Notes under the pieces: generated by a model | The model's input: only the letters and a program-made list of their open reading frames with translations | Database searches by the model: none | Told to the model about the DNA's origin: nothing | Source: an uncultured bacterium | Lineage (GTDB): Bacteria > Cyanobacteriota > Vampirovibrionia > Gastranaerophilales > Gastranaerophilaceae | Direction: 5' to 3' | Assembly (NCBI GenBank): GCA_949299935.1 | Contig: CASGCE010000017.1 | Location: 62,001 to 126,000, forward strand | DNA: 64,000 nucleotides | Translations under genes and position numbers: made by a program | In this document: positions 1-64,000 of the stretch, piece by piece | Position numbering within the stretch: the stretch's first letter is position 1 | How the letters are laid out: the number at the start of each line of letters is the position of its first letter

Positions 1-104
1 AATCTAAAATAGAAGTCGACCGCAAAATAGGTAGAAATGATTTGTGTCCCTGCGGAAGTGGTAAGAAGTATAAAAAATGCTGCGGTGCTGCGGTTAATGT
101 TTAA
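1..104 (+). CDS. secA: SecA C-terminal end (partial, SEC-C zinc motif)
   Basis: The window opens inside this gene; 33 codons and the stop are visible. The tail holds the cysteine-rich SEC-C motif [13 protein letters not shown], which ends many SecA translocase ATPases and binds one zinc ion. SecA drives preproteins through SecYEG in the inner membrane. SEC-C motifs also end a few unrelated proteins, so SecA is the most likely parent rather than proven. The stop overlaps the end of the convergent maf gene by 4 bp. Confidence 0.75.
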
Positions 105-658
105 AATTCTGCTAATAATTTTGAAAATGCCTTTGAAGAAATTCCCACAATGTTTTCAAAATCTCCTTCAACGGATTTAACGAAGCCCGGGGGTAATTCC
201 TGGATACCGTATGCACCTGCCTTATCGAGAGGTTTATATTTTTCTATATACAATTTTATCATTTTTTTTGTTAAATTTTCAAAAGTAACGTTACTTGTCG
301 TGGTATTTTTTTTAAAAGTTCCTGTTTTAGTATCGATTATAACTATTGCAGTTACTACTTTGTGAGTTTTTCCTGAAAGTTTTTCCAACATGTTAAAAGC
401 CTCAAGTTCATTTTTTGGCTTTTCAAGAATTTCATCACCTAATACGACCACAGTATCAGCGCCTATTACGAGCGCCGGATATTCTATTAAATTTGCAACA
501 GCTTTTGCCTTGTTGTAGGCAAGATCCTCCACATAATTATAAGAAAAAGCCGTCTTCGTATGTTTTTCCTTGTACGGAGACGGAATAACTTCCAATTTGT
601 AATCCTTCAAAATTTCGGCTCTTCTGGGAGATGAAGATGCCAGGATCATTTTTCCCAT
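101..658 (-). CDS. maf: Maf family nucleotide pyrophosphatase
   Basis: Cytosolic Maf-family enzyme that hydrolyses non-canonical or excess nucleoside triphosphates to monophosphate and pyrophosphate; the family is linked to housecleaning and septum inhibition. Visible signatures are ASSSPRR at residues 7-13, GADTVV around residue 66 with the catalytic Asp, an SGKTH segment near 95 and DKAGAYGIQ near 145. The last resembles the YhdE (dTTP/UTP) branch, so that specificity is likely but inferred. Length 185 aa is normal. The ATG at 658 has purine-rich AAGGA just upstream; ATG four codons in is an alternative. The gene follows the small gene at 748-987 on the same strand by 89 bp. Confidence 0.9.
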
Positions 659-747
659 TCCTTGTTCCTTTTGTTTGTATATTTTTGTACAATGTCTGCA
701 GTCATTTACAAAAGTATTTTATCACAAAATGAACAAAAAACTTTTTT

Positions 748-987
748 TTAATACTGTTGCGCACTTCTATTATAGCGTGCGGATCTTGCGTTTATTGCGT
801 AGCATGCAATGTTCAGACGCTGTTTTAAAAGCATCATATTTTTATGCATGCTTGCATAGTCGTTCATTGCCCCGAGCATTTTTTGCGGGTCAATCATTGA
901 TTCCATATTGTCGTGATTGTCTACGCGTTCATCAGCGTACTTCTTGACCAATAATTGGTCGATGTAATCTTCAGCACCTATTGCCAT
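748..987 (-). CDS. small hypothetical protein, 79 aa
   Basis: I do not recognise this family. The protein is short, Met-rich and mostly predicted helical, with no signal peptide or membrane segment; the C-terminus is basic and Asn/Arg/Tyr-rich. A TTG would extend the frame to 1005, but a strong GGGAGGAT Shine-Dalgarno lies inside that extension, 6 bases before the ATG at 987, so 987 is chosen. It sits just upstream of maf on the same strand and may be cotranscribed with it. Confidence 0.55.
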   Translation of the reverse strand: MAIGAEDYIDQLLVKKYADERVDNHDNMESMIDPQKMLGAMNDYASMHKNMMLLKQRLNIACYAINARSARYNRSAQQY

Positions 988-1122
988 AAGATCCTCCCTA
1001 TTCAATTGTCCTTTTCCTAAGAAAAATAATCCTTAATATTCCTGTTATATATACTAAGTATATCTATTCCCGAAAATTGCCTAATTCTATATTTTATCTT
1101 TACATTTGTTAATATTTATATA

Positions 1123-1131
1123 TGTTATAAT
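1123..1131 (+). promoter_or_regulatory. extended -10 promoter, leaderless start for 1138
   Basis: TGT followed by TATAAT (1126-1131) ends six bases before the ATG at 1138, so transcription should begin on the start codon. No good -35 is visible, as is usual with extended -10 promoters. Confidence 0.65.
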
Positions 1132-1137
1132 AGGTTT

Positions 1138-2778
1138 ATGAAAGAAATTATTATTACTGCACCGGTCAAAAAACCTGAAGATATCGAGTTGTTCAGCAAT
1201 GCTACAAGTTGTCGTGATTATTATGTTTATTACAAAAAATTTCTGGACAATAATTTTGATTACGTTAGAGAATTTGTGGAAACGGCAAAAAAATGCAAAT
1301 GTAATATATATATCAATTTTAAACATGATATTACGGAGGAAAATCTTCCTGAGATTAAAAAAATGCTTAAGTTTTTAAAAACAGTCGGTATAGATGGAAT
1401 TTTTATAAACAGTTTTGCGATTTTAGAAGCTATAAAAGTATTTAAATTACCGTTTAAGGTTATTGCGGATTCCTATTTTGATATACATAATCTTGCAGGT
1501 ATTGATTTTATAAATAGTTTCCATAAAGTTGACGGAATAATTATTACCGAAGAAATTTATATGAAAAATATTGCTAAGATTAAAAAGTATACAAAACTAC
1601 CGCTTGCGATTGATTCGGATAATCTTCCCTGGTGTGCAGAGGATATTAAAAAGACAAAAGCTATAGATAATGTTGTAATTAAAGGTAAATTTGCTAACTC
1701 TGAGGAAATTCTTGAAGGAATTGAACTTGTTGAAAAGATTCTGGAAAAACCAAAACTCTTTAAAAATCAGAAACTACCTTTTAAACATGTAAGGAAAAGT
1801 ATTTACCAAACTAATCATTTTTCAGGTGAAATGGTTAGCGCGGAAGGTAAAGATTTTAAGTTCAGTCGAAACATTCAAAATTTTGAATGGGTAGTTAAAA
1901 GCACAAAAGCACCAAAAGATTTAAATTACAACGAGGTTTATCGTATAAATCTCAGGTTATCAGCTTTGTCTCAGGTAAATGAGCTGGAAAAATATATTAA
2001 AAAAATAGGGACTAATCCTGTGTATTCGATTGAATATGGGGAAATATTGTCCACAGGAGATTTGGTTAACAGCAGTTTTAGTGAATTAATTACAAAGGTT
2101 AGGAAATTTTGTTACAAAAATGATATAAAATTTCAGCTTTCCACGCCTAAAATCCTTATTGAACGTGATTTTGACAGGGTATATGAATATGTTAAACAGT
2201 TATTGTTGACAGAGCCGGCACCTGATTCTTTGATAATTAATAATATCGGTTATTTTTGGGCTTTTATAAATGATTCTGAAATTAATCATATACCTGTTGA
2301 AATCGGTCAGGGGATAAATTTATTAAATAGTCTTTCCATAAAATGTTTAAATAATCTTGCGCCTATTGAAACTGTTGATTTTACTTCTTTTAAAGATATG
2401 GAAGGTGTTATAAAAACTATTAAAAAAATAAGAAATGATATTCCAAACAGAAAATATACTATTGCAGGTAATAAAAGGGTCCCGAGCATGGGGTTGTGCC
2501 CATTGAATAATGATAGTGCAATAATATCGCGGTTATCTTGTAAAGCTCCCTGTCATAAAGGCGGTTTTGCGTTAAAGGATCCGTCGCTTAAAAAAGTTTT
2601 TCCGTTTACTTGTGACGGTTTTTGCAGGATGCATATGTTTGAAGATACTGTTATGCAGGATTTCTCCTTTTTGAAGGAATTAGCAGATGCAGGTGTAAAT
2701 GAATTTGTATTTGATTTCAGTGCACTTGATGCAAAGTATATATCAGTACTGTTAAACGAATATTTTCAAAGCTTATAG
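1138..2778 (+). CDS. divergent U32-peptidase-like TIM-barrel protein, 546 aa
   Basis: The N-terminal ~220 residues read like a U32-family barrel (alternating hydrophobic strands such as IYINF, GIFINS, KVIADS, GIIITEE). The C-terminal part has five cysteines (C454, C468, C472, C492, C496) in a pattern like the cysteine clusters of U32 proteins (UbiU/UbiV, TrhP, RlhA), where they often bind an iron-sulfur cluster. The canonical U32 signature is not intact, so this is a remote member. U32 proteins act in hydroxylation of RNA or quinones more often than as proteases; the substrate here cannot be told. No Shine-Dalgarno precedes the ATG; a -10 box sits six bases upstream. A canonical U32 protein lies at 9337-10581. 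Confidence 0.55.
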   Translation: MKEIIITAPVKKPEDIELFSNATSCRDYYVYYKKFLDNNFDYVREFVETAKKCKCNIYINFKHDITEENLPEIKKMLKFLKTVGIDGIFINSFAILEAIKVFKLPFKVIADSYFDIHNLAGIDFINSFHKVDGIIITEEIYMKNIAKIKKYTKLPLAIDSDNLPWCAEDIKKTKAIDNVVIKGKFANSEEILEGIELVEKILEKPKLFKNQKLPFKHVRKSIYQTNHFSGEMVSAEGKDFKFSRNIQNFEWVVKSTKAPKDLNYNEVYRINLRLSALSQVNELEKYIKKIGTNPVYSIEYGEILSTGDLVNSSFSELITKVRKFCYKNDIKFQLSTPKILIERDFDRVYEYVKQLLLTEPAPDSLIINNIGYFWAFINDSEINHIPVEIGQGINLLNSLSIKCLNNLAPIETVDFTSFKDMEGVIKTIKKIRNDIPNRKYTIAGNKRVPSMGLCPLNNDSAIISRLSCKAPCHKGGFALKDPSLKKVFPFTCDGFCRMHMFEDTVMQDFSFLKELADAGVNEFVFDFSALDAKYISVLLNEYFQSL

Positions 2779-2786
2779 ATTGTTTA

Positions 2787-3626
2787 TTAAAGCTTGTATC
2801 TTATCACAGTATTTGTTCCTTGTGATGATATAAAAAGAGTTTCGTTCGATATGTATACCGAATAGGGTTTCAACACACCTTCAAGCAAAATACTTACCTG
2901 ACCGCTTGAAGATACTTTTAAAATATTGTCATCATTGTAATTTGCAATATACATATTCCCGTAGGTATCCTTTGCTAATCCTATAGGACCGTTCAGTCGT
3001 TTATCCTTTAAAAATATTATTCTTTTACCTTCAGGTGTTATTTTAAAGATAACGTTATCAGAAAATCCTGCAACAAAAAGATTACCTTCATTATCAGAAG
3101 TTATTCCCGTAGGGCTCGGAATATTTTCATATACTCCGTTTGTTTGAGGTTGAGAAGGTTGTTCTGTTATGTTTTGCTCGTGTTTAATTGTTTGTAAATC
3201 AGTATTTAATTTATTTGCAAGCTCTTGTGCTTTTGGGTTTACGTATGAACCTGACGGTATAATTGCGAGAAATGATTTAGCTTTATCAACCTGACCGAGC
3301 TTATTACTTATTTCAGCTGCTTTGTACACTGCATCGTAATCGGTTGGTTTTCTCACGATTATTTGTTTGAAAACTGTTAGTGCTGCCTCATCCTGTCCCA
3401 AATATTCAAGTATTGAACCCAAGTTATAATAAGCATCTATGTATTCAGGATCGAGATCAATAGCCTTTCTAAAAGCCTCCATTGATCGGTCATATTGTCC
3501 TATTTTATAAAAATCAATACCTTTGTTGTAATACAACTTAGCTTCGGTAATATCATCCGCTTTGACTTGAGCGCTTAATAATATTCCTGTCAAAAGTATT
3601 ATAGAAAATATATTTTTAAACTTCAC
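2787..3626 (-). CDS. secreted TPR and NHL-repeat protein
   Basis: A signal peptide (KFKNIFSIILLTGILLSAQVKA) is followed by about three tetratricopeptide repeats (roughly residues 25-130), a Gln/Pro-rich linker, then about three NHL/beta-propeller-like blades with the pattern PxGIxxDxxGNxFVA, repeated as GLAKDTYGNMYIA. The NHL part is too short for a full six-blade propeller by itself. TPR plus NHL suggests an extracytoplasmic scaffold; no enzyme motif is seen. The frame is open to a TTG at 3638, but GAGG lies about 8 bases before the GTG at 3626 and the signal peptide begins there, so 3626 is chosen. It overlaps the end of malQ by 11 bp, so the two are probably translationally coupled. Confidence 0.7.
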   Translation of the reverse strand: MKFKNIFSIILLTGILLSAQVKADDITEAKLYYNKGIDFYKIGQYDRSMEAFRKAIDLDPEYIDAYYNLGSILEYLGQDEAALTVFKQIIVRKPTDYDAVYKAAEISNKLGQVDKAKSFLAIIPSGSYVNPKAQELANKLNTDLQTIKHEQNITEQPSQPQTNGVYENIPSPTGITSDNEGNLFVAGFSDNVIFKITPEGKRIIFLKDKRLNGPIGLAKDTYGNMYIANYNDDNILKVSSSGQVSILLEGVLKPYSVYISNETLFISSQGTNTVIRYKL

Positions 3627-5466
3627 CCAATTCCTCAATCAGTTTTGAATTTTGGTTTGCAAATTCACTACCTCTTGATATTATAGCTTGTTTTAAAATT
3701 TCGGGCAAGTCTATGGGGGTAAGTTCTTTATAATTATCAGGAATTCTCAGACTCCAGTTTGCATCTCCGGATGTACCGGGACGATTATACACGTCTTCTA
3801 TTTTGAAAAAGTCCGTGAAGAAAATTTGAATGTTTTCGGCTTTTGATGCGAAAATTTCAACCAATTTAGTTTGTTTTAAAAACTCTGCATCTCTGGTTAA
3901 ATAAAAAATCAAATTATCCTTATTAGGCGCTTCTGCGTATAAATCATCAACCAAATTTTTAGCGTGTAAATATCCTTTATGGGTATTAATCATTGATTTT
4001 GCCCACATTGAAATAGGCTCATTATCGTGAGTACCTACCATTGCCCAGCATTTTTCCTTAATATTATGACATCTGTAAGGGTGTGTTGGATCTTCCGGGA
4101 CTACAAATTGAGTCAGTCGCATTCCTGAAAGCCCGTATTTTTTCATTACTGCAGCTACCGGATTTGTTAGTGTACCCAAATCTTCACAAACAATTGCATC
4201 TTTTGTTAAACCTTCTTCTTCAGCTGCTGCTATGACAATTTTTTCAATCAATGCTCCATATTTTTCTACCTGTTTTTCCGAAAGTACCTTCACGCGTTTT
4301 TCTTTGTCAGCAGCTAAGGTTGTATCGAGATCTTCCATTTTGGCAATTGCGAACTTTGAGAGAAATTCATGTTCGGGTGAGGAGTATAATCGGCCTGCGC
4401 CTTCTTCAATTTTGGGTTTACAGCCTGCTTTGTATACCCAAGGATCAATAAGACCTACTATATGATCAATTCTTACTCCGCCAGGGTTTTCACGAAACAT
4501 TTTCTTATACAAATTCTTTAATAAAACCCCTGCTTTACCAAGAGAACCGTCTTCTTTGTACATTTTTTCCGGATCTAAAACCGGAAAGCCCCAGGCCTGA
4601 CCGTCTTTTGAAAAATAATCCGGCGGACAACCTAACATCCACCCAGGTAAAAAATATGCCTTATACGCCCAGATGTCTCTGTCTGAAAATGCAACTTGCC
4701 TGTCTGCAATCATCTTTATATTTTTTGTTTGCGCATAATTTTTAGTTTCTGTATTTTGTTTTCTCAAAACAAACTGAATAAATTTATATTTATCAATTTC
4801 ATACGCATATTTTTTTGATATTTCAACCAGTCTTTTGCCGTGTTCCAATCTTTGTTCTATGGTTTGTGGTGCAAATAAATTCCTGTCAATTTCGGATTGC
4901 CATAAAGGCCAATAATCGTTTTGATGCTCTATGCTTAACGCTTCATATATGCTATCACGATCAAGCCAGCGATTATTTAGTTGTTTATATTGGTCAAATT
5001 CTTTTTTTAACTCTTGCGGACATCTTTCCAGAAAATTCCTGTAAGCTTCGTTCAAGGCATCGGCGTATCTCTTGTAGCAGTATGTGTAGGCAGTTCTGTT
5101 AGAATTCTTTTGAGGATTATTGTTAACTATATCGTTAAAAGTTTCAATGGATAATATATTATTCCAAGACTTTGTCGTTAATTCTTTCAAATCTACAAAA
5201 AGTGGGTTGGTTGAAAATATGGTGCCGGTATATGGTGATGAATCACAATTTTTAGTTTTACCGGCAGGTCCGAGCTGGATAGCGTTAAATATACCTGAAA
5301 CGTAATCAATAAGCTCTTTACCGCCGTTGGTGTTCATTGAACCAAAACCCGTATTTTCACCATCAGCCGAAGGAAAACTGCTGCCATGAACAATTAGTGC
5401 CAAATTCTTTTTTCCTAAAACTTTCAGTGCCTTTTGAATTGCTTTAAGAGTTTTTTCATCCTTCAT
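3616..5466 (-). CDS. malQ: 4-alpha-glucanotransferase (GH77, amylomaltase)
   Basis: Cytosolic disproportionating enzyme that moves alpha-1,4-glucan segments between maltooligosaccharides or glycogen-derived chains. GH77 landmarks are present: RIDH with the nucleophile Asp at residue 334, the acid/base Glu at about 428 in the motif CEDLG, and the later GTHDN motif with the third acidic residue. Length of 616 aa is in the family range, slightly longer than bacterial MalQ of about 500 aa; the extra sequence is in the N-terminal third. A GAGAGGG ribosome site precedes the ATG. It is the first gene of a leftward pair with the TPR/NHL protein, and tRNA-Met lies 21 bp upstream. Confidence 0.93.
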   Translation of the reverse strand: MKDEKTLKAIQKALKVLGKKNLALIVHGSSFPSADGENTGFGSMNTNGGKELIDYVSGIFNAIQLGPAGKTKNCDSSPYTGTIFSTNPLFVDLKELTTKSWNNILSIETFNDIVNNNPQKNSNRTAYTYCYKRYADALNEAYRNFLERCPQELKKEFDQYKQLNNRWLDRDSIYEALSIEHQNDYWPLWQSEIDRNLFAPQTIEQRLEHGKRLVEISKKYAYEIDKYKFIQFVLRKQNTETKNYAQTKNIKMIADRQVAFSDRDIWAYKAYFLPGWMLGCPPDYFSKDGQAWGFPVLDPEKMYKEDGSLGKAGVLLKNLYKKMFRENPGGVRIDHIVGLIDPWVYKAGCKPKIEEGAGRLYSSPEHEFLSKFAIAKMEDLDTTLAADKEKRVKVLSEKQVEKYGALIEKIVIAAAEEEGLTKDAIVCEDLGTLTNPVAAVMKKYGLSGMRLTQFVVPEDPTHPYRCHNIKEKCWAMVGTHDNEPISMWAKSMINTHKGYLHAKNLVDDLYAEAPNKDNLIFYLTRDAEFLKQTKLVEIFASKAENIQIFFTDFFKIEDVYNRPGTSGDANWSLRIPDNYKELTPIDLPEILKQAIISRGSEFANQNSKLIEELGEV

Positions 5467-5487
5467 ATCTGCCCTCTCATAATAAAA

Positions 5488-5559
5488 TGGGCCCGGAGGG
5501 ATTCGAACCCACGACCAAAGGATTATGAGTCCTCTGCGCTACCGCTGCGCCACAAGCCC
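5488..5559 (-). tRNA. tRNA-Met (CAT), elongator type or tRNA-Ile2
   Basis: Cloverleaf on the minus strand: acceptor GGGCTTG pairs with CGGGCCC (two G-T pairs), the T arm contains GGTTCGAATCC, and the anticodon loop CTCATAA gives CAT. The anticodon stem lacks the three G-C pairs of initiator tRNA, so this is elongator Met, or Ile2 if the C is lysidinylated. CCA is not encoded. Confidence 0.9.
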
Positions 5560-5615
5560 AATATTATTCTATTTTACTTATAAAATTAACATTAAAATCT
5601 CTCAAAGTCAAGCTG

Positions 5616-6620
5616 TTATATTGAATAACTTATTGTTGATTTCCCGATTATTTGATTATTTATACTTTCAGTTATTATTTCGTTTGAAGCAATAATGCAG
5701 TTGCTTATACGTAAATTGTCATTTATTGTTACATTGTCCCATATAATTGAGTTTTCTATAGTTACGTGTTCACCTATTTTGCAATTTTTTCCTATTGTTG
5801 AATTGCCAATGAATTGTGTATTTTTTGGAATCGGACTTTCTGATATATATTTGCCATTAGGTGTATTTAATATTGTTCCGTGGTTAAAATGACATTTATC
5901 ATTGAATACATCTTGTGTGGAATTTTTGTATTGTTCTATTGTTCCTATATCGTTCCAATATTCGTTTATTTTAAATGTATTTAATTGTTTATTTGAAAGA
6001 AGTTTTGGAAATACATCTTTAGCAAAGTCATAAAATGTGTTTTCGGGTATGTAATTGAATATTTTATAATTAAAAATATAGATTCCTGTGTTAATGCAAT
6101 TGCTTTTTGCCTCGCTAATTTTGGGTTTTTCTTGGAATTCTGTTATAATGCCGTCAGTATCTGTTACAACCACACCGTAGTGGTAAACTTCTTCTTGTTT
6201 TACTTCTTTTATTCCGATTGTTGCCGTTGTTTTGGATTGTTTATGGACTTCGATGCCTTTTTTTATATCAGCATTTGTCAAACCGTCCGCTGAAAGCACT
6301 ATAAAATCTTCTCCTTTATCAAAGAAAAATTGGCATTTTTTTAATCCGCCGGCAGTCCCTGATAATTCCGGTTCTCTTATATAATTGAAATTTATTCCCA
6401 AGTTGTTATTTTTGTATCTGTCTATTATTTGTTCCGCCAAATAGTATGTATTGCATATTACATCGTTTATACCTATATTAGCAAGATTTTCAAATAAAAT
6501 ATCCATGACCGGACGATTACAGATTCTTACCAATGGCTTTGGAACTTGTAATGTCAAAGGTTCCAACCTTGATCCCATACCTGCAGACATTATCATGGCT
6601 TTTGTACTTTGATTTTTCAT
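5616..6620 (-). CDS. sugar-1-phosphate nucleotidyltransferase
   Basis: Makes an NDP-sugar from a sugar-1-phosphate and an NTP. The N-terminal Rossmann-like domain carries the pyrophosphorylase loop MSAGMGSRLEPLTLQVPKPL, a GTAGGL motif, SADG in place of the usual metal-binding GD, and NTGIYIF. The C-terminal ~80 residues are rich in Ile/Asn/Gly hexapeptide-like repeats (IGNSTIGKNCKIGEHVTIE), a left-handed beta-helix. The best matches from memory are mannose-1-phosphate guanylyltransferase-like and glucose-1-phosphate nucleotidyltransferase families; the substrate is unresolved. The frame extends to a TTG at 6656, but the family begins near the ATG at 6620. Neither start has a good ribosome site. 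It stands alone on the minus strand. Confidence 0.8.
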   Translation of the reverse strand: MKNQSTKAMIMSAGMGSRLEPLTLQVPKPLVRICNRPVMDILFENLANIGINDVICNTYYLAEQIIDRYKNNNLGINFNYIREPELSGTAGGLKKCQFFFDKGEDFIVLSADGLTNADIKKGIEVHKQSKTTATIGIKEVKQEEVYHYGVVVTDTDGIITEFQEKPKISEAKSNCINTGIYIFNYKIFNYIPENTFYDFAKDVFPKLLSNKQLNTFKINEYWNDIGTIEQYKNSTQDVFNDKCHFNHGTILNTPNGKYISESPIPKNTQFIGNSTIGKNCKIGEHVTIENSIIWDNVTINDNLRISNCIIASNEIITESINNQIIGKSTISYSI

Positions 6621-6728
6621 GGTGTCAACACTAACATAAAAAAACTTTTTTTTCAATTTTATGCTTTATCAGGAACAATTTTTTGTAGTTTAATCTCAGT
6701 ATATTATAACAAATTTATTTATATTATA

Positions 6729-6757
6729 TTGTAAAAAAAAATTCAGAATGTTATAAT
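6729..6757 (+). promoter_or_regulatory. promoter of tRNA-Lys
   Basis: TTGTAA (6729-6734), a 17-bp spacer, then TATAAT (6752-6757) preceded by TGT. The tRNA begins 9 bases after the -10 box. Confidence 0.75.
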
Positions 6758-6765
6758 CATCTTGT

Positions 6766-6838
<73 letters not shown>

Positions 6839-6999
6839 TTTTTTATTTCATACTACCAGATATGATTGCAGGTTGTCCGTAAGTCTGAGGTGCCTGTTAT
6901 TTATTCAAAAAATACGGTTGTGGTTATTGTGAAGTGGTATCGTTTAACGCTGCAAGATTCAGGTATACAAAACCAAAAAGCCTAATGTTTAAAACTTGT

Positions 7000-7028
7000 T
7001 TGACACCGAAAAAAATATTTTTTATACT
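7000..7028 (+). promoter_or_regulatory. consensus promoter, leaderless start for 7035
   Basis: TTGACA (7000-7005), a 17-bp spacer and TATACT (7023-7028), then six A bases and the ATG. This near-perfect promoter lies inside the extended reading frame, which rules out the upstream TTG at 6996 as the start. Confidence 0.85.
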
Positions 7029-7034
7029 AAAAAA

Positions 7035-8498
7035 ATGTTATTGACAAATGAAATTCTTTTAATAGTTTCGATTTTATTAATCAGTGCGATTTTGTTAAAT
7101 AAAATAGGCGGTAAGGTTGGTGTTCCGTCTTTGTTGATTTTTATTTTAGTCGGCATAATTGCGGGGTCGGATGTTACAGGGGGGATATATTTTGAAGACT
7201 ATTATTTGTCACAATTTATAGGAATTGTGGCAATTTCATACATTCTTTTTATGGGTGGATTAAGTGTAGATATTGATGAGTTGAAGCCTGTATTTAAAGA
7301 GGGTGCTGTTCTTGCTACTGCGGGAGTATTTGTTACGGGTATTGTTACAGGTTTTTTATGTTATTATTTTTTGGATTTATCGTTATTGGAATGCATGCTT
7401 TTAGGTGGTATTATATCTTCAACGGATGCTGCTGCGGTATTTAGTGTTCTGCGTTCTAAAAGCATCAGTCTTACGAATAATCTGAAGCCGCTTTTGGAAT
7501 TTGAATCGGGAAGTAATGACCCGATGGCTGTTTTTTTAACCGTTGGAATGATAGGACTTATCACTGCTCAATCGGATTTATCTTATCTTGTTTTTGATTT
7601 TTTTAAACAAATGATTTTAGGTGTGTTTTCGGGATATTTAACCGCAAAAGCTACTGTATGGTTGATTAATAAGATAAAACTTGAATATGACAGTTTATAC
7701 TTAGTAATTACGTTGGCGAGTGTTTTGTTTACATATTCATTTATTTCTTTAATAGGTGGAAACGGATTTATAGGAGTTTATGTTTGTGGTCTTGTAATGG
7801 CTTCTATGAAATTTGTCAATAAAAAAACGCTTATCAAATTCCACGATGCAACTGCTTGGATAATGCAGATTACCATGTTTTTAATATTAGGTTTGCTGGT
7901 TAATTTTAAATATGGTTTTACTTTTGTCAGACAGGCATTTTGCGTGGCGATGGTTTTAACTTTTATAGCTCGACCGGTTGCGGTATTGTTGACAACTATT
8001 CCATTTAAAAGACCGTTTAGAGAGAAACTTATGATTTCTTGGGTAGGTCTGAGGGGAGCTGCACCAATTGTGCTTGCAACTTTTCCGTTAACCGCAAATA
8101 TTCCTAACTCCTCCGAAATTTTTAATATAGTATTTTTTGTTGTTATAATTTCAGTTTTGTTGCAGGGAACGACTATTAGTTATGTCGCAAAAAAATTAAA
8201 AGTAGATGCACCTTTAGATGTGGAACATAAATCTATTTTGGAATATGACGGGTCACATACCAATAACAAAATGATTGAATTCACTGTGCCGGAAAATTCT
8301 CAAATTTGCGGCAAGCAAATTTTTGAACTGAATTTGCCGCAAGGTTCTTTGGTTAGTTTAATTTATAAAAACGGTGATTATATAATTCCGACTGGAAGTA
8401 CTGTAATAGAAGCTTGCGACGTGTTATTTACGCTTTTAGATGTTAAAAATGAAAAATTAGTACGGGAAATAATTTGTACTGCAAAAAATGAAAATTAA
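7035..8498 (+). CDS. nhaP2: K+/H+ antiporter of the NhaP2/CvrA type
   Basis: Inner-membrane monovalent cation:proton antiporter (CPA1/CPA2 group) with about 12 hydrophobic helices over residues 1-390. Family landmarks include GVPSLLIFILVGIIAGSD, GGIISSTDAAAVFSVLR and FESGSNDPMAVFL, the latter two holding the transport acidic residues. Residues ~410-487 form a TrkA-C-like regulatory domain (VPENSQICGKQIFELNLP), typical of NhaP2. At 487 aa it is a little shorter than E. coli NhaP2 (578 aa), mostly at the C-terminus. The ATG is six bases after a consensus -10 box with no ribosome site, so the mRNA should be leaderless. It is convergent with the gene at 8495-8794, overlapping by 4 bp. Confidence 0.88.
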   Translation: MLLTNEILLIVSILLISAILLNKIGGKVGVPSLLIFILVGIIAGSDVTGGIYFEDYYLSQFIGIVAISYILFMGGLSVDIDELKPVFKEGAVLATAGVFVTGIVTGFLCYYFLDLSLLECMLLGGIISSTDAAAVFSVLRSKSISLTNNLKPLLEFESGSNDPMAVFLTVGMIGLITAQSDLSYLVFDFFKQMILGVFSGYLTAKATVWLINKIKLEYDSLYLVITLASVLFTYSFISLIGGNGFIGVYVCGLVMASMKFVNKKTLIKFHDATAWIMQITMFLILGLLVNFKYGFTFVRQAFCVAMVLTFIARPVAVLLTTIPFKRPFREKLMISWVGLRGAAPIVLATFPLTANIPNSSEIFNIVFFVVIISVLLQGTTISYVAKKLKVDAPLDVEHKSILEYDGSHTNNKMIEFTVPENSQICGKQIFELNLPQGSLVSLIYKNGDYIIPTGSTVIEACDVLFTLLDVKNEKLVREIICTAKNEN

Positions 8499-8794
8499 TT
8501 TGTTTTTTGCTTGTTCAATCTATTAAGTTTTATACGCTTAATAATTTCTTTTAATTCATTAATTTGACCGATAATTGTAAGTTTTTTGTTGGAGTAATAA
8601 TGCAGCTGTTGTGTTAGCAATTTTTTTTCTGAATACTTAGAGTCTATGTTATATAAATCCAATTCAAGTTGGTTAATATTCTTCTGAAGATCTGCAATTT
8701 TTGCCATTTCAGATTTTGTGAGTTTCAGTATTGGACCGTTGTAATCTTTTAATGGAATTAAGCCTGTAAAGTTTATCGGATTTATTGTAATCAT
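8495..8794 (-). CDS. hypothetical coiled-coil protein, 99 aa
   Basis: Family not recognised. The N-terminus MITINPINFTGLIPL is followed by a long helix (residues ~25-90) with heptad-like Leu/Ile spacing, probably a coiled coil, ending in a basic tail. The NFTG tetrapeptide near the start recalls NFQG in the protein at 12944-13426. An AAAGGTGG ribosome site lies close to the ATG. There is no signal peptide. Confidence 0.65.
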   Translation of the reverse strand: MITINPINFTGLIPLKDYNGPILKLTKSEMAKIADLQKNINQLELDLYNIDSKYSEKKLLTQQLHYYSNKKLTIIGQINELKEIIKRIKLNRLNKQKTN

Positions 8795-8873
8795 ATACCA
8801 CCTTTGGATTGTTTCACATAATCTATGAAAAAACGTAAAAAAAAAATTATTGCTTTTTTAACAAAAATTTACA

Positions 8874-9353
8874 TTATTTTTTTATAGAGAAACGCTCAAG
8901 GCTTCTTAGAAATCTGACAAATTTGGTTTCAACATCGGCGGTGATTGAATCCACCAGAATTGTTTTACAGCCCAAGAGTTTTCCGCATAATATATCGGTA
9001 AGAGGTCTGTCTCCGACGAGGATGCATTCATTAGTTTTAAGATCATACTTGTGCAAAAACTCTTTAGTAGGGCCTGTTTTCGGCTTGCAGGCATTAAAAA
9101 GTAACGGAAAATCGGAAATGTTTTTCACTTTTTCAATATATCCGTGGTTTTTATTATTTGAAATTACAGCAATGAAAAAGTTTTCTTTTACCTTTTTAAG
9201 CCATTGGAGCATTTTTTCTGTATAGGTACCGGATTTTGATGCCATTATTGTACTGTCTAAATCAAAAAGTACAGCTTTTATTCCAAGATTTTTTAATTCT
9301 TCAAGGTCAATGTCATAAATGCTTTTAAGGTTATAATCAGGCTTTAGAAACAT
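8874..9353 (-). CDS. yqeG: YqeG-family HAD phosphatase
   Basis: Small cytosolic HAD phosphatase of the YqeG (TIGR01668-like) family. The typical opening (KSIYDIDLEELKNLGIKAVLFDLDST) contains motif I DLDST near residue 32; ISNN is motif II, and KPKTGPTKEFLHK plus VGDRPLTDI form motifs III and IV. The physiological substrate of YqeG proteins is not well settled. The start codon lies inside the end of the upstream U32 gene (17-bp overlap) and has a GGAG ribosome site, so the pair is translationally coupled. Confidence 0.85.
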   Translation of the reverse strand: MFLKPDYNLKSIYDIDLEELKNLGIKAVLFDLDSTIMASKSGTYTEKMLQWLKKVKENFFIAVISNNKNHGYIEKVKNISDFPLLFNACKPKTGPTKEFLHKYDLKTNECILVGDRPLTDILCGKLLGCKTILVDSITADVETKFVRFLRSLERFSIKK

Positions 9354-10581
9354 ATTCTTTTACTCCTATCGTGCGTGCCAAAGCATATTTATAATCTATC
9401 GGAGCTGTTTCAAATTTTAAATACAGTTCATCATTTGTGTTTCCCAAAGGTTGTTCTGCTCCGTCTTTATTTTTTATTTCTGTAATTTTTGTTATAAATT
9501 GTTCACTTGGCGTTATAATTTCAATTTCGTCATTCAAATGAACTTTGTTTTTAATTTTAACCAAATAATATTGTCCGTTTATTCCGTGAAATTCAAACAG
9601 AAAGTCAGCACCTGCAAGTCCTTTTGAAATATTGTAGCTGTAGCTGTCGGGTTTGTTTTTACCAAGTGCGAATCCCGTTGTGTATCCTCGGTTACCTACC
9701 TTTTGTAATTCTATAAAGTATTTATGCATATCTGCATCAGGATTTATTTTTAATTCATCAAGAGCGTTACGATAAGTTTTTGCGACCGCGGACACGTAAT
9801 ATAGACTTTTTGTTCTGCCCTCAACCTTTAGAGAATCTATACCGGCATCAATTAAATCCTTTAAGTGTTCAACAAGACATAAATCTTTTGGGCTTAAAAT
9901 GTGAGAACCTCTTTCATCTTGATTAATTTCATAAAACTCATTAGGTCTTGTACTTTCAACAAGTTTATAACTCCAACGACAAGGTTGAGAACAATTGCCG
10001 TGATTTGCTTTTCTTTCACCGTCGGTGAAATAGTCACTCAACAGGCACCTCCCCGAAAATGAAACGCATTGCGAGCCGTGAATAAAACTTTCCAGCTCTA
10101 TATCAGGAACCTTACTCCTTATTTCTGCAATATCTTTTATCGCCAGTTCCCTGGCTAAAATTACGCGGCTGGCACCATAGTCCCTCCAAAATTTTACATT
10201 CTCGTAATTCAAGGTGTTTGTTTGGGTGCTTATATGCAAAGGGGTCTTGGGCATGTATTTCTTTATTAAATTAATAATCCCAAAGTCACTTACTATAACT
10301 GCATCAGGGTTGGATTCATTAAGCTTGTCAATTGATTTTTCCAAAAGGCTGATATCCTCGTTAAATGCAAAAATATTCAATGTCAGATACGCTTTTGCGC
10401 CTAATTTGTGTGCCAAGTTAATAGCTGTTTTGAGGTTGTCAAGAGTTATTATTTCACCTTTTCTCATGGCTCTCAGGCTAAAGTCTATAGTGCCCAAATA
10501 TACAGCATTTGCACCATACTTAATCGCATACTCCAGTTTCTCAAGGTTGCCTGCGGGCATTAGTAATTCTACATCTCTCAT
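9337..10581 (-). CDS. trhP: U32 family protein, TrhP-type tRNA hydroxylation
   Basis: Canonical U32 protein. The barrel starts LLMPAGNLEKLEYAIKYGA and the cysteine signature is intact: SFIHGSQCVSFSGRCLLSDY followed by GNCSQPCRW, which together can ligate an iron-sulfur cluster. In E. coli and B. subtilis this group (TrhP/YrrO) is needed for prephenate-dependent 5-hydroxyuridine formation at wobble position 34 of tRNAs. Length 414 aa fits. No Shine-Dalgarno is present; a -10 box lies six bases before the ATG. The downstream yqeG overlaps it. Older annotations call such proteins collagenase-like peptidases; a protease role is less likely. Confidence 0.88.
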   Translation of the reverse strand: MRDVELLMPAGNLEKLEYAIKYGANAVYLGTIDFSLRAMRKGEIITLDNLKTAINLAHKLGAKAYLTLNIFAFNEDISLLEKSIDKLNESNPDAVIVSDFGIINLIKKYMPKTPLHISTQTNTLNYENVKFWRDYGASRVILARELAIKDIAEIRSKVPDIELESFIHGSQCVSFSGRCLLSDYFTDGERKANHGNCSQPCRWSYKLVESTRPNEFYEINQDERGSHILSPKDLCLVEHLKDLIDAGIDSLKVEGRTKSLYYVSAVAKTYRNALDELKINPDADMHKYFIELQKVGNRGYTTGFALGKNKPDSYSYNISKGLAGADFLFEFHGINGQYYLVKIKNKVHLNDEIEIITPSEQFITKITEIKNKDGAEQPLGNTNDELYLKFETAPIDYKYALARTIGVKEYVSKA

Positions 10582-10587
10582 ACCAGA

Positions 10588-10616
10588 ATGATACTTAAAA
10601 GGTAATAAATAATCAA
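10588..10616 (-). promoter_or_regulatory. promoter of trhP, leaderless
   Basis: Read on the minus strand: TTGATT (10611-10616), a 17-bp spacer, TATCAT (10588-10593), then six bases to the ATG ending at 10581. Confidence 0.65.
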
Positions 10617-10685
10617 CCGATTAGGTGATGTTGTTTTTTGATTTGTGTAGAAAATAAAATATATAGAGTTTATCGGAGAAAATAT

Positions 10686-10820
10686 ATGCAAACAATAGAA
10701 AACGCTGCAACTACAATTAAAGAAATCTGGCAATACCAACATCCCATTATGCATACTTGGTTTGTATTGAGTGCTGTATCACTTTGTTCTATGTTTGCTG
10801 TTTTGTATTTTGTTATTTAA
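10686..10820 (+). CDS. small single-pass membrane protein, 44 aa
   Basis: Too short for most gene finders but well supported: GGAG lies at a proper distance before the ATG, and the product has an amphipathic N-terminus followed by one hydrophobic helix (TWFVLSAVSLCSMFAVLYFVI) reaching the last residue. It was not matched to any family. The wider frame opens at a TTG at 10638, but nothing supports that start. It is divergent from trhP. Confidence 0.6.
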   Translation: MQTIENAATTIKEIWQYQHPIMHTWFVLSAVSLCSMFAVLYFVI

Positions 10821-10897
10821 TGTGTAAAATCATTTATAGACAGCAGAATTCTGGAGATTATTTAGCTGTTTGGTGAAAATCTTAAAGTCGAGAGGAT

Positions 10898-12004
10898 TTA
10901 ATCACTAAGACAAACGGCATATACTATATCAGCTCCGGTGCTACCTTGAACATAACCAGTAGCTGTGCCCAAATGTTCAAATATTCTTATATATCGCCCA
11001 GGTCCTAACATGGTATAATCCAAGTCATCTCGATCTACCTCCTCACGTGACCAAACTAAAAACATTACACCTTCATACATCGTAAAACCCAGCTCAGCCA
11101 TTTTTTCATTGTCAATGTTTATGTCACCTCTAGTTTCTTGTCCACCAATACCGGAGGTATTGTATATATAATTCGCGATATCTGCTAATTGATTCATTGA
11201 AGGCATTTTATTTACTCCTCCGCATTCGCTTACTGCACCTGCCCAATAATCGTAATCTTCTAGAGAACAATTTTGTATACCTAACCTATCTTTTTCATTC
11301 ATACATTCGGATCTGGAGAGAGGAGAAGGTTTAAAAGGTGCGCCAAAACAGCTACCACCGATTTCAAAAGCGCAATTGCTTCCTAATTGAGAGACATTAA
11401 TGCTTCGTATGTCTTTACCCGATGTGTTTGGATTTTTAAATCCGTCAGTATCATAAAGCATAGCTAAACAAGAAGTACCGGTAACCCTGTTGGAATAGGG
11501 ATTTTGTGTGCATCCTGGATTATATGCAATCAATCCGGTTGTTCCATTTACAAATTGTACGCCTATAATATCAGTGTCCCAATTCTTTTATCCAAAGTGT
11601 GATGCTGTTTTAATTCTTGACATGTCAACTTCTTTGGGTTCAGCTTCTCCTCCGCCCCAAATAATTTTATCTTCGAAACAAGAAAGTAGATCATTATTTT
11701 CACAAATTTTTGCAGTTTTAAAATGTTTACTCAATTCATTGACAAAATCAGCGGTAGTCCTGTGTCCTGCAAGAGTTTGTTGGGTATTCATGGTTTTTAG
11801 CGCTTCTTCAAGTCGCCTTTCAAATACTTGTGAGGAAGTACTCCAAGCTCTTTCTTGATATTTGGAGACAAGAGTTGGAATAGTAATAGCTGCAACTACT
11901 CCGATTATTCCAAGTGTAATTAAAATCTCAGCCAGAGTAAAAGCTTTAATTAGTGAAGGTATATGGCGTATTGACTGAACTGTTTTTGAATTATCTGTTT
12001 TCAT
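10898..12004 (-). pseudogene. type IV pilin/pseudopilin-like gene broken by one in-frame TAA
   Basis: Two open stretches in the same frame (12004-11588 and 11587-10898) are separated by a single TAA at 11588-11590. The first encodes a prepilin leader and N-terminal helix (KAFTLAEILITLGIIGVVAAITIPTLV), the second the globular domain with four or more cysteines and a DTDGFKNPNTSGKDI motif shared with other pseudopilins here. Reading through gives about 367 aa, a plausible full length. Between the stop and the first downstream Met-type codon, 18 sense codons continue the fold (KNWDTDIIGVQFVNGTTG), so decay is recent. Options are a fresh nonsense mutation, a sequencing error or stop readthrough. 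A ribosome site AAGGAT precedes the ATG at 12004. Confidence 0.8.
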
Positions 12005-12076
12005 ATAATTATCCTTTTTTTTTATTATACCATTACATTTAACTATTGTGCAAAAAATTTTTAAAATTATGATTTA

Positions 12077-12085
12077 TGATAAAAT
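12077..12085 (+). promoter_or_regulatory. extended -10 promoter, leaderless start for 12092
   Basis: TGA then TAAAAT (12080-12085), six bases (AGCTTT), then the ATG at 12092. No ribosome-binding sequence is present. Confidence 0.65.
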
Positions 12086-12091
12086 AGCTTT

Positions 12092-12916
12092 ATGAAAAAG
12101 TTAAAATTAGTTTTGGGTTATTTAACACTATTGTTGATTGCAATAAGTATGTTGTATCCTTTTTTTGTAATGATTAATTTATCCTTTGTTAAGAATAGTG
12201 AAATCTTCTTACAAACCGATAAAATATTTCATTTTCCTTTGACTTTTGAAAATTATATAAAAGTTTTCGGACAAATTCCTTTGAGTAAATATTTTATGAA
12301 TAGTCTTATTGTTGCGTTGTTAACGACTTTGGGGCAGGTTATGATTGCGGCTATGGCGGGATATGCTTTTGCAAGATTAAAATTTAAATATCGAGATTTG
12401 CTTTTTTTGATATTTCTTATAACAATGCTTATTCCACCTCAAGTAAACATTATACCGCTTTTCTTTTTGATGAGGGAGTTGCATTTGATAGATACCTATC
12501 AAGCACTAATTTTACCGGGACTTTTTGGAGGGTTAGGTGTTTTTATGTTAAGGCAGTATTTCTTGACTATGCCGAAAGATCTTGAAGAATCGGCCCGAAT
12601 TGATGGTTGCAATTTGTTTGAGACCTTTTTCAAAATAGCGTTGCCGCTGGCTTTACCCGCTATTGTTACACTTGCAATATTTACTTTTGTCTCAACTTGG
12701 AATAGTTTTATGTGGCCGTTAATTGTTACAAATTCCGAGGGGATGCGAACCTTGCCTGTCGGGCTTGCTATTTTTAAAGGTAGTTTCAGAGAAGTTACGC
12801 TTTGGGGCGAACTTTTATCTTGCTCGGTTATTTGTACTTTGCCGGTTATTTTTGTTTTTTTATTTGGTAAAAAATATTTTATAAATGATATTCTACAAGG
12901 TGGCGTTAAAGAATAA
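12092..12916 (+). CDS. sugar ABC transporter permease (MalG/UgpE type)
   Basis: Inner-membrane permease subunit of a carbohydrate-uptake-1 ABC importer. Six hydrophobic helices are visible, and the cytoplasmic EAA loop that docks the ATPase is clear (EESARIDGCNLFETFFKIALP) near residue 170. Length 274 aa matches MalG-type proteins. The usual partners (MalF-type permease, binding protein, MsmX/MalK ATPase) are not adjacent, so this subunit must pair with products encoded elsewhere. A leaderless-type start follows a TAAAAT box. A bidirectional terminator follows the gene. Confidence 0.88.
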   Translation: MKKLKLVLGYLTLLLIAISMLYPFFVMINLSFVKNSEIFLQTDKIFHFPLTFENYIKVFGQIPLSKYFMNSLIVALLTTLGQVMIAAMAGYAFARLKFKYRDLLFLIFLITMLIPPQVNIIPLFFLMRELHLIDTYQALILPGLFGGLGVFMLRQYFLTMPKDLEESARIDGCNLFETFFKIALPLALPAIVTLAIFTFVSTWNSFMWPLIVTNSEGMRTLPVGLAIFKGSFREVTLWGELLSCSVICTLPVIFVFLFGKKYFINDILQGGVKE

Positions 12917-12945
12917 AAAAAACAGGGTTTAATCCCTGTTTTTTT
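12915..12945. terminator. bidirectional intrinsic terminator
   Basis: CAGGG (12923-12927), loop TTTAAT, CCCTG (12934-12938), flanked by an A run on the left and a T run on the right, so it works for both the permease gene and the convergent gene at 12944-13426. Confidence 0.85.
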
Positions 12946-13426
12946 ATTTCCTAAATTTACTGAAAAGCCAATCTAATCCGATTAAACTTCCTGCTACAAT
13001 TGCACCCCATTTACCTGCTTGCCTCCATTTGAAACTTTTTAATGCCTTATTGAATAATGAAGGTGCCGCTTCTGTAAAAGTCTTTGTTTCCTGATTGAAA
13101 TACCTTACGTATTTATTTGCTTTGTCTGCAGTTGTGTTCATTGCTTTTACAAAACTATCCTTAAACTGTTTTGAGTTTTTCAGAGGATTTGAATCTAGCA
13201 AATATCCGGCACCGGCACCTGCTGCACCGCTTAATATTACAGCGCCCATCCCAAGACCCCTTTTCGGCGATGCTTGTGCTGCGCCTTGAAAATTTATGTT
13301 GCTTTGTCCATTTACATTTGCTGCTGGGAGTTCAGATGTGCTGTATGCCTTGTACATAAAGTCATCATTTGATGCAGTGTTCAAATACCCATAATTCCCA
13401 TAATTTAAAGGTATGTTTGATACCAT
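12944..13426 (-). CDS. hypothetical protein with glycine-rich hydrophobic segments
   Basis: Family not recognised, 160 aa. The N-terminal 50 residues are Asn/Tyr/Ser-rich and include NINFQG. A glycine/alanine-rich hydrophobic stretch (MGAVILSGAAGAGAGYLL, about residues 60-78) and a C-terminal helix (WGAIVAGSLIGLDWLF) suggest two membrane-inserted segments flanking a Lys-rich helical region. No enzyme motif is seen. The ribosome site is weak (AGGTTAGG). It is convergent with the ABC permease across a shared terminator. Confidence 0.6.
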   Translation of the reverse strand: MVSNIPLNYGNYGYLNTASNDDFMYKAYSTSELPAANVNGQSNINFQGAAQASPKRGLGMGAVILSGAAGAGAGYLLDSNPLKNSKQFKDSFVKAMNTTADKANKYVRYFNQETKTFTEAAPSLFNKALKSFKWRQAGKWGAIVAGSLIGLDWLFSKFRK

Positions 13427-13512
13427 ATTTAACCTAACCTTTCTGTAAAAAATTACAAACTAACCTATATCTATAAAAAAAAATGCTTCCCAAAGATTGC
13501 TTGTTTGTAAAG

Positions 13513-14790
13513 TTATATTAACAAACTGGAAAAAAGGCTTTCAAATTCAGGAAATGAGATCTTTACCCACTCAAAGTCTTTTATTAAAATTTCTTTTTGG
13601 CAAATCAATCCGGCTACGTAAAGACACATTGCAAGTCTGTGGTCGTGGTATGTTTCAACCTCAACGCCGCCTTTGAGGTTTGTTTTTCCGTTTATAACCA
13701 TTCCGTCGGATGTTTCTTCTATGCTAGCACCGAGTTTTTTAAGCTCGGTAACAACGGATTTTATCCTGTCGGATTCTTTATTCCGTAAGTCTGCTGCATC
13801 TTTTATAATGGTTTGTCCCGATGCTTGTGTGGCTATAATCGCAAGTATCGGAATTTCATCAATCATACGTGGAATTATGCTTTTTTCGATTGTGCTTGAC
13901 TTTAGTTCGGAATAGCTTATTAGCATATCTCCGGTTAATTCATTTGAAACGGTACGTTTGTCTAAAATTTTTATGTCGGCTCCCATTTTTTGTAAAACTT
14001 CCAGTAATCCCGTTCTTGTAGGATTTAATCCTACATTCCTTAGTATGATTTTTGAGTTCGGGACTATAAGTGCGGCACCTATAAAATATGCCGCGCTTGA
14101 AAAATCCCCGCATATTTCTATTTCTTTTGGGGTTAATTCGCATTTAGTGACTGTTGTACAAAGACCTTCGGATTTTATATTGGCATTCATATATGAAAGC
14201 AACAGTTCTGTGTGGTTTCTTGATAAATATGGCTCAATTACGGTTGTTTCACCATCTGCCATAAGACCGGCAAGTAATATTGAAGATTTTACTTGGGCTG
14301 ATGCTATGGGGGTATTGTATTTTATTCCGTGTAATTTATTACCACAAATTTCCAAAGGTGCGGTGCCTTTATTAGATTTTATTTTAGCTCCCATAAGTGA
14401 AAGCGGTGCTATAATCCTTTGCATGGGACGCGCACTTAGGCTTGAATCTCCGCTAAGTGTAGAATTGAATTTCTGCCCCGCCATTATTGCAGCCATAAGT
14501 CGCATTGTTGTGCCTGAATTGCCGCAGTTTAAGTCAGTTGAAGGTTTTTTTAATTCGCCGGCCGATGTTATGTGTAATTCACCATCATTTTTATACTCTG
14601 TTATTATGCCGAGTTTTTTACATATCTTTAGCGAAGAATAAGGATCTTGTCCGTCTGAAAAATTCTTGATTACATAATGTCCCTTAGTCAATGTCGATAT
14701 TATCACAGCTCTGTGCGAAATCGATTTGTCTGAAGGTATTTCTAATTCACCTTTTAATCTTTTGTCTTGTTTTGAAATCTTTTTGTCCAT
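13513..14790 (-). CDS. aroA: 3-phosphoshikimate 1-carboxyvinyltransferase (EPSP synthase)
   Basis: Sixth step of the shikimate pathway: joins shikimate-3-phosphate and phosphoenolpyruvate. Visible landmarks include the N-terminal ELEIPSDKSISHRAV with the PEP/S3P-binding Lys, NCGNSGTTMRLMAAIMAG, SAQVKSSILLAGL, and the C-terminal NKESDRIKSV and YHDHRLAMCLYVAGL. Length 425 aa is normal and no key residue is missing. SGDSSLSARPM has Ser at a position that is Gly or Ala in different EPSPS classes, so glyphosate sensitivity cannot be judged from this. It has a leaderless-type start after TGTTAAACT. The TPR protein gene ends 20 bp upstream on the same strand. Confidence 0.95.
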   Translation of the reverse strand: MDKKISKQDKRLKGELEIPSDKSISHRAVIISTLTKGHYVIKNFSDGQDPYSSLKICKKLGIITEYKNDGELHITSAGELKKPSTDLNCGNSGTTMRLMAAIMAGQKFNSTLSGDSSLSARPMQRIIAPLSLMGAKIKSNKGTAPLEICGNKLHGIKYNTPIASAQVKSSILLAGLMADGETTVIEPYLSRNHTELLLSYMNANIKSEGLCTTVTKCELTPKEIEICGDFSSAAYFIGAALIVPNSKIILRNVGLNPTRTGLLEVLQKMGADIKILDKRTVSNELTGDMLISYSELKSSTIEKSIIPRMIDEIPILAIIATQASGQTIIKDAADLRNKESDRIKSVVTELKKLGASIEETSDGMVINGKTNLKGGVEVETYHDHRLAMCLYVAGLICQKEILIKDFEWVKISFPEFESLFSSLLI

Positions 14791-14796
14791 ATGTTA

Positions 14797-14805
14797 AGTT
14801 TAACA
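14797..14805 (-). promoter_or_regulatory. extended -10 promoter of aroA, leaderless
   Basis: On the minus strand TGT then TAAACT, six bases (TAACAT) and the ATG ending at 14790. The hexamer is weaker than the others in this set. Confidence 0.45.
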
Positions 14806-14809
14806 CGCT

Positions 14810-16009
14810 TTACCAGAAAAAGTAAGGATGATAATATCTGTACGGTTGGTAATAATAGTACCTGTTATAATTCATTTGTTGTTGCAGTAAGATAAGTCTT
14901 TGTAATATAAGCTCTTGTTCTTTTTGTTTTTTAGCGTCTTGAATTTCTTTTAGTTTGTCTTTAATTTCTTGTGTTTTTTTGTCTTCAGATGAATTTAATG
15001 CCTCGAAACATTTCACCAGGTTTGTGCCTTGATATTTGCGAATACAATTGTTTGCTGTGTTAAAAAATTCGTCCTGACGTTTGGACCAGTTCTCTACGTA
15101 AAAATCTATATCCGGTGAATTGTTGATGTAAATTTTGCTCCAATCGGGTTTTACAACAAAATCGGTTATTCTTTTGTAGGCATTGTCAATTTTAGGCTGT
15201 TCAAGTTTCGCTATCATGTTATCAACGGTGTATAGTATAATATCCGGATTATTAAGCAGCAGGTTCTTCGCTTTGTACAAATAATTGAGTCTTAAAATCT
15301 TATCAGAGCAATTTTGTGCTGCACGAATATAATTTTGCGGATTATCCGGTTTTAGTTTTATAAGTATTTGCGTATATTCATATGCCTTTTTGTTATTTTG
15401 AAGATTGTAATTTGCTATGTACATTAATTCGGTTGCATCATAAAAATTATTATCGTATTCTGTAATTTTAGAAGCATATTTAATTACATTATTATTATCG
15501 TTTAGTTTAAGGTAAGTTTGTGCGACAATTAGATAATTACGTTTTACTATTTTCGGGTCGGTTATTGTTTCAAATTCTTTTACCGCTTGAGAATATCTAC
15601 CCATATGGACACAACTGCGAGCAATTATGTCGGCAAGCATATCCTTAGGTAAAATGTTTTCAGTGTTTAGTTCTCTTAACTTAGTTGCATAATCATATAC
15701 CTTTTGCGATTGAAAATTGGCAGAGTATAAAAACATGAGTTCATATAATGCAGGCATATAATCAGGATACTTTTTTAGAATTTTTTCGTAATATTTGATT
15801 TTTGCTTCTGCTTTATTTGTATTTTCAGCTTTTTGCATATATTTTTTGGTATAATTGTGTTCCAATCTACCGGATTTGTTTTGAGATTTAGGATTATTTA
15901 ACGTGAATTTCATTGTAGCTTGATTGAAGGTATATGGTCTAATATCTTCTACAGCCATAACTGTACACAAAGTATGGAAAAATATTGCAAATAGTAGAAA
16001 CTTTTTCAT
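14810..16009 (-). CDS. secreted TPR-repeat protein
   Basis: A signal peptide (KKFLLFAIFFHTLCTVMA) is followed by several tetratricopeptide-like helical repeats between about residues 55 and 260, then a charged Lys/Glu/Gln-rich coiled segment and a C-terminus rich in Tyr, Arg, Pro and His (YYYYQPYRYYHPYFFW). Probably a periplasmic or surface scaffold; no catalytic motif is seen. The frame opens at a TTG at 16036, but AAGGAG stands 8 bases before the ATG at 16009, where the signal peptide begins, so 16009 is the start. It is the third secreted repeat or pilin-like protein in the first 16 kb. Confidence 0.7.
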   Translation of the reverse strand: MKKFLLFAIFFHTLCTVMAVEDIRPYTFNQATMKFTLNNPKSQNKSGRLEHNYTKKYMQKAENTNKAEAKIKYYEKILKKYPDYMPALYELMFLYSANFQSQKVYDYATKLRELNTENILPKDMLADIIARSCVHMGRYSQAVKEFETITDPKIVKRNYLIVAQTYLKLNDNNNVIKYASKITEYDNNFYDATELMYIANYNLQNNKKAYEYTQILIKLKPDNPQNYIRAAQNCSDKILRLNYLYKAKNLLLNNPDIILYTVDNMIAKLEQPKIDNAYKRITDFVVKPDWSKIYINNSPDIDFYVENWSKRQDEFFNTANNCIRKYQGTNLVKCFEALNSSEDKKTQEIKDKLKEIQDAKKQKEQELILQRLILLQQQMNYNRYYYYQPYRYYHPYFFW

Positions 16010-16135
16010 ACACTCTCCTTGAGCCGAGGATAACAAAATTTTATCTAAAAGTCAATAAATCAAAATATTTGTGCTAATATATAAGTAAATTGAATTCAAA
16101 TTGAACATGAAAAGCTGAAATCTGATAAACTCAAT

Positions 16136-16222
16136 AGAGGGGTGTCCGAGAGGTTTAAGGTGCAATCTTGGAAAGGTTGTGTGGGAGCAATTCCACCGTG
16201 GGTTCGAATCCCATCCCCTCTG
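16136..16222 (+). tRNA. tRNA-Ser (GGA)
   Basis: Acceptor AGAGGGG pairs perfectly with CCCCTCT, discriminator G, long variable arm (TGTGGGAGCAATTCCACC), T arm GGTTCGAATCC, and anticodon loop TTGGAAA giving GGA. CCA is not encoded; a T run follows at once. A TTGAAC and TGATAAACT pair lies upstream as a likely promoter. Confidence 0.95.
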
Positions 16223-16646
16223 TTTTTTAAGGTTGATTTTTGTTTCAATTTATTATGATTGTTCATTTGGATCCATTTTAGAAGAATTTAAAGATTTAGA
16301 TTTTACACCGGTATTGTTAATGCATGTGACAAAATACAAAATTCTGACGGTTTTTGCCTTTGAAGTTTATATTCTCTTCACTAAAAATCTAAGTGATTAT
16401 TGAATTTAAAGTTGTTGTGACATAGCCATTTTTACCTATGGTTACATAAAGGCTCAAACAAATTGCCAGATAAGAAGGAAGTGTTTTTTATATAACCTGT
16501 TTGCAAAACAGGCGATGCAGATAATTTGTTTTATTAAAATTGGTTATATTTTGAATAAAATTTACAAAGCTTAAATAAACATGCAAATTATTTTATTTTG
16601 GAGTTTTAAATAATTGTCAAATATTTAAGTTAGGAGACATAAGATA
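16223..16646. other. 424-bp intergenic region, no gene recognised
   Basis: AT-rich and stop-dense in all frames. It holds a short perfect hairpin (CCTGTTT / AAACAGG, 16497-16512) without a T tract and an AGGAG ribosome site at the right edge serving 16647. Nothing else was identified. Confidence 0.5.
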
Positions 16647-17405
16647 ATGAAAATAACGTCTTTAGCCTCATCAGTCGGAGCTTGTAAGACTAATTACGGA
16701 AAGCATAAGATACCAAGATTTATTTATCACCTTACAAATAAAACTAATTATGAATCAATGTTGAAAGACGGTTTTATAAAAATGTCGCTTGATAACTTGG
16801 GTGGTGATGGTGTTTTTATGGTCGAACTTACAAATTTCTTTAAAAGGTGGGGGAATAACAAAGCATGGCAAAATGATTCATTGCAAAAAAAACTTATAAA
16901 TCATGCCATGCAAGAAGATTCAAGTCTTGTTATTTTAAAGATACCAACAGGAAAACTAAATCATGATTTGTTAAGAGTTAGAAGTCAAAATAAACTTTTT
17001 AGTTGGTTGTACTCACCACATTGTAATTATGTGCGTAATGAAGTTGGTCAATCCATGAAAAGTTTACCAAGTACATCGCGTTTTAATTGGGAAAGATTAA
17101 TGTATGAAAGGTTAAAAGAATATTTTAGTAATAAAGAAGTTGATAAAAATATTCTCCATATAATGGAGGGGAATTGCGCAAAAAATGCAAAATCCTATAA
17201 GCAAAAAAAAGAGGCAATAGAATATATTTATAGAGATAACATTCCAATGACAAATGTTCAAAAGATAGGGGAAATAGACTTTAAAGATATTACAGGCTTA
17301 TTATTAAGTTTTGATTATGATGCCCAAAGACCTGTTAGATCTATTTTCGTTAATTTATTAGAAGGTAATCCGGAAGTTAAGGGTGCAAAATTGCTCAATT
17401 TTTAG
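16647..17405 (+). CDS. hypothetical protein, possible ADP-ribosyltransferase fold
   Basis: Not matched to a named family. The start of the domain (IPRFIYHLTNKTNYESMLKDGF) follows the pattern of many ADP-ribosyltransferase-fold proteins such as DarT and KptA: a Tyr-His-x-Thr strand, a helix, then x-x-Leu/Met-x-x-Gly. GGDGVFMVEL could be the next strand and EAIEYIYRDNIPMTNVQKIG resembles the late strand with a catalytic Glu before Ile-Pro. These are pattern similarities only. No signal peptide, 252 aa, good AGGAG ribosome site. Isolated between tRNA-Ser and a glutaredoxin gene; no antitoxin-like partner is adjacent. Confidence 0.45.
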   Translation: MKITSLASSVGACKTNYGKHKIPRFIYHLTNKTNYESMLKDGFIKMSLDNLGGDGVFMVELTNFFKRWGNNKAWQNDSLQKKLINHAMQEDSSLVILKIPTGKLNHDLLRVRSQNKLFSWLYSPHCNYVRNEVGQSMKSLPSTSRFNWERLMYERLKEYFSNKEVDKNILHIMEGNCAKNAKSYKQKKEAIEYIYRDNIPMTNVQKIGEIDFKDITGLLLSFDYDAQRPVRSIFVNLLEGNPEVKGAKLLNF

Positions 17406-17593
17406 TTTCATACAAGGCTTTCAAGCATGTAGGAAATTTCTTGTAAACAATAGAAAGGTCATATCTTTGAGAGAATTTTTCATATGTTGATTAAGTTATG
17501 ATTTGACAAAATATAGATAAACTTATAAAATTATTAGGTTGCAAAATTAATTAAATAAAAGCTTATTGTCTGTGATATTATAAGGAGTTTATA

Positions 17594-17854
17594 ATGAATA
17601 AAATAGAAATTTACACATCACAAACTTGTCCTTACTGCGTTAAAGCGAAGAAACTGCTTAAAACTCTCGGTCTTGAATATACGGAAACAGATGTTTCGAA
17701 TTCTTTTGAAGAAATGGTTACAAAATTTGAGGAACGATTTAATAAAAAAGTAATGACAATACCCCAAATTGTCATAAACGGTAAGTACGTTGGCGGTTTT
17801 GATGACCTGGATATTTTGTATAAGTCAGGTAAACTTAGCGAATATTTGAAGTAG
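17594..17854 (+). CDS. grxC: glutaredoxin (GrxC type)
   Basis: Small cytosolic thiol-disulfide oxidoreductase. The dithiol active site CPYC lies at residues ~11-14 after a short beta strand, TIPQIVINGKYVGGFDD contains the cis-Pro and the glutathione-binding Gly-Gly, and 86 aa is the usual length. AAGGAG precedes the ATG. It is convergent with the flavodoxin-like reductase gene, which ends 2 bp away. Confidence 0.92.
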   Translation: MNKIEIYTSQTCPYCVKAKKLLKTLGLEYTETDVSNSFEEMVTKFEERFNKKVMTIPQIVINGKYVGGFDDLDILYKSGKLSEYLK

Positions 17855-17855
17855 G

Positions 17856-18482
17856 TTATCGTATAAAATTTGTAGATATTTTTTCAACAGGTGTAGGACT
17901 AATAATACCTTTTTCTTTACCGGCCTCAATACATTTTAAGATCCAAGCCATGTTTTGTCCCAAAACTTGCATTGTCTGCATACCTTCTTTATCCTGAATA
18001 ACTTCCTGCGGTGCATTGCCATGGACCATATTCCAATAATTTGAAGATATAACAGGCATGTTGCAAATTGTAAAATGTTTTATTATTGCATCAATTGATG
18101 CTGTAGTTCCAGCGCGTCTTGCTGAAACTATTGCTGCTGCCGGTTTATACGCGAAAGCGTTTTTACCGGCATAAAACAGCCTATCCAAAAATGATAATAA
18201 CCTACCACTAGGGTGCGCAAAATATACAGGTGATCCGAAAATAAATCCATCGGATTTTTTAGCTTTTTGAATAACTTCGTTCACAACATCATCTTCAAAA
18301 ATGCACTTACAATCATTTTGCCGACACCAGCCGCAACCCGTACAATCTCGAATGGCGTTAGAGCCTAATTGGATAATTTCCGTATCAATACCTTCCAAAG
18401 TTAAAATTTTGGATATTTCACATAAGGCTGTATATGTACAACCGTTTTCTCTGTTACTGCCGTTAATTAATAATACTTTCAT
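17856..18482 (-). CDS. NADPH-dependent FMN reductase / flavodoxin-fold oxidoreductase
   Basis: Flavodoxin-like fold: MKVLLINGSNRENGCTYTAL holds the FMN phosphate loop, CTGCGWCRQNDCKC is a four- to five-cysteine segment seen in many iron-sulfur flavoprotein-like or multimeric flavodoxin reductases, and FGSPVYFAHPSGRLLSFLDRLF is a family hallmark. It likely transfers electrons from NAD(P)H to an acceptor; the acceptor is unknown. Length 208 aa. AAGAGG precedes the ATG. It is downstream of, and probably cotranscribed with, the O-acetyltransferase and the AsmA-like gene. Confidence 0.85.
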   Translation of the reverse strand: MKVLLINGSNRENGCTYTALCEISKILTLEGIDTEIIQLGSNAIRDCTGCGWCRQNDCKCIFEDDVVNEVIQKAKKSDGFIFGSPVYFAHPSGRLLSFLDRLFYAGKNAFAYKPAAAIVSARRAGTTASIDAIIKHFTICNMPVISSNYWNMVHGNAPQEVIQDKEGMQTMQVLGQNMAWILKCIEAGKEKGIISPTPVEKISTNFIR

Positions 18483-18492
18483 ATAAACCTCT

Positions 18493-19044
18493 TTAAATTT
18501 TTTTTATTACTTTACATGGATTGCCGACCGCAACGGTATTAGCCGGGATATTTTTAGTGACAACACTTCCTCCTCCTATTACACAATTATCCCCTATTAT
18601 AACCCCGGGCATTACGCATACATTGCCGCCAAACCATACGTTATTACCAACCGTTATAGGTTTTGCAAATTCAATTCCGTTGTTCCGTGTTTGATAATCA
18701 AGCGGGTGTTCAGCAGTATAAAATCCGCAATTCGGACCTATAAATACATTGTTTCCAAATTTTACCTTTGCACAATCCAAAATTACCAGATTATGATTTG
18801 AATAGAAATTTTCACCTATTTCAATATTGTATCCGTAATCGCAATAGAATGTGGGATTTATATTAAATTTTTTTGGTGTTTTTCCAAGAATTTTACTTAT
18901 TATACAAGACATTTTCTTAGATTTTGTGAAAGGTGTATTGTTAAATTCATAACAAAGTTGCTTGCACCTTAAACGAGCATCCTTAAGATGCTCATCTTCA
19001 GCGTTATAACACTCGCCTTTAATCATTTTTTCCCATTCAGTCAT
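18493..19044 (-). CDS. maltose/galactoside-type O-acetyltransferase
   Basis: Acetyl-CoA-dependent sugar O-acetyltransferase of the Maa/LacA/NodL group. The N-terminal cap domain (TEWEKMIKGECYNAEDEHL) and the left-handed beta-helix with hexapeptide repeats (VFIGPNCGFYTAEHPLD, containing the catalytic His; WFGGNVCVMPGVIIGDNCVIGGGS) are intact. Length ~183 aa is standard. The frame is open to 19116, but the family start and an AAAAGGAT ribosome site fix the ATG at 19044, which overlaps the end of the AsmA-like gene by 8 bp, implying translational coupling. The acceptor sugar is unknown. Confidence 0.88.
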   Translation of the reverse strand: MTEWEKMIKGECYNAEDEHLKDARLRCKQLCYEFNNTPFTKSKKMSCIISKILGKTPKKFNINPTFYCDYGYNIEIGENFYSNHNLVILDCAKVKFGNNVFIGPNCGFYTAEHPLDYQTRNNGIEFAKPITVGNNVWFGGNVCVMPGVIIGDNCVIGGGSVVTKNIPANTVAVGNPCKVIKKI

Positions 19045-22000
19045 TATTTTTATCCTTTTGGAAAAGTAAATTTTTAATTTTACGCACTGTTTTTTGGAAA
19101 ATATTTTCATTTGCAATTTTTTCAGCTTCAGCCTGCGCTGCGATTAATTCCTCTAATGTTGCGTTAGGGTTTTCAGGATCTGTTGGCGGCAAAGTTTCTA
19201 CAAAATGTTCTGCATTTTCAATATCAGTAGTTGTTGCAAGCCATTTGAATGATTTTATCAAAGACAGAGGTTTTGTTGTATCACCTTTTAGTACTACTTG
19301 AAAATTAGTTGTAGAGATTTTATTAAATTCTTCAACAAAATCAGGGATTTGAGCCATCTCTTCTTCAGTTATTGCTTCAGTGAATACAGAAAACATTTTG
19401 GCTGCGGCAACATTAAGCCCCGGTGTTGCTTTTACAAGGTTAACGGGGTTTATGGCAGCTATAGGGCCCAATAAGTCAGCAATTTTAGAACCCAATCTTG
19501 CGCGAAGTTTCATGTCAGCTTCATTTGTCAATATATCCATATTACCGGATATATGCATGCACATTACAGGTCCTGTTGATTTTATCGGATTAATTTTTGC
19601 AATTCCATCCTGCATTTCGATATGTCCGTTTAATACGTCAAAATGAGAAGTTTGTACTGATGTCAGAGAATTAATTACCCCGCCCAACGCCGTTTGGAAA
19701 AATTCCGATTCTCTAATATTTTCTGCCAGAATAAGATTCTCAAGTTTGCCGAAAGGCCCTAATTGACCGTTTCTTATCCTAAAATCAACTGTGCCGTTTA
19801 TTCCTTTCATTTGTTCTGATTGTGTTTTGGCAGCAGCGTTGATTAGAAGATTGGTACGGAAATCCGTTGTACCTGATATTGTGTCTTTCATATTCATTAT
19901 TTCATATAGTGCTCTTTCAATGTTGAAATTTGTGCCGTTTATTTTCGCGCTCAACATCATACTGATTAAATTGGCGGATACATTACCCGTAACAGTGCCG
20001 CCAAGAGTTGATGTATGCAGTTTGTCCAGCTGGAATGTATTGTCAAAAAGCGATATATCTCCCGTAGTATTTGCTAAAACGATTGGCGGTGATGCTATTC
20101 TCCGCATTTTTATTGAACCATTACTAATAACAAAGGGGATATTCGAAGTTTTTGTATTAGGGTTTGTTTTTGGTGCATATTTCATGGCAGCTTCGGGAAT
20201 CTTCATCAATTTTGGAACATCAACATTGTCTGATGATATGTCCATTTTGTTGAAAGTAAACTTTGATGAAGGTTCTAAGTTGGCATTGCCCGCAAGTTGT
20301 ATATCGGAATCGTTTAAAAGCAAATCTTCAATCTTTATGTATAATGTTTTTGCCAAAAATTTTAGGCTAAGTGTTTCCATAGTAGTATACAGTTCGGGTA
20401 TTGAAAGCTTCCAAATCCCAAAATCACCTCTGTACTTAGGAGTTAAAGCCTGTCCAAAAATAAGCAGGTTACCGCCTATGGTCATTATGGAATCTTTGAA
20501 TGCGCATATATGTACGTTTAAATCCTCAGGAATACTCACGGTAATTTGATTAATAAAAGGTGCCGGAGTGTCAAGTTTTGTGACTGTTCCTGATATCGTT
20601 ACAATGCCTTTTGTATCTTGCATGTTTGCATTAAGATCTTCGGTGAACATTGTCGGAATTTCTTTTGTAAACAATCCTGTATCTCTTATATTAAGTCTGT
20701 TGCCTTTGTAGTTTATTTTTACTTGAATAATACTTTGCAGACCTTTGACTAAGTCTATGTCTACTGGAGTGATATAATTAAGTTTATCCGCTTTAATTTG
20801 AAAAATGATGTTTTGTCTTTTGTCGTTTCCGTTCAAACTGAATTGAACGGGAAGTGTACCTTTAGCAATGATGAATGGTGCTATGGTTTTTCCTAGGATT
20901 TGTTTTAAATCTTGTGCTGATAAGTTACCTGCAGCCTTAACGTTTATGTACGGCTTTTTAGTGTAATCAAGAATTGTACCATCAACATCTATTGTTGAGA
21001 AATCATTCATTGTCAAGATAAAGGGATTTATTGTGATATTTTCCTCGTCTATAACTACATTTAATTCAGGATTTGAAATTTTTGAATTTGTTTGCGGTAG
21101 ATATATATTCAAATTTTCATTTGTAATGTTTCCTTTTAAGGTTCTAAAATCACTGTCAAGTTTAATATTCATTTTGTCGTCAGTAATTTTCAGGGAGTCA
21201 TCTTTAGTTGACATATTAAGATCAAAAAGAGTTATATCAATGTTTGATAAAGCCTTTTTTAGTTCTCCGGTAAGTTTGGTATCCAAGAATATGCTGCCGG
21301 ATTTAATATTGTATGTATTTTTTAAATCAACCGGTGCAAACGCAGCAAATAAACCAGGAATGGGGAGTCTTTCCGCATAAATTGAAATATCAGCTACTGA
21401 TTTTTCGTTAATTTTACCATCTGCTTTAAGAATTGAGTCATTTATGTACATGTGTGTATCTTTGACTTCAAGAGTTTTATCTTCAAAGAGGATATTTGCG
21501 TTTATGTCCTTGAAAAGCAGTCCTGTTTTGCTGTTTGACAGATTACCATTCCGAATAATTATGCCACCGTTAGATTTTAGTTTTTTAAAATTCGTTTTAA
21601 TGTTAGCATTTGCTGTCACAAAACCTTCGACCTTCATTTGTGCAAGGTCATTTTTGATGTTCAAGGTGTCCATGTATGCTTTTGTTAGTATTTTTAAATC
21701 GTTGAAATAAATGGGTTTTGTATTAATTGACAAATCAATTTTGTGATGCTTTGAATAATTGATATCACCACAGATTCTTATATTTTGATCTTTTGCAACA
21801 TAAACATTGGTGTCTAAATTCGCCGAATTTCCGTTAAACTTTGCTCTAAGATAGCTTTTGGGCAGTTCATAGCCTGAAAGGTTCATTGTTAAGTCTTCAA
21901 TATTAACAAAACCGTGTAAAATAGTCTTGTTTTTTCTATTTAGCCGCGCCTTTAGCTTCGCATCAACATTTGTCTTTAGGTTATAATTTCTGTACATTAA

Positions 22001-22762
22001 AACCGGATTTAAAAAATCCATATCGGCTCTATAATCAGGGTCATCCTCCTCATCAATTTCTGCCACTGGCGGAATATATGAATTTATATCAACTTTAGCT
22101 TTTATATTTGCGTTTTCATCACTAGAAAAAATGGTTTCGGTTTTTACTTTAAATGTTTTCATATTGTTGAATGCTGCTTGTAATTTGTCGCCGCTCAATG
22201 AAATGTAGTGTTTTGTTCCAAGGTCGTTAATTTGGGCAGAATATTTGTTTATATTTATATTGGGAGCTTTTATTTTTATCCAAGAAGGATTAAATGCAAA
22301 TTTTGAGGCCTTTGCGGGGGATTTATTTTCTTTTTTGCGTTTTTGATTGTTTATTATATTTTGGATAATGCTCATAATCTTATATTGGGAACCGTCTTCT
22401 GCTATATCAATGTTAATTTTTGCATTTTCCAATGTGATGTTAGAAACTCTTACCGTAAGAAAAAGAAGATTTGGTAAGGATATCTTTGTTTTGACATTGT
22501 CAACATTCAATAAATCTGATTTGTCGGGTAATTTTATACTTAAACCATTGATTTTCACACCTGCTTCTAAGATGGGTGTTGTATATAGTTCCATATCCTG
22601 AAAATCAATGCTTAAACTTGATTGTTCAAGTGCAAGTTTTTGTATATCATTTTTGTATATGTTTAAGTCAATTTTCCTGGGTAAAATAAATAAAAAGACA
22701 AGATATGCAATTATAACGATTGTTAATATAATAAATCCCGTAATTTTTAAAGATGTTTTCAC
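19037..22762 (-). CDS. AsmA/TamB-like envelope protein, 1241 aa
   Basis: Very large protein with one N-terminal membrane helix (residues ~7-28) and a long periplasmic part of repeated beta-rich segments with alternating hydrophobic residues, as in AsmA, TamB and YhdP. The C-terminal region (IRNGQLGPFGKLENLILAENIRESEF, SGNMDILTNEADMKLRARLG) matches the AsmA C-terminal domain. Such proteins form hydrophobic grooves that bridge inner and outer membranes and carry phospholipids. The start is GTG at 22762, with AAGGAG 9 bases upstream. It is divergent from an MCE-domain gene, a second lipid-transport type, across 304 bp. Confidence 0.82.
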   Translation of the reverse strand: MKTSLKITGFIILTIVIIAYLVFLFILPRKIDLNIYKNDIQKLALEQSSLSIDFQDMELYTTPILEAGVKINGLSIKLPDKSDLLNVDNVKTKISLPNLLFLTVRVSNITLENAKINIDIAEDGSQYKIMSIIQNIINNQKRKKENKSPAKASKFAFNPSWIKIKAPNININKYSAQINDLGTKHYISLSGDKLQAAFNNMKTFKVKTETIFSSDENANIKAKVDINSYIPPVAEIDEEDDPDYRADMDFLNPVLMYRNYNLKTNVDAKLKARLNRKNKTILHGFVNIEDLTMNLSGYELPKSYLRAKFNGNSANLDTNVYVAKDQNIRICGDINYSKHHKIDLSINTKPIYFNDLKILTKAYMDTLNIKNDLAQMKVEGFVTANANIKTNFKKLKSNGGIIIRNGNLSNSKTGLLFKDINANILFEDKTLEVKDTHMYINDSILKADGKINEKSVADISIYAERLPIPGLFAAFAPVDLKNTYNIKSGSIFLDTKLTGELKKALSNIDITLFDLNMSTKDDSLKITDDKMNIKLDSDFRTLKGNITNENLNIYLPQTNSKISNPELNVVIDEENITINPFILTMNDFSTIDVDGTILDYTKKPYINVKAAGNLSAQDLKQILGKTIAPFIIAKGTLPVQFSLNGNDKRQNIIFQIKADKLNYITPVDIDLVKGLQSIIQVKINYKGNRLNIRDTGLFTKEIPTMFTEDLNANMQDTKGIVTISGTVTKLDTPAPFINQITVSIPEDLNVHICAFKDSIMTIGGNLLIFGQALTPKYRGDFGIWKLSIPELYTTMETLSLKFLAKTLYIKIEDLLLNDSDIQLAGNANLEPSSKFTFNKMDISSDNVDVPKLMKIPEAAMKYAPKTNPNTKTSNIPFVISNGSIKMRRIASPPIVLANTTGDISLFDNTFQLDKLHTSTLGGTVTGNVSANLISMMLSAKINGTNFNIERALYEIMNMKDTISGTTDFRTNLLINAAAKTQSEQMKGINGTVDFRIRNGQLGPFGKLENLILAENIRESEFFQTALGGVINSLTSVQTSHFDVLNGHIEMQDGIAKINPIKSTGPVMCMHISGNMDILTNEADMKLRARLGSKIADLLGPIAAINPVNLVKATPGLNVAAAKMFSVFTEAITEEEMAQIPDFVEEFNKISTTNFQVVLKGDTTKPLSLIKSFKWLATTTDIENAEHFVETLPPTDPENPNATLEELIAAQAEAEKIANENIFQKTVRKIKNLLFQKDKNND

Positions 22763-22873
22763 TCAAATACTCCTTTTCTTAATATAGCTTTATTATCGAA
22801 TAAGGTTAATACAAAATAAAGTGAATTTGAATTTTTATTTACATTATATTGAATTGGTATGTAACATTCAGCT

Positions 22874-22899
22874 AAAAAAAGAGCCTTAATAAAAGGCTC
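22874..22899 (-). terminator. intrinsic terminator on the minus strand
   Basis: GAGCCTT, loop TTATT, AAGGCTC, then seven T bases, reading leftward. No protein gene on this strand ends near it. Confidence 0.8.
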
Positions 22900-23009
22900 G
22901 TTGGAATTAAGAATAGCTGGAAGTATGAAAAAGATTTAATTATATTAAACCCCTTTTATTTATATTTAACAATTCCCCATATGTCTGATAATTTTAGGTA
23001 TATGGTTTT
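22875..23009 (-). ncRNA. candidate small RNA ending in an intrinsic terminator
   Basis: On the minus strand a TATACT box (23016-23021) is followed by ~135 bases with no reading frame, a possible stem CCATAT/ATATGG, and a classic terminator hairpin GAGCCTT/AAGGCTC with a seven-T tail. The AsmA-like gene appears to have its own -10 further down, so the terminator needs another transcript to serve. Alternatively the region is an attenuated leader of that gene. The sequence does not resemble 6S, tmRNA, SRP RNA or RNase P RNA. Confidence 0.4.
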
Positions 23010-23054
23010 TAAAAAAGTATACTCACAGCTAATAGTTATAGTCTGAATTATATT

Positions 23055-23060
23055 TATAAT
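23055..23060 (+). promoter_or_regulatory. -10 box, leaderless start for 23067
   Basis: TATAAT followed by exactly six bases (TAATTT) and the ATG; no ribosome-binding sequence and no clear -35. Confidence 0.6.
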
Positions 23061-23066
23061 TAATTT

Positions 23067-23978
23067 ATGAATAAATATTTTGAAATTTTCAAAAATAAAA
23101 AAATTTTAGTTGTTATCGGGATTGTATTTTTTTCAGCAGCACTTTATATTACGTATAAAATGCTGACAAATATATATATTACAATTCAATTTGATGAACT
23201 GGCACCTTTTGAAACAAATATGCCGGTATATTATAAAGGCTTTCGTGTGGGACGAACACGCAGTATCAAGCCTGATAAGGATTTTAAGCATACTTTTATA
23301 AAAGTTGTAATAGATTATAAACAATTAAGGCTTCCCAAAAATACTACAGCAGTGGTTAAGAAGATTAACAAAGGCGGAAATGACGGCAGGTTTGATTATA
23401 TTGAGCTTATTTATCCTGATGCACCTTCTATTTATTATATTAAAACGGGTTCCTGTCTTAAAGGCAGGACATCTCTTGATTGGAATACATTATTATCACA
23501 ACAGGCTGATAAGGGGAATTTGGATGATATTAGTGACGGCATAGGCAATCTTTTGGATAGTCTGAAAAATACCAGTGATTCTTTGAATTCTATATTTTTA
23601 ACTGTTAACGAGATTCTAAACGAAAATAAATCAAATTTTGTAAATGCGACAGCTAATCTATCCCAAACTACCAATAACTTGCGCGAGGTTTCCGTGAAAA
23701 TTAACAATTCCATATCACAAGACGGTATTAATAATGCAACTTCCGGACTGGAAGCTTCATCAACAAATATTGGTGAGGCGACAAAGCAACTAAAAGAGGT
23801 TAGTGAAAATATTAATCAGATGATGCCCTATATTGATGCAACAATAGTTGATGTTAATACAACGATGTGTAATGTTACTAAAATATCCCAAGGTGTTTTG
23901 GAAACGCTTCAAAAACGAATGGGGCTAATGAGACTTTTAATGGGACAACCCGTTAAAAAGAAACAATGCTGTCCCTGA
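23067..23978 (+). CDS. MCE (MlaD-type) lipid-transport protein
   Basis: N-terminal membrane helix (residues ~13-32) followed by one MCE domain (DELAPFETNMPVYYKGFRVGRTRSI is the family core) at about residues 37-125, then a long Asn/Ser-rich helical region with heptad patterns (residues ~150-290) of the type that forms a coiled-coil or tube in MCE hexamers, ending in a basic Cys-Cys-Pro tail. MCE proteins carry phospholipids or other lipids across the periplasm. The usual partners MlaE and MlaF are not adjacent. It is divergent from the AsmA-like gene, and the antiporter-like gene follows by 23 bp with its own -10. Confidence 0.85.
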   Translation: MNKYFEIFKNKKILVVIGIVFFSAALYITYKMLTNIYITIQFDELAPFETNMPVYYKGFRVGRTRSIKPDKDFKHTFIKVVIDYKQLRLPKNTTAVVKKINKGGNDGRFDYIELIYPDAPSIYYIKTGSCLKGRTSLDWNTLLSQQADKGNLDDISDGIGNLLDSLKNTSDSLNSIFLTVNEILNENKSNFVNATANLSQTTNNLREVSVKINNSISQDGINNATSGLEASSTNIGEATKQLKEVSENINQMMPYIDATIVDVNTTMCNVTKISQGVLETLQKRMGLMRLLMGQPVKKKQCCP

Positions 23979-23986
23979 TGTTTTTG

Positions 23987-23995
23987 TGATATACT
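23987..23995 (+). promoter_or_regulatory. extended -10 promoter, leaderless start for 24002
   Basis: TGA then TATACT (23990-23995), six bases (TTGGCT) and the ATG at 24002. The box lies only 9 bases after the MCE stop codon. Confidence 0.65.
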
Positions 23996-24001
23996 TTGGC
24001 T

Positions 24002-25306
24002 ATGGAAATATTATTTAATCCGGTTGTTATATCGGTTGCGTTGTTATGTTTGTTATGCCTTTGTAAGTTTAATGTATTGCTTGCTATAATGATAGCTGCT
24101 ATTGTGGGAGGTATTGCGGGGCATATTCCTTTAAATGAGATTATGAGTGTATTTATAGCAGGCATGGGCGGAAATTCCGAAACAGCTTTAAGTTATATAT
24201 TGCTTGGTTCATTTGCTGCTGCTATGACACATACCGGATTGGCTCCGCTTTTGGCTAATAAAATTGGCAGTGTTATTAAGTCAAATAAATATTTTTTAAT
24301 AGCTATTTTAACCGGTATTGCAATATTGTCACAAAATCTTATCCCCGTGCATATAGCTTTTATTCCTATATTAATTCCTCCGCTTTTGCATGTCATGAAC
24401 AAATTAAAAATTGATAGACGTGCAATTTCTTGCGCATTGGCCTATGGACTTAAAATGCCTTATATAACTATCCCCGCGGGATTCGGACTTATTTTCCAGG
24501 GACTTTTGGCTGATAATATTACAAAAAACGGTATAACTGTTGCTAAATCACATATTTGGCACTATACCTGGTTTTTGGGGGTAGCAATGACTTTGGGACT
24601 TTTTATTGCCGTATTTTTCTCCTATAGAAAGCCCCGTGTGTATAAAAATTTGCAATTGTGTGATTATAATAAAACGGAGGTTTTACAATTCAATAAAAAT
24701 CATTATATAACTTTATTTGCTGCACTTATGACACTTGTAATTCAATTGTGGACGAATTCATTACCGCTTGGTGCGCTTGTTGGTCTTGGAATTATTTTTG
24801 GTACGAAGGCAATAGATCATGACAAAATGGATAAACTCATAAATGAGGGAATAGGCATGATGGGTTATGTTGCATTTGTTATGCTTGTTGCTGCAGGTTT
24901 TGCTCTTGTTCTTAAAGAAACTGGAGGTGTAGAAGCTCTTGTAAACGCCATAACACCTCTTATGGTTGGTAATAAATTAATAGCTGCCGGATTAATGCTT
25001 TTGGTGGGATTATTTGTAACTGTAGGTATAGGTACATCATTCGGTACAATACCGATATTGGCTGTTTTGTATGTTCCGATATGTATAAGTTTAAAATTTA
25101 GCCTGCCTGCAACAGTAATTTTGATAGCTGCTGCCGCTGCACTTGGTGATGCAGGTTCTCCGGCATCGGATACTACGCTTGGACCCACGGCGGGATTGGA
25201 TGCCGATGGCCAGCATAACCATATTTGGGATACCTGTGTCCCTACCTTCTTGCATTATAATCTCCCGTTAATATTTTTTGCTCTGATAGCCGTTCTTATA
25301 TTTTAG
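24002..25306 (+). CDS. YuiF-type Na+/H+ antiporter family transporter
   Basis: Inner-membrane protein with about 11-12 hydrophobic helices. The C-terminal signature GDAGSPASDTTLGPTAGLD followed by DGQHNHIWDTCVPTFLHYN is characteristic of the YuiF group in the Na_H_antiporter family; relatives are also suspected amino-acid (histidine) permeases, so the substrate is open. Length 434 aa is normal. An upstream in-frame TTG at 23996 falls in the six-base spacer after the -10 box, so the ATG at 24002 is the start. Confidence 0.85.
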   Translation: MEILFNPVVISVALLCLLCLCKFNVLLAIMIAAIVGGIAGHIPLNEIMSVFIAGMGGNSETALSYILLGSFAAAMTHTGLAPLLANKIGSVIKSNKYFLIAILTGIAILSQNLIPVHIAFIPILIPPLLHVMNKLKIDRRAISCALAYGLKMPYITIPAGFGLIFQGLLADNITKNGITVAKSHIWHYTWFLGVAMTLGLFIAVFFSYRKPRVYKNLQLCDYNKTEVLQFNKNHYITLFAALMTLVIQLWTNSLPLGALVGLGIIFGTKAIDHDKMDKLINEGIGMMGYVAFVMLVAAGFALVLKETGGVEALVNAITPLMVGNKLIAAGLMLLVGLFVTVGIGTSFGTIPILAVLYVPICISLKFSLPATVILIAAAAALGDAGSPASDTTLGPTAGLDADGQHNHIWDTCVPTFLHYNLPLIFFALIAVLIF

Positions 25307-25426
25307 ACTTGTAACATTTGCTTGTTTACATTGTTTAATAAAAATTTAAAAAAATTCTTAATGATGGTAAAATTGTCAAAATCATGATAGTATTAGTTGT
25401 GTAGCTTGTTTCTAAAGGAGAATGTT

Positions 25427-26149
25427 ATGTTTGCTAAACTTGAAAAATATCAGCTTACTTTGTTGGCAATAATATTGGCGTTTGGAGTGTTTTTTGCTAC
25501 AAAATATGCTGCTAATTCTCTTTCACGTGACGGGATTACCGTTACCGGCTCAGCGTATGAAATTGTGAAATCTGATTCCGGAAAACTTTCGTTTGATATA
25601 AGTATTCAGGCCAAAACTAAGGCTGAAGCATATAAAATAATGAAAACGCAGCTTCCTGTTGTGGAGAAATATTTAAAAGAAAATGATATTAACAATATTA
25701 ATATAAAAACATATAACGGATATTATACTTATAAGTATAATAACGTAACACACAATTATACTAATGAAATTGATTATTACAAACTACTTCAGCCTGTTGA
25801 GATAACGTCTGACAATGTTGAAAAGATTAAGGAAATTTCACTGGATATTCAAAGTCTTTTAGACAAAGGTATTGATATTAACGTGAATCAAGCCTCTTAT
25901 TTTTATTCAAAACTTCCTGATTTAAAAATAGAATTGTTAGGTGAAGCTACAACAGATGCTAAAGATCGTGCTGCAGCTATGTTGAAAGCTACCCATAATA
26001 AAGTCGGAAAAATTCAGTCAGTAAAGATGGGTGTGTTTCAAATTACCGACGTCGACTCCACAAATGTTTCGGATATGGGTATAAACGATACTTCTACTAT
26101 CGAAAAAAAAGTAACAGCTGTTGCAAATGTTGTGTTTAAGATTAAATGA
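25427..26149 (+). CDS. SIMPL-domain (DUF541) protein
   Basis: An N-terminal hydrophobic helix (TLLAIILAFGVFFATKYAA) acts as signal anchor, followed by a SIMPL domain: GITVTGSAYEIVKSDSGKLSFDISI opens it and AKDRAAAMLKAT near residue 185 is typical. SIMPL/OMP_28-type proteins are periplasmic; oxidative-stress roles are described for a few, but no catalytic activity is established. The frame opens at a TTG at 25397, but AAAGGAG sits 6-7 bases before the ATG at 25427, which is chosen. The small secreted protein at 26162 follows closely and is likely cotranscribed. Confidence 0.8.
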   Translation: MFAKLEKYQLTLLAIILAFGVFFATKYAANSLSRDGITVTGSAYEIVKSDSGKLSFDISIQAKTKAEAYKIMKTQLPVVEKYLKENDINNINIKTYNGYYTYKYNNVTHNYTNEIDYYKLLQPVEITSDNVEKIKEISLDIQSLLDKGIDINVNQASYFYSKLPDLKIELLGEATTDAKDRAAAMLKATHNKVGKIQSVKMGVFQITDVDSTNVSDMGINDTSTIEKKVTAVANVVFKIK

Positions 26150-26161
26150 TAAAGGAATTTT

Positions 26162-26503
26162 ATGAAAAGGATTATTTTACTACCAATTGCAATGTTAATA
26201 TCAACTTCGACCGGGAATTCATATTCCGGAATCGATATTAATCCTGCTGCCATGCCTTTGCAATTCATTCAGCAACAAACATTCCAAAAAAATGATATCT
26301 ATGATTACCGAAGATTTACGGATGCATATAATAATCCTATAGAAAAACGCACGGAAAGTCCACAGGAAATTCAGGCTGAATATGACGAAATTCAAAATCT
26401 TAAACAACCGACCAAAATTCAACTAGGGAGGTCTAAAGAAAAAACTGAACTTGAAATGATACAAGATGACGGTCATATTCACATTAAACACAAAATTGAC
26501 TAG
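26162..26503 (+). CDS. small secreted hypothetical protein, 113 aa
   Basis: A short signal peptide-like start (KRIILLPIAMLISTSTGNS) precedes a hydrophilic, Gln/Glu-rich mature part with no cysteine and no recognised motif. AAAGGAATTTT precedes the ATG, 12 bp after the SIMPL gene, suggesting an operon and a shared envelope location. Confidence 0.6.
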   Translation: MKRIILLPIAMLISTSTGNSYSGIDINPAAMPLQFIQQQTFQKNDIYDYRRFTDAYNNPIEKRTESPQEIQAEYDEIQNLKQPTKIQLGRSKEKTELEMIQDDGHIHIKHKID

Positions 26504-26559
26504 TCTTTATAGTGGTTATCATTTCTGATAAAAACATTGCAACTTATCCTAATCAGCCG

Positions 26560-26703
26560 ACTTAAATTCATTTATGCTCCTAGAGTTTTGAGTTAGAGTC
26601 TTACGGCTTGTCCACTCAATCTGTTCGCTCACCGGACTCGTTTCTCTTCGTTCACTCCGTCCGTCCGCAAATCCGCTGAACCCGCTAAAGACGAATTTAA
26701 GCC
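26560..26703. repeat. GC-richer noncoding block with imperfect inverted ends
   Basis: Between ACTTAAATTC (26560-26569) and GAATTTAAGCC (26693-26703), which are near-inverse copies, lies ~120 bp much richer in G+C than the surroundings, with a low-complexity run of CTC, CGT and CCG triplets (26616-26685). No reading frame is plausible. It could be a small non-autonomous element or a decayed insertion; a search for other copies would decide. Confidence 0.35.
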
Positions 26704-26722
26704 CTCACCAATCAAGCATATT

Positions 26723-26756
26723 AAAAAAGGGGATAACACTTGTTATCCCCTTTTTT
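26723..26756. terminator. strong bidirectional intrinsic terminator
   Basis: GGGGATAACA (26729-26738) pairs perfectly with TGTTATCCCC (26741-26750), with six A bases before and six T bases after. It lies 4 bp from the 3' end of tRNA-Leu and terminates it on the minus strand. Confidence 0.9.
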
Positions 26757-26759
26757 AAT

Positions 26760-26841
26760 TGTCGATGGCGGGACTTGAACCCGCAAGGATTTCTCCACAC
26801 GCCCCTCAAACGTGCGCGTATACCGATTCCGCCACATCGAC
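26760..26841 (-). tRNA. tRNA-Leu (GAG)
   Basis: Acceptor GTCGATG pairs perfectly with CATCGAC, discriminator A, a long variable arm as in Leu tRNAs, T arm GGTTCAAGTCC, anticodon loop TTGAGGG giving GAG. CCA is not encoded. A TAGAAT box lies ~6 bp upstream, and a terminator follows. Confidence 0.93.
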
Positions 26842-26941
26842 ATCTAATTCTATTCTATTTTCACTTGTGCTGACAGACTGTTTGTGTCGGATGAGCTCCG
26901 CTCCCTCTCATAAAATGATATTTAATCATTTTACTCGGCAC

Positions 26942-26975
26942 AGTGCCACATCGACATCTAAATTCTATTCATTTT
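26942..26975 (-). repeat. partial copy of the tRNA-Leu 5' end and its promoter
   Basis: The plus-strand string GCCACATCGACATCTAA with the following ATTCTATT repeats what is found at 26831-26855 (with small indels). On the minus strand this is the promoter region plus about the first 13 bases of tRNA-Leu. The rest of a second tRNA is absent; ~100 bp of unrelated sequence with a TAAAATGAT/ATCATTTTA hairpin (26911-26933) separates the copies. Confidence 0.6.
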
Positions 26976-27075
26976 TCAACGGGACCGCTGGTCTGCTTAT
27001 TAGCGTTACACAATACAAAATGACCATGTGCAACTCACATAGCCATTTTAATATAACATTTTTAAATTGTAAATA

Positions 27076-27519
27076 CTATCTTCCAATTTCTATTGCTTTC
27101 AAAGCCATGGATTTTGTAATATTAACCAAAGCAAGGTTTGCTTCATAGGCTCTTTGCGCCATAACGGCATCCGCTATATCTACCATTGCATTTACATTTG
27201 ATGATCTTATATAACCGTTTTCATCTGCATCCGGGTGTCCGGGTCTGTATATTTTATCTCCAAGTGTTGGGTCTTCAACCACTCCGCTGAAGGTTACTCC
27301 GCCTTGTAAATATGATAGTGTGCCGACACCAAATACATCATTCTTCATTGTATTCATTAATCCATGAAATGATATGTCTTCTGTTGCGTTCAACACGGGA
27401 ATTTTTCTTACATAATTAGGCGTATCTATATTTGCCACGTTTTTGGCGTGTATATCAAGACGTAGACCGTGTGCTTTTAATCCGTTTGATCCTATATTAA
27501 ATGCTTCCAATATGCTCAT
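27076..27519 (-). CDS. flgC: flagellar basal-body rod protein FlgC
   Basis: Proximal rod component of the flagellum. The N-terminal rod motif is present (GLKAHGLRLDIHAKNVANIDTPNY) and the C-terminal helix (VNAMVDIADAVMAQRAYEANLALVNITKSMALKAIEIG) is the standard FlgC ending. Length 147 aa is normal. It is the last gene of a four-gene leftward flagellar cluster (two FlgF/FlgG-type genes, flgB, flgC). fliE, which usually follows flgC, is absent; a noncoding stretch and tRNA-Leu come next. Confidence 0.93.
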   Translation of the reverse strand: MSILEAFNIGSNGLKAHGLRLDIHAKNVANIDTPNYVRKIPVLNATEDISFHGLMNTMKNDVFGVGTLSYLQGGVTFSGVVEDPTLGDKIYRPGHPDADENGYIRSSNVNAMVDIADAVMAQRAYEANLALVNITKSMALKAIEIGR

Positions 27520-27533
27520 TTCCTGCGCCCTCG

Positions 27534-27881
27534 TTATTTACCTACATTTATAACTGTTTTCATTTCTGTAATTATATTTGACATCCGTCTTGTTGCCATT
27601 GAATATAACATAGAATTTTCCTGCAGTGCTATTAATTCTTGTGCAGGGTTTATTTCTTCATATTGACGTTCCTCAATAACCCCTGAAGGTCCAAGCTTTT
27701 GTGAAAGTTTAGTTTCTAAAGGACTGTTCATTGTTCCAAGATATGTACCAAAATCAATATCTCGCCTGACGTAACCGGGAGTATCAACGTTGGCAATATT
27801 TGAACCAATTGCTCTTTGTCTTTGTGATATCAAATCCATCATCAAGGAAACTTTTCCCATACTATCCAATGATGTATACAT
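27534..27881 (-). CDS. flgB: flagellar basal-body rod protein FlgB
   Basis: Proximal rod component. SQRQRAIGSNIANVDTPGYVRRDIDF near residue 20 is the rod-family N-terminal motif, and the C-terminal helix with NSMLYSMATRRMSNIITEMKTVIN is typical. Length 115 aa, slightly short for FlgB (~130). GGGAGG precedes the ATG; flgC starts 14 bp after the stop. Confidence 0.92.
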   Translation of the reverse strand: MYTSLDSMGKVSLMMDLISQRQRAIGSNIANVDTPGYVRRDIDFGTYLGTMNSPLETKLSQKLGPSGVIEERQYEEINPAQELIALQENSMLYSMATRRMSNIITEMKTVINVGK

Positions 27882-27896
27882 AAACTACCTCCCTTA

Positions 27897-28613
27897 TTAA
27901 CCCTCACGAATATTTATTGCTTTGTTATACATATCGTCAATAACTTTTAACATCTGTGTACTTGCGAGCATTGAAGCATTAAGTCTTAACATCTCACTTG
28001 TAGATGTGTAAACATTTGTGTTAGAAATTTCAATATTATGTTGCTTAAAGCAGTCGTGATTTTTTACCAAGACAGGTTCCCCGGCATCTTCTGTTGCTGC
28101 AAGCCTATTCATGTCAGTTTGCTCAAGTGCCTCAGGATTGGCAAATCTTACAAGGGGAATGTTACCCAAATATTTTTCCGTTGCTTGGGATGAATCAAAT
28201 GAAACAACATCGCCGTTTGGTTTTATTTGAAATTTATAACAATTTGTCGGAATTTTTATTCCTTCACCGACAATCCAATCATCGTTTGTTACCAGATAAC
28301 CGTCTTTACCCTGCTTAAAACCTCCGTCTCGTGTATATTGGACTTCGCCTTCAGGTGATACTACCGGAATAAATCCTTGACCGTCAATTGCAACGTCATA
28401 AGGATTAGAAGTTATTCTTATTGAACCTTGGCTATAATCCGTTCTTATTGCTCCTTTCAAATAGCCATCTTCACCTATCATCTGTTCAAAACGGACTGTT
28501 TTATATGCATTTGTATTCAAATTAACCAGGTTATTTGCTACATAACCCAGTCTTTCCCATTGATTGAACGTGTTATTTATACTTTTTCTAATCATACCTT
28601 GAATTGTATACAT
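27897..28613 (-). CDS. flagellar hook-basal body protein, FlgG/FlgF type
   Basis: Distal-rod or rod protein of the FlgE/F/G family. The N-terminus has the rod helix (NQWERLGYVANNLVNLNTNAYKTVRFEQM), the mid part NPYDVAIDGQGFIPV and YTRDGGFKQGKDGYLVTNDD is the shared FlgF/FlgG core, and the C-terminal helix ends the protein at 238 aa. FlgG is usually ~260 aa, so which paralogue this is stays open. GAGAGG precedes the ATG. It follows a second family member by 13 bp. Confidence 0.87.
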   Translation of the reverse strand: MYTIQGMIRKSINNTFNQWERLGYVANNLVNLNTNAYKTVRFEQMIGEDGYLKGAIRTDYSQGSIRITSNPYDVAIDGQGFIPVVSPEGEVQYTRDGGFKQGKDGYLVTNDDWIVGEGIKIPTNCYKFQIKPNGDVVSFDSSQATEKYLGNIPLVRFANPEALEQTDMNRLAATEDAGEPVLVKNHDCFKQHNIEISNTNVYTSTSEMLRLNASMLASTQMLKVIDDMYNKAINIREG

Positions 28614-28626
28614 AAATCATTCCTCT

Positions 28627-29325
28627 CTACGATGCTGTACCAAGCTGACTAATTACTTTTTGTAAATTTTGGTTTTGTATCATAAACAATTGCCTGTTAG
28701 CGTCGAAATTTTTAATAACGGGCATCATACTTATAAATTCTTCTTGCAATGCTACATTGGAAAATTCGTTATATCCCTGTTTTACTTTGGGGTCCATAAC
28801 AATCGCACCACTTGCATCTACAACACCCAAATACGCAACTCCTTCCAGTTTATTCGTCTGTGGATTAAAAACACTTATCAGCCCGCGATCATTTACTTTT
28901 ATTTGCCGCAAGTCATCCGGAACTATATGCAACTTTATTGGCATACCCGTATTTGAAAGTACACGACTATCATCCAGTGTTAACAGATTCCCTTCTTTAT
29001 CGATTTTAAATCTGCCATCTCGCGTTAATTTAATACCTTCAGCACTTTCGGTTTGAAAATAACCTTTTGCGGCAAGTGCCATATCCAAGGGGTTTTCAGT
29101 CAGGGCAATACGACCTATTTTATCATCCAGTGTGGTTGACAAACCATGAACACCTAAAAACTCGGTTAATGAAGACACTATAGCATCTTTTCGTTGGTAT
29201 CCTACCTTATCGAATCCTGCCACGTTTTCATTTGCAACGGAAATAAGTTCACTATCAACGTGCATCGCTCTTATTGATGCCGTAATACCGTTTTCTACAA
29301 ATCTTACACCGCCGTTAATTTTCAT
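28627..29325 (-). CDS. flagellar hook-basal body protein, FlgF/FlgG type
   Basis: Second family member and first gene of the cluster. The rod motif is more divergent (SELISVANENVAGFDKVGYQRKDAIVS), with the core NPLDMALAAKGYFQTES and LTRDGRFKIDKEGNLLT. The C-terminal end has NFDANRQLFMIQNQNLQKVIS. Length 232 aa. The divergence suggests the FlgF role, with the next gene as FlgG, but this is inferred. AGAGG precedes the ATG. Confidence 0.82.
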   Translation of the reverse strand: MKINGGVRFVENGITASIRAMHVDSELISVANENVAGFDKVGYQRKDAIVSSLTEFLGVHGLSTTLDDKIGRIALTENPLDMALAAKGYFQTESAEGIKLTRDGRFKIDKEGNLLTLDDSRVLSNTGMPIKLHIVPDDLRQIKVNDRGLISVFNPQTNKLEGVAYLGVVDASGAIVMDPKVKQGYNEFSNVALQEEFISMMPVIKNFDANRQLFMIQNQNLQKVISQLGTAS

Positions 29326-29450
29326 AAACTTATACCTCTACTTATATTCTCGGATATTTCTCAGTATTTAATCAATAAATTTGTGAAAAATCCTCCGTTT
29401 GTATGGGTTTTTAAATGTATTTAATAAAAATTTTTAAAAAGTCAAATAAT

Positions 29451-29471
29451 TCTGCTCAGTAATTGAGCAGA
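29451..29471 (-). terminator. hairpin after the CorC-type gene (weak terminator)
   Basis: CTGCTCA / TGAGCAG stem just beyond the stop of the gene ending at 29493. The T tract is interrupted (AATTATTTGACTTTTT), so termination may be partial and some transcription could reach the flagellar genes. Confidence 0.5.
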
Positions 29472-29492
29472 TTAAAAATCCCCAAAATACAA

Positions 29493-30845
29493 TTATTCTT
29501 GAATCTGTTCAGCGACTTGAGTTTCTTCTTTTATAATTTTAAGTTTAGTAATACGAGCACCATCTATTTCCTTTACTATAAAGGTCAAACCAAGGTGTGT
29601 AACCGTATCACCTACTTGTGCGATTCTTCCCAAAAGTTTTACGACCAAACCGCCTATTGTATCTATATCTTCATCATCAATATCTTCTTCATCCATATTA
29701 AAATATTCAGCTATTTCATCTGTTCTCATCATAGCATTTGCAACATAAGTATTGGGTGCAATTTCTTTTATATCGCATTCTTGTTCTTCTTCCTCGTCGA
29801 ATTCGTCCTGAACATCACCAAAAATTTCCTCAATAACATCTTCAAGAGTTATAAGCCCGGATGTACCGCCAAATTCATCAACTACTATCGCCATTTGCCC
29901 TTTGCGTTTTTTAAATTCTAAAACAAGATTATCCATTGTCATAGTTTCCGGCACAAGTAAAATTTCTCTTTGAATACGTTCAATCGGGCATGTTGTATCA
30001 TCTATTGATAGCTTGTACAGATCTTTTACGTGAATCAAGCCAGTTATATGGTCCATATCACCGTCATATACAGGGTATCGTGTGTATTGATTGTCAGTTG
30101 CAATTTTATTTAATTCCTCTAAAGACATATTTATTGGTACACAAATCATATCTGTTCTTGGTACCATAACCTGTTTTGCGGTCAAATCGGAAAATTTAAA
30201 CACATTATGTAACATGTCCTTTTCTGTTTCATTTAGAACCCCGCCGTTATAGCTTGCATCAACTAACATGTCTAGTTCCTCAGATGAATGGACAAGTGAA
30301 GACTTGTGCGAATGGGGGATATGAAGAAGTTTTAAAACCCAATTCCCAAATCCGTTAAGCATCCAGATAAACGGGTTAAACAAAAACGTTATTGCCTGCA
30401 TTGGTCGGGCAATTATCAAAGCTGTTTTTTCCGTATATTCCAAAGCTATTGATTTTGGTATAAGTTCACCCAATACAACATGTAAAAACGTTATCAACGC
30501 AAACGCTAGGGAGACAGAAACAGTATGTGTTGCTATTGTTTGACTTACACCAGGTAAAAACACAAACACAGGTTCAATTATTCTTGCAAGCGTTCCTTCA
30601 CCGACCCAGCCTAATCCGATACTCGATATTGTTACACCAAGTTGTACTGATGCGATAAATTTATCCAGATCTTTTATAGCCTCCAGTGCAATTTGAGCAC
30701 TGTAATTACCTTCCTTCACCAACTGTTCTATTCTGGTTTTTCTTACTTTAACCATTGCAAACTCTGCTGCAACAAAAAAACCGTTTGAAAATAATAAGAA
30801 TGCTATTAAAAGTAAATTAAGTACCAAGTTTCCCGACTCATCCAT
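29493..30845 (-). CDS. CNNM/CorC-type membrane protein with CBS domains
   Basis: Hemolysin C/CorC family protein of 450 aa: an N-terminal DUF21/CNNM membrane domain with 3-4 helices (residues ~1-190), two CBS domains (~205-330; MVPRTDMICVP opens the first) and a C-terminal CorC_HlyC domain starting VVDEFGGTSGLITLEDVIEEIFGD. Such proteins are linked to Mg2+/Co2+ efflux or transport control. The ribosome site is weak and distant (GAGG 17 bases up). The flagellar cluster lies downstream. Confidence 0.9.
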   Translation of the reverse strand: MDESGNLVLNLLLIAFLLFSNGFFVAAEFAMVKVRKTRIEQLVKEGNYSAQIALEAIKDLDKFIASVQLGVTISSIGLGWVGEGTLARIIEPVFVFLPGVSQTIATHTVSVSLAFALITFLHVVLGELIPKSIALEYTEKTALIIARPMQAITFLFNPFIWMLNGFGNWVLKLLHIPHSHKSSLVHSSEELDMLVDASYNGGVLNETEKDMLHNVFKFSDLTAKQVMVPRTDMICVPINMSLEELNKIATDNQYTRYPVYDGDMDHITGLIHVKDLYKLSIDDTTCPIERIQREILLVPETMTMDNLVLEFKKRKGQMAIVVDEFGGTSGLITLEDVIEEIFGDVQDEFDEEEEQECDIKEIAPNTYVANAMMRTDEIAEYFNMDEEDIDDEDIDTIGGLVVKLLGRIAQVGDTVTHLGLTFIVKEIDGARITKLKIIKEETQVAEQIQE

Positions 30846-30910
30846 TATATAATTTTTTTACCTCGAAATAATGTTGTTACAATTATAATATTATTTAAAA
30901 AAAAATGCAA

Positions 30911-31738
30911 CTACTCTTTAATTTCGACTTGTTTCAAGTGAGTGTATATAATAGGGGATAATTCATCTTTAGAAACAATATCAATAATCTTATATACTGG
31001 TGGATTATTAAGCAGAGTAGGTGTAGTAATATGATAAACCCCATTTCTCATAACTTCACTATTTACATGAAAGTGGCCAGAAACAAGCGCAATAACGTTT
31101 TTATGTTTGTCTAATACTGCGAAATATTTTTCCGGCTGATATGTTCTGTGTGTTTTAAGTCGCGAACTTGTAAATTCAGGAGCATCAATTATCGGATAAT
31201 GTTGAAAAATAATCACGGGGACATTTTTATTTTTTGTAAGCTGTTTATCAAGCCATTCAAGAGTGTCTGCTCTGTAATAGCCAATTGGTCCGGGAATAAC
31301 CTCCTTTGCTCCGTCAACTACTATGAAGGTATACCCGCTTTTTTTAAATACATAATTCCATTTACGCTGAAACCAGAAGATATTATTTTCTCTTACTATT
31401 TCATTATACCTTTCTTTTGAAAGATTTTGGCTTTTAAAAACGTCGTGATTTCCGAGTACAAGGTAATAAGGGGATTTTAGTTTATTAATAATTTTAACGA
31501 AATCATCCAAATCCTGAGCTTCGGGCTTATTTAAATTATCGCCGGTAAAAATTACAAATGAAACATTGTTCAATTTATTAATATCCTTAACTGTTTCTTC
31601 AAGCACTTTAACCGAATAATCATTTTCGGCATCAAAATGAACATCTGTTACTTGAACAAATTTAATTGCACTATCAAGTGCCATTGCAACAGTCTGAAAT
31701 AATAGAATAAAAAACAAAGTCAAAAAAGCCTTTTTCAT
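30911..31738 (-). CDS. secreted calcineurin-type metallophosphoesterase
   Basis: A signal peptide (KKAFLTLFFILLFQTVAMA) precedes a full metallophosphoesterase core: VTDVHFD, FTGDNLNKP, VLGNHDVFK, FQHYPI and VSGHFHVN, the five metal-binding blocks. The substrate (phosphodiester, nucleotide or lipid headgroup) cannot be told. Length 275 aa. The start lies seven bases after an extended -10 box (TGATATAAT) and no ribosome site is seen, so the mRNA is probably leaderless or nearly so. The promoter overlaps that of the divergent S4-domain gene. Confidence 0.87.
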   Translation of the reverse strand: MKKAFLTLFFILLFQTVAMALDSAIKFVQVTDVHFDAENDYSVKVLEETVKDINKLNNVSFVIFTGDNLNKPEAQDLDDFVKIINKLKSPYYLVLGNHDVFKSQNLSKERYNEIVRENNIFWFQRKWNYVFKKSGYTFIVVDGAKEVIPGPIGYYRADTLEWLDKQLTKNKNVPVIIFQHYPIIDAPEFTSSRLKTHRTYQPEKYFAVLDKHKNVIALVSGHFHVNSEVMRNGVYHITTPTLLNNPPVYKIIDIVSKDELSPIIYTHLKQVEIKE

Positions 31739-31745
31739 AATTTAA

Positions 31746-31754
31746 ATTATATCA
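31746..31754 (-). promoter_or_regulatory. extended -10 promoter of the phosphoesterase gene
   Basis: On the minus strand TGA then TATAAT, seven bases, then the ATG ending at 31738. Confidence 0.6.
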
Positions 31755-31760
31755 TAAATA

Positions 31761-31769
31761 TGATACAAT
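31761..31769 (+). promoter_or_regulatory. extended -10 promoter, leaderless start for 31776
   Basis: TGA then TACAAT (31764-31769), six bases (AAAGCT) and the ATG. Only six bases separate this element from the opposing extended -10 at 31746-31754. Confidence 0.65.
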
Positions 31770-31775
31770 AAAGCT

Positions 31776-32021
31776 ATGAGATTGGATAAATTTTTAAAAG
31801 TATCAAGACTAATAAAACGAAGATCAGTAGCAAATGAAGTTGCAGACATGGGCAGAATCCTTGTTAATGGAATTCCGGCAAAGCCCTCCAAGAAATTGAA
31901 GATTGGTGACATTATTACAATAGGATACACAAACCGGGAATTTAAAGTACGAATTATAAAAATTCCGAGCGGCAACATAAGCGTGCAGGAATCCCCCACG
32001 CTTTATGAGATAGTGAATTGA
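31776..32021 (+). CDS. rqcP: S4-domain RNA-binding protein (RqcP/HslR type)
   Basis: An 81-aa protein made of one S4 domain: MRLDKFLKVSRLIKRRSVANE and GRILVNGIPAKPSKKLKIGDII. It matches RqcP (YabO), which binds 23S rRNA and helps RqcH add alanine tails to stalled nascent chains on 50S subunits; Hsp15 is a longer relative. A ribosome-quality-control role is from the family. No rqcH is in the window. Confidence 0.85.
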   Translation: MRLDKFLKVSRLIKRRSVANEVADMGRILVNGIPAKPSKKLKIGDIITIGYTNREFKVRIIKIPSGNISVQESPTLYEIVN

Positions 32022-32079
32022 TATATACTCTAAACTAATGATTTATTTTTCATATCATCTTTTTAGTTGATGTAGCCTG

Positions 32080-32096
32080 TTCTATATCGTATAGAA
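32080..32096. promoter_or_regulatory. 17-bp perfect palindrome, possible operator
   Basis: TTCTATA, TCG, TATAGAA with 7-bp perfect arms. It overlaps a possible -10 (TAGAAT, 32092-32097) about 33 bp before the flagellar sigma factor start, the position expected for a repressor site. Confidence 0.45.
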
Positions 32097-32129
32097 TAAA
32101 AATATATTTAACAATATTTGGGCGGATTA

Positions 32130-32957
32130 ATGAGTCAAGATTTCGATTTTACATCGTACAACAACATAAAGCGCTTATCGGAAGAAGAACTTACGCAGGT
32201 TTGGGGGAAATACCTTGCAGATAAAAGCGACAAATCTTCCCGTGATGTACTGATTGTTCAATATATTTACCTAATTCGCTATGTTGTAGGTCGTGTAAGA
32301 ATAACGCTTCCTGCAACAATTTCCCTTGAAGATATAGCAGGCTATGGAGTTGAGGGGCTTATTAATGCTATTGAAAGGTACTCTCCGCAAAAAAATACCA
32401 GATTTGAAACATATGCACTTATCAGAATCAGAGGTGCAATACTTGACAGAATACGTTCGCAGGATTTTTTGCCGAGAAGCATAAGACAAAAAATTAAAGC
32501 AATAAAAGAGGCACAAGAAGCTTTAAAACAGGAACTCGGACGTGTGCCGACGAATGCCGAACTTGCAAACAGGGTTGGTATAGATTCTGAGAAAATTAAC
32601 CAGCTTTTATCGGAAGATGTTACAATTACCTCGCTATACGAGAAAAAAGGCAACGCTGAAGACAGTGTTGAAATTATAGACACAATACAAGATACTCAAA
32701 AACTTAATCCGCAGGAGAATGCCGAAGAAAATAATGTTAAACAAGAATTGGAGAGGGCTTTAATGAGATTACCGGAGAGAGAACGTATTATAATGGTGCT
32801 TTATTATCAGGAAAATATGACACTTAAAGAAATAGGTGAAACGATTAACATGTCCGAGTCAAGAGTATGTCAGTTGCATGCGCAAGCAATTATGAAGCTT
32901 AAAAATATACTTAGCGAAAACCGTTCGAACCGCTTACGGCAATCAATTGTTGCCTAA
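32130..32957 (+). CDS. fliA: sigma-28 type RNA polymerase sigma factor (FliA/WhiG)
   Basis: Alternative sigma-70-family factor of 275 aa. Region 2 is clear (LIRYVVGRVRITLP, EDIAGYGVEGLINAIERYSP, FETYALIRIRGAILDRIR) and LPRSIRQK is the FliA/WhiG-type start of region 3; region 4 ends with ERIIMVLYYQENMTLKEIGE and an HTH (SESRVCQLHAQAIMKLK). It directs late flagellar or motility genes. An in-frame TTG at 32118 is rejected because GGGCGGA lies just before the ATG at 32130. The gene is convergent with the OmpA-like gene (4-bp overlap). The flagellar rod cluster is 3 kb away. Confidence 0.88.
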   Translation: MSQDFDFTSYNNIKRLSEEELTQVWGKYLADKSDKSSRDVLIVQYIYLIRYVVGRVRITLPATISLEDIAGYGVEGLINAIERYSPQKNTRFETYALIRIRGAILDRIRSQDFLPRSIRQKIKAIKEAQEALKQELGRVPTNAELANRVGIDSEKINQLLSEDVTITSLYEKKGNAEDSVEIIDTIQDTQKLNPQENAEENNVKQELERALMRLPERERIIMVLYYQENMTLKEIGETINMSESRVCQLHAQAIMKLKNILSENRSNRLRQSIVA

Positions 32958-33493
32958 CGTTCAGCACGATAATCTATAATTACAAAATCTATCCTGTTAT
33001 TTAACTTTGCATCATTTGCGACGCTGTCTACATAGGGCATAAATTCCCCGTAACCTATACAGTATAACCTCTCAGGTGAAATTTTTAAATAACGCATAAG
33101 ATACATTGTTATACTATGAGCCCTTGCAAGAGAAAGCTCCCAATTTTCCTTATAGCTTGAAATATTCGGATCGGCACTTTCCGTATGACCTTCGACCACA
33201 CAGGACTTATCTGTCATAGCTAACACAGAACCTATTTCGTCTAAGATACACAGTCCCTCTTTTTTAATTTTTTCCTGAGCTTTATTAAAAAAAACATTCT
33301 CGTCAATACTTACAATCAATCCTCTGGGTACGTAAGTAAAATACATTGCTCCATTGGGTTTGACTGAACTTTTGAAAAGCATTTCAATTTTTTTCATTTC
33401 ATCGATATCATATTCGGAAAAAACAGGTTGTGCGTAAAAAAATAAATGAAAAACAACATATGTAAAAACTATAATAATTCTGGTAATATTCAT
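32954..33493 (-). CDS. OmpA/MotB C-terminal domain protein
   Basis: N-terminal hydrophobic signal or anchor (TRIIIVFTYVVFHLFFYAQPVFS) followed by an OmpA-like peptidoglycan-binding domain: CVVEGHTESADP, ELSLARAHSITMYLM and RLYCIGYGEFMP. Length ~179 aa is short for MotB (~250-300), and the MotB channel Asp in the membrane helix is absent, so this is more likely a cell-wall anchored accessory protein than a stator subunit. An additional TTG codon precedes the ATG; neither has a clear ribosome site. Confidence 0.8.
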   Translation of the reverse strand: MNITRIIIVFTYVVFHLFFYAQPVFSEYDIDEMKKIEMLFKSSVKPNGAMYFTYVPRGLIVSIDENVFFNKAQEKIKKEGLCILDEIGSVLAMTDKSCVVEGHTESADPNISSYKENWELSLARAHSITMYLMRYLKISPERLYCIGYGEFMPYVDSVANDAKLNNRIDFVIIDYRAER

Positions 33494-33542
33494 CAAAATT
33501 ATTATTCAACATAAAGTCGCTAAAAATAATTCCCTGACAAGG

Positions 33543-34757
33543 TTAAGGCTTAATTATGGAAACAACATATTTATCGTTAAAATACTTGTTGGCACATTCT
33601 TTTATATCCTCAGGGGTAACCATTTGGATTTTTTGTCTTGCGGTTTCATTAAAATCGAAACCCAAGCCGGTTACTGCATAATGAGCATAGGTTGCAGCTT
33701 GCTGATTATTATCTTCCTGAGAGAATGCCCATTTACCTATAAGATTATTTTTGGCATTATACAATTCCCGTTCAGAAACCAATTGGTTTTTAATTTTATC
33801 AATTTCTTGCTGAAATCCATTTAGAGATATAACAATATTACTCGGTTCAGTTGCAATATATATAGAAAAATTAGCACATAATCTTGCTACATCATAAGAG
33901 CTTCTGACGACATAAGCGAGTCCTTTTTTATCCCTAAGTTCAAGGAATAATCTTGAAGATAATCCAGAAGCACCCAATATAATATTCATTAAAGCCAATA
34001 CGGGATAATCCTTTTGACTTGCGGTTTGAACAAGCCAACCCTGAGTAATATGGGCCTGATTAACGTCCGGTTTTATAATTTCAACTGTTTTTGCTTCATT
34101 CAAGACAGGAGGTTTAATATCAGGTAGTCTATTTAAAGATTTTGGCAAATCGCCGAAACATTTATTCAATCTATCTTGAACAAATTCAAACTCCAAATCC
34201 CCCACAAATGCTATTACTTTTTTACTGTTATTAATAAAAGTATTATAACCTCGCAAAACATCTTCACGGCTAACATTAGGCAGATTATCATAAATTACGG
34301 TGTTAGTGTAACCGTAATGGTGATTAGTATATAAATTCTTATAAAAATTATCTACAACTTTTGCCCTAGGGGAATCAAGCTGAGCTTGTATTTCACCGGC
34401 CAACTTGCATTTTTCTTTTTCAAAATCATCAAATGTTGTATTTTTAATAATATCTTCAAAGATTTCAAGTGCCTTATCAAAATCTTCATTCAAGCAAACA
34501 AACTTCAGCTTCAAATAATCGAGTTTCAACTCGCTTGAAAATTCAATTGCGTATCGATCAAGTTCATCAGCCAATTGTTCGGCAGTGCGGTTTTTAGTAC
34601 CTTGCATAAATAATCGGGTCATTAAAGTATAATCTCCGGGGTTAGGAACCGGGTCATTCAAAGACAAGTTAAAACACAATGCTACACGTGGAGTATTTCT
34701 ATTACGCCTATACAAAACCTCAATATCATTTTTCAAGTTAAAAATTTTTTTATTCAT
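33543..34757 (-). CDS. M16-family peptidase homologue lacking the zinc motif
   Basis: Pitrilysin/M16 fold: N-terminal half-domain (RNTPRVALCFNLSLNDP, LFMQGTKNRTAEQLADELDRYAIEFSS) and a C-terminal half with ASQKDYPVLALMNIILGASGLSSRLFLELRDKKGLAYVV, the usual R/Y region. The HxxEH zinc-binding motif is replaced (YTLMTRLF precedes MQGT), so the protein should be catalytically silent, like the partner subunit in two-subunit M16 proteases. No active M16 partner is adjacent. Length 404 aa. AGGAG lies six bases before the ATG at 34757; the upstream GTG at 34760 is in frame but not favoured. Confidence 0.85.
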   Translation of the reverse strand: MNKKIFNLKNDIEVLYRRNRNTPRVALCFNLSLNDPVPNPGDYTLMTRLFMQGTKNRTAEQLADELDRYAIEFSSELKLDYLKLKFVCLNEDFDKALEIFEDIIKNTTFDDFEKEKCKLAGEIQAQLDSPRAKVVDNFYKNLYTNHHYGYTNTVIYDNLPNVSREDVLRGYNTFINNSKKVIAFVGDLEFEFVQDRLNKCFGDLPKSLNRLPDIKPPVLNEAKTVEIIKPDVNQAHITQGWLVQTASQKDYPVLALMNIILGASGLSSRLFLELRDKKGLAYVVRSSYDVARLCANFSIYIATEPSNIVISLNGFQQEIDKIKNQLVSERELYNAKNNLIGKWAFSQEDNNQQAATYAHYAVTGLGFDFNETARQKIQMVTPEDIKECANKYFNDKYVVSIIKP

Positions 34758-34827
34758 CACGCGCTCCTGAAAGTTATACTAACATAAACCTTAGCAATTC
34801 ACAATATTTTTGCTATAACAAAAAATC

Positions 34828-34856
34828 TTGTAATAAAACCATATTTTTAATATAAT
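34828..34856 (+). promoter_or_regulatory. promoter of kdsA, leaderless
   Basis: TTGTAA (34828-34833), a 17-bp spacer, TATAAT (34851-34856), six bases (AAAGCC) and the ATG. Confidence 0.8.
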
Positions 34857-34862
34857 AAAGCC

Positions 34863-35687
34863 ATGGAAATGATAAAGAAATTAAAATTAAGAGATTTTGA
34901 AATAGGTTCAGACAAGCTGACAATTCTGTCGGGGCCTTGTGCTGCGGAAAGCATGGAAATTTTAGAGGAAACGGCAAGAGTTTTAAAGGAAGTTACGGAG
35001 AAATTAGATATTAATTTTGTATTCAAATCATCCTTTGACAAAGCTAATCGCTCGTCTATCAATTCATATAGAGGACCGGGGCTTAAGAGAGGTCTTGAGA
35101 TGCTTAATGCCATCAAATCAAAATATGATGTACCGATAGTAACTGATATACACACGCCCGATCAAGCTTTGCCTGTAAGTGAAGTTGCTGATATAATTCA
35201 AATACCTGCATTTTTATGTCGACAAACTGATTTACTCACGGCAGCAGCGAAGACGGGTAAGATAGTAAACATTAAAAAAGGTCAATTTTTAGCCCCGGAG
35301 CAAATGGGATCTTTGGTTAAGAAAGTAGAAGATTCAGGAAACAATGATATTTTGCTGACTGATCGAGGCACTACCTTTGGTTATAATAATTTAGTGGTTG
35401 ATTTCAGGGCAATACCAATAATGCAGGAATTTGGTTATCCCGTTGTCTTTGATGCAACGCACAGTGTGCAGCTTCCCGGAGCAAACGGGAGTTGTTCGGG
35501 CGGAGATAGACGGTTTGTACCGCCACTTGCAAAAGCGGCAATTGCGGCAGGAGCAAATGCGTTATTTTTTGAAGTACATCCAAACCCTGACAAGGCACTT
35601 TGCGACGGCCCGAATATGATTGCACTTGATGACGTTGAGGAACTTTTTAAACGTTGTAAAGATATTTTTGAGATAGTAAGAAGATGA
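34863..35687 (+). CDS. kdsA: 3-deoxy-8-phosphooctulonate synthase (Kdo8P synthase)
   Basis: Condenses arabinose-5-phosphate with phosphoenolpyruvate to Kdo-8-phosphate, the first committed step to the Kdo of lipopolysaccharide. Signatures: LSGPCAAES, FKSSFDKANRSS, GLKRGLEML, VTDIHTPDQA, FLCRQTDLL, NIKKGQFLAPEQM, VFDATHSVQLPG and FFEVHPNPDKALCDGPN. Length 274 aa is normal. The Cys that binds the metal in metal-dependent forms (Asn in E. coli) appears as NIKKGQ, with the Asn of the metal-independent class. Leaderless-type start; the MBL gene overlaps the stop by 4 bp (ATGA). Confidence 0.95.
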   Translation: MEMIKKLKLRDFEIGSDKLTILSGPCAAESMEILEETARVLKEVTEKLDINFVFKSSFDKANRSSINSYRGPGLKRGLEMLNAIKSKYDVPIVTDIHTPDQALPVSEVADIIQIPAFLCRQTDLLTAAAKTGKIVNIKKGQFLAPEQMGSLVKKVEDSGNNDILLTDRGTTFGYNNLVVDFRAIPIMQEFGYPVVFDATHSVQLPGANGSCSGGDRRFVPPLAKAAIAAGANALFFEVHPNPDKALCDGPNMIALDDVEELFKRCKDIFEIVRR

Positions 35688-36289
35688 ATATAAAAACATA
35701 TATACTAGGTCCGATTGATGCCAATAATTACCTTTTAACAGATTCTGATGAAGCTGTTCTGATAGATTGTTCCGAAATTCATCAGGAAATATTAAAAGAG
35801 CTTGAAAATAAAAAATTAAAGTATATATTGCTTACCCACGGTCATTTTGACCATGTACTTGGTGTAAACGGAATGAGGGAAAAAACGGGTGCCAAAGTTC
35901 TTGTCAATAAATCAGATGTAAAAAGGATGGAAGAATCCGCAAATATTATGCAAACCTTTGGAGTACAGGGCATAAATACTCCGACAGCCGACAGCTACAT
36001 TGATGATGGCGATGTAATCAGATTTGGTAACACCGAAATAAAAGCTATAGCCACGCCCGGTCATACTGAAGGAGGCATGTGTTATCTTGTCGACGACAAA
36101 TTATTTTCAGGTGATACTTTATTTCGGGGAACCGTTGGCAGATGTGATTTACCTGGCGGAAACTTTCAAAAACTTTCAGACAGCGTAAAAAATAAACTTT
36201 TTAATATGACGGAAGACGTAACTGTTTATCCCGGGCATGGACCCGAAACAACTATTGCCTACGAAAAAAAATATAACGAGATAATATAA
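35684..36289 (+). CDS. metallo-beta-lactamase fold hydrolase (GloB-like)
   Basis: MBL-fold hydrolase with all metal ligands: LLTHGHFDHVLG (HxHxDH), TPGHTEGGM, FSGDTLF and YPGHGPETTI. The size (201 aa) and sequence match the YcbL/glyoxalase II-like group, which lack the long substrate-binding C-terminus of true GloB; hydroxyacylglutathione hydrolase activity is possible but unproven. ATGA overlap with kdsA and an 11-bp gap to pheS place it in the kdsA-MBL-pheS operon. Confidence 0.87.
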   Translation: MNIKTYILGPIDANNYLLTDSDEAVLIDCSEIHQEILKELENKKLKYILLTHGHFDHVLGVNGMREKTGAKVLVNKSDVKRMEESANIMQTFGVQGINTPTADSYIDDGDVIRFGNTEIKAIATPGHTEGGMCYLVDDKLFSGDTLFRGTVGRCDLPGGNFQKLSDSVKNKLFNMTEDVTVYPGHGPETTIAYEKKYNEII

Positions 36290-36299
36290 GAGGGATATT

Positions 36300-37334
36300 A
36301 TGAAAACTCAATTGGAAAATATTTACAAAAATGCAGCTCAAGACATTGAAAAAGCTTCCTCAATAACAGATGTAGAGGAAATTCGCGTGAAGTACTTAAG
36401 CAGAAAAGGCGAGTTTAATGAAATTAAAAAAGGCTTAAAAGATTTGCCTGATGAAGATAAAAGGACAATTGGTCAATTGGCAAATGAGATTACACAGAAG
36501 CTTGAATTAGCATTAAAAAATAAATATGATGAATTTTACATAAAAGAACTAAACGAAAAGCTCCAAAGTGAACAACTTGACGTAACCTTACCCGGTAAAT
36601 ATACTCCAATGGGACATATTCATCCTATAACTTCCACTACAGATGAAATTGTATCCATTTTTCAAAATTTAGGATTTTCAGTTATACCTGATAATTTATC
36701 ACCAGAGGTAGAGACAGAATACTATAACTTTGATATGCTAAATGTACCCAAAGACCATCCTGCCAGAGATGTGCAGGACACCTTCTATACCAAAAAAGCG
36801 CCTAATGTGTTATTAAGAAGTCAAACATCCGGTGCACAAATACACGCAATGGAAGGTAAAAATCCACCAATAAGAGTTGTAGCACCCGGCAGAGTATATC
36901 GTAATGAAAATATCAATGCCCGTAAAAATAACTTTTTCCATCAAATTGAAGGATTATATGTTGATAAAGATATAACTTTCGGCGACCTGAAGGGTGTCTT
37001 AAATGAATTTATCAGAATATATTTTGGTGCAAGTCGTCCGACAAGATTCAGGAATAGCTTTTTCCCTTTTACTGAACCATCTGCAGAGGTAGATGTTCAA
37101 TGCATTATGTGTCAGGGTAAAGGCTGCAAAACATGTTCCGGTACAGGTTGGCTTGAAGTTTTAGGCTGCGGTATGGTAGATCCGAATGTTTTGCAAGGGG
37201 TAGGAATTAATCCGGATGTTTATACCGGTTTTGCCTTTGGTATGGGCGTTGAAAGACTTGCAATGCTTAAATACGCAATCGACGACATCAGGCTGTTCTT
37301 TAACGATGATATAAGATTTTTGGAGCAGTTCTGA
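36300..37334 (+). CDS. pheS: phenylalanine-tRNA ligase alpha subunit
   Basis: Alpha chain of the cytosolic alpha2beta2 PheRS. It has the N-terminal coiled tRNA-binding arm (residues ~1-85), then the class II catalytic core: DLPEVETEYYNF-type motif, RSQTSGAQIHAM, VYRNENINARKNNFFHQIEG, FFPFTEPSAEVDVQC and FGMGVERLAMLKY. Cysteines in CIMCQGKGCKTCSGTGW recall the variant with a CxxC insertion seen in several bacteria. Length 344 aa is normal. AGAGGG precedes the ATG. pheT is not next to it; the following gene is on the opposite strand. Confidence 0.95.
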   Translation: MKTQLENIYKNAAQDIEKASSITDVEEIRVKYLSRKGEFNEIKKGLKDLPDEDKRTIGQLANEITQKLELALKNKYDEFYIKELNEKLQSEQLDVTLPGKYTPMGHIHPITSTTDEIVSIFQNLGFSVIPDNLSPEVETEYYNFDMLNVPKDHPARDVQDTFYTKKAPNVLLRSQTSGAQIHAMEGKNPPIRVVAPGRVYRNENINARKNNFFHQIEGLYVDKDITFGDLKGVLNEFIRIYFGASRPTRFRNSFFPFTEPSAEVDVQCIMCQGKGCKTCSGTGWLEVLGCGMVDPNVLQGVGINPDVYTGFAFGMGVERLAMLKYAIDDIRLFFNDDIRFLEQF

Positions 37335-37398
37335 TAAAAATATCCGATTTATATATAGTGATATTCATAAAATAAATTTTTTCTTATTCAATTATTTA

Positions 37399-38457
37399 TC
37401 ACTTGACAACCTTGTTTAATCCGTGAGGTTTGTCAACATTTCGGTGAAGCCGCACTGCAATTTCTAGCGCCAGAAGTTGTATCATTACAGCGACACAAAA
37501 ATACTTAACTATTTTACTTTCACAGTCTATGTTAATGTTGAACGAATACTTTATTTTTACATTTTTATTACCCATAATACAAATAGGCGGATTATATTCC
37601 TCTTTAATTTTGTTCAAGTTTTTAGTTGTAATATAACTAAGGTCGTCCACCAAAATATAAATAAGTACAGCTTTATTGTTCAACACAGCCACATGACCGT
37701 GCATAAATTCACCTAAAATATGTGAAGTTACATTCAGATAAGAGGTTTCTTTAATTTTCAAAGCGGCTTCTTTTGCAAGTGCATATGATATACCATCAGC
37801 ACAGATTACTATATTCTTATATTTAGAAATAAACCTTCCAAGCGACTTAATTTTAGGTCTTAATTTATAAGTTTTGTCAATATATTTAGGTATTGAGATA
37901 ACTTCATTAATATAATTTTCCACATCGATATTTTTAAGTTTGGCAAACTTAAAAGCCAAAAATGTAACACACATCATTTGAGAGGTTAATGATTTAGTTG
38001 CGGCAATACTTCTTTCGACACCGGCGTGGCAACACACCTTATAATCAGACGCATTCCAAATAGTAGAATCCTCTTTATTGGTTATGCATAAAGTTCTGAC
38101 ACCGGATTGTTTTGCTTTTGTCAATGCCTTGTTGGTATCAGAGGTTTCTCCGGACTGTGTTATGAAAATATAAAGCATATTTTCGGCATGAGGAATAACA
38201 GCTTTGAGTAAAAATTCACTGGAATAAATTGCTCTTGCTTCAATATTTGCTATGTTACCGAATATATCGGCGCCGTATCTTGCACAATGGTATGAGGATC
38301 CGCTTGCAACGAATACAATCTGTTCAATACCGGAAGGTACATCAATAAGAATATCATCATTATCACTGATGTATGTATTAACTAAATGTTCAAGAATTTT
38401 TGATTGTTCAAAAATTTCTTGCTCCATACTGCTTTTTCTTTTTCTAAAAAACATCAT
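37399..38457 (-). CDS. GlmS-like double-SIS sugar isomerase
   Basis: Two SIS domains (residues ~45-170 and ~205-330) with the GlmS isomerase motifs VASGSSYHCARYGADIF, FITQSGETSDTNKAL, SIAATKSLTSQM, the second-site EAALKIKETSYL and EFMHGHVAVL, and the terminal VDKPHGLNKVVK. The glutaminase domain of GlmS is missing, so it cannot use glutamine; it may act as a sugar-phosphate isomerase or deaminase (AgaS/FrlB-like). A Lys, Arg-rich N-terminus precedes it. The ATG follows the gatB stop codon directly (TAAATG), so translation is coupled. Confidence 0.82.
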   Translation of the reverse strand: MMFFRKRKSSMEQEIFEQSKILEHLVNTYISDNDDILIDVPSGIEQIVFVASGSSYHCARYGADIFGNIANIEARAIYSSEFLLKAVIPHAENMLYIFITQSGETSDTNKALTKAKQSGVRTLCITNKEDSTIWNASDYKVCCHAGVERSIAATKSLTSQMMCVTFLAFKFAKLKNIDVENYINEVISIPKYIDKTYKLRPKIKSLGRFISKYKNIVICADGISYALAKEAALKIKETSYLNVTSHILGEFMHGHVAVLNNKAVLIYILVDDLSYITTKNLNKIKEEYNPPICIMGNKNVKIKYSFNINIDCESKIVKYFCVAVMIQLLALEIAVRLHRNVDKPHGLNKVVK

Positions 38458-39900
38458 TTACCCCAAAATTTCCTTAAGCAATTCATTTACGGTTTTGGGA
38501 TTAGCTCTGCCTTTAGTCTCTTTCATAACCTGTCCCACAAAGAAGCCCAAAAGTTGAACTTTACCGCCTTTATAGGCAGCAACTTGATCAGGATTAGCTT
38601 CAACTACTTTTTGTACTATTTCTTTAATGGCGCCTATATCTGAAATCTGGCTTAATCCTCTTTCATCAACAATTTGAGAAGCTTTTTTACCTTCTTTCAT
38701 CATATCAAAAATAATTTGTTTACCGATATTGTTGGAAATTGTTCCTTTTTCAATCAAAGAAATTAACTCAGCAAGGTTTTCGGGAGTTAATTTAGTTTCA
38801 TTAATTTCGAGCTTTTCTTCCTTAAGGTAAGCGGCTATTTCACCCATTATAAAATTTACGGCGATTTTGGGTGTAGCACCAAGTTTAAGAACTTCGTCAA
38901 AGAATAAGGCAAGTCCCATCTGCTCCACAATAACATTTGCATCATACTCGCTCAAGCCTAAACCCATATAGCGTTTACGTTTAGCTGAAGGAAGCTCAGG
39001 CATTTTTGCTCTTATTTCTTCAACCCATTCTCTTGAAATTTCCAAAGGCATCAAATCAGGTTCAGGGAAATATCTATAGTCATGGGCATCTTCCTTGCCC
39101 CGCATTGAACGGGTTTCTCTGGAGTTATCATCCCACAATCTTGTTTCTTGAACTACTTTCCCGCCTTCTTCAACAATTTCAATTTGTCTGTCAATTTCGT
39201 ATTCAATAGCTCTTTGAAGAGCAGAAAAGCTGTTTACGTTTTTAATTTCAGCACGAGTACCGAATTCTTTAGAGCCCTTTGGCATAATAGAAATATTGGC
39301 GTCACATCTCATAGAGCCTTCTTCAAGGTTACCGTCACAAACACCGATATATCTTACAATATTACGCAATTCCTCCATATAAGCTCTTGCCTCATCAGAG
39401 CTTCTCATATCAGGCTCAGAAACGATTTCCAAAAGCGGGGTTCCGGCTCTGTTTAAATCCACCAAAGAATAACTTGAGCCTGCCAAACCATCAGCACCTG
39501 CGTGGACAAGTTTGCCTGCATCTTCTTCTAAATGAGCACGGGTAATACCAATTCTTTTACCGGCTATATCAATATAACCATTAACACAAATCGGTTCATC
39601 ATATTGAGAAATTTGATAACCTTTCGGCAAATCAGGATAGAAGTATTGTTTTCTGTCAAATTTGCAACGTGCAGGAATCTCGCAATTCAAGGCAAGCCCT
39701 GTCAAAATACCCATATTAACAGCCTCTTTATTCAATACAGGCAAAACACCCGGCATACCCAAAGTAATCGGGCTAACCTCGGTATTTTGCTCCTTACCGA
39801 ATTCACAACCGTCCGGTGCAAAGATTTTAGATTTGGTTTTTAGCTGTGCGTGTACTTCCAAACCAATAACTACTTCGTATTTATCTCTCAGATTTTCCAT
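38458..39900 (-). CDS. gatB: Asp/Glu-tRNA(Asn/Gln) amidotransferase subunit B
   Basis: Subunit B of GatCAB, which amidates misacylated Glu-tRNA(Gln) and Asp-tRNA(Asn). Signatures: EVVIGLEVHAQLKTKSKIF, FDRKQYFYPDLPKGYQISQYD, RAHLEEDAGKLVH, DLNRAGTPLLEIVSEPDMRS, DYRYFPEPDLMPLE and a C-terminal YqeY/GatB tail (QVMKETKGRANPKTVNELL). Length 480 aa is full. Strong AAGGAG ribosome site and an extended -10 upstream. gatA and gatC are not in the window. Confidence 0.96.
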   Translation of the reverse strand: MENLRDKYEVVIGLEVHAQLKTKSKIFAPDGCEFGKEQNTEVSPITLGMPGVLPVLNKEAVNMGILTGLALNCEIPARCKFDRKQYFYPDLPKGYQISQYDEPICVNGYIDIAGKRIGITRAHLEEDAGKLVHAGADGLAGSSYSLVDLNRAGTPLLEIVSEPDMRSSDEARAYMEELRNIVRYIGVCDGNLEEGSMRCDANISIMPKGSKEFGTRAEIKNVNSFSALQRAIEYEIDRQIEIVEEGGKVVQETRLWDDNSRETRSMRGKEDAHDYRYFPEPDLMPLEISREWVEEIRAKMPELPSAKRKRYMGLGLSEYDANVIVEQMGLALFFDEVLKLGATPKIAVNFIMGEIAAYLKEEKLEINETKLTPENLAELISLIEKGTISNNIGKQIIFDMMKEGKKASQIVDERGLSQISDIGAIKEIVQKVVEANPDQVAAYKGGKVQLLGFFVGQVMKETKGRANPKTVNELLKEILG

Positions 39901-39922
39901 GATATCTCCTTATTCTAGGGAC

Positions 39923-39931
39923 ATTATAACA
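39923..39931 (-). promoter_or_regulatory. extended -10 promoter of gatB
   Basis: On the minus strand TGT then TATAAT, ~23 bases before the ATG, with AAGGAG between: a leadered, Shine-Dalgarno start that contrasts with the leaderless set. Confidence 0.6.
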
Positions 39932-39956
39932 TAAAGATTTGTAAAAAAGTGTTTAT

Positions 39957-40544
39957 TTATCTTGCGTAAATTGCATTTTTATCAACATTTAACTCCGACG
40001 GAGTATATGTTTTTAAATAATCAATAACTTCCTGCGGATTTTGTGCAAAATAATAAAGACTTCTAACATTTTTGTTTGCATATTTTTGTTCAATTACATC
40101 TTCAAAAAAGTCATTGAGCTTGTTGTAAAAACCATTTGTATTTAAAAGTACTATAGGTTTTTTATTGTAGCCCAATTGTTTTTGTACAATCATCTCCGAT
40201 AATTCTTCCAGGGTTCCGAACCCGCCAGGTAAAGCTACAACTGCATCAGATATACTGTCTATTTTGGCTTTTCTTTCTCTCATGCCTTCAGTTACAAAAA
40301 ACTCATCACAACCGTCTGTGAAAACACCCATACTCTGGAGCTTTTCAGGCATAACGCCTGTAAGCTTTGCGCCATATGCCTTTGCTGCACCAGCACAAGC
40401 CCACATTAAACCCAAATTACTGCCGCCATAGACCATATCATAACCGTTTTCGGCAATTAACCTGCCCAACTCAGTTGCATCTTTGTAATATACGGGTGAT
40501 AAAAAATTTGAAGATGATGCAAAAATACAAATCCTTTTAATCAT
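39957..40544 (-). CDS. LOG-family nucleotide 5'-monophosphate phosphoribohydrolase
   Basis: Cytosolic LOG/TIGR00730 family: splits (cytokinin) nucleoside 5'-monophosphates into base and ribose-5-phosphate. Family motifs GGSNLGLMWACAGAA, MRERKAKIDSISDAVVALPGGFGTLEELSE (PGGxGTxxE) and QKQLGYNKKPIVLLN are intact. Length ~195 aa. The GTG at 40556 is in frame, but AGGTGG before the ATG at 40544 and the family start favour 40544. The ATG overlaps the end of the upstream gene by 8 bp. Confidence 0.9.
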   Translation of the reverse strand: MIKRICIFASSSNFLSPVYYKDATELGRLIAENGYDMVYGGSNLGLMWACAGAAKAYGAKLTGVMPEKLQSMGVFTDGCDEFFVTEGMRERKAKIDSISDAVVALPGGFGTLEELSEMIVQKQLGYNKKPIVLLNTNGFYNKLNDFFEDVIEQKYANKNVRSLYYFAQNPQEVIDYLKTYTPSELNVDKNAIYAR

Positions 40545-41181
40545 TAAATTCACCACCTATTCTGTAAAAATAAGAACAGTAAACACCTTTACCCGTTTCT
40601 GAACAATCCTCTGATAATGTTTCCATACTTTTTTCATAACCGAACGGACGGATTTTACCTTCATCAAAAATATACACACCGAAAATATCTTTACCCCAGG
40701 TGTTTGGAGGCAAAACACCGTTTATGTCGAACATCATCATAAACCAGGGTGAATTATTTTTATATTTTACCAAATCTTTAATTCCTACCAGCTGCATTCC
40801 GTTATCCGCAAAATAAATGTCACTAAAATAATAATAATTGTCTTTAGGCACTCTATTGCCATTCATAAATCTTGGTTTATAACGTCTGGGGAATTTATCT
40901 GTTTTATGAATTCGAAGATAAGGCTTGATAAGCTGAAGAAGTAATTTTTCCCTTTGCTCAGCAGTTTCAGCTTTAGAAAAACTTTTTAATATCTCATCAT
41001 CAGTCTGAGCATTAATTACCGTAAACATGTATGCTACCTTATTGTATCGGTCATTCCACTTCGAAATCAACCCGGCTTGAAAGTAATTTTCTATTTTTAC
41101 GGGCACAAAAAGCATTACCAATCCCAACAGTACGAATAATGTAATTGAATATTCAAGTTTCCAAAACTTTTTCTTTGCCAT
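40537..41181 (-). CDS. membrane-anchored protein with a pseudopilin-like C-terminal motif
   Basis: Family not named. One membrane helix (YSITLFVLLGLVMLFVPV, residues ~10-27) precedes a hydrophilic domain. Near the C-terminus FDINGVLPPNTWGKDIFGVYIF matches the motif seen in the pseudopilin at 55432-56244 (DVNGMKGPNKWGYDLFDF) and the broken pilin at 10898-12004. The prepilin peptidase leader is missing, although KLEYSITLFVLLG is loosely similar in layout; the paired cysteines near the end also fit a pseudopilin-type domain. It sits between the PHP and LOG genes; the start is 3 bp after the PHP stop and lacks a clear ribosome site. Confidence 0.65.
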   Translation of the reverse strand: MAKKKFWKLEYSITLFVLLGLVMLFVPVKIENYFQAGLISKWNDRYNKVAYMFTVINAQTDDEILKSFSKAETAEQREKLLLQLIKPYLRIHKTDKFPRRYKPRFMNGNRVPKDNYYYFSDIYFADNGMQLVGIKDLVKYKNNSPWFMMMFDINGVLPPNTWGKDIFGVYIFDEGKIRPFGYEKSMETLSEDCSETGKGVYCSYFYRIGGEFND

Positions 41182-41184
41182 AGT

Positions 41185-42039
41185 TCACGCCATATCTATT
41201 AATTTTTTTTCCTTAACAAGTTTATCATACACCCAATCCGGCACAAAATGTTTACCCAGAATTATTTGTCCGTTCATAATATTGGGCGTGTGAAAATCAG
41301 AGCCACCCGTCACAATCAAACCTAATTCTTCCGCCATTGAGGAAAAATACTCAACGCAAGCCGGAGAGTGCTTTCTGTGGTATGCCTCAATACCCCTCAA
41401 CCCGTAATTCATAAGGTCTTTTATTAGAGTTTCTGCTATATCCAAATCGTGAGGATGTGCTATTACCGGAACTCCGCCGGCATCGTATATAATTTCGACG
41501 GCATCTTGAGGTGAAACCGTTTTTCTTTGCACATATACCGGAGAATTATCATGAATATATTTTGCATAGGCATCCATAACGTTAGTAGTGCCACCTGCGT
41601 TGGTTATCGCTTTTGCAATATGAGGGCGTCCTATACTACCGCCTTCAGCAACCATTTTTTTCACATTTTCAAATTTGATTTTTATACCTTCTTTTTTTGC
41701 CAAAAGTGTCAATATTTCTTTTGTTTGTTTAATCCTAGCCTGTTGTTGGTTTTTTAACATCGTCTGGAAATCGCTGTCCTCCGGATTCATAAAATATCCG
41801 AGTATATGTACTTCATTGTTTTTGTATAAAGTATTTATCTCAATCCCGCGAATAAGCTCAATTTTATCCTCTAATCCTTTCTCTTTAATATAATTTTGTG
41901 CCACATCATATGCAAGAACGTTATCATGATCAGTAATTGCTATTGCCTGAAGCCCGACATCAATAGCCGTATCGATAATCTTTTCGGGCGAAAAAACGCC
42001 GTCTGAATAATAGGTATGGATATGCAAATCAGTCTTCAT
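41185..42039 (-). CDS. PHP-domain phosphoesterase (RNase AM/TrpH-like)
   Basis: PHP metal-dependent phosphoesterase with HIHTYYSDG, ITDHDN, EINTLY, GRPHIAKAI, AHPHD and GGSDFHT, the full trinuclear metal set. The size (284 aa) and pattern match the YciV/TrpH group, for which E. coli RNase AM is a 5'-3' exonuclease acting on RNA and 3',5'-bisphosphonucleotides. It overlaps ymdB by 11 bp and has GAGGG before the ATG. The neighbours RNase Y and YmdB also act on RNA. Confidence 0.88.
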   Translation of the reverse strand: MKTDLHIHTYYSDGVFSPEKIIDTAIDVGLQAIAITDHDNVLAYDVAQNYIKEKGLEDKIELIRGIEINTLYKNNEVHILGYFMNPEDSDFQTMLKNQQQARIKQTKEILTLLAKKEGIKIKFENVKKMVAEGGSIGRPHIAKAITNAGGTTNVMDAYAKYIHDNSPVYVQRKTVSPQDAVEIIYDAGGVPVIAHPHDLDIAETLIKDLMNYGLRGIEAYHRKHSPACVEYFSSMAEELGLIVTGGSDFHTPNIMNGQIILGKHFVPDWVYDKLVKEKKLIDMA

Positions 42040-42847
42040 TTATTCCCTCATTTCTACTATACAAAACTCTTTTTATAGCAATAGTATAACCTGTTAACGG
42101 TTCTATCTCCAATTCGACCGCATTAACCTGAACATTTTTACCGTCAGCCACTTCATATCTTTCTGGTATACCTGTAACAAATCTGGTTAGGGAAGTTTTG
42201 TATTCCATACCTATAACTCCGTCTGAAGCACCGCAAAAGCCTACATCCGTTATGTATCCCATGTTATTCATTATAGACTCATCAGAAGTCTGGACATGCG
42301 TATGTGTACCTACAAATGCACTTACACCAAGTTCAGAACAATATTTGCCAAAGCAAACTTTTTCTGCTGTGGCTTCTGCATGGAAATCTACAATCACTAT
42401 CGGAGTTATTTGCTTTAATCTCTTTATTTCTTCAATTATAAAATCCCACTGAAAGTCTACAACATTTATGAATACTTTGCCTAAAACATTTATAACTCCG
42501 ATCTTATATCCACAACAGTCAAAAATACCGGCTCCCACACCCTTTACGCCTTTTGGATAATTTATGGGACGGATTAGCTTTTCTGCATTGTCTATAAAAC
42601 TAAAGATATCACGTTTGTCCCAAATGTGGTTTCCGCTTGTCATACAATCGATGCCATAACCTATAAGCTCATTATAATTTTTTTCTGTAAGGCCAAAACC
42701 GTGCGAAGCATTTTCAACATTTGCAATAACGAAATCATATTTTTCGATATTTTCTGATAGAAAATCACGCACAACTAATCTGCCTGGTCTTCCTACCAAA
42801 TCACCTAAAAATATAATTTTTAAAAGTTTTTTATCAGCTTTTGACAT
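42029..42847 (-). CDS. ymdB: YmdB-type metallophosphoesterase
   Basis: TIGR00282/YmdB family phosphodiesterase that hydrolyses 2',3'-cyclic nucleotides in vitro and affects biofilm and motility choices in Bacillus. Motifs: IIFLGDLVGRPGR, ANVENASHGFG, TSGNHIWDKRD, VDFHAEATAEK and GTHTHVQTSDE. Length 272 aa is normal. It follows rny by 35 bp with a hairpin in between, the same order as ymdA(rny)-ymdB in Bacillus. Confidence 0.93.
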   Translation of the reverse strand: MSKADKKLLKIIFLGDLVGRPGRLVVRDFLSENIEKYDFVIANVENASHGFGLTEKNYNELIGYGIDCMTSGNHIWDKRDIFSFIDNAEKLIRPINYPKGVKGVGAGIFDCCGYKIGVINVLGKVFINVVDFQWDFIIEEIKRLKQITPIVIVDFHAEATAEKVCFGKYCSELGVSAFVGTHTHVQTSDESIMNNMGYITDVGFCGASDGVIGMEYKTSLTRFVTGIPERYEVADGKNVQVNAVELEIEPLTGYTIAIKRVLYSRNEGINED

Positions 42848-42861
42848 TGATATTCCCTGAA

Positions 42862-42884
42862 AAGAGCAGGGTAAACCTGCTCTT
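42862..42884 (-). terminator. hairpin at the rny stop codon (partial terminator)
   Basis: AAGAGCAGG / CCTGCTCTT stem with a 5-base loop, overlapping the rny stop and followed on the minus strand by CTTTTC. The short T tract suggests attenuation or an mRNA-processing site between rny and ymdB rather than full termination. Confidence 0.6.
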
Positions 42885-44403
42885 ATTTTGCTATTTCTGT
42901 GGTTCTGAATTCTCTTACAACTGTTACCCTAATTTGACCCGGATAATCAATTTCATCTTCAATTCGCTTTGCGACATCTCTTGCGAGTTTTTGTGACGCT
43001 AAATCATCAAACATCTCGGCCTGAACAATAATCCTTACTTCACGACCTGCCTGTACAGCAAATGACTGCTTAATACCTTCATAACTATTAACAATTTCTT
43101 CAATTTTTTGAAGCCGTTTAATATAAATTTCCAAAGTATCACGCCTTGCACCGGGTCTGCCTGCTGAAATAGCATCGGCAATTTTCACAAGCACCGCCTC
43201 TATGGTATTTGCCACAATATCATCGTGGTGAGCCTCTATTGCGTGAATAATCTCAGGTTTTTCACCATATCTGGTTGCAAGCTCGACACCTAACTGAATA
43301 TGTGTGCCTTCTTGAGTTTGATCGACCGCTTTTCCTATATCATGTAAAAGTCCTGCGCGCTTTGCAACTGCTTCATTAGCACCAAGCTCGGCAGCAAGCA
43401 TTCCCGCTATATGACCGACTTCCAAAGAATGTTTCAAAACATTTTGACCGTAGCTTGTTCTGTAATATAATCGGCCTAATGTTTTAATAAGTTCCTTATT
43501 TAAACCCATCACTCCCATTTCGAAGGCTGCATTTTCACCTTCTGTCCAAATTTTCTTTTCAATTTCTTCTCTGGCTTTTTCAACCATTTCTTCAATTCTT
43601 ACAGGGTGAATGCGGCCGTCTACGATAAGTTTTTCTAATGCCAACTTCGCAATTTCTCGTCTTACCGGATCAAAACTTGATAATACAACTGCTTCAGGTG
43701 TATCGTCAATAATTAAATCCACACCTGTTAAAGTCTCTAATGCTCTGATATTTCGTCCTTCACGACCAATTATTCGTCCCTTCATTTCATCACTCGGTAA
43801 TGCAACTACGGAAACTGTAGTTTCTACAACTTGTTCTATCATGCACCTTTGCATTGTTGTTGAAAGTATTTCCTTTGATTTTTCCAGAGCATTTTCTCTT
43901 ATTTTTGCTTCATTTTCTCTGATTAACTGCATCTGTTCTTGGGCCAGATCCTGCTTCAATTGTTCAAAAAGCATGTTTTTTGCTTCTTCAGCTGACATGC
44001 CGGAAATTCTTTCAAGTTCAGTTGTTTGTTTTTGAACAATTTCGGCCAAGTAGTCTTCTTTTTCCAGAAGTTCGTCAAGTTTTCTTTGTAATTGCAAATC
44101 TTTATCGGTATATTCTTGAATTTTATCCTCAAGCATATCCTCACGTTTTGCGAGCTTTTGCTCTAAACGATTAATTTCTTGTCTGCGTTCTCGTTCTTCT
44201 TCATTAAGTTTTTCTCTGTCGTTTTGCAGTTCTTCAATTGCTTTAATTTTTGCTTCTTTAAGTAAGAGCTTTTCCTTTTCTTCCAAATCCAACCGGTCTT
44301 GTTGACTGCTTTGCAGTACACTTTTGACCTTATTTTGCTGAATTATCAGCACAGCGATTAAAATTATTACCAAAATAATCGCAGCAACTAATAATAAGTC
44401 CAT
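42883..44403 (-). CDS. rny: ribonuclease Y
   Basis: Membrane-anchored endoribonuclease that starts mRNA decay. One N-terminal helix ([19 protein letters not shown]), a long charged coiled coil (residues ~25-190), a KH domain ([21 protein letters not shown] at ~205) and an HD domain ([20 protein letters not shown]). Length 506 aa is normal. AAGG lies 11 bases before the ATG. It heads a leftward chain with ymdB, a PHP nuclease, the pseudopilin-like gene and LOG. Confidence 0.96.
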
Positions 44404-44592
44404 AAGTTTATACCTTATCCTATTCTATTTTTCATATAATACACGCATTGCCCGATACATATATCCTATCGAGCTTCTGATTATTAATACTTAACCGAAT
44501 TTTAATGCATATATTTCCAAAAAATATTATCCTACTACATCTGACAATATTCTACCATGACATGTGTATTTTGTATATAGGTAGTTTAAAAT

Positions 44593-44622
44593 TTGATACA
44601 AATATGTTAATAGTGTTATAAT
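44593..44622 (+). promoter_or_regulatory. promoter of pepA
   Basis: TTGATA (44593-44598), an 18-bp spacer, TGT-TATAAT (44617-44622), then a short leader with AAGGAG before the ATG at 44646. Confidence 0.7.
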
Positions 44623-44645
44623 AGTTTAGAAAGAAGGAGAGAGTA

Positions 44646-46046
44646 ATGGAAATAAAAGTATCAGATGATGTTAAAAAAATAGCGGTAGACGTGCTTGTAA
44701 TTAATCAGTTTGAGGGTGAAAAAACATCACAAGAGCTGGCGAACAAATATGCCATTGACCGTGACAACTTTAAGGGCAAATTAGGACAAACTTATTTACT
44801 GCAAACATACGGCCAAATACCCGCACAAAAAATTCTTATTATAGGATGCGGCAAACGTGCTTCATTTGGTGAAAATGAAGCACGGACTGCTGTTTATAAA
44901 GCCGTAAAAAAACTTCAACAAATGTTTGCCAAAACTGCAGCATTTGATTTTGAAGTTGGTTTTGACTGGGGAAAATCAGGAGTAATCGGGGCAATGCTGG
45001 CTGATTACGCTTTTGACAAATATAAATCTGAAAAAGCCACAAGAGTTGATGAAATAACTTTTGGCAATGTTTCAGAAGAAGCCGTAAGGGCGGGAAAAGT
45101 TTTCGGCAATGCAATGAACTTCACAAGAGATTTGGCAAATGAACCTGCAGCTTATGCAACACCATCAAAACTTGCAGAAATCGCTTTGAATATTGAAGGT
45201 CTTGAAACAAGAGTTTACGAAAAAAAAGAAATAGAAGAAATGGGTATGGGTGCATTTTTAGCCGTCGGACAAGGCAGTATTCAACCACCCAAATTCATCC
45301 ATATGAAATACACTTGCCCAAATCCGAAGAAAAAAATTGCAGTAATCGGTAAAGGTATATGCTTTGATTCAGGCGGGCTTGATTTAAAACCGCCATCATC
45401 AATGCTTACAATGCGTGATGATATGTCAGGAGCAGCATGTGTATTAGGTGTAATGCAAGCGTTAAAAGAATTTCACCCTCAAGTTGAAGTTCACGGGATT
45501 ATAGCAGCTTGTGAAAATATGGCAAGCGGAAGCGCATATAAACCGGGTGACATTTTAACTGCTAAAAACGGCAAAACTATCGAAGTTGATAATACCGATG
45601 CCGAAGGAAGATTAACTCTTGCAGATGCACTTTGTTATGCCTGTGAACTAGGAGTTGATGAAGTTATTGATATAGCAACGCTTACAGGAGCCTGCGTTGT
45701 AGCCTTGGGAACCTTCGTAACAGGTATTATGGGTAATGATGAAGATATGATTCACAAAATTATACGAACTGCAGAAAACGTTGGTGAAAAATATTGGCAA
45801 TTACCGATGTTCAAAGAATATTTCAACAGCCTCAAATCTGATATAGCAGATATGAAAAATACAGGCTCAAGACAAGGCGGCGCATCAATTGCCGGAATCT
45901 TCTTACAAGAATTCGTAAAAGATGTTAAATGGGCACACATTGATATTGCAGGGACAGCATTTTTAGAAAAACCTGAAAATGAATTCATAAAAGGTGCAAC
46001 CGGTGCAGGTGTAAGAACACTTTTGAGCTATATATTAAATTCGTAA
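44646..46046 (+). CDS. pepA: leucyl aminopeptidase (M17)
   Basis: Cytosolic two-metal aminopeptidase. The N-terminal macrodomain-like part (1-150) precedes the catalytic core with VIGKGICFDSGGLDLKPP (metal Lys and Asp), MRDDMSGAACVLG, and NTDAEGRLTLADALCYA, all ligands intact; MKNTGSRQGGASIAGIFLQEFV is the usual C-terminal part. Length 466 aa is slightly short of E. coli PepA (503). Strong AAGGAG site and an extended -10. A bidirectional terminator follows. Confidence 0.95.
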   Translation: MEIKVSDDVKKIAVDVLVINQFEGEKTSQELANKYAIDRDNFKGKLGQTYLLQTYGQIPAQKILIIGCGKRASFGENEARTAVYKAVKKLQQMFAKTAAFDFEVGFDWGKSGVIGAMLADYAFDKYKSEKATRVDEITFGNVSEEAVRAGKVFGNAMNFTRDLANEPAAYATPSKLAEIALNIEGLETRVYEKKEIEEMGMGAFLAVGQGSIQPPKFIHMKYTCPNPKKKIAVIGKGICFDSGGLDLKPPSSMLTMRDDMSGAACVLGVMQALKEFHPQVEVHGIIAACENMASGSAYKPGDILTAKNGKTIEVDNTDAEGRLTLADALCYACELGVDEVIDIATLTGACVVALGTFVTGIMGNDEDMIHKIIRTAENVGEKYWQLPMFKEYFNSLKSDIADMKNTGSRQGGASIAGIFLQEFVKDVKWAHIDIAGTAFLEKPENEFIKGATGAGVRTLLSYILNS

Positions 46047-46053
46047 ATAAAAA

Positions 46054-46083
46054 AAGCGGTCTTTTAAAGACCGCTTCTTTTTT
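46054..46083. terminator. bidirectional intrinsic terminator
   Basis: AAGCGGTCTT / AAGACCGCTT stem with A run before and T run after, between pepA and the convergent gene at 46082. Confidence 0.88.
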
Positions 46084-46453
46084 AAGCTTTTTTCCTATTG
46101 CCCTTATAAGCATCAACAATATTTGCAATCCATAGGGCTGCACCCGCCAAACCTAAAGCAACAGCTCCATACACTTTACAACCAGATAGTTTTGATAAAT
46201 ATTTTGTTGCACTAGATGCATTACTTGTTATTGTAGTTTCACTTGCCCTAAATACATCCTTTACAGCACTGCCTAATAGCGCACGAGTTCCAAGCACGGC
46301 TGCGATACTTGTACCCATATAAATCGCGCCCGCTTTGTTTCTACCGTCTAAAAATTGTCCCAAACCCGGTATAAAAACTGAACACCACGCTTTCCCAGAG
46401 CCACCTGTTTTATTTTGGGGTTGAATATTTGTACCGATTGCTTCTAATGCCAT
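46082..46453 (-). CDS. small membrane protein, TM2/DUF5683-like
   Basis: A 123-aa protein with the pattern FIPGLGQFLDGRNKAGAIYMG then a second hydrophobic segment and WIANIVDAYKGN at the end, as in TM2 and DUF5683-type proteins (Pro-Gly-x-Gly-Gln-x-hydrophobic, then Ala-Asp/Asn near the end). Function of these families is not known; they are small inner-membrane proteins. GAAGGAG precedes the ATG. It is convergent with pepA. Confidence 0.65.
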   Translation of the reverse strand: MALEAIGTNIQPQNKTGGSGKAWCSVFIPGLGQFLDGRNKAGAIYMGTSIAAVLGTRALLGSAVKDVFRASETTITSNASSATKYLSKLSGCKVYGAVALGLAGAALWIANIVDAYKGNRKKA

Positions 46454-46589
46454 AACTTCTCCTTCATGATTTATTTCTACCTACACATAAATTAAGCCAG
46501 AAAAGCCTAAAAAATTGCTGCAAAAAACATTTTATACCAACCTTTTTTACATTTCGTTACAATGTTTTATGATTTAACAGGCACGATTT

Positions 46590-47963
46590 TTAATTAAGCA
46601 AAAACTTCTCAATTCCGTCAGCAATAGCCTTTGCACATTTTTTCTGGAATTTGGAATCAATTAACATGGCATTGTCTTCAGGATTTATCAGATAAGCTAC
46701 TTCAATCAAAATACTCAACGCAGTGGTATTTCTTACAAGTGCAAGACTTCCTTGTCTTATATTATCATTTTGGGTGCCAAGTTGTTTATTCATTGAGGCT
46801 AAAATGTTTATAGCCAGCGGCTTTGCCTGATTATAATAAAAATAAATGCTCGTTCCGCGGTGCTTATTAGGATCCGCATTATCAGGCAGTGCATTTCCAT
46901 GTATACTTATTAAAAACATTGCATCATTTTCATTTGTAATATCAACACGCTCTTTCAAACCGACATAACTGTCATTGTTACGTGTCATAATAACTTTTGC
47001 ACCGCGTTTTTGCAACTCACGTTCCAAAAATTTTGCAATGGCAAGGTTGATATCTTTTTCTTTATCACCGCAGCAGCCTATTGCTCCGGATTCAGTTCCG
47101 CCATGCCCTGCATCAACTGCTATTTTTATATTTTTTAACGGATGCTGACTGTTTATTGACGGGAATTTTCTCACTTTAAACACAAAATTATTTCCGTCAT
47201 AACTTCCGCTGTAACCTATAAGTTTTTTGCTACCGATTTTCTCGCCATACGGAAAATTAAAAATGTATGTATTATCCTCACAATTATCTGCATTGTAGAA
47301 TTTTAAAGTAAGAACCTCACCTTCCGCTATTTCATAAGGCGTCTTTTTATCAAGGTAAAAAATAAATTTAAAAAACTCGGAATCTTCCCTACAATCATAA
47401 CCTCGAACAATAGCAGGGGAATTCAAATAACCTTCAAATGCTTTTACATTAGTTTTAGAAATCCAAGCCTTTTTATTTTCGCCCAAAACTACTCTGTAAA
47501 AGTTACTTTTTTCTCCGTCAATAGTCAGTGGAATATCTTTTTCAAAATGTGACATCCTGTTAACCCCCGCATCAACAGGGGAATTACGCAGCGGGGCATT
47601 ATCAACAGATGTCAGAAATTGTTTTCTGTTTTCGTATTCAATAAGTTTTGGCGGAGTATATACACCGCCTAAAACCTTTACAGGGCGATTTATTACATAA
47701 GTTTTTATATCAACACCATCAGTCAAAACAAACTCATTATGCCCTTCATTAAGGAAAACAACATGTGCAAACCCGCCTGAAGAATGTATTTTAACCCTTT
47801 CACCATTAATGGTTAAATTGTCCTTATTTTTTGCGGAACCAATAAAAAAAGTAGACGGAGAATTTATGATAACATCGTTCTTCTTGGGATACACAATATC
47901 AAATGCGTGAACAAGCTGCCCTGTTAACATTATTGTGATAACCGCCATAAAAAATTTATTCAT
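46590..47963 (-). CDS. secreted N-acetylmuramoyl-L-alanine amidase
   Basis: Periplasmic cell-wall amidase cutting between muramic acid and the stem peptide. Signal peptide (FFMAVITIMLTGQLVHA), an N-terminal beta-rich region of ~270 residues with an SH3-like or Ig-like look, then Amidase_3: VDAGHGGTESGAIG, KEKDINLAIA, LISIHGNALPD and ILIEVAYLINPEDN supply the zinc ligands and catalytic Glu. Length 457 aa. Leaderless-type start: TATTAT, six bases, ATG. Divergent from the penicillin-binding protein gene, so septal or wall remodelling genes are clustered here. Confidence 0.92.
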   Translation of the reverse strand: MNKFFMAVITIMLTGQLVHAFDIVYPKKNDVIINSPSTFFIGSAKNKDNLTINGERVKIHSSGGFAHVVFLNEGHNEFVLTDGVDIKTYVINRPVKVLGGVYTPPKLIEYENRKQFLTSVDNAPLRNSPVDAGVNRMSHFEKDIPLTIDGEKSNFYRVVLGENKKAWISKTNVKAFEGYLNSPAIVRGYDCREDSEFFKFIFYLDKKTPYEIAEGEVLTLKFYNADNCEDNTYIFNFPYGEKIGSKKLIGYSGSYDGNNFVFKVRKFPSINSQHPLKNIKIAVDAGHGGTESGAIGCCGDKEKDINLAIAKFLERELQKRGAKVIMTRNNDSYVGLKERVDITNENDAMFLISIHGNALPDNADPNKHRGTSIYFYYNQAKPLAINILASMNKQLGTQNDNIRQGSLALVRNTTALSILIEVAYLINPEDNAMLIDSKFQKKCAKAIADGIEKFLLN

Positions 47964-47969
47964 AACCTA

Positions 47970-47975
47970 ATAATA
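47970..47975 (-). promoter_or_regulatory. -10 box, leaderless start of the amidase gene
   Basis: TATTAT on the minus strand, then six bases (TAGGTT) and the ATG ending at 47963. Confidence 0.55.
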
Positions 47976-48066
47976 CTCCGATATTTACAAATAATAAACT
48001 TTTGTAATTTTATTTAATATTTAACTTTTTTAAGGTTATTATGATAAAATATTAACAGGTGGGGAT

Positions 48067-49821
48067 ATGCGACAAAGGAATATAGAAAAAGAAAAAGAAA
48101 AAAGAATGAAGGACTTTGAAATAGTTCTTGGGCTTTTGCAAATATTCTTTATCGTATTTGCCGTATTATTAGTGATATACCTTTTTATAATTCAAATAAT
48201 TGATGTAGACAAATATCGTGCAAAAGCCAGAAACCAACGCATTAACAGGAGTTTTGTAATGCGAGGTGACATATACGACAGAAACGGGATAAAACTTGCA
48301 ACCGATAAAGTGTATTCAGACGTGTACGCACACCCTAATAACTACGATTCATCACCTGAGGATTTGGCGGAAAGACTTGCCCCAATATTAAAAATGTCTT
48401 ACAGTGAGCTTTTAAATTCACTTAAAAAACCTGGACCGGTAATTACGATAAAGAAAGATATTGATAAAAACACGGCAAAAGAACTTGCTCAGCTGCATTT
48501 AAGAGAAATAAGCATGGGCAAAAAGAATACACGTACATATCCTCAAGGCAATCTGGCAGCACATGTATTAGGCTATTACAACTTTGACGCGGATATAGCA
48601 AACGGGGTCGAATACACAGCAAAAGACAAACTTGAACATGTTGAACATACAGTGAGGTATCAAAGAACGCGCGACGGCAAAATTATATACGATTTTATGA
48701 CAGATCCTGTTGCCACTACTACCAATCCCAAGGGGCAGGATATTACTCTTACAATTGATGCAGCCATACAACATGTTTGTGAAAAAGAGCTTCAAAAAAT
48801 GATTGATGAAAAAGAAGCTTTACGCGGGACAGTAATTGTAATGAACCCAAAAAACGGCGAAATACTTGCATATGCAGTATATCCCACATATGATCCGAAC
48901 AACTACAGGCGCGCAAGCGATCTGCAAATTAAGAACTGGACACTTACGGATGTATTTCCGCCGGGTTCCACGTTCAAAATAATCACTGTAGCAAGTGCCA
49001 TTGAACTGGGTAAAATAAACGAACATACACAAATACTTGATACGGGAAAAACTTCTATAGGGAAATGGGAGATAAAGAATTATGACTATAATGTACATCC
49101 TTATCCCGGAATGATTTCACTTGAATATTTATTTGAACATTCAAGTAATATAGGTTCAATTAATGTGGCAAAGACGATGACCTCAAAAGAGTTTTATGAT
49201 ATTTTGAAAAAGTTTGGGTTTGGTCAGCGTTCGGGAATAGATTTGCCCGGGGAATCCGCGGGTTTGCTGCCGGCATGGCACAAATGGGATAAAGGTATAC
49301 ATGCAACCATGGCATATGGTTACGGCACATCAGTTTCAGCTATGCAAATGGTAAGTGCCGTTGCTGCTTTAGCAAACAATGGTGTCAGAATAACGCCACA
49401 CGTTATTAAATATCCTCAAGAAGAATATGACCAAAAAATTCACTATACACAGGTGGTATCGCCAGAAACAGCCAAAACCGTTACAAAATTGCTTGCTGCA
49501 AGTGTAAATAACGGTAAATCCGTTATAAAAATGGATAAATACAATATAGCGGCTAAAACAGGAACATCAAATAAACCTAAAGAAGGAGGTTCCGGATATA
49601 CAGGCATGTCCTACACTTCAACAATAGGATACTTGCCGGCTACTGATCCGCAAGTAGTTATATATGTAATGATAGACAGTGCAAAAGTTGGTGCAATTTG
49701 GGGTAATACTGTTGCCGGACCTGTTTTTCATGAAGTGGCGGAGCAAACGGCAAGAATTTTAAACCTCAAACCTGATAAAATTCAACCAGTTAAGACTAAG
49801 GAGATAAATAATGAAACTTGA
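48067..49821 (+). CDS. penicillin-binding protein, FtsI/PBP2 class transpeptidase
   Basis: Class B penicillin-binding protein, anchored by one N-terminal helix (residues ~20-45), with a dimerisation domain (RGDIYDRNGIKLA at ~60) and a transpeptidase domain: S301-T-F-K304 nucleophile motif, S359-S-N361, and K497-T-G. No PASTA domain. Directly followed by murE with an 11-bp overlap, as in dcw clusters, so FtsI (septal peptidoglycan crosslinking) is the likeliest role. GGTGGGG precedes the ATG; a TGATAAAAT box lies upstream. The Arg/Lys/Glu-rich first 15 residues form the cytoplasmic tail. Confidence 0.92.
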   Translation: MRQRNIEKEKEKRMKDFEIVLGLLQIFFIVFAVLLVIYLFIIQIIDVDKYRAKARNQRINRSFVMRGDIYDRNGIKLATDKVYSDVYAHPNNYDSSPEDLAERLAPILKMSYSELLNSLKKPGPVITIKKDIDKNTAKELAQLHLREISMGKKNTRTYPQGNLAAHVLGYYNFDADIANGVEYTAKDKLEHVEHTVRYQRTRDGKIIYDFMTDPVATTTNPKGQDITLTIDAAIQHVCEKELQKMIDEKEALRGTVIVMNPKNGEILAYAVYPTYDPNNYRRASDLQIKNWTLTDVFPPGSTFKIITVASAIELGKINEHTQILDTGKTSIGKWEIKNYDYNVHPYPGMISLEYLFEHSSNIGSINVAKTMTSKEFYDILKKFGFGQRSGIDLPGESAGLLPAWHKWDKGIHATMAYGYGTSVSAMQMVSAVAALANNGVRITPHVIKYPQEEYDQKIHYTQVVSPETAKTVTKLLAASVNNGKSVIKMDKYNIAAKTGTSNKPKEGGSGYTGMSYTSTIGYLPATDPQVVIYVMIDSAKVGAIWGNTVAGPVFHEVAEQTARILNLKPDKIQPVKTKEINNET

Positions 49822-51283
49822 AGAACTTATCGAATATTTGGATTATAGAGATTTAGTAAATTTCAAAAGTGTTGAAATAAGCGGGATATCATACAATTCT
49901 AAAACAACTAAAAAGGGTGACATATTTGTATGTCTGGTAGGGGAACATACAGACGGACACAAATATGCACAGATGGCGGTCAATAACGGTGCGGTTGCAC
50001 TTTTGGCGGAGAAACCGCTGGAGATAAAAATTCCTCAAGTAATAGTCACGAATACTCGTCATAAAATTGCGGATATTGCGGACAGATTTTATTCAAGACC
50101 CTCTTTAGGTTTAAATCTTATAGGAGTAACGGGAACTAACGGTAAAACTACGGTAACACATTTAATACAACGAATTTTTGAAGAGAACCAGCAGAAATGT
50201 GCGCTTATAGGTACTTTAGGATACAAACTATCCTCAAACGGCGAATATCGTGATGCAAAACATACAACACCTCAGGCTCCAGAACTTCAGGCGACCTTAA
50301 GAATGATAAAAGATGTCGAAAAAATTGACAATGTTGTAATGGAAGTAAGCTCACACGCACTTGAACAAAACCGTGTGGGAGGATGCAGATTTGACGGTGC
50401 GGTATTTACAAATCTTACGCAAGATCACTTAGATTACCACATAACAATGGAAAACTATTTTCAAGCAAAAGCAATACTGTTTAAGAATTTAAAGGAAGGG
50501 TGTTTTGCGGTTGTTAATGCAGACGATAAATACGCTTCTAAGTTTCTTGATATAACTCCTAAAGTTGTAAATAAATATACTTATGGTGTCAAAAATAACG
50601 CTGATGTAATGGCAAAAAATATTGAGTTTTCTTTAAATGGAGTGGAATTTGTACTTAGCAGCAAGTATGGTGATTACAAAATGAGCCTTCATATGAACGG
50701 AATGTTCAGTGTTTATAATGTTTTGGCAGCAATAACAACGGCAATCGCCGAAAATATAAGCATAGAAGTTGCCCTAAAAGCACTGGAAAATGTAAAAGGT
50801 GTTGCAGGAAGATTTGAAGTAGTCGCCAAAAAACCGTTGGTGATAGTTGATTACGCGCATACACCTGACGGATTGGAAAATGTACTTAATTCAGCCAGAG
50901 AAATTACGCCAAAAGACGGGAATCTGATATGCTTATTCGGCTGCGGGGGAGACAGAGATGCAACAAAGCGTCCTAAAATGGGTGCTATTGCGGAAAAAAT
51001 TGCTGACAAAATTGTAATAACCTCAGACAACCCAAGAAGCGAAGACCCTCAACAAATAATAACCGATATACTTACGGGCTTAAAATCAGTTAATCCCGAA
51101 AAAGTTACTGTTGAACCAGACAGAGGCAGAGCTATTGAACTTTTAAAAACAATATCCGTCAACAATGACGTTATTGTTATTGCGGGAAAAGGTCATGAGG
51201 ACTATCAAATCTTAAAAGACAGAACAATTCACTTTGATGATAGAGAAGAAGCGCGAAAAGTTTTTGAAGGAACTTCTATTTGA
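49811..51283 (+). CDS. murE: UDP-MurNAc-L-Ala-D-Glu ligase adding the third residue
   Basis: Cytosolic ATP-dependent ligase adding the third amino acid to the peptidoglycan precursor. TGTNGKTTVTHL is the ATP loop, TTPQAPELQ and NLTQDHLDYH are family motifs, and DNPRSEDP near residue 410 is the meso-diaminopimelate signature (Lys-adding enzymes differ there), so DAP-type wall is predicted. Length 490 aa is normal. AAGGAG inside the end of the PBP gene provides coupled translation. Confidence 0.95.
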   Translation: MKLEELIEYLDYRDLVNFKSVEISGISYNSKTTKKGDIFVCLVGEHTDGHKYAQMAVNNGAVALLAEKPLEIKIPQVIVTNTRHKIADIADRFYSRPSLGLNLIGVTGTNGKTTVTHLIQRIFEENQQKCALIGTLGYKLSSNGEYRDAKHTTPQAPELQATLRMIKDVEKIDNVVMEVSSHALEQNRVGGCRFDGAVFTNLTQDHLDYHITMENYFQAKAILFKNLKEGCFAVVNADDKYASKFLDITPKVVNKYTYGVKNNADVMAKNIEFSLNGVEFVLSSKYGDYKMSLHMNGMFSVYNVLAAITTAIAENISIEVALKALENVKGVAGRFEVVAKKPLVIVDYAHTPDGLENVLNSAREITPKDGNLICLFGCGGDRDATKRPKMGAIAEKIADKIVITSDNPRSEDPQQIITDILTGLKSVNPEKVTVEPDRGRAIELLKTISVNNDVIVIAGKGHEDYQILKDRTIHFDDREEARKVFEGTSI

Positions 51284-51634
51284 AGTCATAAAGATTAACA
51301 GTTTAAAATAATGCGGTCTTATCATACCAATAATAAGCAATACCTGAACGGTTTACCGTTTCTGTATGTCATGCTGTTTATAATTATTATGTGAGCCAAC
51401 GTTTGTTTTAATATACAAGTACAATAAGCATATCAATGATGTAAATTCTTTTGATGAAATATATTTTGAACTGGGCAAATTTTGTCGATTAGTTTAAAAC
51501 CGGATTGTTTTCATTTTGGTAGGTCTTTTGTTTAGCCATGTATTTATTTTAACAAGTTCTTTCGTATTAAGGTGATTTTGTATCATTTTTAAATGTTTTT
51601 TGCAACATCTTAATATTTGGAATATAATTAAAAT
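51284..51634. other. 351-bp intergenic region, no gene recognised
   Basis: AT-rich, stop-dense. It contains a short palindrome AACGGT-TT-ACCGTT near 51339-51352 and the promoter of the NagA-like gene at its right end. A 30-odd-codon open stretch around 51395-51495 has no start or ribosome site and may be decayed coding sequence. Confidence 0.45.
51600..51628 (+). promoter_or_regulatory. promoter, leaderless start for 51635
   Basis: TTGCAA (51600-51605), a 17-bp spacer, TATAAT (51623-51628), six bases (TAAAAT) and the ATG. Confidence 0.75.
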
Positions 51635-52543
51635 ATGAAGACAAAGTTAATTATTGAACAACATTTTCACGGAGCATTCGGCATCAATTTTAACAATTGC
51701 AGTGTTGACGATGTTTTGGAGCTTTCAAAGGAAATCACAAAATACGGTATAGGCGGAATATTTCCAACGCTTGCAACTGACAGCGTAGATAATATAAAAA
51801 AACAAATCAGTATTATTAAAGAAGCTGCCCAAAAGCAAACCGCAGATATGGCAAGAATTTTTGGAGTTCACCTGGAAGGAATATTTCTCAACCCCGAGAA
51901 AAAAGGAATTCATGACGAAAAACACTTTCTTAAGCCAACCGTTGAGAATTACAAACTTATTGAAGATGATTTTATTAAAATCTTGACTTACGCACCGGAA
52001 CTGGATGAGAATTACGCACTTGCAAAGTACCTGATAACAAAAGATGTAAAAATTCAAGCAGGACATTGTCTTGGGGGAGATTTATCATACTGCGACGGGG
52101 TAACACATCTATTTAATGCAATGTCAGGCATTGTTCAGCGCGGGACTTCAACAGCGCTTACGGCACTCACTGATGATAGTGTCTATACCGAGATTATCGC
52201 AGACGGAGTACATATTTCAGATTCAATTATAAGACTTATTTTCAAGGCAAAACCGATTGACAAAATATTATTAATTTCAGACTGTTTGCCAATTACAAAA
52301 AGCGGATTGGAAGAAATGGTGTTTGAGGGAGAAACCATATACTTTGACGGAGAAAAAGCAACTTCAAAAGAAGGGACTTTAGCGGGAAGTACCAAGTTGC
52401 TACCCGATATAATTAAGCGTCTTGGTATAATGGGGCTTTTCCAACCCCAATTAATTGAAAACACGTACAAATATCATAATATAGAGCTTGGCGGCGAAGT
52501 TGATTGGGATGAAAATTTCAACATAGTTGGAGTAAAATTTTAA
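51635..52543 (+). CDS. nagA: NagA-like N-acetylglucosamine-6-phosphate deacetylase (short)
   Basis: Amidohydrolase that removes acetate from GlcNAc-6-phosphate. Present: EQHFHGAFG metal motif, [15 protein letters not shown] with the metal Glu, [21 protein letters not shown] and ISDCLPI, which has the catalytic Asp in the usual place. At 302 aa it is ~80 residues shorter than typical NagA and lacks the N-terminal beta-sandwich, starting close to the first metal motif; the leaderless promoter confirms that start. Activity is therefore likely but less certain. ilvD starts on the last base of its stop codon. Confidence 0.82.
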
Positions 52544-54192
52544 TGAAAAGTGACAATATAAAAAAAGGAATAGCCAGAACTCCGCACAGGGGACTTTTGA
52601 TGGCAACAGGTGTGAGCAAAAAAAATATGAACGCACCTTTTATTGGGATAGCAAGCTCATTTTCAGATCTTGTTCCTGGACATATCGGAATGCGTGATTT
52701 GGAACGTCAAATAGAAAAGGGTATCCACACATCAGGTGGTCAAGCATTTATTTTTGGAGTTCCTGCAATTTGTGACGGAATTGCAATGGGACATAGCGGA
52801 ATGCGATACTCCTTACCCTCAAGGGATTTAATAGCAGATTGCGTTGAAAGTGTTGCATCAGCACACCAACTTGATGGGCTTGTGTTACTTTCAAATTGCG
52901 ATAAAATTACGCCAGGAATGCTTATTGCGGCATTAAGATTAAATATTCCGACTATTATGGTAACCGCAGGGCCTATGCTTGACGGTATATGCAGGGGCGA
53001 AAACAAATTAACAATGGTTACAGGCTCATTTGAAGCCGTCGGACGTTATCTAAAAGGAGAAATCACAGAAGACCATCTTCTTGCTATGGAAGAAAATTCT
53101 TGTCCGTCAGCGGGTGCCTGTCAGGGTATGTATACAGCAAACACTATGGCCTGTTTGACAGAGGTGCTTGGAATGAGCTTGTCTTATTGTTCTTCAGCTT
53201 CTGCAGTATCTTCACAAAAACGTCGAATAGCATTTGAAAGCGGTATGCAAGTTGTAGAACTTATTAAAAGAGATTTAAAACCGTCTGATATTATAACAAA
53301 AAAGTCAATGGTAAACGCTATTATAACAGATTTGGCACTCGGGGGGTCTACAAATACTTTCCTTCATCTTCTTGCAATTGCAAATGCGGGCAATATTGAT
53401 ATTACAATTGATGATTTTGATAAATTAAGCCGTGAAGTTCATCAAATTGTAAAAATTAATCCGTCATCAAAACTAACTATGACAGATTTTCATGATGCAG
53501 GTGGTGTTCCTGCGGTTATGAAATCATTAAAAGATTTGCTAAACAACACCAAAACGTGCAGTGGATTATCAACAAAAGAAATCATAAAAAATGCTTGGCG
53601 AAAGGAGTCTATCATACCTGATTATGATAAATCATCCTACACCCAAGCGGGATTGGGAGTTTTATATGGTAATCTTGCAAAAGACGGGTGTGTGACAAAA
53701 ATTTCCGGTATTGCTCCTGAATGCTATCATTTTGAAGGCATTGCAAGAACATTTGATAGTGAAGAAGATGCTATGAAGGCACTCGAAACTGATAGAATAA
53801 AAGCGGGAGATGTTATAATAATTCGCTACGAAGGGCCTGTCGGCGGGCCGGGTATGCGTGAAATGCTTGCGCCGACATCTTTACTTGTTGGAAAAGGATT
53901 AGGCAAAACTTGTGCCTTGATAACCGACGGTAGATTTTCCGGTGCGACAAGAGGAATTTGCATAGGGCATGTTTGTCCCGAAGCGGCAAAAAACGGTGTA
54001 ATTGCCTTGGTTCAGGATGGAGATAAAATTAAAATTGACATCCCTTCTCGTTCAATAGAGCTGCTTGTTGATGAAAAAATTCTTGAAGAACGTAGAAAAG
54101 CTCTAAAACCTTTTGAATCAAAAGTAAAATCAGGATATCTTGCCAAATATGCTAAAAACGTAACTGACGCTTCTCACGGTGCACTGGTTTGA
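52543..54192 (+). CDS. ilvD: dihydroxy-acid dehydratase
   Basis: Iron-sulfur dehydratase of branched-chain amino-acid and CoA biosynthesis. Family motifs include [52 protein letters not shown] (cluster cysteines), [13 protein letters not shown], and [16 protein letters not shown] with [15 protein letters not shown] near the end. Length 549 aa is normal. TAATG overlap with the NagA-like gene couples the two, an unusual pairing with no obvious pathway link. Confidence 0.96.
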
Positions 54193-54250
54193 CAATAAAT
54201 ATTTTTTATATTGAGTTACTGCCCTAAAATTGTTGGCAAATGAGGTTATT

Positions 54251-55351
54251 ATGAGAAAACTATCCGATTTTACAGATGATATAAATAAATGTTCAAAATG
54301 CGGTAAATGTCAGGAGGTTTGCCCGATTTATAAGTTGACTGGTAATGATTGTGCAGTTTCAAGGGGTAAATTTTTAATGCTTCAGGGAGTTTTGAAAGGT
54401 GACTTAAAGCTTAGCAAAACAATCGAAAAATATCTTGATTTATGTCTAAAATGCGGTAAGTGTGAAGATTTTTGCCCTTCAGGTATCCACGTTTGCCAAA
54501 TTTTTAATGCAGCCAAATACGAGTACGTCAAAAACAAATTCTACGGTAAAATAACACGTTTTTTACAATCTCCTAAGGTATTCAATAAAATGTTAAATAT
54601 TTTTCAAAAAAACAACAGACTTACTGAAACTAAGACTCTGAAACCGGCTCACGATGATGAACATCATACTAAACTCTTATATTTTAAGGGTTGCGCAAAT
54701 ATAATAAATCCAAAGTCCGAAAGAGCAATGAAAAAAGTTTTGTCAAATTTTGATGTTGAATTGATTGAAAAGAATTTCGACTGCTGCGGAGTACCTTTTC
54801 TGTCAAGCGGGAATCTTAAACGTTATGAGGAAGCAAAAAAACATAATCTTGAACTTTTAAAGGGAGATTATGACTACATAGTAACTGATTGTGCCAGCTG
54901 CGAAAGCGCTTTGAAGGATTATGCAACACCTGACTGCTATAAGGAAACAGATGAGTTATATATCGTTAATATTTGTCATTTTCTTGCAATTCAAGATAAA
55001 AAATTTATTTTTAAAAAACCACTGAAAGTAACTTTTCACAAACCTTGCCACTTGAAATCCGATGCATTTATAAGACCGTTGATTGGCAGATGTATAAATG
55101 TTGAATATATTGAAGCTGAAAAACATGATGAATGCTGCGGATTTGCCGGTGAATTTGCCCTTCGTAATCCTAAATTATCGCTAAAAATGATGCGAGAAAA
55201 AGCACAGAATTTGGCTGCTACAGGTGCTGACATAATTTTAACCTCCTGCCCTGCCTGTATAATCGGAATCCAACAGGGATTTTTAGGCAAAAAACATCCT
55301 AAAATCATGAACATTATTGAATTCTTGGCTCTCGCAGATGAAATTATTTGA
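54251..55351 (+). CDS. GlcF-like iron-sulfur oxidoreductase subunit (CCG domains)
   Basis: Heterodisulfide-reductase/glycolate-oxidase type protein: two 4Fe-4S motifs (CSKCGKCQEVCPIYK and CLKCGKCEDFCPSG, residues ~11-75) and two CCG cysteine domains (NFDCCGVPFLSSGN and HDECCGFAGEFALRNP, each followed by a SCPAC-like segment). It passes electrons from a 2-hydroxyacid flavoprotein partner, usually GlcD/LldE-like; no flavoprotein gene is adjacent. The frame opens at 54230, but GAGG before the ATG at 54251 fixes the start; 366 aa. Confidence 0.87.
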   Translation: MRKLSDFTDDINKCSKCGKCQEVCPIYKLTGNDCAVSRGKFLMLQGVLKGDLKLSKTIEKYLDLCLKCGKCEDFCPSGIHVCQIFNAAKYEYVKNKFYGKITRFLQSPKVFNKMLNIFQKNNRLTETKTLKPAHDDEHHTKLLYFKGCANIINPKSERAMKKVLSNFDVELIEKNFDCCGVPFLSSGNLKRYEEAKKHNLELLKGDYDYIVTDCASCESALKDYATPDCYKETDELYIVNICHFLAIQDKKFIFKKPLKVTFHKPCHLKSDAFIRPLIGRCINVEYIEAEKHDECCGFAGEFALRNPKLSLKMMREKAQNLAATGADIILTSCPACIIGIQQGFLGKKHPKIMNIIEFLALADEII

Positions 55352-55431
55352 TATGAATTAATGGTCTAAAGTTGCATTATTTGTAAGATTAAGTTACAAT
55401 TAAAGTACAGTGGGGATAATCTGGAGGCGTG

Positions 55432-56244
55432 ATGAAAAAATGCGGTTTCACCTTGGCTGAAGTGTTGATAACATTGGGGATAATAGGAATAGTTGCGGCT
55501 ATTACTATTCCAGCACTTATAAATAGCTACCAAAAACATGTTTTGTTTAATCAATTTAAAAAAGCCTACGCAAATCTGAGTGAGGCTTGGAGGCTTGCAT
55601 ATGCTGATTTGGGATATAATGCCAAGTGCTATTATTGGGGTACGGGGCAAAGTCCATACGCTTCCGCTGTTTGTAAAGGCTACAGCGATGAGGGCGAGTG
55701 TACCGGATATTATATGAGCGATGACGTCACGCAACAAAATCCACTTCCAAGAGATTACAACGGTTATTTCGGCGATTGCACTCAAGTGGCAAATGCTATT
55801 ATCAAAAATCTTAAAGTTATCAAACAATGTAACGGTCATGCTTATGAAGGCGGTTGTATCCCCGATTATCCCGGTAATGATACGATTGCTCAGGAAAATA
55901 ATACCGGTGATGAACCCCTTTCACAATATGAACTTAATAAAGCTACTACAGGTATTTCAGGTTTTAGAAAACAATCTATTTTAGAAAAATCAAAAGTTTT
56001 CGTACTTGCTGACGGCAGCATATTAATAAGTTACGGAACATCATTCTTGCCATATATATTTGCGTATGATGTAAATGGGATGAAAGGTCCAAATAAATGG
56101 GGTTATGACTTGTTTGATTTCAGAACTAAAATGGCACAGGATTACGCAACAGCAATCGTTAGCGGTGGCAGTTTAAAACAGAAGAATGGTACAACTGCTG
56201 CTGAAATGATTAAAAAAATTTCACAAAACAAAAAATTAAAATAA
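55432..56244 (+). CDS. type II secretion/type IV pilin-like prepilin
   Basis: Prepilin leader KKCGFTLAEVLITLGIIGIVAAITIPALI: a short basic leader, Gly before Phe, and Glu at +5, followed by the N-terminal helix. The globular domain holds six or more cysteines and, near the C-terminus, DVNGMKGPNKWGYDLFDF, a motif shared with two other proteins in this window. About 270 aa, long for a pseudopilin. GGAGG lies 4-5 bases before the ATG at 55432; GTG at 55429 is also in frame. Processed by a prepilin peptidase not in this window. It is convergent with proC. Confidence 0.88.
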   Translation: MKKCGFTLAEVLITLGIIGIVAAITIPALINSYQKHVLFNQFKKAYANLSEAWRLAYADLGYNAKCYYWGTGQSPYASAVCKGYSDEGECTGYYMSDDVTQQNPLPRDYNGYFGDCTQVANAIIKNLKVIKQCNGHAYEGGCIPDYPGNDTIAQENNTGDEPLSQYELNKATTGISGFRKQSILEKSKVFVLADGSILISYGTSFLPYIFAYDVNGMKGPNKWGYDLFDFRTKMAQDYATAIVSGGSLKQKNGTTAAEMIKKISQNKKLK

Positions 56245-56252
56245 AATTCCTG

Positions 56253-57059
56253 TTATTTCCCCAATTCTTGAGCTTTTTGAGTTGTATTACTTATAACGTT
56301 ATAAAATAAGCGTTCGGAATGTTCGCTTTCCATGGTTGAGTAACCTACAAACGTACAGCCGCCTTTGGTGGCAACATTATCTATAAGGTTTTGAACAGTT
56401 AATTCGCCTCTATTGAAAATCATTTTAGCTGCTCCAAAAGCTGTTTGTGTTGTCAGCAGTAAAGATTTATCATAATCTAATCCTAATTTTTCACCGGCAC
56501 GTGCTATATCTTCAATAACTTTATAGAAAAATGCCGGTCCTGAACCTGAAATTGCAGTTACTATATCAATCTGTTTTTCGTCAACTTCAATACATTTACC
56601 TATATTAGAAAGCAATTTCATAACAAAAGCCGCATCCTCGTCTTTTGCAAATTCACCTTTACAAATTCCGCTCATACCTTCCATAACAAGTGCGGGAGTG
56701 TTCGGCATCACTCTTATTACTCTTGCCTGACCGATTATTTTTTCTATTTTTGACGTATTTACACCCGCTGCAATAGATACAATTAGTTTCTCCGGCGTAA
56801 TTTCATCTTTTACTTCCTCCAATATCTGTTGAATATAATTAGGTTTTACCGCTAAAAATATAACGTCACTATCCATTACTAGCATTCTGTTATCGGTTAA
56901 AACCGGTATGCCCAACTTTTCTTGTGCAAGTTCAGCTATTTCACAATTAACTTCGGAACCTTTAATTTCATAATTATTATCACAACAGGATGCTAAAATC
57001 CCTTTTATAATGGCACTCGCCATTTTCCCGCAACCTATAAAGCCTATTTTTTTGTTCAT
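56253..57059 (-). CDS. proC: pyrroline-5-carboxylate reductase
   Basis: Last step of proline biosynthesis: NAD(P)H reduction of pyrroline-5-carboxylate. KKIGFIGCGKMASAIIKG is the nucleotide loop, AGVNTSKIEKIIG, RVMPNTPALVMEGM and SGSGPAFFYKVIEDIARAGEKLGLD are family motifs, and GGCTFVGYSTMES the C-terminal active-site area (Thr-Ile-Ala usual, here Thr-Phe-Val). Length 268 aa is normal. GAGG ~11 bases before the ATG. Divergent from rpmH. Confidence 0.94.
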   Translation of the reverse strand: MNKKIGFIGCGKMASAIIKGILASCCDNNYEIKGSEVNCEIAELAQEKLGIPVLTDNRMLVMDSDVIFLAVKPNYIQQILEEVKDEITPEKLIVSIAAGVNTSKIEKIIGQARVIRVMPNTPALVMEGMSGICKGEFAKDEDAAFVMKLLSNIGKCIEVDEKQIDIVTAISGSGPAFFYKVIEDIARAGEKLGLDYDKSLLLTTQTAFGAAKMIFNRGELTVQNLIDNVATKGGCTFVGYSTMESEHSERLFYNVISNTTQKAQELGK

Positions 57060-57155
57060 ATTATTTAACCTCGCTTAGTTCCTGTATTGACTAATATTTT
57101 TTTTTAATTTAACATAAAAATCATACGACAAATATAAATAAAAGGGAATTAGAAA

Positions 57156-57308
57156 ATGAGACGTACACTAGAAGGAACGAAAGTAAAAAGACAACACGTT
57201 AGCGGATTCAGGGCAAGAATGGCTACTCCCGGCGGCAGAGAAGTTTTGAACAGACGTCGTGCCAAAGGTCGTCACAAATTGGCTATTACCGCTAAAGAAC
57301 GTGCATAA
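57156..57308 (+). CDS. rpmH: 50S ribosomal protein L34
   Basis: Fifty residues, strongly basic: [22 protein letters not shown] followed by [19 protein letters not shown]. This is the standard L34 sequence with a slightly longer C-terminus (AITAKERA). AAGGGA precedes the ATG at a proper distance. rnpA follows by 70 bp, as in most bacteria. Confidence 0.97.
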
Positions 57309-57378
57309 ATTTACAAATCGGTTTTTTATTATTTTTTACTTTAAAACTATCTATTTATAAATGAAAGGCGGATTTTAT

Positions 57379-57732
57379 ATGTTACCTAAACAATACAGAC
57401 TGAAAAACAGATCCGCTTTCAAAGCAACGTATAAGGTTAAAAATTCCTTCCATAAGGAAGGAATAACTTTGTTCGTCGGAATTGCGAAAAAAGACGAAAG
57501 CCCCACAAAAGTCGGATTTGTGGTTAGCAAGAAGGTTCATAAACGCGCAGTCAGAAGAAATCGCCTCAAAAGACTTATGCGTGAATGCTATCGGCTTTTG
57601 CTTAAAGAAAACGAGCTCGGTAATACCCAAAAATATTTGTCACTAATCTTTGTAGGAACAGAAAAAGCCTTGGGAAAAAATTTTGAGGAAATTAATGCCG
57701 CAATAAAAAAACTTGTACAAGGAGTACAGTAA
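57379..57732 (+). CDS. rnpA: ribonuclease P protein component
   Basis: Basic protein cofactor of RNase P that helps the RNA bind pre-tRNA. MLPKQYRLKNRSAFKATYK opens the family, and VGFVVSKKVHKRAVRRNRLKRLMRECYR is the conserved RNR helix region. Two in-frame ATGs exist: 57361 and 57379. GGCGG nine bases before 57379 and the family start favour 57379, giving 117 aa. The next gene begins at the last base of the stop (TAATG). Confidence 0.95.
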   Translation: MLPKQYRLKNRSAFKATYKVKNSFHKEGITLFVGIAKKDESPTKVGFVVSKKVHKRAVRRNRLKRLMRECYRLLLKENELGNTQKYLSLIFVGTEKALGKNFEEINAAIKKLVQGVQ

Positions 57733-58256
57733 TGCTTGATGGTAATTTTGCCCAAAATGTTTTAACATTCCCTACAGTTCGACCATACCTGCCTCATCCT
57801 CAAGAAACTTCTGGGGTGGGACAGGGGGTTCAGGCAATTTACAGATATTCTCTGAGAGATTCAGATTATCCTATTTTGATTATTGTTGACAAAATTTCTG
57901 ATACTGAAGGAAATCTAATACCTGCAGGACACTACGAATTGGCGCTTTCTGATGAGAGGGATTTTTTAATTCTTATGCAAACAAAGAAACCTGTTGCAAT
58001 AATACCGGTGTTTAAAGTTGAAGAGGATAAGGAAGCTTACAATAAAGAATTTGATAAAGACTACCAAAAAATTAAAAAAAAGCTTGATAAAGAACGTGCG
58101 AAAACTAATAAAGAACGTGCCGAAGTAGGTATGCCGCCTGATGAAGAAAAAATTCATATGAGTGCTACAATAGAATATATTAAAGAAGGTAATTATTATC
58201 TTTTAAAATACGAACGCGGAGCAATCCGTGCTTGGGGCGCAATAAAGAGTTTTTAA
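57732..58256 (+). CDS. hypothetical protein in the rnpA operon, 174 aa
   Basis: Family not recognised. The N-terminal ~100 residues look like a small beta-rich domain (VQAIYRYSLRDSDYPILIIVDK, IPAGHYELALS), a Lys/Glu-rich helix with coiled-coil character spans ~105-140 (KIKKKLDKERAKTNKERAEVG), and a short beta end follows. Soluble, no signal peptide. It occupies the place where yidD and yidC usually follow rnpA, is coupled to rnpA by a 1-bp overlap and precedes an acyltransferase gene by 9 bp. Confidence 0.65.
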   Translation: MLDGNFAQNVLTFPTVRPYLPHPQETSGVGQGVQAIYRYSLRDSDYPILIIVDKISDTEGNLIPAGHYELALSDERDFLILMQTKKPVAIIPVFKVEEDKEAYNKEFDKDYQKIKKKLDKERAKTNKERAEVGMPPDEEKIHMSATIEYIKEGNYYLLKYERGAIRAWGAIKSF

Positions 58257-58265
58257 GAGGAATTT

Positions 58266-59384
58266 ATGCAACAGATAACCACTCAACCAAAACCAAAAAG
58301 AGAAATGCTTAATTATATAAATGTTTTTAGAGGACTTGCAATTTTACTTATAGTTGTTGGGCACACTATGCAATTTGGCAACCCCGGCACTTGGATTAAC
58401 AATATTGCGTTTGAAATCTTTACCGGCGGTACCGCTCTTTTTGTATTTATATCAGGATTTTTATTCCAACATCTTTCTGATAAATATGAATACAAAACTT
58501 ATCTGAAAAAAAAATGGACAAACGTTATTATGCCATATTTGATAACTGCAATTCCGGGGATAATTCTGTGTTTTACCATGCCGGCGGTTTACGGCAACCC
58601 TTTTGACGGCTTGAATCCTTTTGCGCAAATAGGAATATTTTTAACTACCGGACGAGTTCAAAATGTCCCTACTTGGTATATTCCGATGATTTGCATATTC
58701 TTTCTCTTGGCTGATGTATTTTTGATTCTGGAGAAGAAAAAAATCCTCTATAGATTTATCCCGCTGCTTCTTTTGATAACTCTTTTAGTGCCGAGAATGG
58801 CACTTGAACCTGAAAATTTGGCAGGACTCAGCTATTTTGATAAATACCTTGAGTATATAAAATACGTACTTAACGGTTTTGTACATTTTGCATCAATGTA
58901 TATACTCGGAATGTATTTTTCAGCCAACAAAGACAAAATTAATTTATGCTATAAGTATCGCTGGACAACAATATTAATGATGCTTTTTGCAGCTGCTTTG
59001 GATGTTTATTTGCTTCATAATTTTAATATAATGAATAATTCCGTATCTAAAATATTCCTGAACTTTGTTGTATTGGGATATTTGATGCATTATGACGAGA
59101 AAATAAAACAATGTGCTTGGTTCAATAATAGTATGGATTTAATTGCCAAATACAGTTTCTCAATATTTTTCGTACATTGGTACATATTTTTCGCTTTTAA
59201 CCAATTTTTTAATACCGCTAAAGTCTTACCGGTCAACAGCACAAAAGATATTTTCTTTGCAATTTTAATTGCCATTGTAAGGTTCTGTACTGTGACCGCA
59301 ATAAGTTTGGGTATTCTCGTAATTTTAAAGAAACTCTTGGTTAAACTCCAAGTACAAAATACCCGAAAAATTATAGGTGTTTAG
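58266..59384 (+). CDS. acyltransferase 3 family membrane protein
   Basis: About ten hydrophobic helices over 372 aa. INVFRGLAILLIVVGHTMQF holds the family R-x-x-x and His residues thought to be catalytic, FISGFLFQ follows, and IPMICIFFLLADVFLIL is typical of later helices. These enzymes add acetyl or other acyl groups to envelope sugars, often exopolysaccharide, LPS or peptidoglycan. It lies 9 bp after the rnpA-operon hypothetical gene with AAGAGG before the ATG. The CDP-ribitol module, convergent at 59406, may provide a related glycan. Confidence 0.85.
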   Translation: MQQITTQPKPKREMLNYINVFRGLAILLIVVGHTMQFGNPGTWINNIAFEIFTGGTALFVFISGFLFQHLSDKYEYKTYLKKKWTNVIMPYLITAIPGIILCFTMPAVYGNPFDGLNPFAQIGIFLTTGRVQNVPTWYIPMICIFFLLADVFLILEKKKILYRFIPLLLLITLLVPRMALEPENLAGLSYFDKYLEYIKYVLNGFVHFASMYILGMYFSANKDKINLCYKYRWTTILMMLFAAALDVYLLHNFNIMNNSVSKIFLNFVVLGYLMHYDEKIKQCAWFNNSMDLIAKYSFSIFFVHWYIFFAFNQFFNTAKVLPVNSTKDIFFAILIAIVRFCTVTAISLGILVILKKLLVKLQVQNTRKIIGV

Positions 59385-59411
59385 GTTTAATGCTGCAAAA
59401 ATACATTAAAC
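59385..59411. terminator. weak hairpin between convergent genes
   Basis: GTTTAATG (59385-59392) and CATTAAAC (59404-59411) can pair around an 11-base loop, overlapping the stop of the leftward gene. There is no T tract, so it is a weak terminator candidate at best. Confidence 0.35.
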
Positions 59412-60752
59412 TTCGCGCCTTACGTCAACAACCTGCCCCGTAAGATCTGAAAGCAAGGTTCTTAAACTTGCTTCTGCGACTTTTTCTGGAGATAACAGAC
59501 TGCCTTCAGGCTCTTTGCCAAAAGCCTGAAATCTCATCGGAGTTGCAGTTCTTTCGGGATTTATAACATTTACTCTGATTTTATCACTGCTTAATTCTTC
59601 AGCAAGTGCTTGTGCTAAATTTACTATTCCGGCCTTGGTAGACGAATAAGTTGAATAAAGCGCACGCCCCCTTGTATATGAACTTGATGTAAACAGCAAA
59701 ATCCCGCCCTTTGTTTTTTGCAAATAAGGTATACTTGCTTTGGCAACGTTAATTGAGCCCAGATAATTTATTTCAATATCTTTTCTTACATCTTCAATTT
59801 CTCGGTCAAGGAGTTTCCCCATTTTTAAAATTCCGGCAGAATTTATTACATAATCAATTTTACCGGTTTGTTTGTAAACACCCTCAAGAAATTCGCATAT
59901 GCTTGAATATGAAGTAATATCACAACCCGTACGCGTTGATGCAGCAAAAACTTTTGCCCCGAGCTGCTTACCCAAATCAAAAATACATTGACCAATACCG
60001 CTTGTACCGCCAAAAATCACAATAACTTTATCTGCAATACTTGATAAAGAAGTATTATCAGGATATACAGAACTTCTGATCTGGAATAATCTGTCTGCCA
60101 TGAAAATATCTTCCGGATATGTTATTTTAATATTTTCACCCGAACCTTCAACAACATAAACTTTTGCCAGATTATATTTGACTATTAAACCGCAGTCATC
60201 TGTAAAATTATTATCATTTTTTGATAATTCATGAGCTTTTTTAATAAGTGACAATTTAAAACACTGAGGAGTTTGACCGCGCCTTAATTCTGCACGATTT
60301 GGAATACTATCTATAATGTCATCCTTAACTTTTATAATAGTATCCGCCGAAGGTATTGCAACATCAATTGCATCATATTTTTTTAGTGCCTGTACACAAT
60401 TTTCTATAATTTTTTCAGTTAAAAACGGTCTTGCACAATCGTGAATAATTACATTTGCTTCATCATCTTCTATTGAGAATATTGCAATGGAAGAACTCTC
60501 TTTCCTTGTCGCACCGCCATTTAACAGTTTTACAACTTTCTTATAATTATTTTTTAATAAAAGATTTTCCGCAATGTGCCTGTAATCAGGGGTTATCACC
60601 AATATTATTTCGTCAATATTGCCTGATTTTTCAAAAATTTCTATAGTATGTTCCAAAACAGTTTTTCCTGCAATTTTAATAAATTGTTTTGGTATATCAC
60701 TGTTATAGCGGCTTCCGGTGCCTGAAGCCAATATTATTCCATAATTTTTCAT
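59406..60752 (-). CDS. bifunctional CDP-ribitol synthase (cytidylyltransferase-SDR fusion)
   Basis: Two fused enzymes, 448 aa. Residues ~1-225 are an IspD/TarI-type cytidylyltransferase (ILASGTGSRYNSDIPKQF at 7-24, HDCARPFL, RRGQTPQCF). Residues ~242-448 are a short-chain dehydrogenase with GGTSGIGQ at 248-255, NSAG at 304-307, Ser 356-358, and Y369/K373, so the catalytic tetrad is intact. This arrangement is that of Bcs1/Acs1 from Haemophilus influenzae capsule loci, which reduces ribulose-5-phosphate to ribitol-5-phosphate and activates it with CTP. The end, NPERTATPMRFQAFGKEPE, also fits. AAGGA precedes the ATG, 2 bp after the GT8-LicD gene. Confidence 0.86.
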   Translation of the reverse strand: MKNYGIILASGTGSRYNSDIPKQFIKIAGKTVLEHTIEIFEKSGNIDEIILVITPDYRHIAENLLLKNNYKKVVKLLNGGATRKESSSIAIFSIEDDEANVIIHDCARPFLTEKIIENCVQALKKYDAIDVAIPSADTIIKVKDDIIDSIPNRAELRRGQTPQCFKLSLIKKAHELSKNDNNFTDDCGLIVKYNLAKVYVVEGSGENIKITYPEDIFMADRLFQIRSSVYPDNTSLSSIADKVIVIFGGTSGIGQCIFDLGKQLGAKVFAASTRTGCDITSYSSICEFLEGVYKQTGKIDYVINSAGILKMGKLLDREIEDVRKDIEINYLGSINVAKASIPYLQKTKGGILLFTSSSYTRGRALYSTYSSTKAGIVNLAQALAEELSSDKIRVNVINPERTATPMRFQAFGKEPEGSLLSPEKVAEASLRTLLSDLTGQVVDVRREV

Positions 60753-60754
60753 AT

Positions 60755-62602
60755 TTATTCTTCCTTACAACATTTCAACTCTTCTATTATTCGCTTTTCT
60801 TCCTCTGACAAATCCAAAAACATACTGTGACCGGTCCCTATCTTTTTAGGATATGCCATGTAATCACCGTATAATCTTGATAAAAAAGCATCCGGATTAT
60901 TCAGACACGGAAATTCAATTCCTTCAAATTCAATACTCTTTAGCGGATTTAATACTTCATAGTGTGTAAACCAATTTTTCCACTGGTGGCTAAAATCTAA
61001 ACCCCATACATAATCACCTTTATCATCCGCAACTTCGTTTGTCAAGACTTTTTCAGTCATAAACGAACATATCACTTTTCGTACCTTACTTGAAGATTCT
61101 TTTACCTTAAACATTTTTTCTAATTCTGTGCGTAAAGACTTTAAGTATAGAGTTTTTTGAAGTTGTTCTTCAAGGGTTAATCTTTTACCATATATATCCC
61201 AAGGAAAAATATCAACAAATAGGTGTGGACATTTTTTGTGCTGTACCTTAATGATACATTGTGCAAAATTCCTTTCGCTTACTACATAATCGGCAAAAAT
61301 ATCAGGGTTTCTTGAGGATTTTTTAAAAGCATCAATAATTTTTTCGTAATCATCACGCAGCATCGCAACATCAATATCATCATCCCAAGGAATAAAACCC
61401 TTGTGACGCACAGCACCTAATAAAGTTCCGCCATCAAGCCAATATTTAAGCCCGTTTTGCTTACAAACATAATCCAATTCCTTTAATAACACCAAATTCG
61501 CAAGCTGAATATCCCTTGCTTGACCCTCTGCAGGTGGTATGGTCATTATATCAATATTATTCTTTTTGTAGTAATAATATAAATTCTGATTTCTAATTTT
61601 AGCAAACTCCCTTTTCGTAAATTTTATCTTTAGTCCAAACAAACGAATCATATAATGAGTTTGTCCATAATTTCCCACAGAGAACATATTTTTTAAGTTA
61701 TTTTTTAAATATGTATACCAAACTGCTTTATAAAACGCTGGACGCAACCAAAATAAAGGTCGATAAATCAAATACCTGAGAATTGATGCAGTTTGGTTAT
61801 CTTTTGTCCAATGCTTATGTTCTTTTTCACTCAATCTCCAAGGGGTCATTTGTAAATATTTGAAGTATAATCCCCTGTGAAAACTGAATGATGCGTAATG
61901 CCAAGGTTTCAACTTTGCAGTATAATGAATAATTTTTGGGCAACTTGTGTAGCTTGAACGATTTATAAAATTGCTGGACTGAACATTCCATTCATCTTCT
62001 AAAATTTGAATACTGTCTTTACAAACCTCGTTAATTATTTCTTGATCACCGGTCTTGATTGTCTCAATATGTTCTTTGGTCCATGCCAAAAACCTTTGTT
62101 CCAACTTTTGCTTACGCATATTGTCTAAATCCATTAGAAGCATACCTGAATTTACGTAGGTAGGATTTGATTTGAGTCTTTTCTTTTTAATATCCAATAC
62201 ACCAGCCAGAGGTTTTTCTCCAATCTGCTTATTAAAAAGCTCCGCTAATGATGTTGTAACAACTATATCACAATCTAAATAAATTACTCTGGCAATGTCC
62301 GGCAAAAGAGATGGCAACTTTAGTCGATAATAAGATGTTATATTCAAGTATTTATGTGTCTTTACATTTTTATAATCATCAAACAAATTTTCATCTATAT
62401 TAATAAAACGAATATCACATGTTTTTATTGATTTAAGAGAAAGAATTTCACCTTTTCTAGCTTCATTAATTCCCCCGTCAATAATATGGAAAGATAGTTC
62501 ATCATCACTATTGGCATTCGCAAGAATAGAAGCAATCACAACGCCAGCATATTTTGAGTAATTATCATCGCAAGCCAAACATACATTAATTTTATAAGTC
62601 AT
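60755..62602 (-). CDS. GT8 glycosyltransferase fused to a LicD phosphotransferase
   Basis: Residues ~1-275 are a family 8 glycosyltransferase: VCLACDDNYSKYAGVVIASIL opens it, VIYLDCDIVV (DxD at 110-112) binds metal and nucleotide sugar, NSGMLLMDL is the next motif and IHYTAKLKPWHY (225-236) closes the site. A linker (~275-360) follows. Residues ~365-615 are a LicD/fukutin-like domain, with LDGGTLLGAVRHKG and WDDDIDVAMLRDDYE at 389-420, carrying the DxD. LicD-type enzymes move phosphocholine or ribitol-phosphate from a CDP carrier to a glycan; here the adjacent CDP-ribitol synthase makes ribitol-phosphate the likely donor. No membrane segment; cytosolic action is likely. Confidence 0.86.
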   Translation of the reverse strand: MTYKINVCLACDDNYSKYAGVVIASILANANSDDELSFHIIDGGINEARKGEILSLKSIKTCDIRFINIDENLFDDYKNVKTHKYLNITSYYRLKLPSLLPDIARVIYLDCDIVVTTSLAELFNKQIGEKPLAGVLDIKKKRLKSNPTYVNSGMLLMDLDNMRKQKLEQRFLAWTKEHIETIKTGDQEIINEVCKDSIQILEDEWNVQSSNFINRSSYTSCPKIIHYTAKLKPWHYASFSFHRGLYFKYLQMTPWRLSEKEHKHWTKDNQTASILRYLIYRPLFWLRPAFYKAVWYTYLKNNLKNMFSVGNYGQTHYMIRLFGLKIKFTKREFAKIRNQNLYYYYKKNNIDIMTIPPAEGQARDIQLANLVLLKELDYVCKQNGLKYWLDGGTLLGAVRHKGFIPWDDDIDVAMLRDDYEKIIDAFKKSSRNPDIFADYVVSERNFAQCIIKVQHKKCPHLFVDIFPWDIYGKRLTLEEQLQKTLYLKSLRTELEKMFKVKESSSKVRKVICSFMTEKVLTNEVADDKGDYVWGLDFSHQWKNWFTHYEVLNPLKSIEFEGIEFPCLNNPDAFLSRLYGDYMAYPKKIGTGHSMFLDLSEEEKRIIEELKCCKEE

Positions 62603-62773
62603 TTTAATTCCATAAAATAAATCTTTATAACACTAAAGGTAAAAAAGATTATGTATTTACAAAATACATGAAGCTCCATCACCAGAATAATCTTTTAAAA
62701 TACATTCCAAGTTACATTATGAATCACTCAAAAATTATTTGTCAAGCATATATTAAGTCTGATTAATGAACAC

Positions 62774-62801
62774 TTGACAAGAAGTTTTTACAGCACATAA
62801 T
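62774..62801 (+). promoter_or_regulatory. promoter of tRNA-fMet
   Basis: TTGACA (62774-62779), a 16-bp spacer, CATAAT (62796-62801), then 18 bases to the tRNA. Confidence 0.7.
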
Positions 62802-62819
62802 GTAATTAAGGTGGACTAT

Positions 62820-62896
<77 letters not shown>

Positions 62897-62900
62897 TTTC

Positions 62901-62936
62901 ACTGGAAGTTTCAAGCTTAGAAGCTTCCAGTTTTTT
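62901..62936 (+). terminator. terminator of tRNA-fMet
   Basis: CTGGAAG (62902-62908) pairs with CTTCCAG (62924-62930), followed by six T bases. Confidence 0.85.
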
Positions 62937-62983
62937 AGTCTTTTTAGGGTGTATATGTAATAAAGTGAGTGGTTTGCGTAGGG

Positions 62984-63008
62984 CAGATGGTGCGATTATT
63001 TCGGGCAA
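62984..63008 (+). repeat. transposase-site repeat 1 (direct)
   Basis: 25-bp motif with core GATGGTGCGATTATTTCGGG; first of three direct copies at the left end of the Mu-like element. Confidence 0.8.
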
Positions 63009-63036
63009 TCGGCTTGTGTTGCGGATTTCAGGGGTA

Positions 63037-63056
63037 GGAAATAATCAAACCATGTG
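63037..63056 (-). repeat. transposase-site repeat 2 (inverted)
   Basis: The minus strand reads CACATGGTTTGATTATTTCC, 17 of 20 matching the direct copies but in opposite orientation. Confidence 0.65.
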
Positions 63057-63094
63057 AACCGTAATTACTCTTTTTACTCTTTTTCTACTCGGCA

Positions 63095-63119
63095 CAGATG
63101 GTGTGATTATTTCGGGCAA
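63095..63119 (+). repeat. transposase-site repeat 3 (direct)
   Basis: Core GATGGTGTGATTATTTCGGG; differs from copy 1 by one base in the core. Confidence 0.8.
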
Positions 63120-63171
63120 AATGATTACAACCCTCTTTCTGCTTGTGTTTTAAGGCAATTAAGGCTTGGTA

Positions 63172-63196
63172 CAAATGGTATGATTATTTTGGGCAA
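63172..63196 (+). repeat. transposase-site repeat 4 (direct)
   Basis: Core AATGGTATGATTATTTTGGG; four differences from copy 3 over 25 bp. Confidence 0.75.
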
Positions 63197-63312
63197 GTGA
63201 GTCGTTTGAGGTTTTTGAAAATTCTGCCGTTCTGTTAAATTTTTTAATTGATACAAAACCGACATACATTCATTCTTGGCGAGGTATAGCGAGCCTTAGA
63301 ATGATGGATGCA

Positions 63313-63406
63313 AAACTCTAACATACAAGCAATCTTTGATTGCGTAAGTATGTTAAGAGTTGTTGCCAATGCTCGGAAGTGGTGTTCCAATTCTTCATCT
63401 TCCGAG
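63313..63406. promoter_or_regulatory. stem-loop cluster before the transposase gene
   Basis: AAACTCTAACATAC (63313-63326) and GTATGTTAAGAGTT (63348-63361) form a long stem with a nested GCAATC/GATTGC pair; then CTCGGAAG (63372-63379) and CTTCCGAG (63399-63406) form a second perfect 8-bp stem ending 16 bp before the ATG. The second could hide the ribosome site or act as an operator. Confidence 0.55.
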
Positions 63407-63422
63407 TTAAGGTGTGTGTACC

Positions 63423-64000
63423 ATGAATGAATATGTAACTATTAAAGAAATCGCACAGGCTAAGGGATTAAAGAGTACCCGCTCAATCCGAATGGAAATA
63501 AACAAACCTGAAAGCAAATATATTTCAAGAGAAGTCAAAGTTAACGGCGGTATCTCATACGAAATATTGTTTTCAAGTTTAGAACCTGAATTACAGCAAA
63601 AACTTCGGGAATGCGAAACCAAATCAACGGCAATAGTTCCCCTTAATTACAAACCGCCGACTGTAACGGATAAAGCAAGATTGACGGCAAATCACAGAAT
63701 GAACATTGTTAAAGCCGCACTTGAACATAGAAATAAATATCCGAGAATAAAAGAGGCTGATGCTGAATTTTTAGATCTGTATAATTCAGGTTTGTATTTA
63801 CCAAAAGCATACGAATTTCTGGGAAGTATTTCAATAGGAACATTGAGAAGATACATACAAGCCTACAAGAAAACCGGCAACGCAGAATCCCTAATACCCC
63901 AATACAAAATAACAAAGCAAGGTGAGTATAACAGCATTTTAGATGACAATATGAAAAAAGTTCTGCTTGCTCTTTTACTTCATCAGAATAAATTCGGATA
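63423..64000 (+). CDS. MuA-type transposase, N-terminal part (partial)
   Basis: Open to the window edge; 192 codons visible. Residues 1-65 match the Mu DNA-binding winged-helix domain (YVTIKEIAQAKGLKSTRSIR, then GGISYEILFSSLEPELQQKL, as in MuA/MuR repressor-like ends), and ~85-165 the second Mu DNA-binding domain (KARLTANHRMNIVKAALEH, GTLRRYIQAYKKTG). The DDE catalytic core would lie beyond the window. MuA binds repeats at both ends of the element and does the strand transfer. AAGGTG precedes the ATG. The stem-loop cluster sits directly upstream. Confidence 0.82.
   Translation, partial: MNEYVTIKEIAQAKGLKSTRSIRMEINKPESKYISREVKVNGGISYEILFSSLEPELQQKLRECETKSTAIVPLNYKPPTVTDKARLTANHRMNIVKAALEHRNKYPRIKEADAEFLDLYNSGLYLPKAYEFLGSISIGTLRRYIQAYKKTGNAESLIPQYKITKQGEYNSILDDNMKKVLLALLLHQNKFG

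Follow-up and report, generated by a model that had tools for sequence, protein, structure and literature searches.

A Mu-like virus of gut Gastranaerophilales whose left end is formed by repeats behind a tRNA-fMet gene

The repeats that follow a tRNA-fMet gene in the window, the whole stretch of 64,000 nucleotides analyzed here (bases 62001-126000 of contig C17, 1.68-Mb genome G000), belong to a Mu-like virus of gut Gastranaerophilales and form its left end. Two results go beyond the earlier note on this DNA. The element has two transposase/ATPase pairs, so it is not simply Mu, and its position after a tRNA gene is a targeting rule across the family. We consider it likely that the window contains the left end of a Mu-type prophage in which a first transposase, its ATPase, and a third protein (A1-B1-C) serve tRNA-targeted insertion, and a second pair (A2-B2) is the lytic Mu machine. 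Among named records, close copies occur in genomes of Candidatus Gastranaerophilales (Melainabacteria) that come from animal guts. Every genome used here is a metagenome assembly or was treated as one.

The left end and its gene order

The earlier note had proposed a Mu-like element just after the tRNA-fMet gene, with three direct and one inverted copies of a ~25-bp motif before a transposase gene. Both proposals were borne out. The tip is at 62956, the four copies, far above chance, lie at 62977-63196, and a MuA/TnsB-type DDE transposase comes after them. Past the window edge, contig C17 runs another 7.6 kb, and positions there are given as window equivalents.

62820..62896, + strand: tRNA-fMet, i.e., tRNA-Met(CAT), the target gene; the element is on its 3' side and has the same orientation, the family-wide pattern
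62951..62955, no strand: GTATA, the putative 5-bp target duplication; the matching copy lies just past the right tip ..CTTTTACA on contig C34, near C34:94373
62956..62976, + strand: left tip 5'-TGTAATAAAGTGAG, from alignment with the G014 copy and a left-tip survey
62977..63008, + strand: end site L1, direct
63038..63061, - strand: end site L2, inverted
63088..63119, + strand: end site L3, direct
63165..63196, + strand: end site L4, direct
63414..64000 in the window, + strand, ending at window-equivalent 65510: A1, MuA/TnsB-type DDE transposase, 698 aa
65455-66207 (window-equivalent): B1, AAA+ ATPase, 250 aa
66167-66841 (window-equivalent): C, undescribed protein, 224 aa
67189-67413 (window-equivalent): Cro-like gene, 74 aa
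67406-69349 (window-equivalent): A2, second MuA, 647 aa
69333-70217 (window-equivalent): B2, second MuB, 294 aa
70372-70824 (window-equivalent): GemA
71570 (window-equivalent): end of contig C17

Alignment with a 95%-identical copy placed the start of the element sequence in the TGTA repeats at ~62950-62956. The tip, TGTAATAAAG, was set at 62956, 59 bp past tRNA-fMet, on the ground that the GTATA before it is also present beyond a right end at another place in the window's genome; TGTA at 62950 is the alternative. Since two candidate tips were compared with two right ends, the probability of a chance GTATA match is ~4/1024. The window's own prophage is spread over contigs C17, C27, and C34, which are linked by synteny and GTATA only.

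The direct sites L1, L3, and L4 are 81-84% identical to the reference copy over 32 nt, and the inverted site L2 is 83% complementary. The 11.6-kb contig end was scanned with the pattern TGRTNNGATTATTTYGGGC, and the four end sites were the only matches. By chance, 0.17 matches are expected, and four were reached in 0 of 200 shuffles.

At 59406-62602 of the window, two fusions were recognized from sequence only, one of a cytidylyltransferase with a short-chain dehydrogenase and the other of a glycosyltransferase with a LicD-like domain. These predicted fusions suggest a ribitol-phosphate-type surface decoration.

The order on the contig is A1, B1, C, the Cro-like gene, A2, B2, a 54-aa protein, GemA, and two small proteins. 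A1 starts with GTG at 63414 or ATG at 63423. The "both Mu DNA-binding domains" that the earlier note ascribed to it were not flagged by Pfam, which gave Mu-transpos_C and a weak rve match, but the whole protein (residues 2-684) matches PHROG 310 (Mu-type transposase, E=4.5e-110). The note had also named a DDE core and a MuB-like ATPase as things to look for to the right, and both are present: the catalytic triad of A1 (D272, D339, and E384) is invariant in nine relatives, and B1, a MuB/TnsC-like ATPase with matches to TniB and AAA_22, follows A1. The profile families of A1 and B1 are phrog_310/296. A2 matches DDE_2 and HTH_Tnp_Mu_2, and its DDE residues are intact, also in small relatives; B2 matches AAA_22. 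Among solved structures, the nearest to A1 is TnsB, not MuA, the nearest to B1 is TnsC, and the nearest to A2 is MuA (4fcy). The idea that regulation differs from that of Mu was correct in spirit: a Cro-like gene separates C from A2, and it is not on the stretch from the end to A1.

Complete and smaller relatives

G193 possesses a complete copy of 52.4 kb with the same gene order as the window element, and it is the one dual-transposase phage that was delimited completely. With the loci L103+L135+L136 joined, it spans 1655-54011 and begins 108 bp past tRNA-fMet. Between its ends are genes for terminase, portal, major head protein, head protease, tail sheath, tape measure, and baseplate, and the virion genes are followed by type III restriction-modification and a DrmD-like helicase. 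This one copy has a complete phage gene set. Inverted sites were detected at its right end, and the element is flanked by a perfect 5-bp duplication, AAAAT. Phage structural genes and the same repeats at the other end, which the earlier note had expected of such an element, were therefore both found: the former also as a homologous block on contig C27 of the window's genome, the latter as the same site, inverted, at distal ends with 5-bp duplications.

On C27 (L280:4544-12925), glycosyltransferase, aminotransferase, and nucleotidyltransferase genes (surface-polysaccharide genes) adjoin the phage structural block. These are either right-arm cargo or host DNA.

The 95%-identical copy, in G014, is also located behind tRNA-fMet and is 19.9 kb long. 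Its flanks are unlike those of the window, and from TGTA onwards the element sequence is nearly identical. Its right end has two inverted sites and a terminal TACA, and TCAAG flanks both ends. It has the same ends and A1-B1-C, no phage genes, and a cargo of type III restriction-modification, AbiJ-like, and DrmD-like proteins. Perfect 5-bp duplications were also detected in G241 (CTCAA), G213 (GTGGG), G024 (TTTAA), and G086 (CCAGC). Right ends were sought for G067, G110, G222, G276, and G188, and were not found.

The elements of G241, G213, G024, and G086 are 14-21 kb long, retain A1-B1-C-A2, and have no virion genes; in G024, A2 is broken into two reading frames. A small-terminase-like gene is often present, followed by restriction or other defence cargo. 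In G241 and L052, the TerS-like genes (136-137 aa) match Pfam Phage_terminase above the cut-off, and structural genes, looked for beside them, were not seen. The TerS-like proteins may redirect packaging, and the 14-21 kb elements could be satellites of the phage.

An alternative is that A1-B1-C is a plain transposon that carries a Mu-like phage (A2-B2 and the genes that follow) as chance cargo, with separate ends of the phage's own inside. G014 and others, which combine A1-B1-C with restriction cargo and no phage genes, agree with this, as do prophages with A2-B2 but without A1-B1-C and the resemblance of A1 to TnsB and of A2 to MuA. However, on independent contigs from many species, A2-B2-GemA are found at a constant ~3.9 kb after A1-B1-C, and the two sets diverge in parallel. 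At the borders of G193, no ends other than those of the outer element were found, and a perfect duplication encloses the whole phage. In addition, an intact A2 is kept in small elements without phage genes. Chance cargo is therefore the less likely reading. Under the preferred one, a prophage with two transposition machines, the Cro-like gene, A2 (MuA), and B2 (MuB) would probably act in replicative transposition during the lytic cycle. Elements with and without A2 share one set of ends, a point against this putative separate job of A2.

Several smaller arrangements were also observed. In the window's genome (G000:C35, L010:5760-7500), a 1.7-kb element that shares the family's ends and is flanked by ATAAA duplications is located behind tRNA-Asn. 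Its cargo consists only of an HxlR-type regulator and a metallo-hydrolase, and it is a transposase-less derivative, presumably mobilized in trans. C35:5778-5818 was considered as the right end of the window element and was rejected, since it closes this separate element. The G133 element (L153+L152+L123, ~1983-18913) has at its borders not 5 bp but a direct repeat of 23 bp, AGCAATTGACAAACTGCTCCTAC. At L006:18339-19418, an A1 fragment adjoins the right end of another element (tandem remains), and upstream of A1 in L105, a left tip that is behind a tRNA 3' fragment comes directly after a right end. One tRNA seems to host a stack of several elements.

Position behind tRNA genes and protein C

Targeting downstream of tRNA genes is well supported. 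An A1 relative was found in 163 of 288 family genomes. Forty loci and then 79 independent named loci were fetched, and 58 of the 79 had at least 2.6 kb upstream. A tRNA or tmRNA gene was present within these 2.6 kb at 46 of the 58 loci, in the same orientation in every case (46/46); by chance, a tRNA is expected at ~3% per locus. At the 48 loci with full flanks, 32 tRNAs were located at 0-1 kb with no opposite-strand tRNA there, and the whole 3-9 kb range contained only four same-strand tRNAs. The 62 distinct sites were behind genes for tRNA-Met, Ser, Phe, Asn, Arg, Asp, Ala, Gln, Gly, and His and for tmRNA; none of them was at Leu, Val, Thr, Pro, Lys, Glu, or Ile. The tips are 36-145 bp past the tRNA, with a median of 66 bp for 28 confident tips. 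Thus, insertion is orientation-specific and occurs just beyond a conserved gene, and it is not near-random as expected of a Mu-like phage.

In G301, the empty site of a tmRNA insertion is contiguous across the junction. We rejected the possibility that the tRNA gene is part of the element: the tRNA is separated from the tip by the duplication, and the empty site exists. Among distant A1 relatives (~43-50% identical), no tRNA was present within ~3 kb upstream in the 20 fetched; of the distant relatives from the window's genus, a few (L057, L058, and L059) are behind tRNA-Ile or tmRNA. Control prophages with A2 only are mostly without an upstream tRNA. The remaining 12 of the 58 loci had no tRNA within 2.6 kb. 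At some of these, cargo separates the tip from A1 or a tRNA fragment is present, which accounts for part of the 12 only; other structured RNAs were sought with Rfam at the tRNA-less sites, and none was found.

In the right flank of G086, the element is followed by a second copy of the 3' half of its tRNA-Met, the kind of trace that an integrase-type island leaves. At this site, two kinds of mobile element share one tRNA.

Our model is as follows. A1 would bind the end sites of an element with TGTA..TACA ends. B1 and C would choose a spot 36-145 bp downstream of the 3' end of a tRNA or tmRNA gene, the left end would face the tRNA, and strand transfer would duplicate 5 bp. C would probably couple a target signal common to many tRNA genes to B1. 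A1-B1-C would act like Tn7 at attTn7, with C in place of TnsD/TniQ.

C is a putative DNA-binding protein. Its gene, always the third, follows B1 in all relatives with a complete region. The N-terminal winged helix of C is conserved and the remainder is variable, a layout like that of TnsD-type selectors; in distant groups the length is 141 to 568 aa. The predicted fold (pLDDT 89.9) consists of the winged helix, a second helix-turn-helix, a beta hairpin, and helices. C gave no Pfam match above the cut-off, no significant PDB fold match, and no match among 50,697 phage records; one 48%-identical protein was found in a virome assembly. The 414-aa C variants at L184:5800-7044 and in L186-L190 have an inserted MuA-like helix-turn-helix. 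Since the elements that carry them are not at tRNA genes, they may have another target.

The association of C with tRNA type was analyzed at 34 sites in three tests, uncorrected for host relatedness. Nearest neighbours in C agreed in tRNA type in 15 of 34 cases (7.2 after shuffling, p=0.005), B1 was intermediate (p=0.066), and A1 did not track tRNA type (p=0.31). In L100/L261, which are at tRNA-Ser, A1, B1, A2, and B2 are close to those of the window, and C is 42% identical. Conversely, nearly identical C proteins were found in the window element at fMet and in L095 at Asn. Thus, C is not specific for one tRNA, and recognition must therefore be generic or partly external.

This last result also fits target choice by B1 or by host factors such as transcription or tRNA-processing complexes, with C as a regulator or end-binding protein. 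Regulators often contain winged helices, a MuA-like helix-turn-helix occurs in some distant C proteins, and the weak B1 association points the same way. However, tRNA type tracks C and not A1, and in L100/L261 it is C that differs among otherwise nearly the same proteins. We regard target choice without C as doubtful, and favour C as the putative selector.

Survivorship was also considered: A1 would insert randomly, the space behind tRNA terminators would be safe, and other insertions would be lost. All sites are intergenic and past the tRNA terminator, tRNA genes are general gathering points of islands, and some of the tRNA flanks also hold tRNA 3' fragments of integrase-type islands. However, safety alone does not predict the 46/46 orientation and the 36-145 bp range, many other intergenic spaces are as safe, and related elements with other C types lack the pattern in the same hosts. 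Survivorship is thus quite improbable as the source of the pattern, and targeting is retained. An IS21-like composite without phage relation was rejected, since the 52-kb copy with virion genes sits between one pair of ends.

Comparison with known systems

As in Mu and other transposable phages, the family has a left DDE transposase with a MuB-like ATPase, GemA, Mu-type head and contractile-tail genes, and several transposase sites per end, one of them inverted at the left. A2/B2 are a MuA-type DDE transposase and a MuB-type ATPase, virion genes are on the same element in G193, and 5-bp target duplications surround G193 and six further elements. Unlike Mu, the family has two transposase/ATPase pairs and an extra gene C. 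Moreover, A1 sits immediately after the left end, the Cro-like gene comes only ahead of A2, the right end carries long defence cargo, and insertion at tRNA genes is in one orientation. The nearest phage records to A1 are ~26-31% identical.

Tn7-like transposons share the TnsB/TnsC-like pair, 5'-TGT..ACA-3' ends, the 5-bp duplication, orientation-controlled insertion just past a gene, defence cargo, and a modular third protein. The Tn7-like CAST I-B2 and I-D home to tRNA genes through TnsD (PMC10293859). In contrast, near-identical elements of the window family use many different tRNA genes, and some copies are complete phages. In seven genomes, PF06527 (TniQ/TnsD) gave no match, as in the positive control, and PF08722 (TnsA) gave none over the cut-off, as in the control genomes; one sub-threshold PF08722 match, in G086, is outside the element. 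The 14-21 kb elements resemble PICI-type satellites in their lack of virion genes, small-terminase-like gene, and defence cargo, but have DDE transposase ends and a 5-bp duplication in place of a tyrosine integrase. A literature search on dual-transposase phages, Mu-type satellites, and Gastranaerophilales prophages, with thin coverage of subscription papers and preprints, gave nothing relevant.

We tentatively propose, as a possibility, that C represents a new TniQ-independent selector class whose module was adopted by Mu-type phages and supports the first transposable-phage satellites. If so, C would guide the TnsB/TnsC-like pair to some feature that tRNA genes have in common, Mu-type phages would have taken up the module for safe lysogeny beside their own MuA/MuB, and the satellites would carry restriction systems and their own small terminase. 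One virus would then unite two superfamily branches, random lytic transposition (Mu) and safe-site targeting (Tn7). A target-choice protein family outside TniQ would be added, of interest for gene-insertion tools because tRNA genes are present in every genome. The understudied gut lineage would provide a testable case of phages, defence islands, and satellite-like elements that swap one insertion module.

TnGBS targets promoters. Fixed-distance insertion beside transcription units is shared by the window family with TnGBS (Mutator-type DDE, PMC3942029) and with Dictyostelium TRE5-A (PMC5391098), which also uses tRNA genes. However, the transposition enzymes of both are unrelated to those of the window family, and TRE5-A is a eukaryotic retrotransposon.
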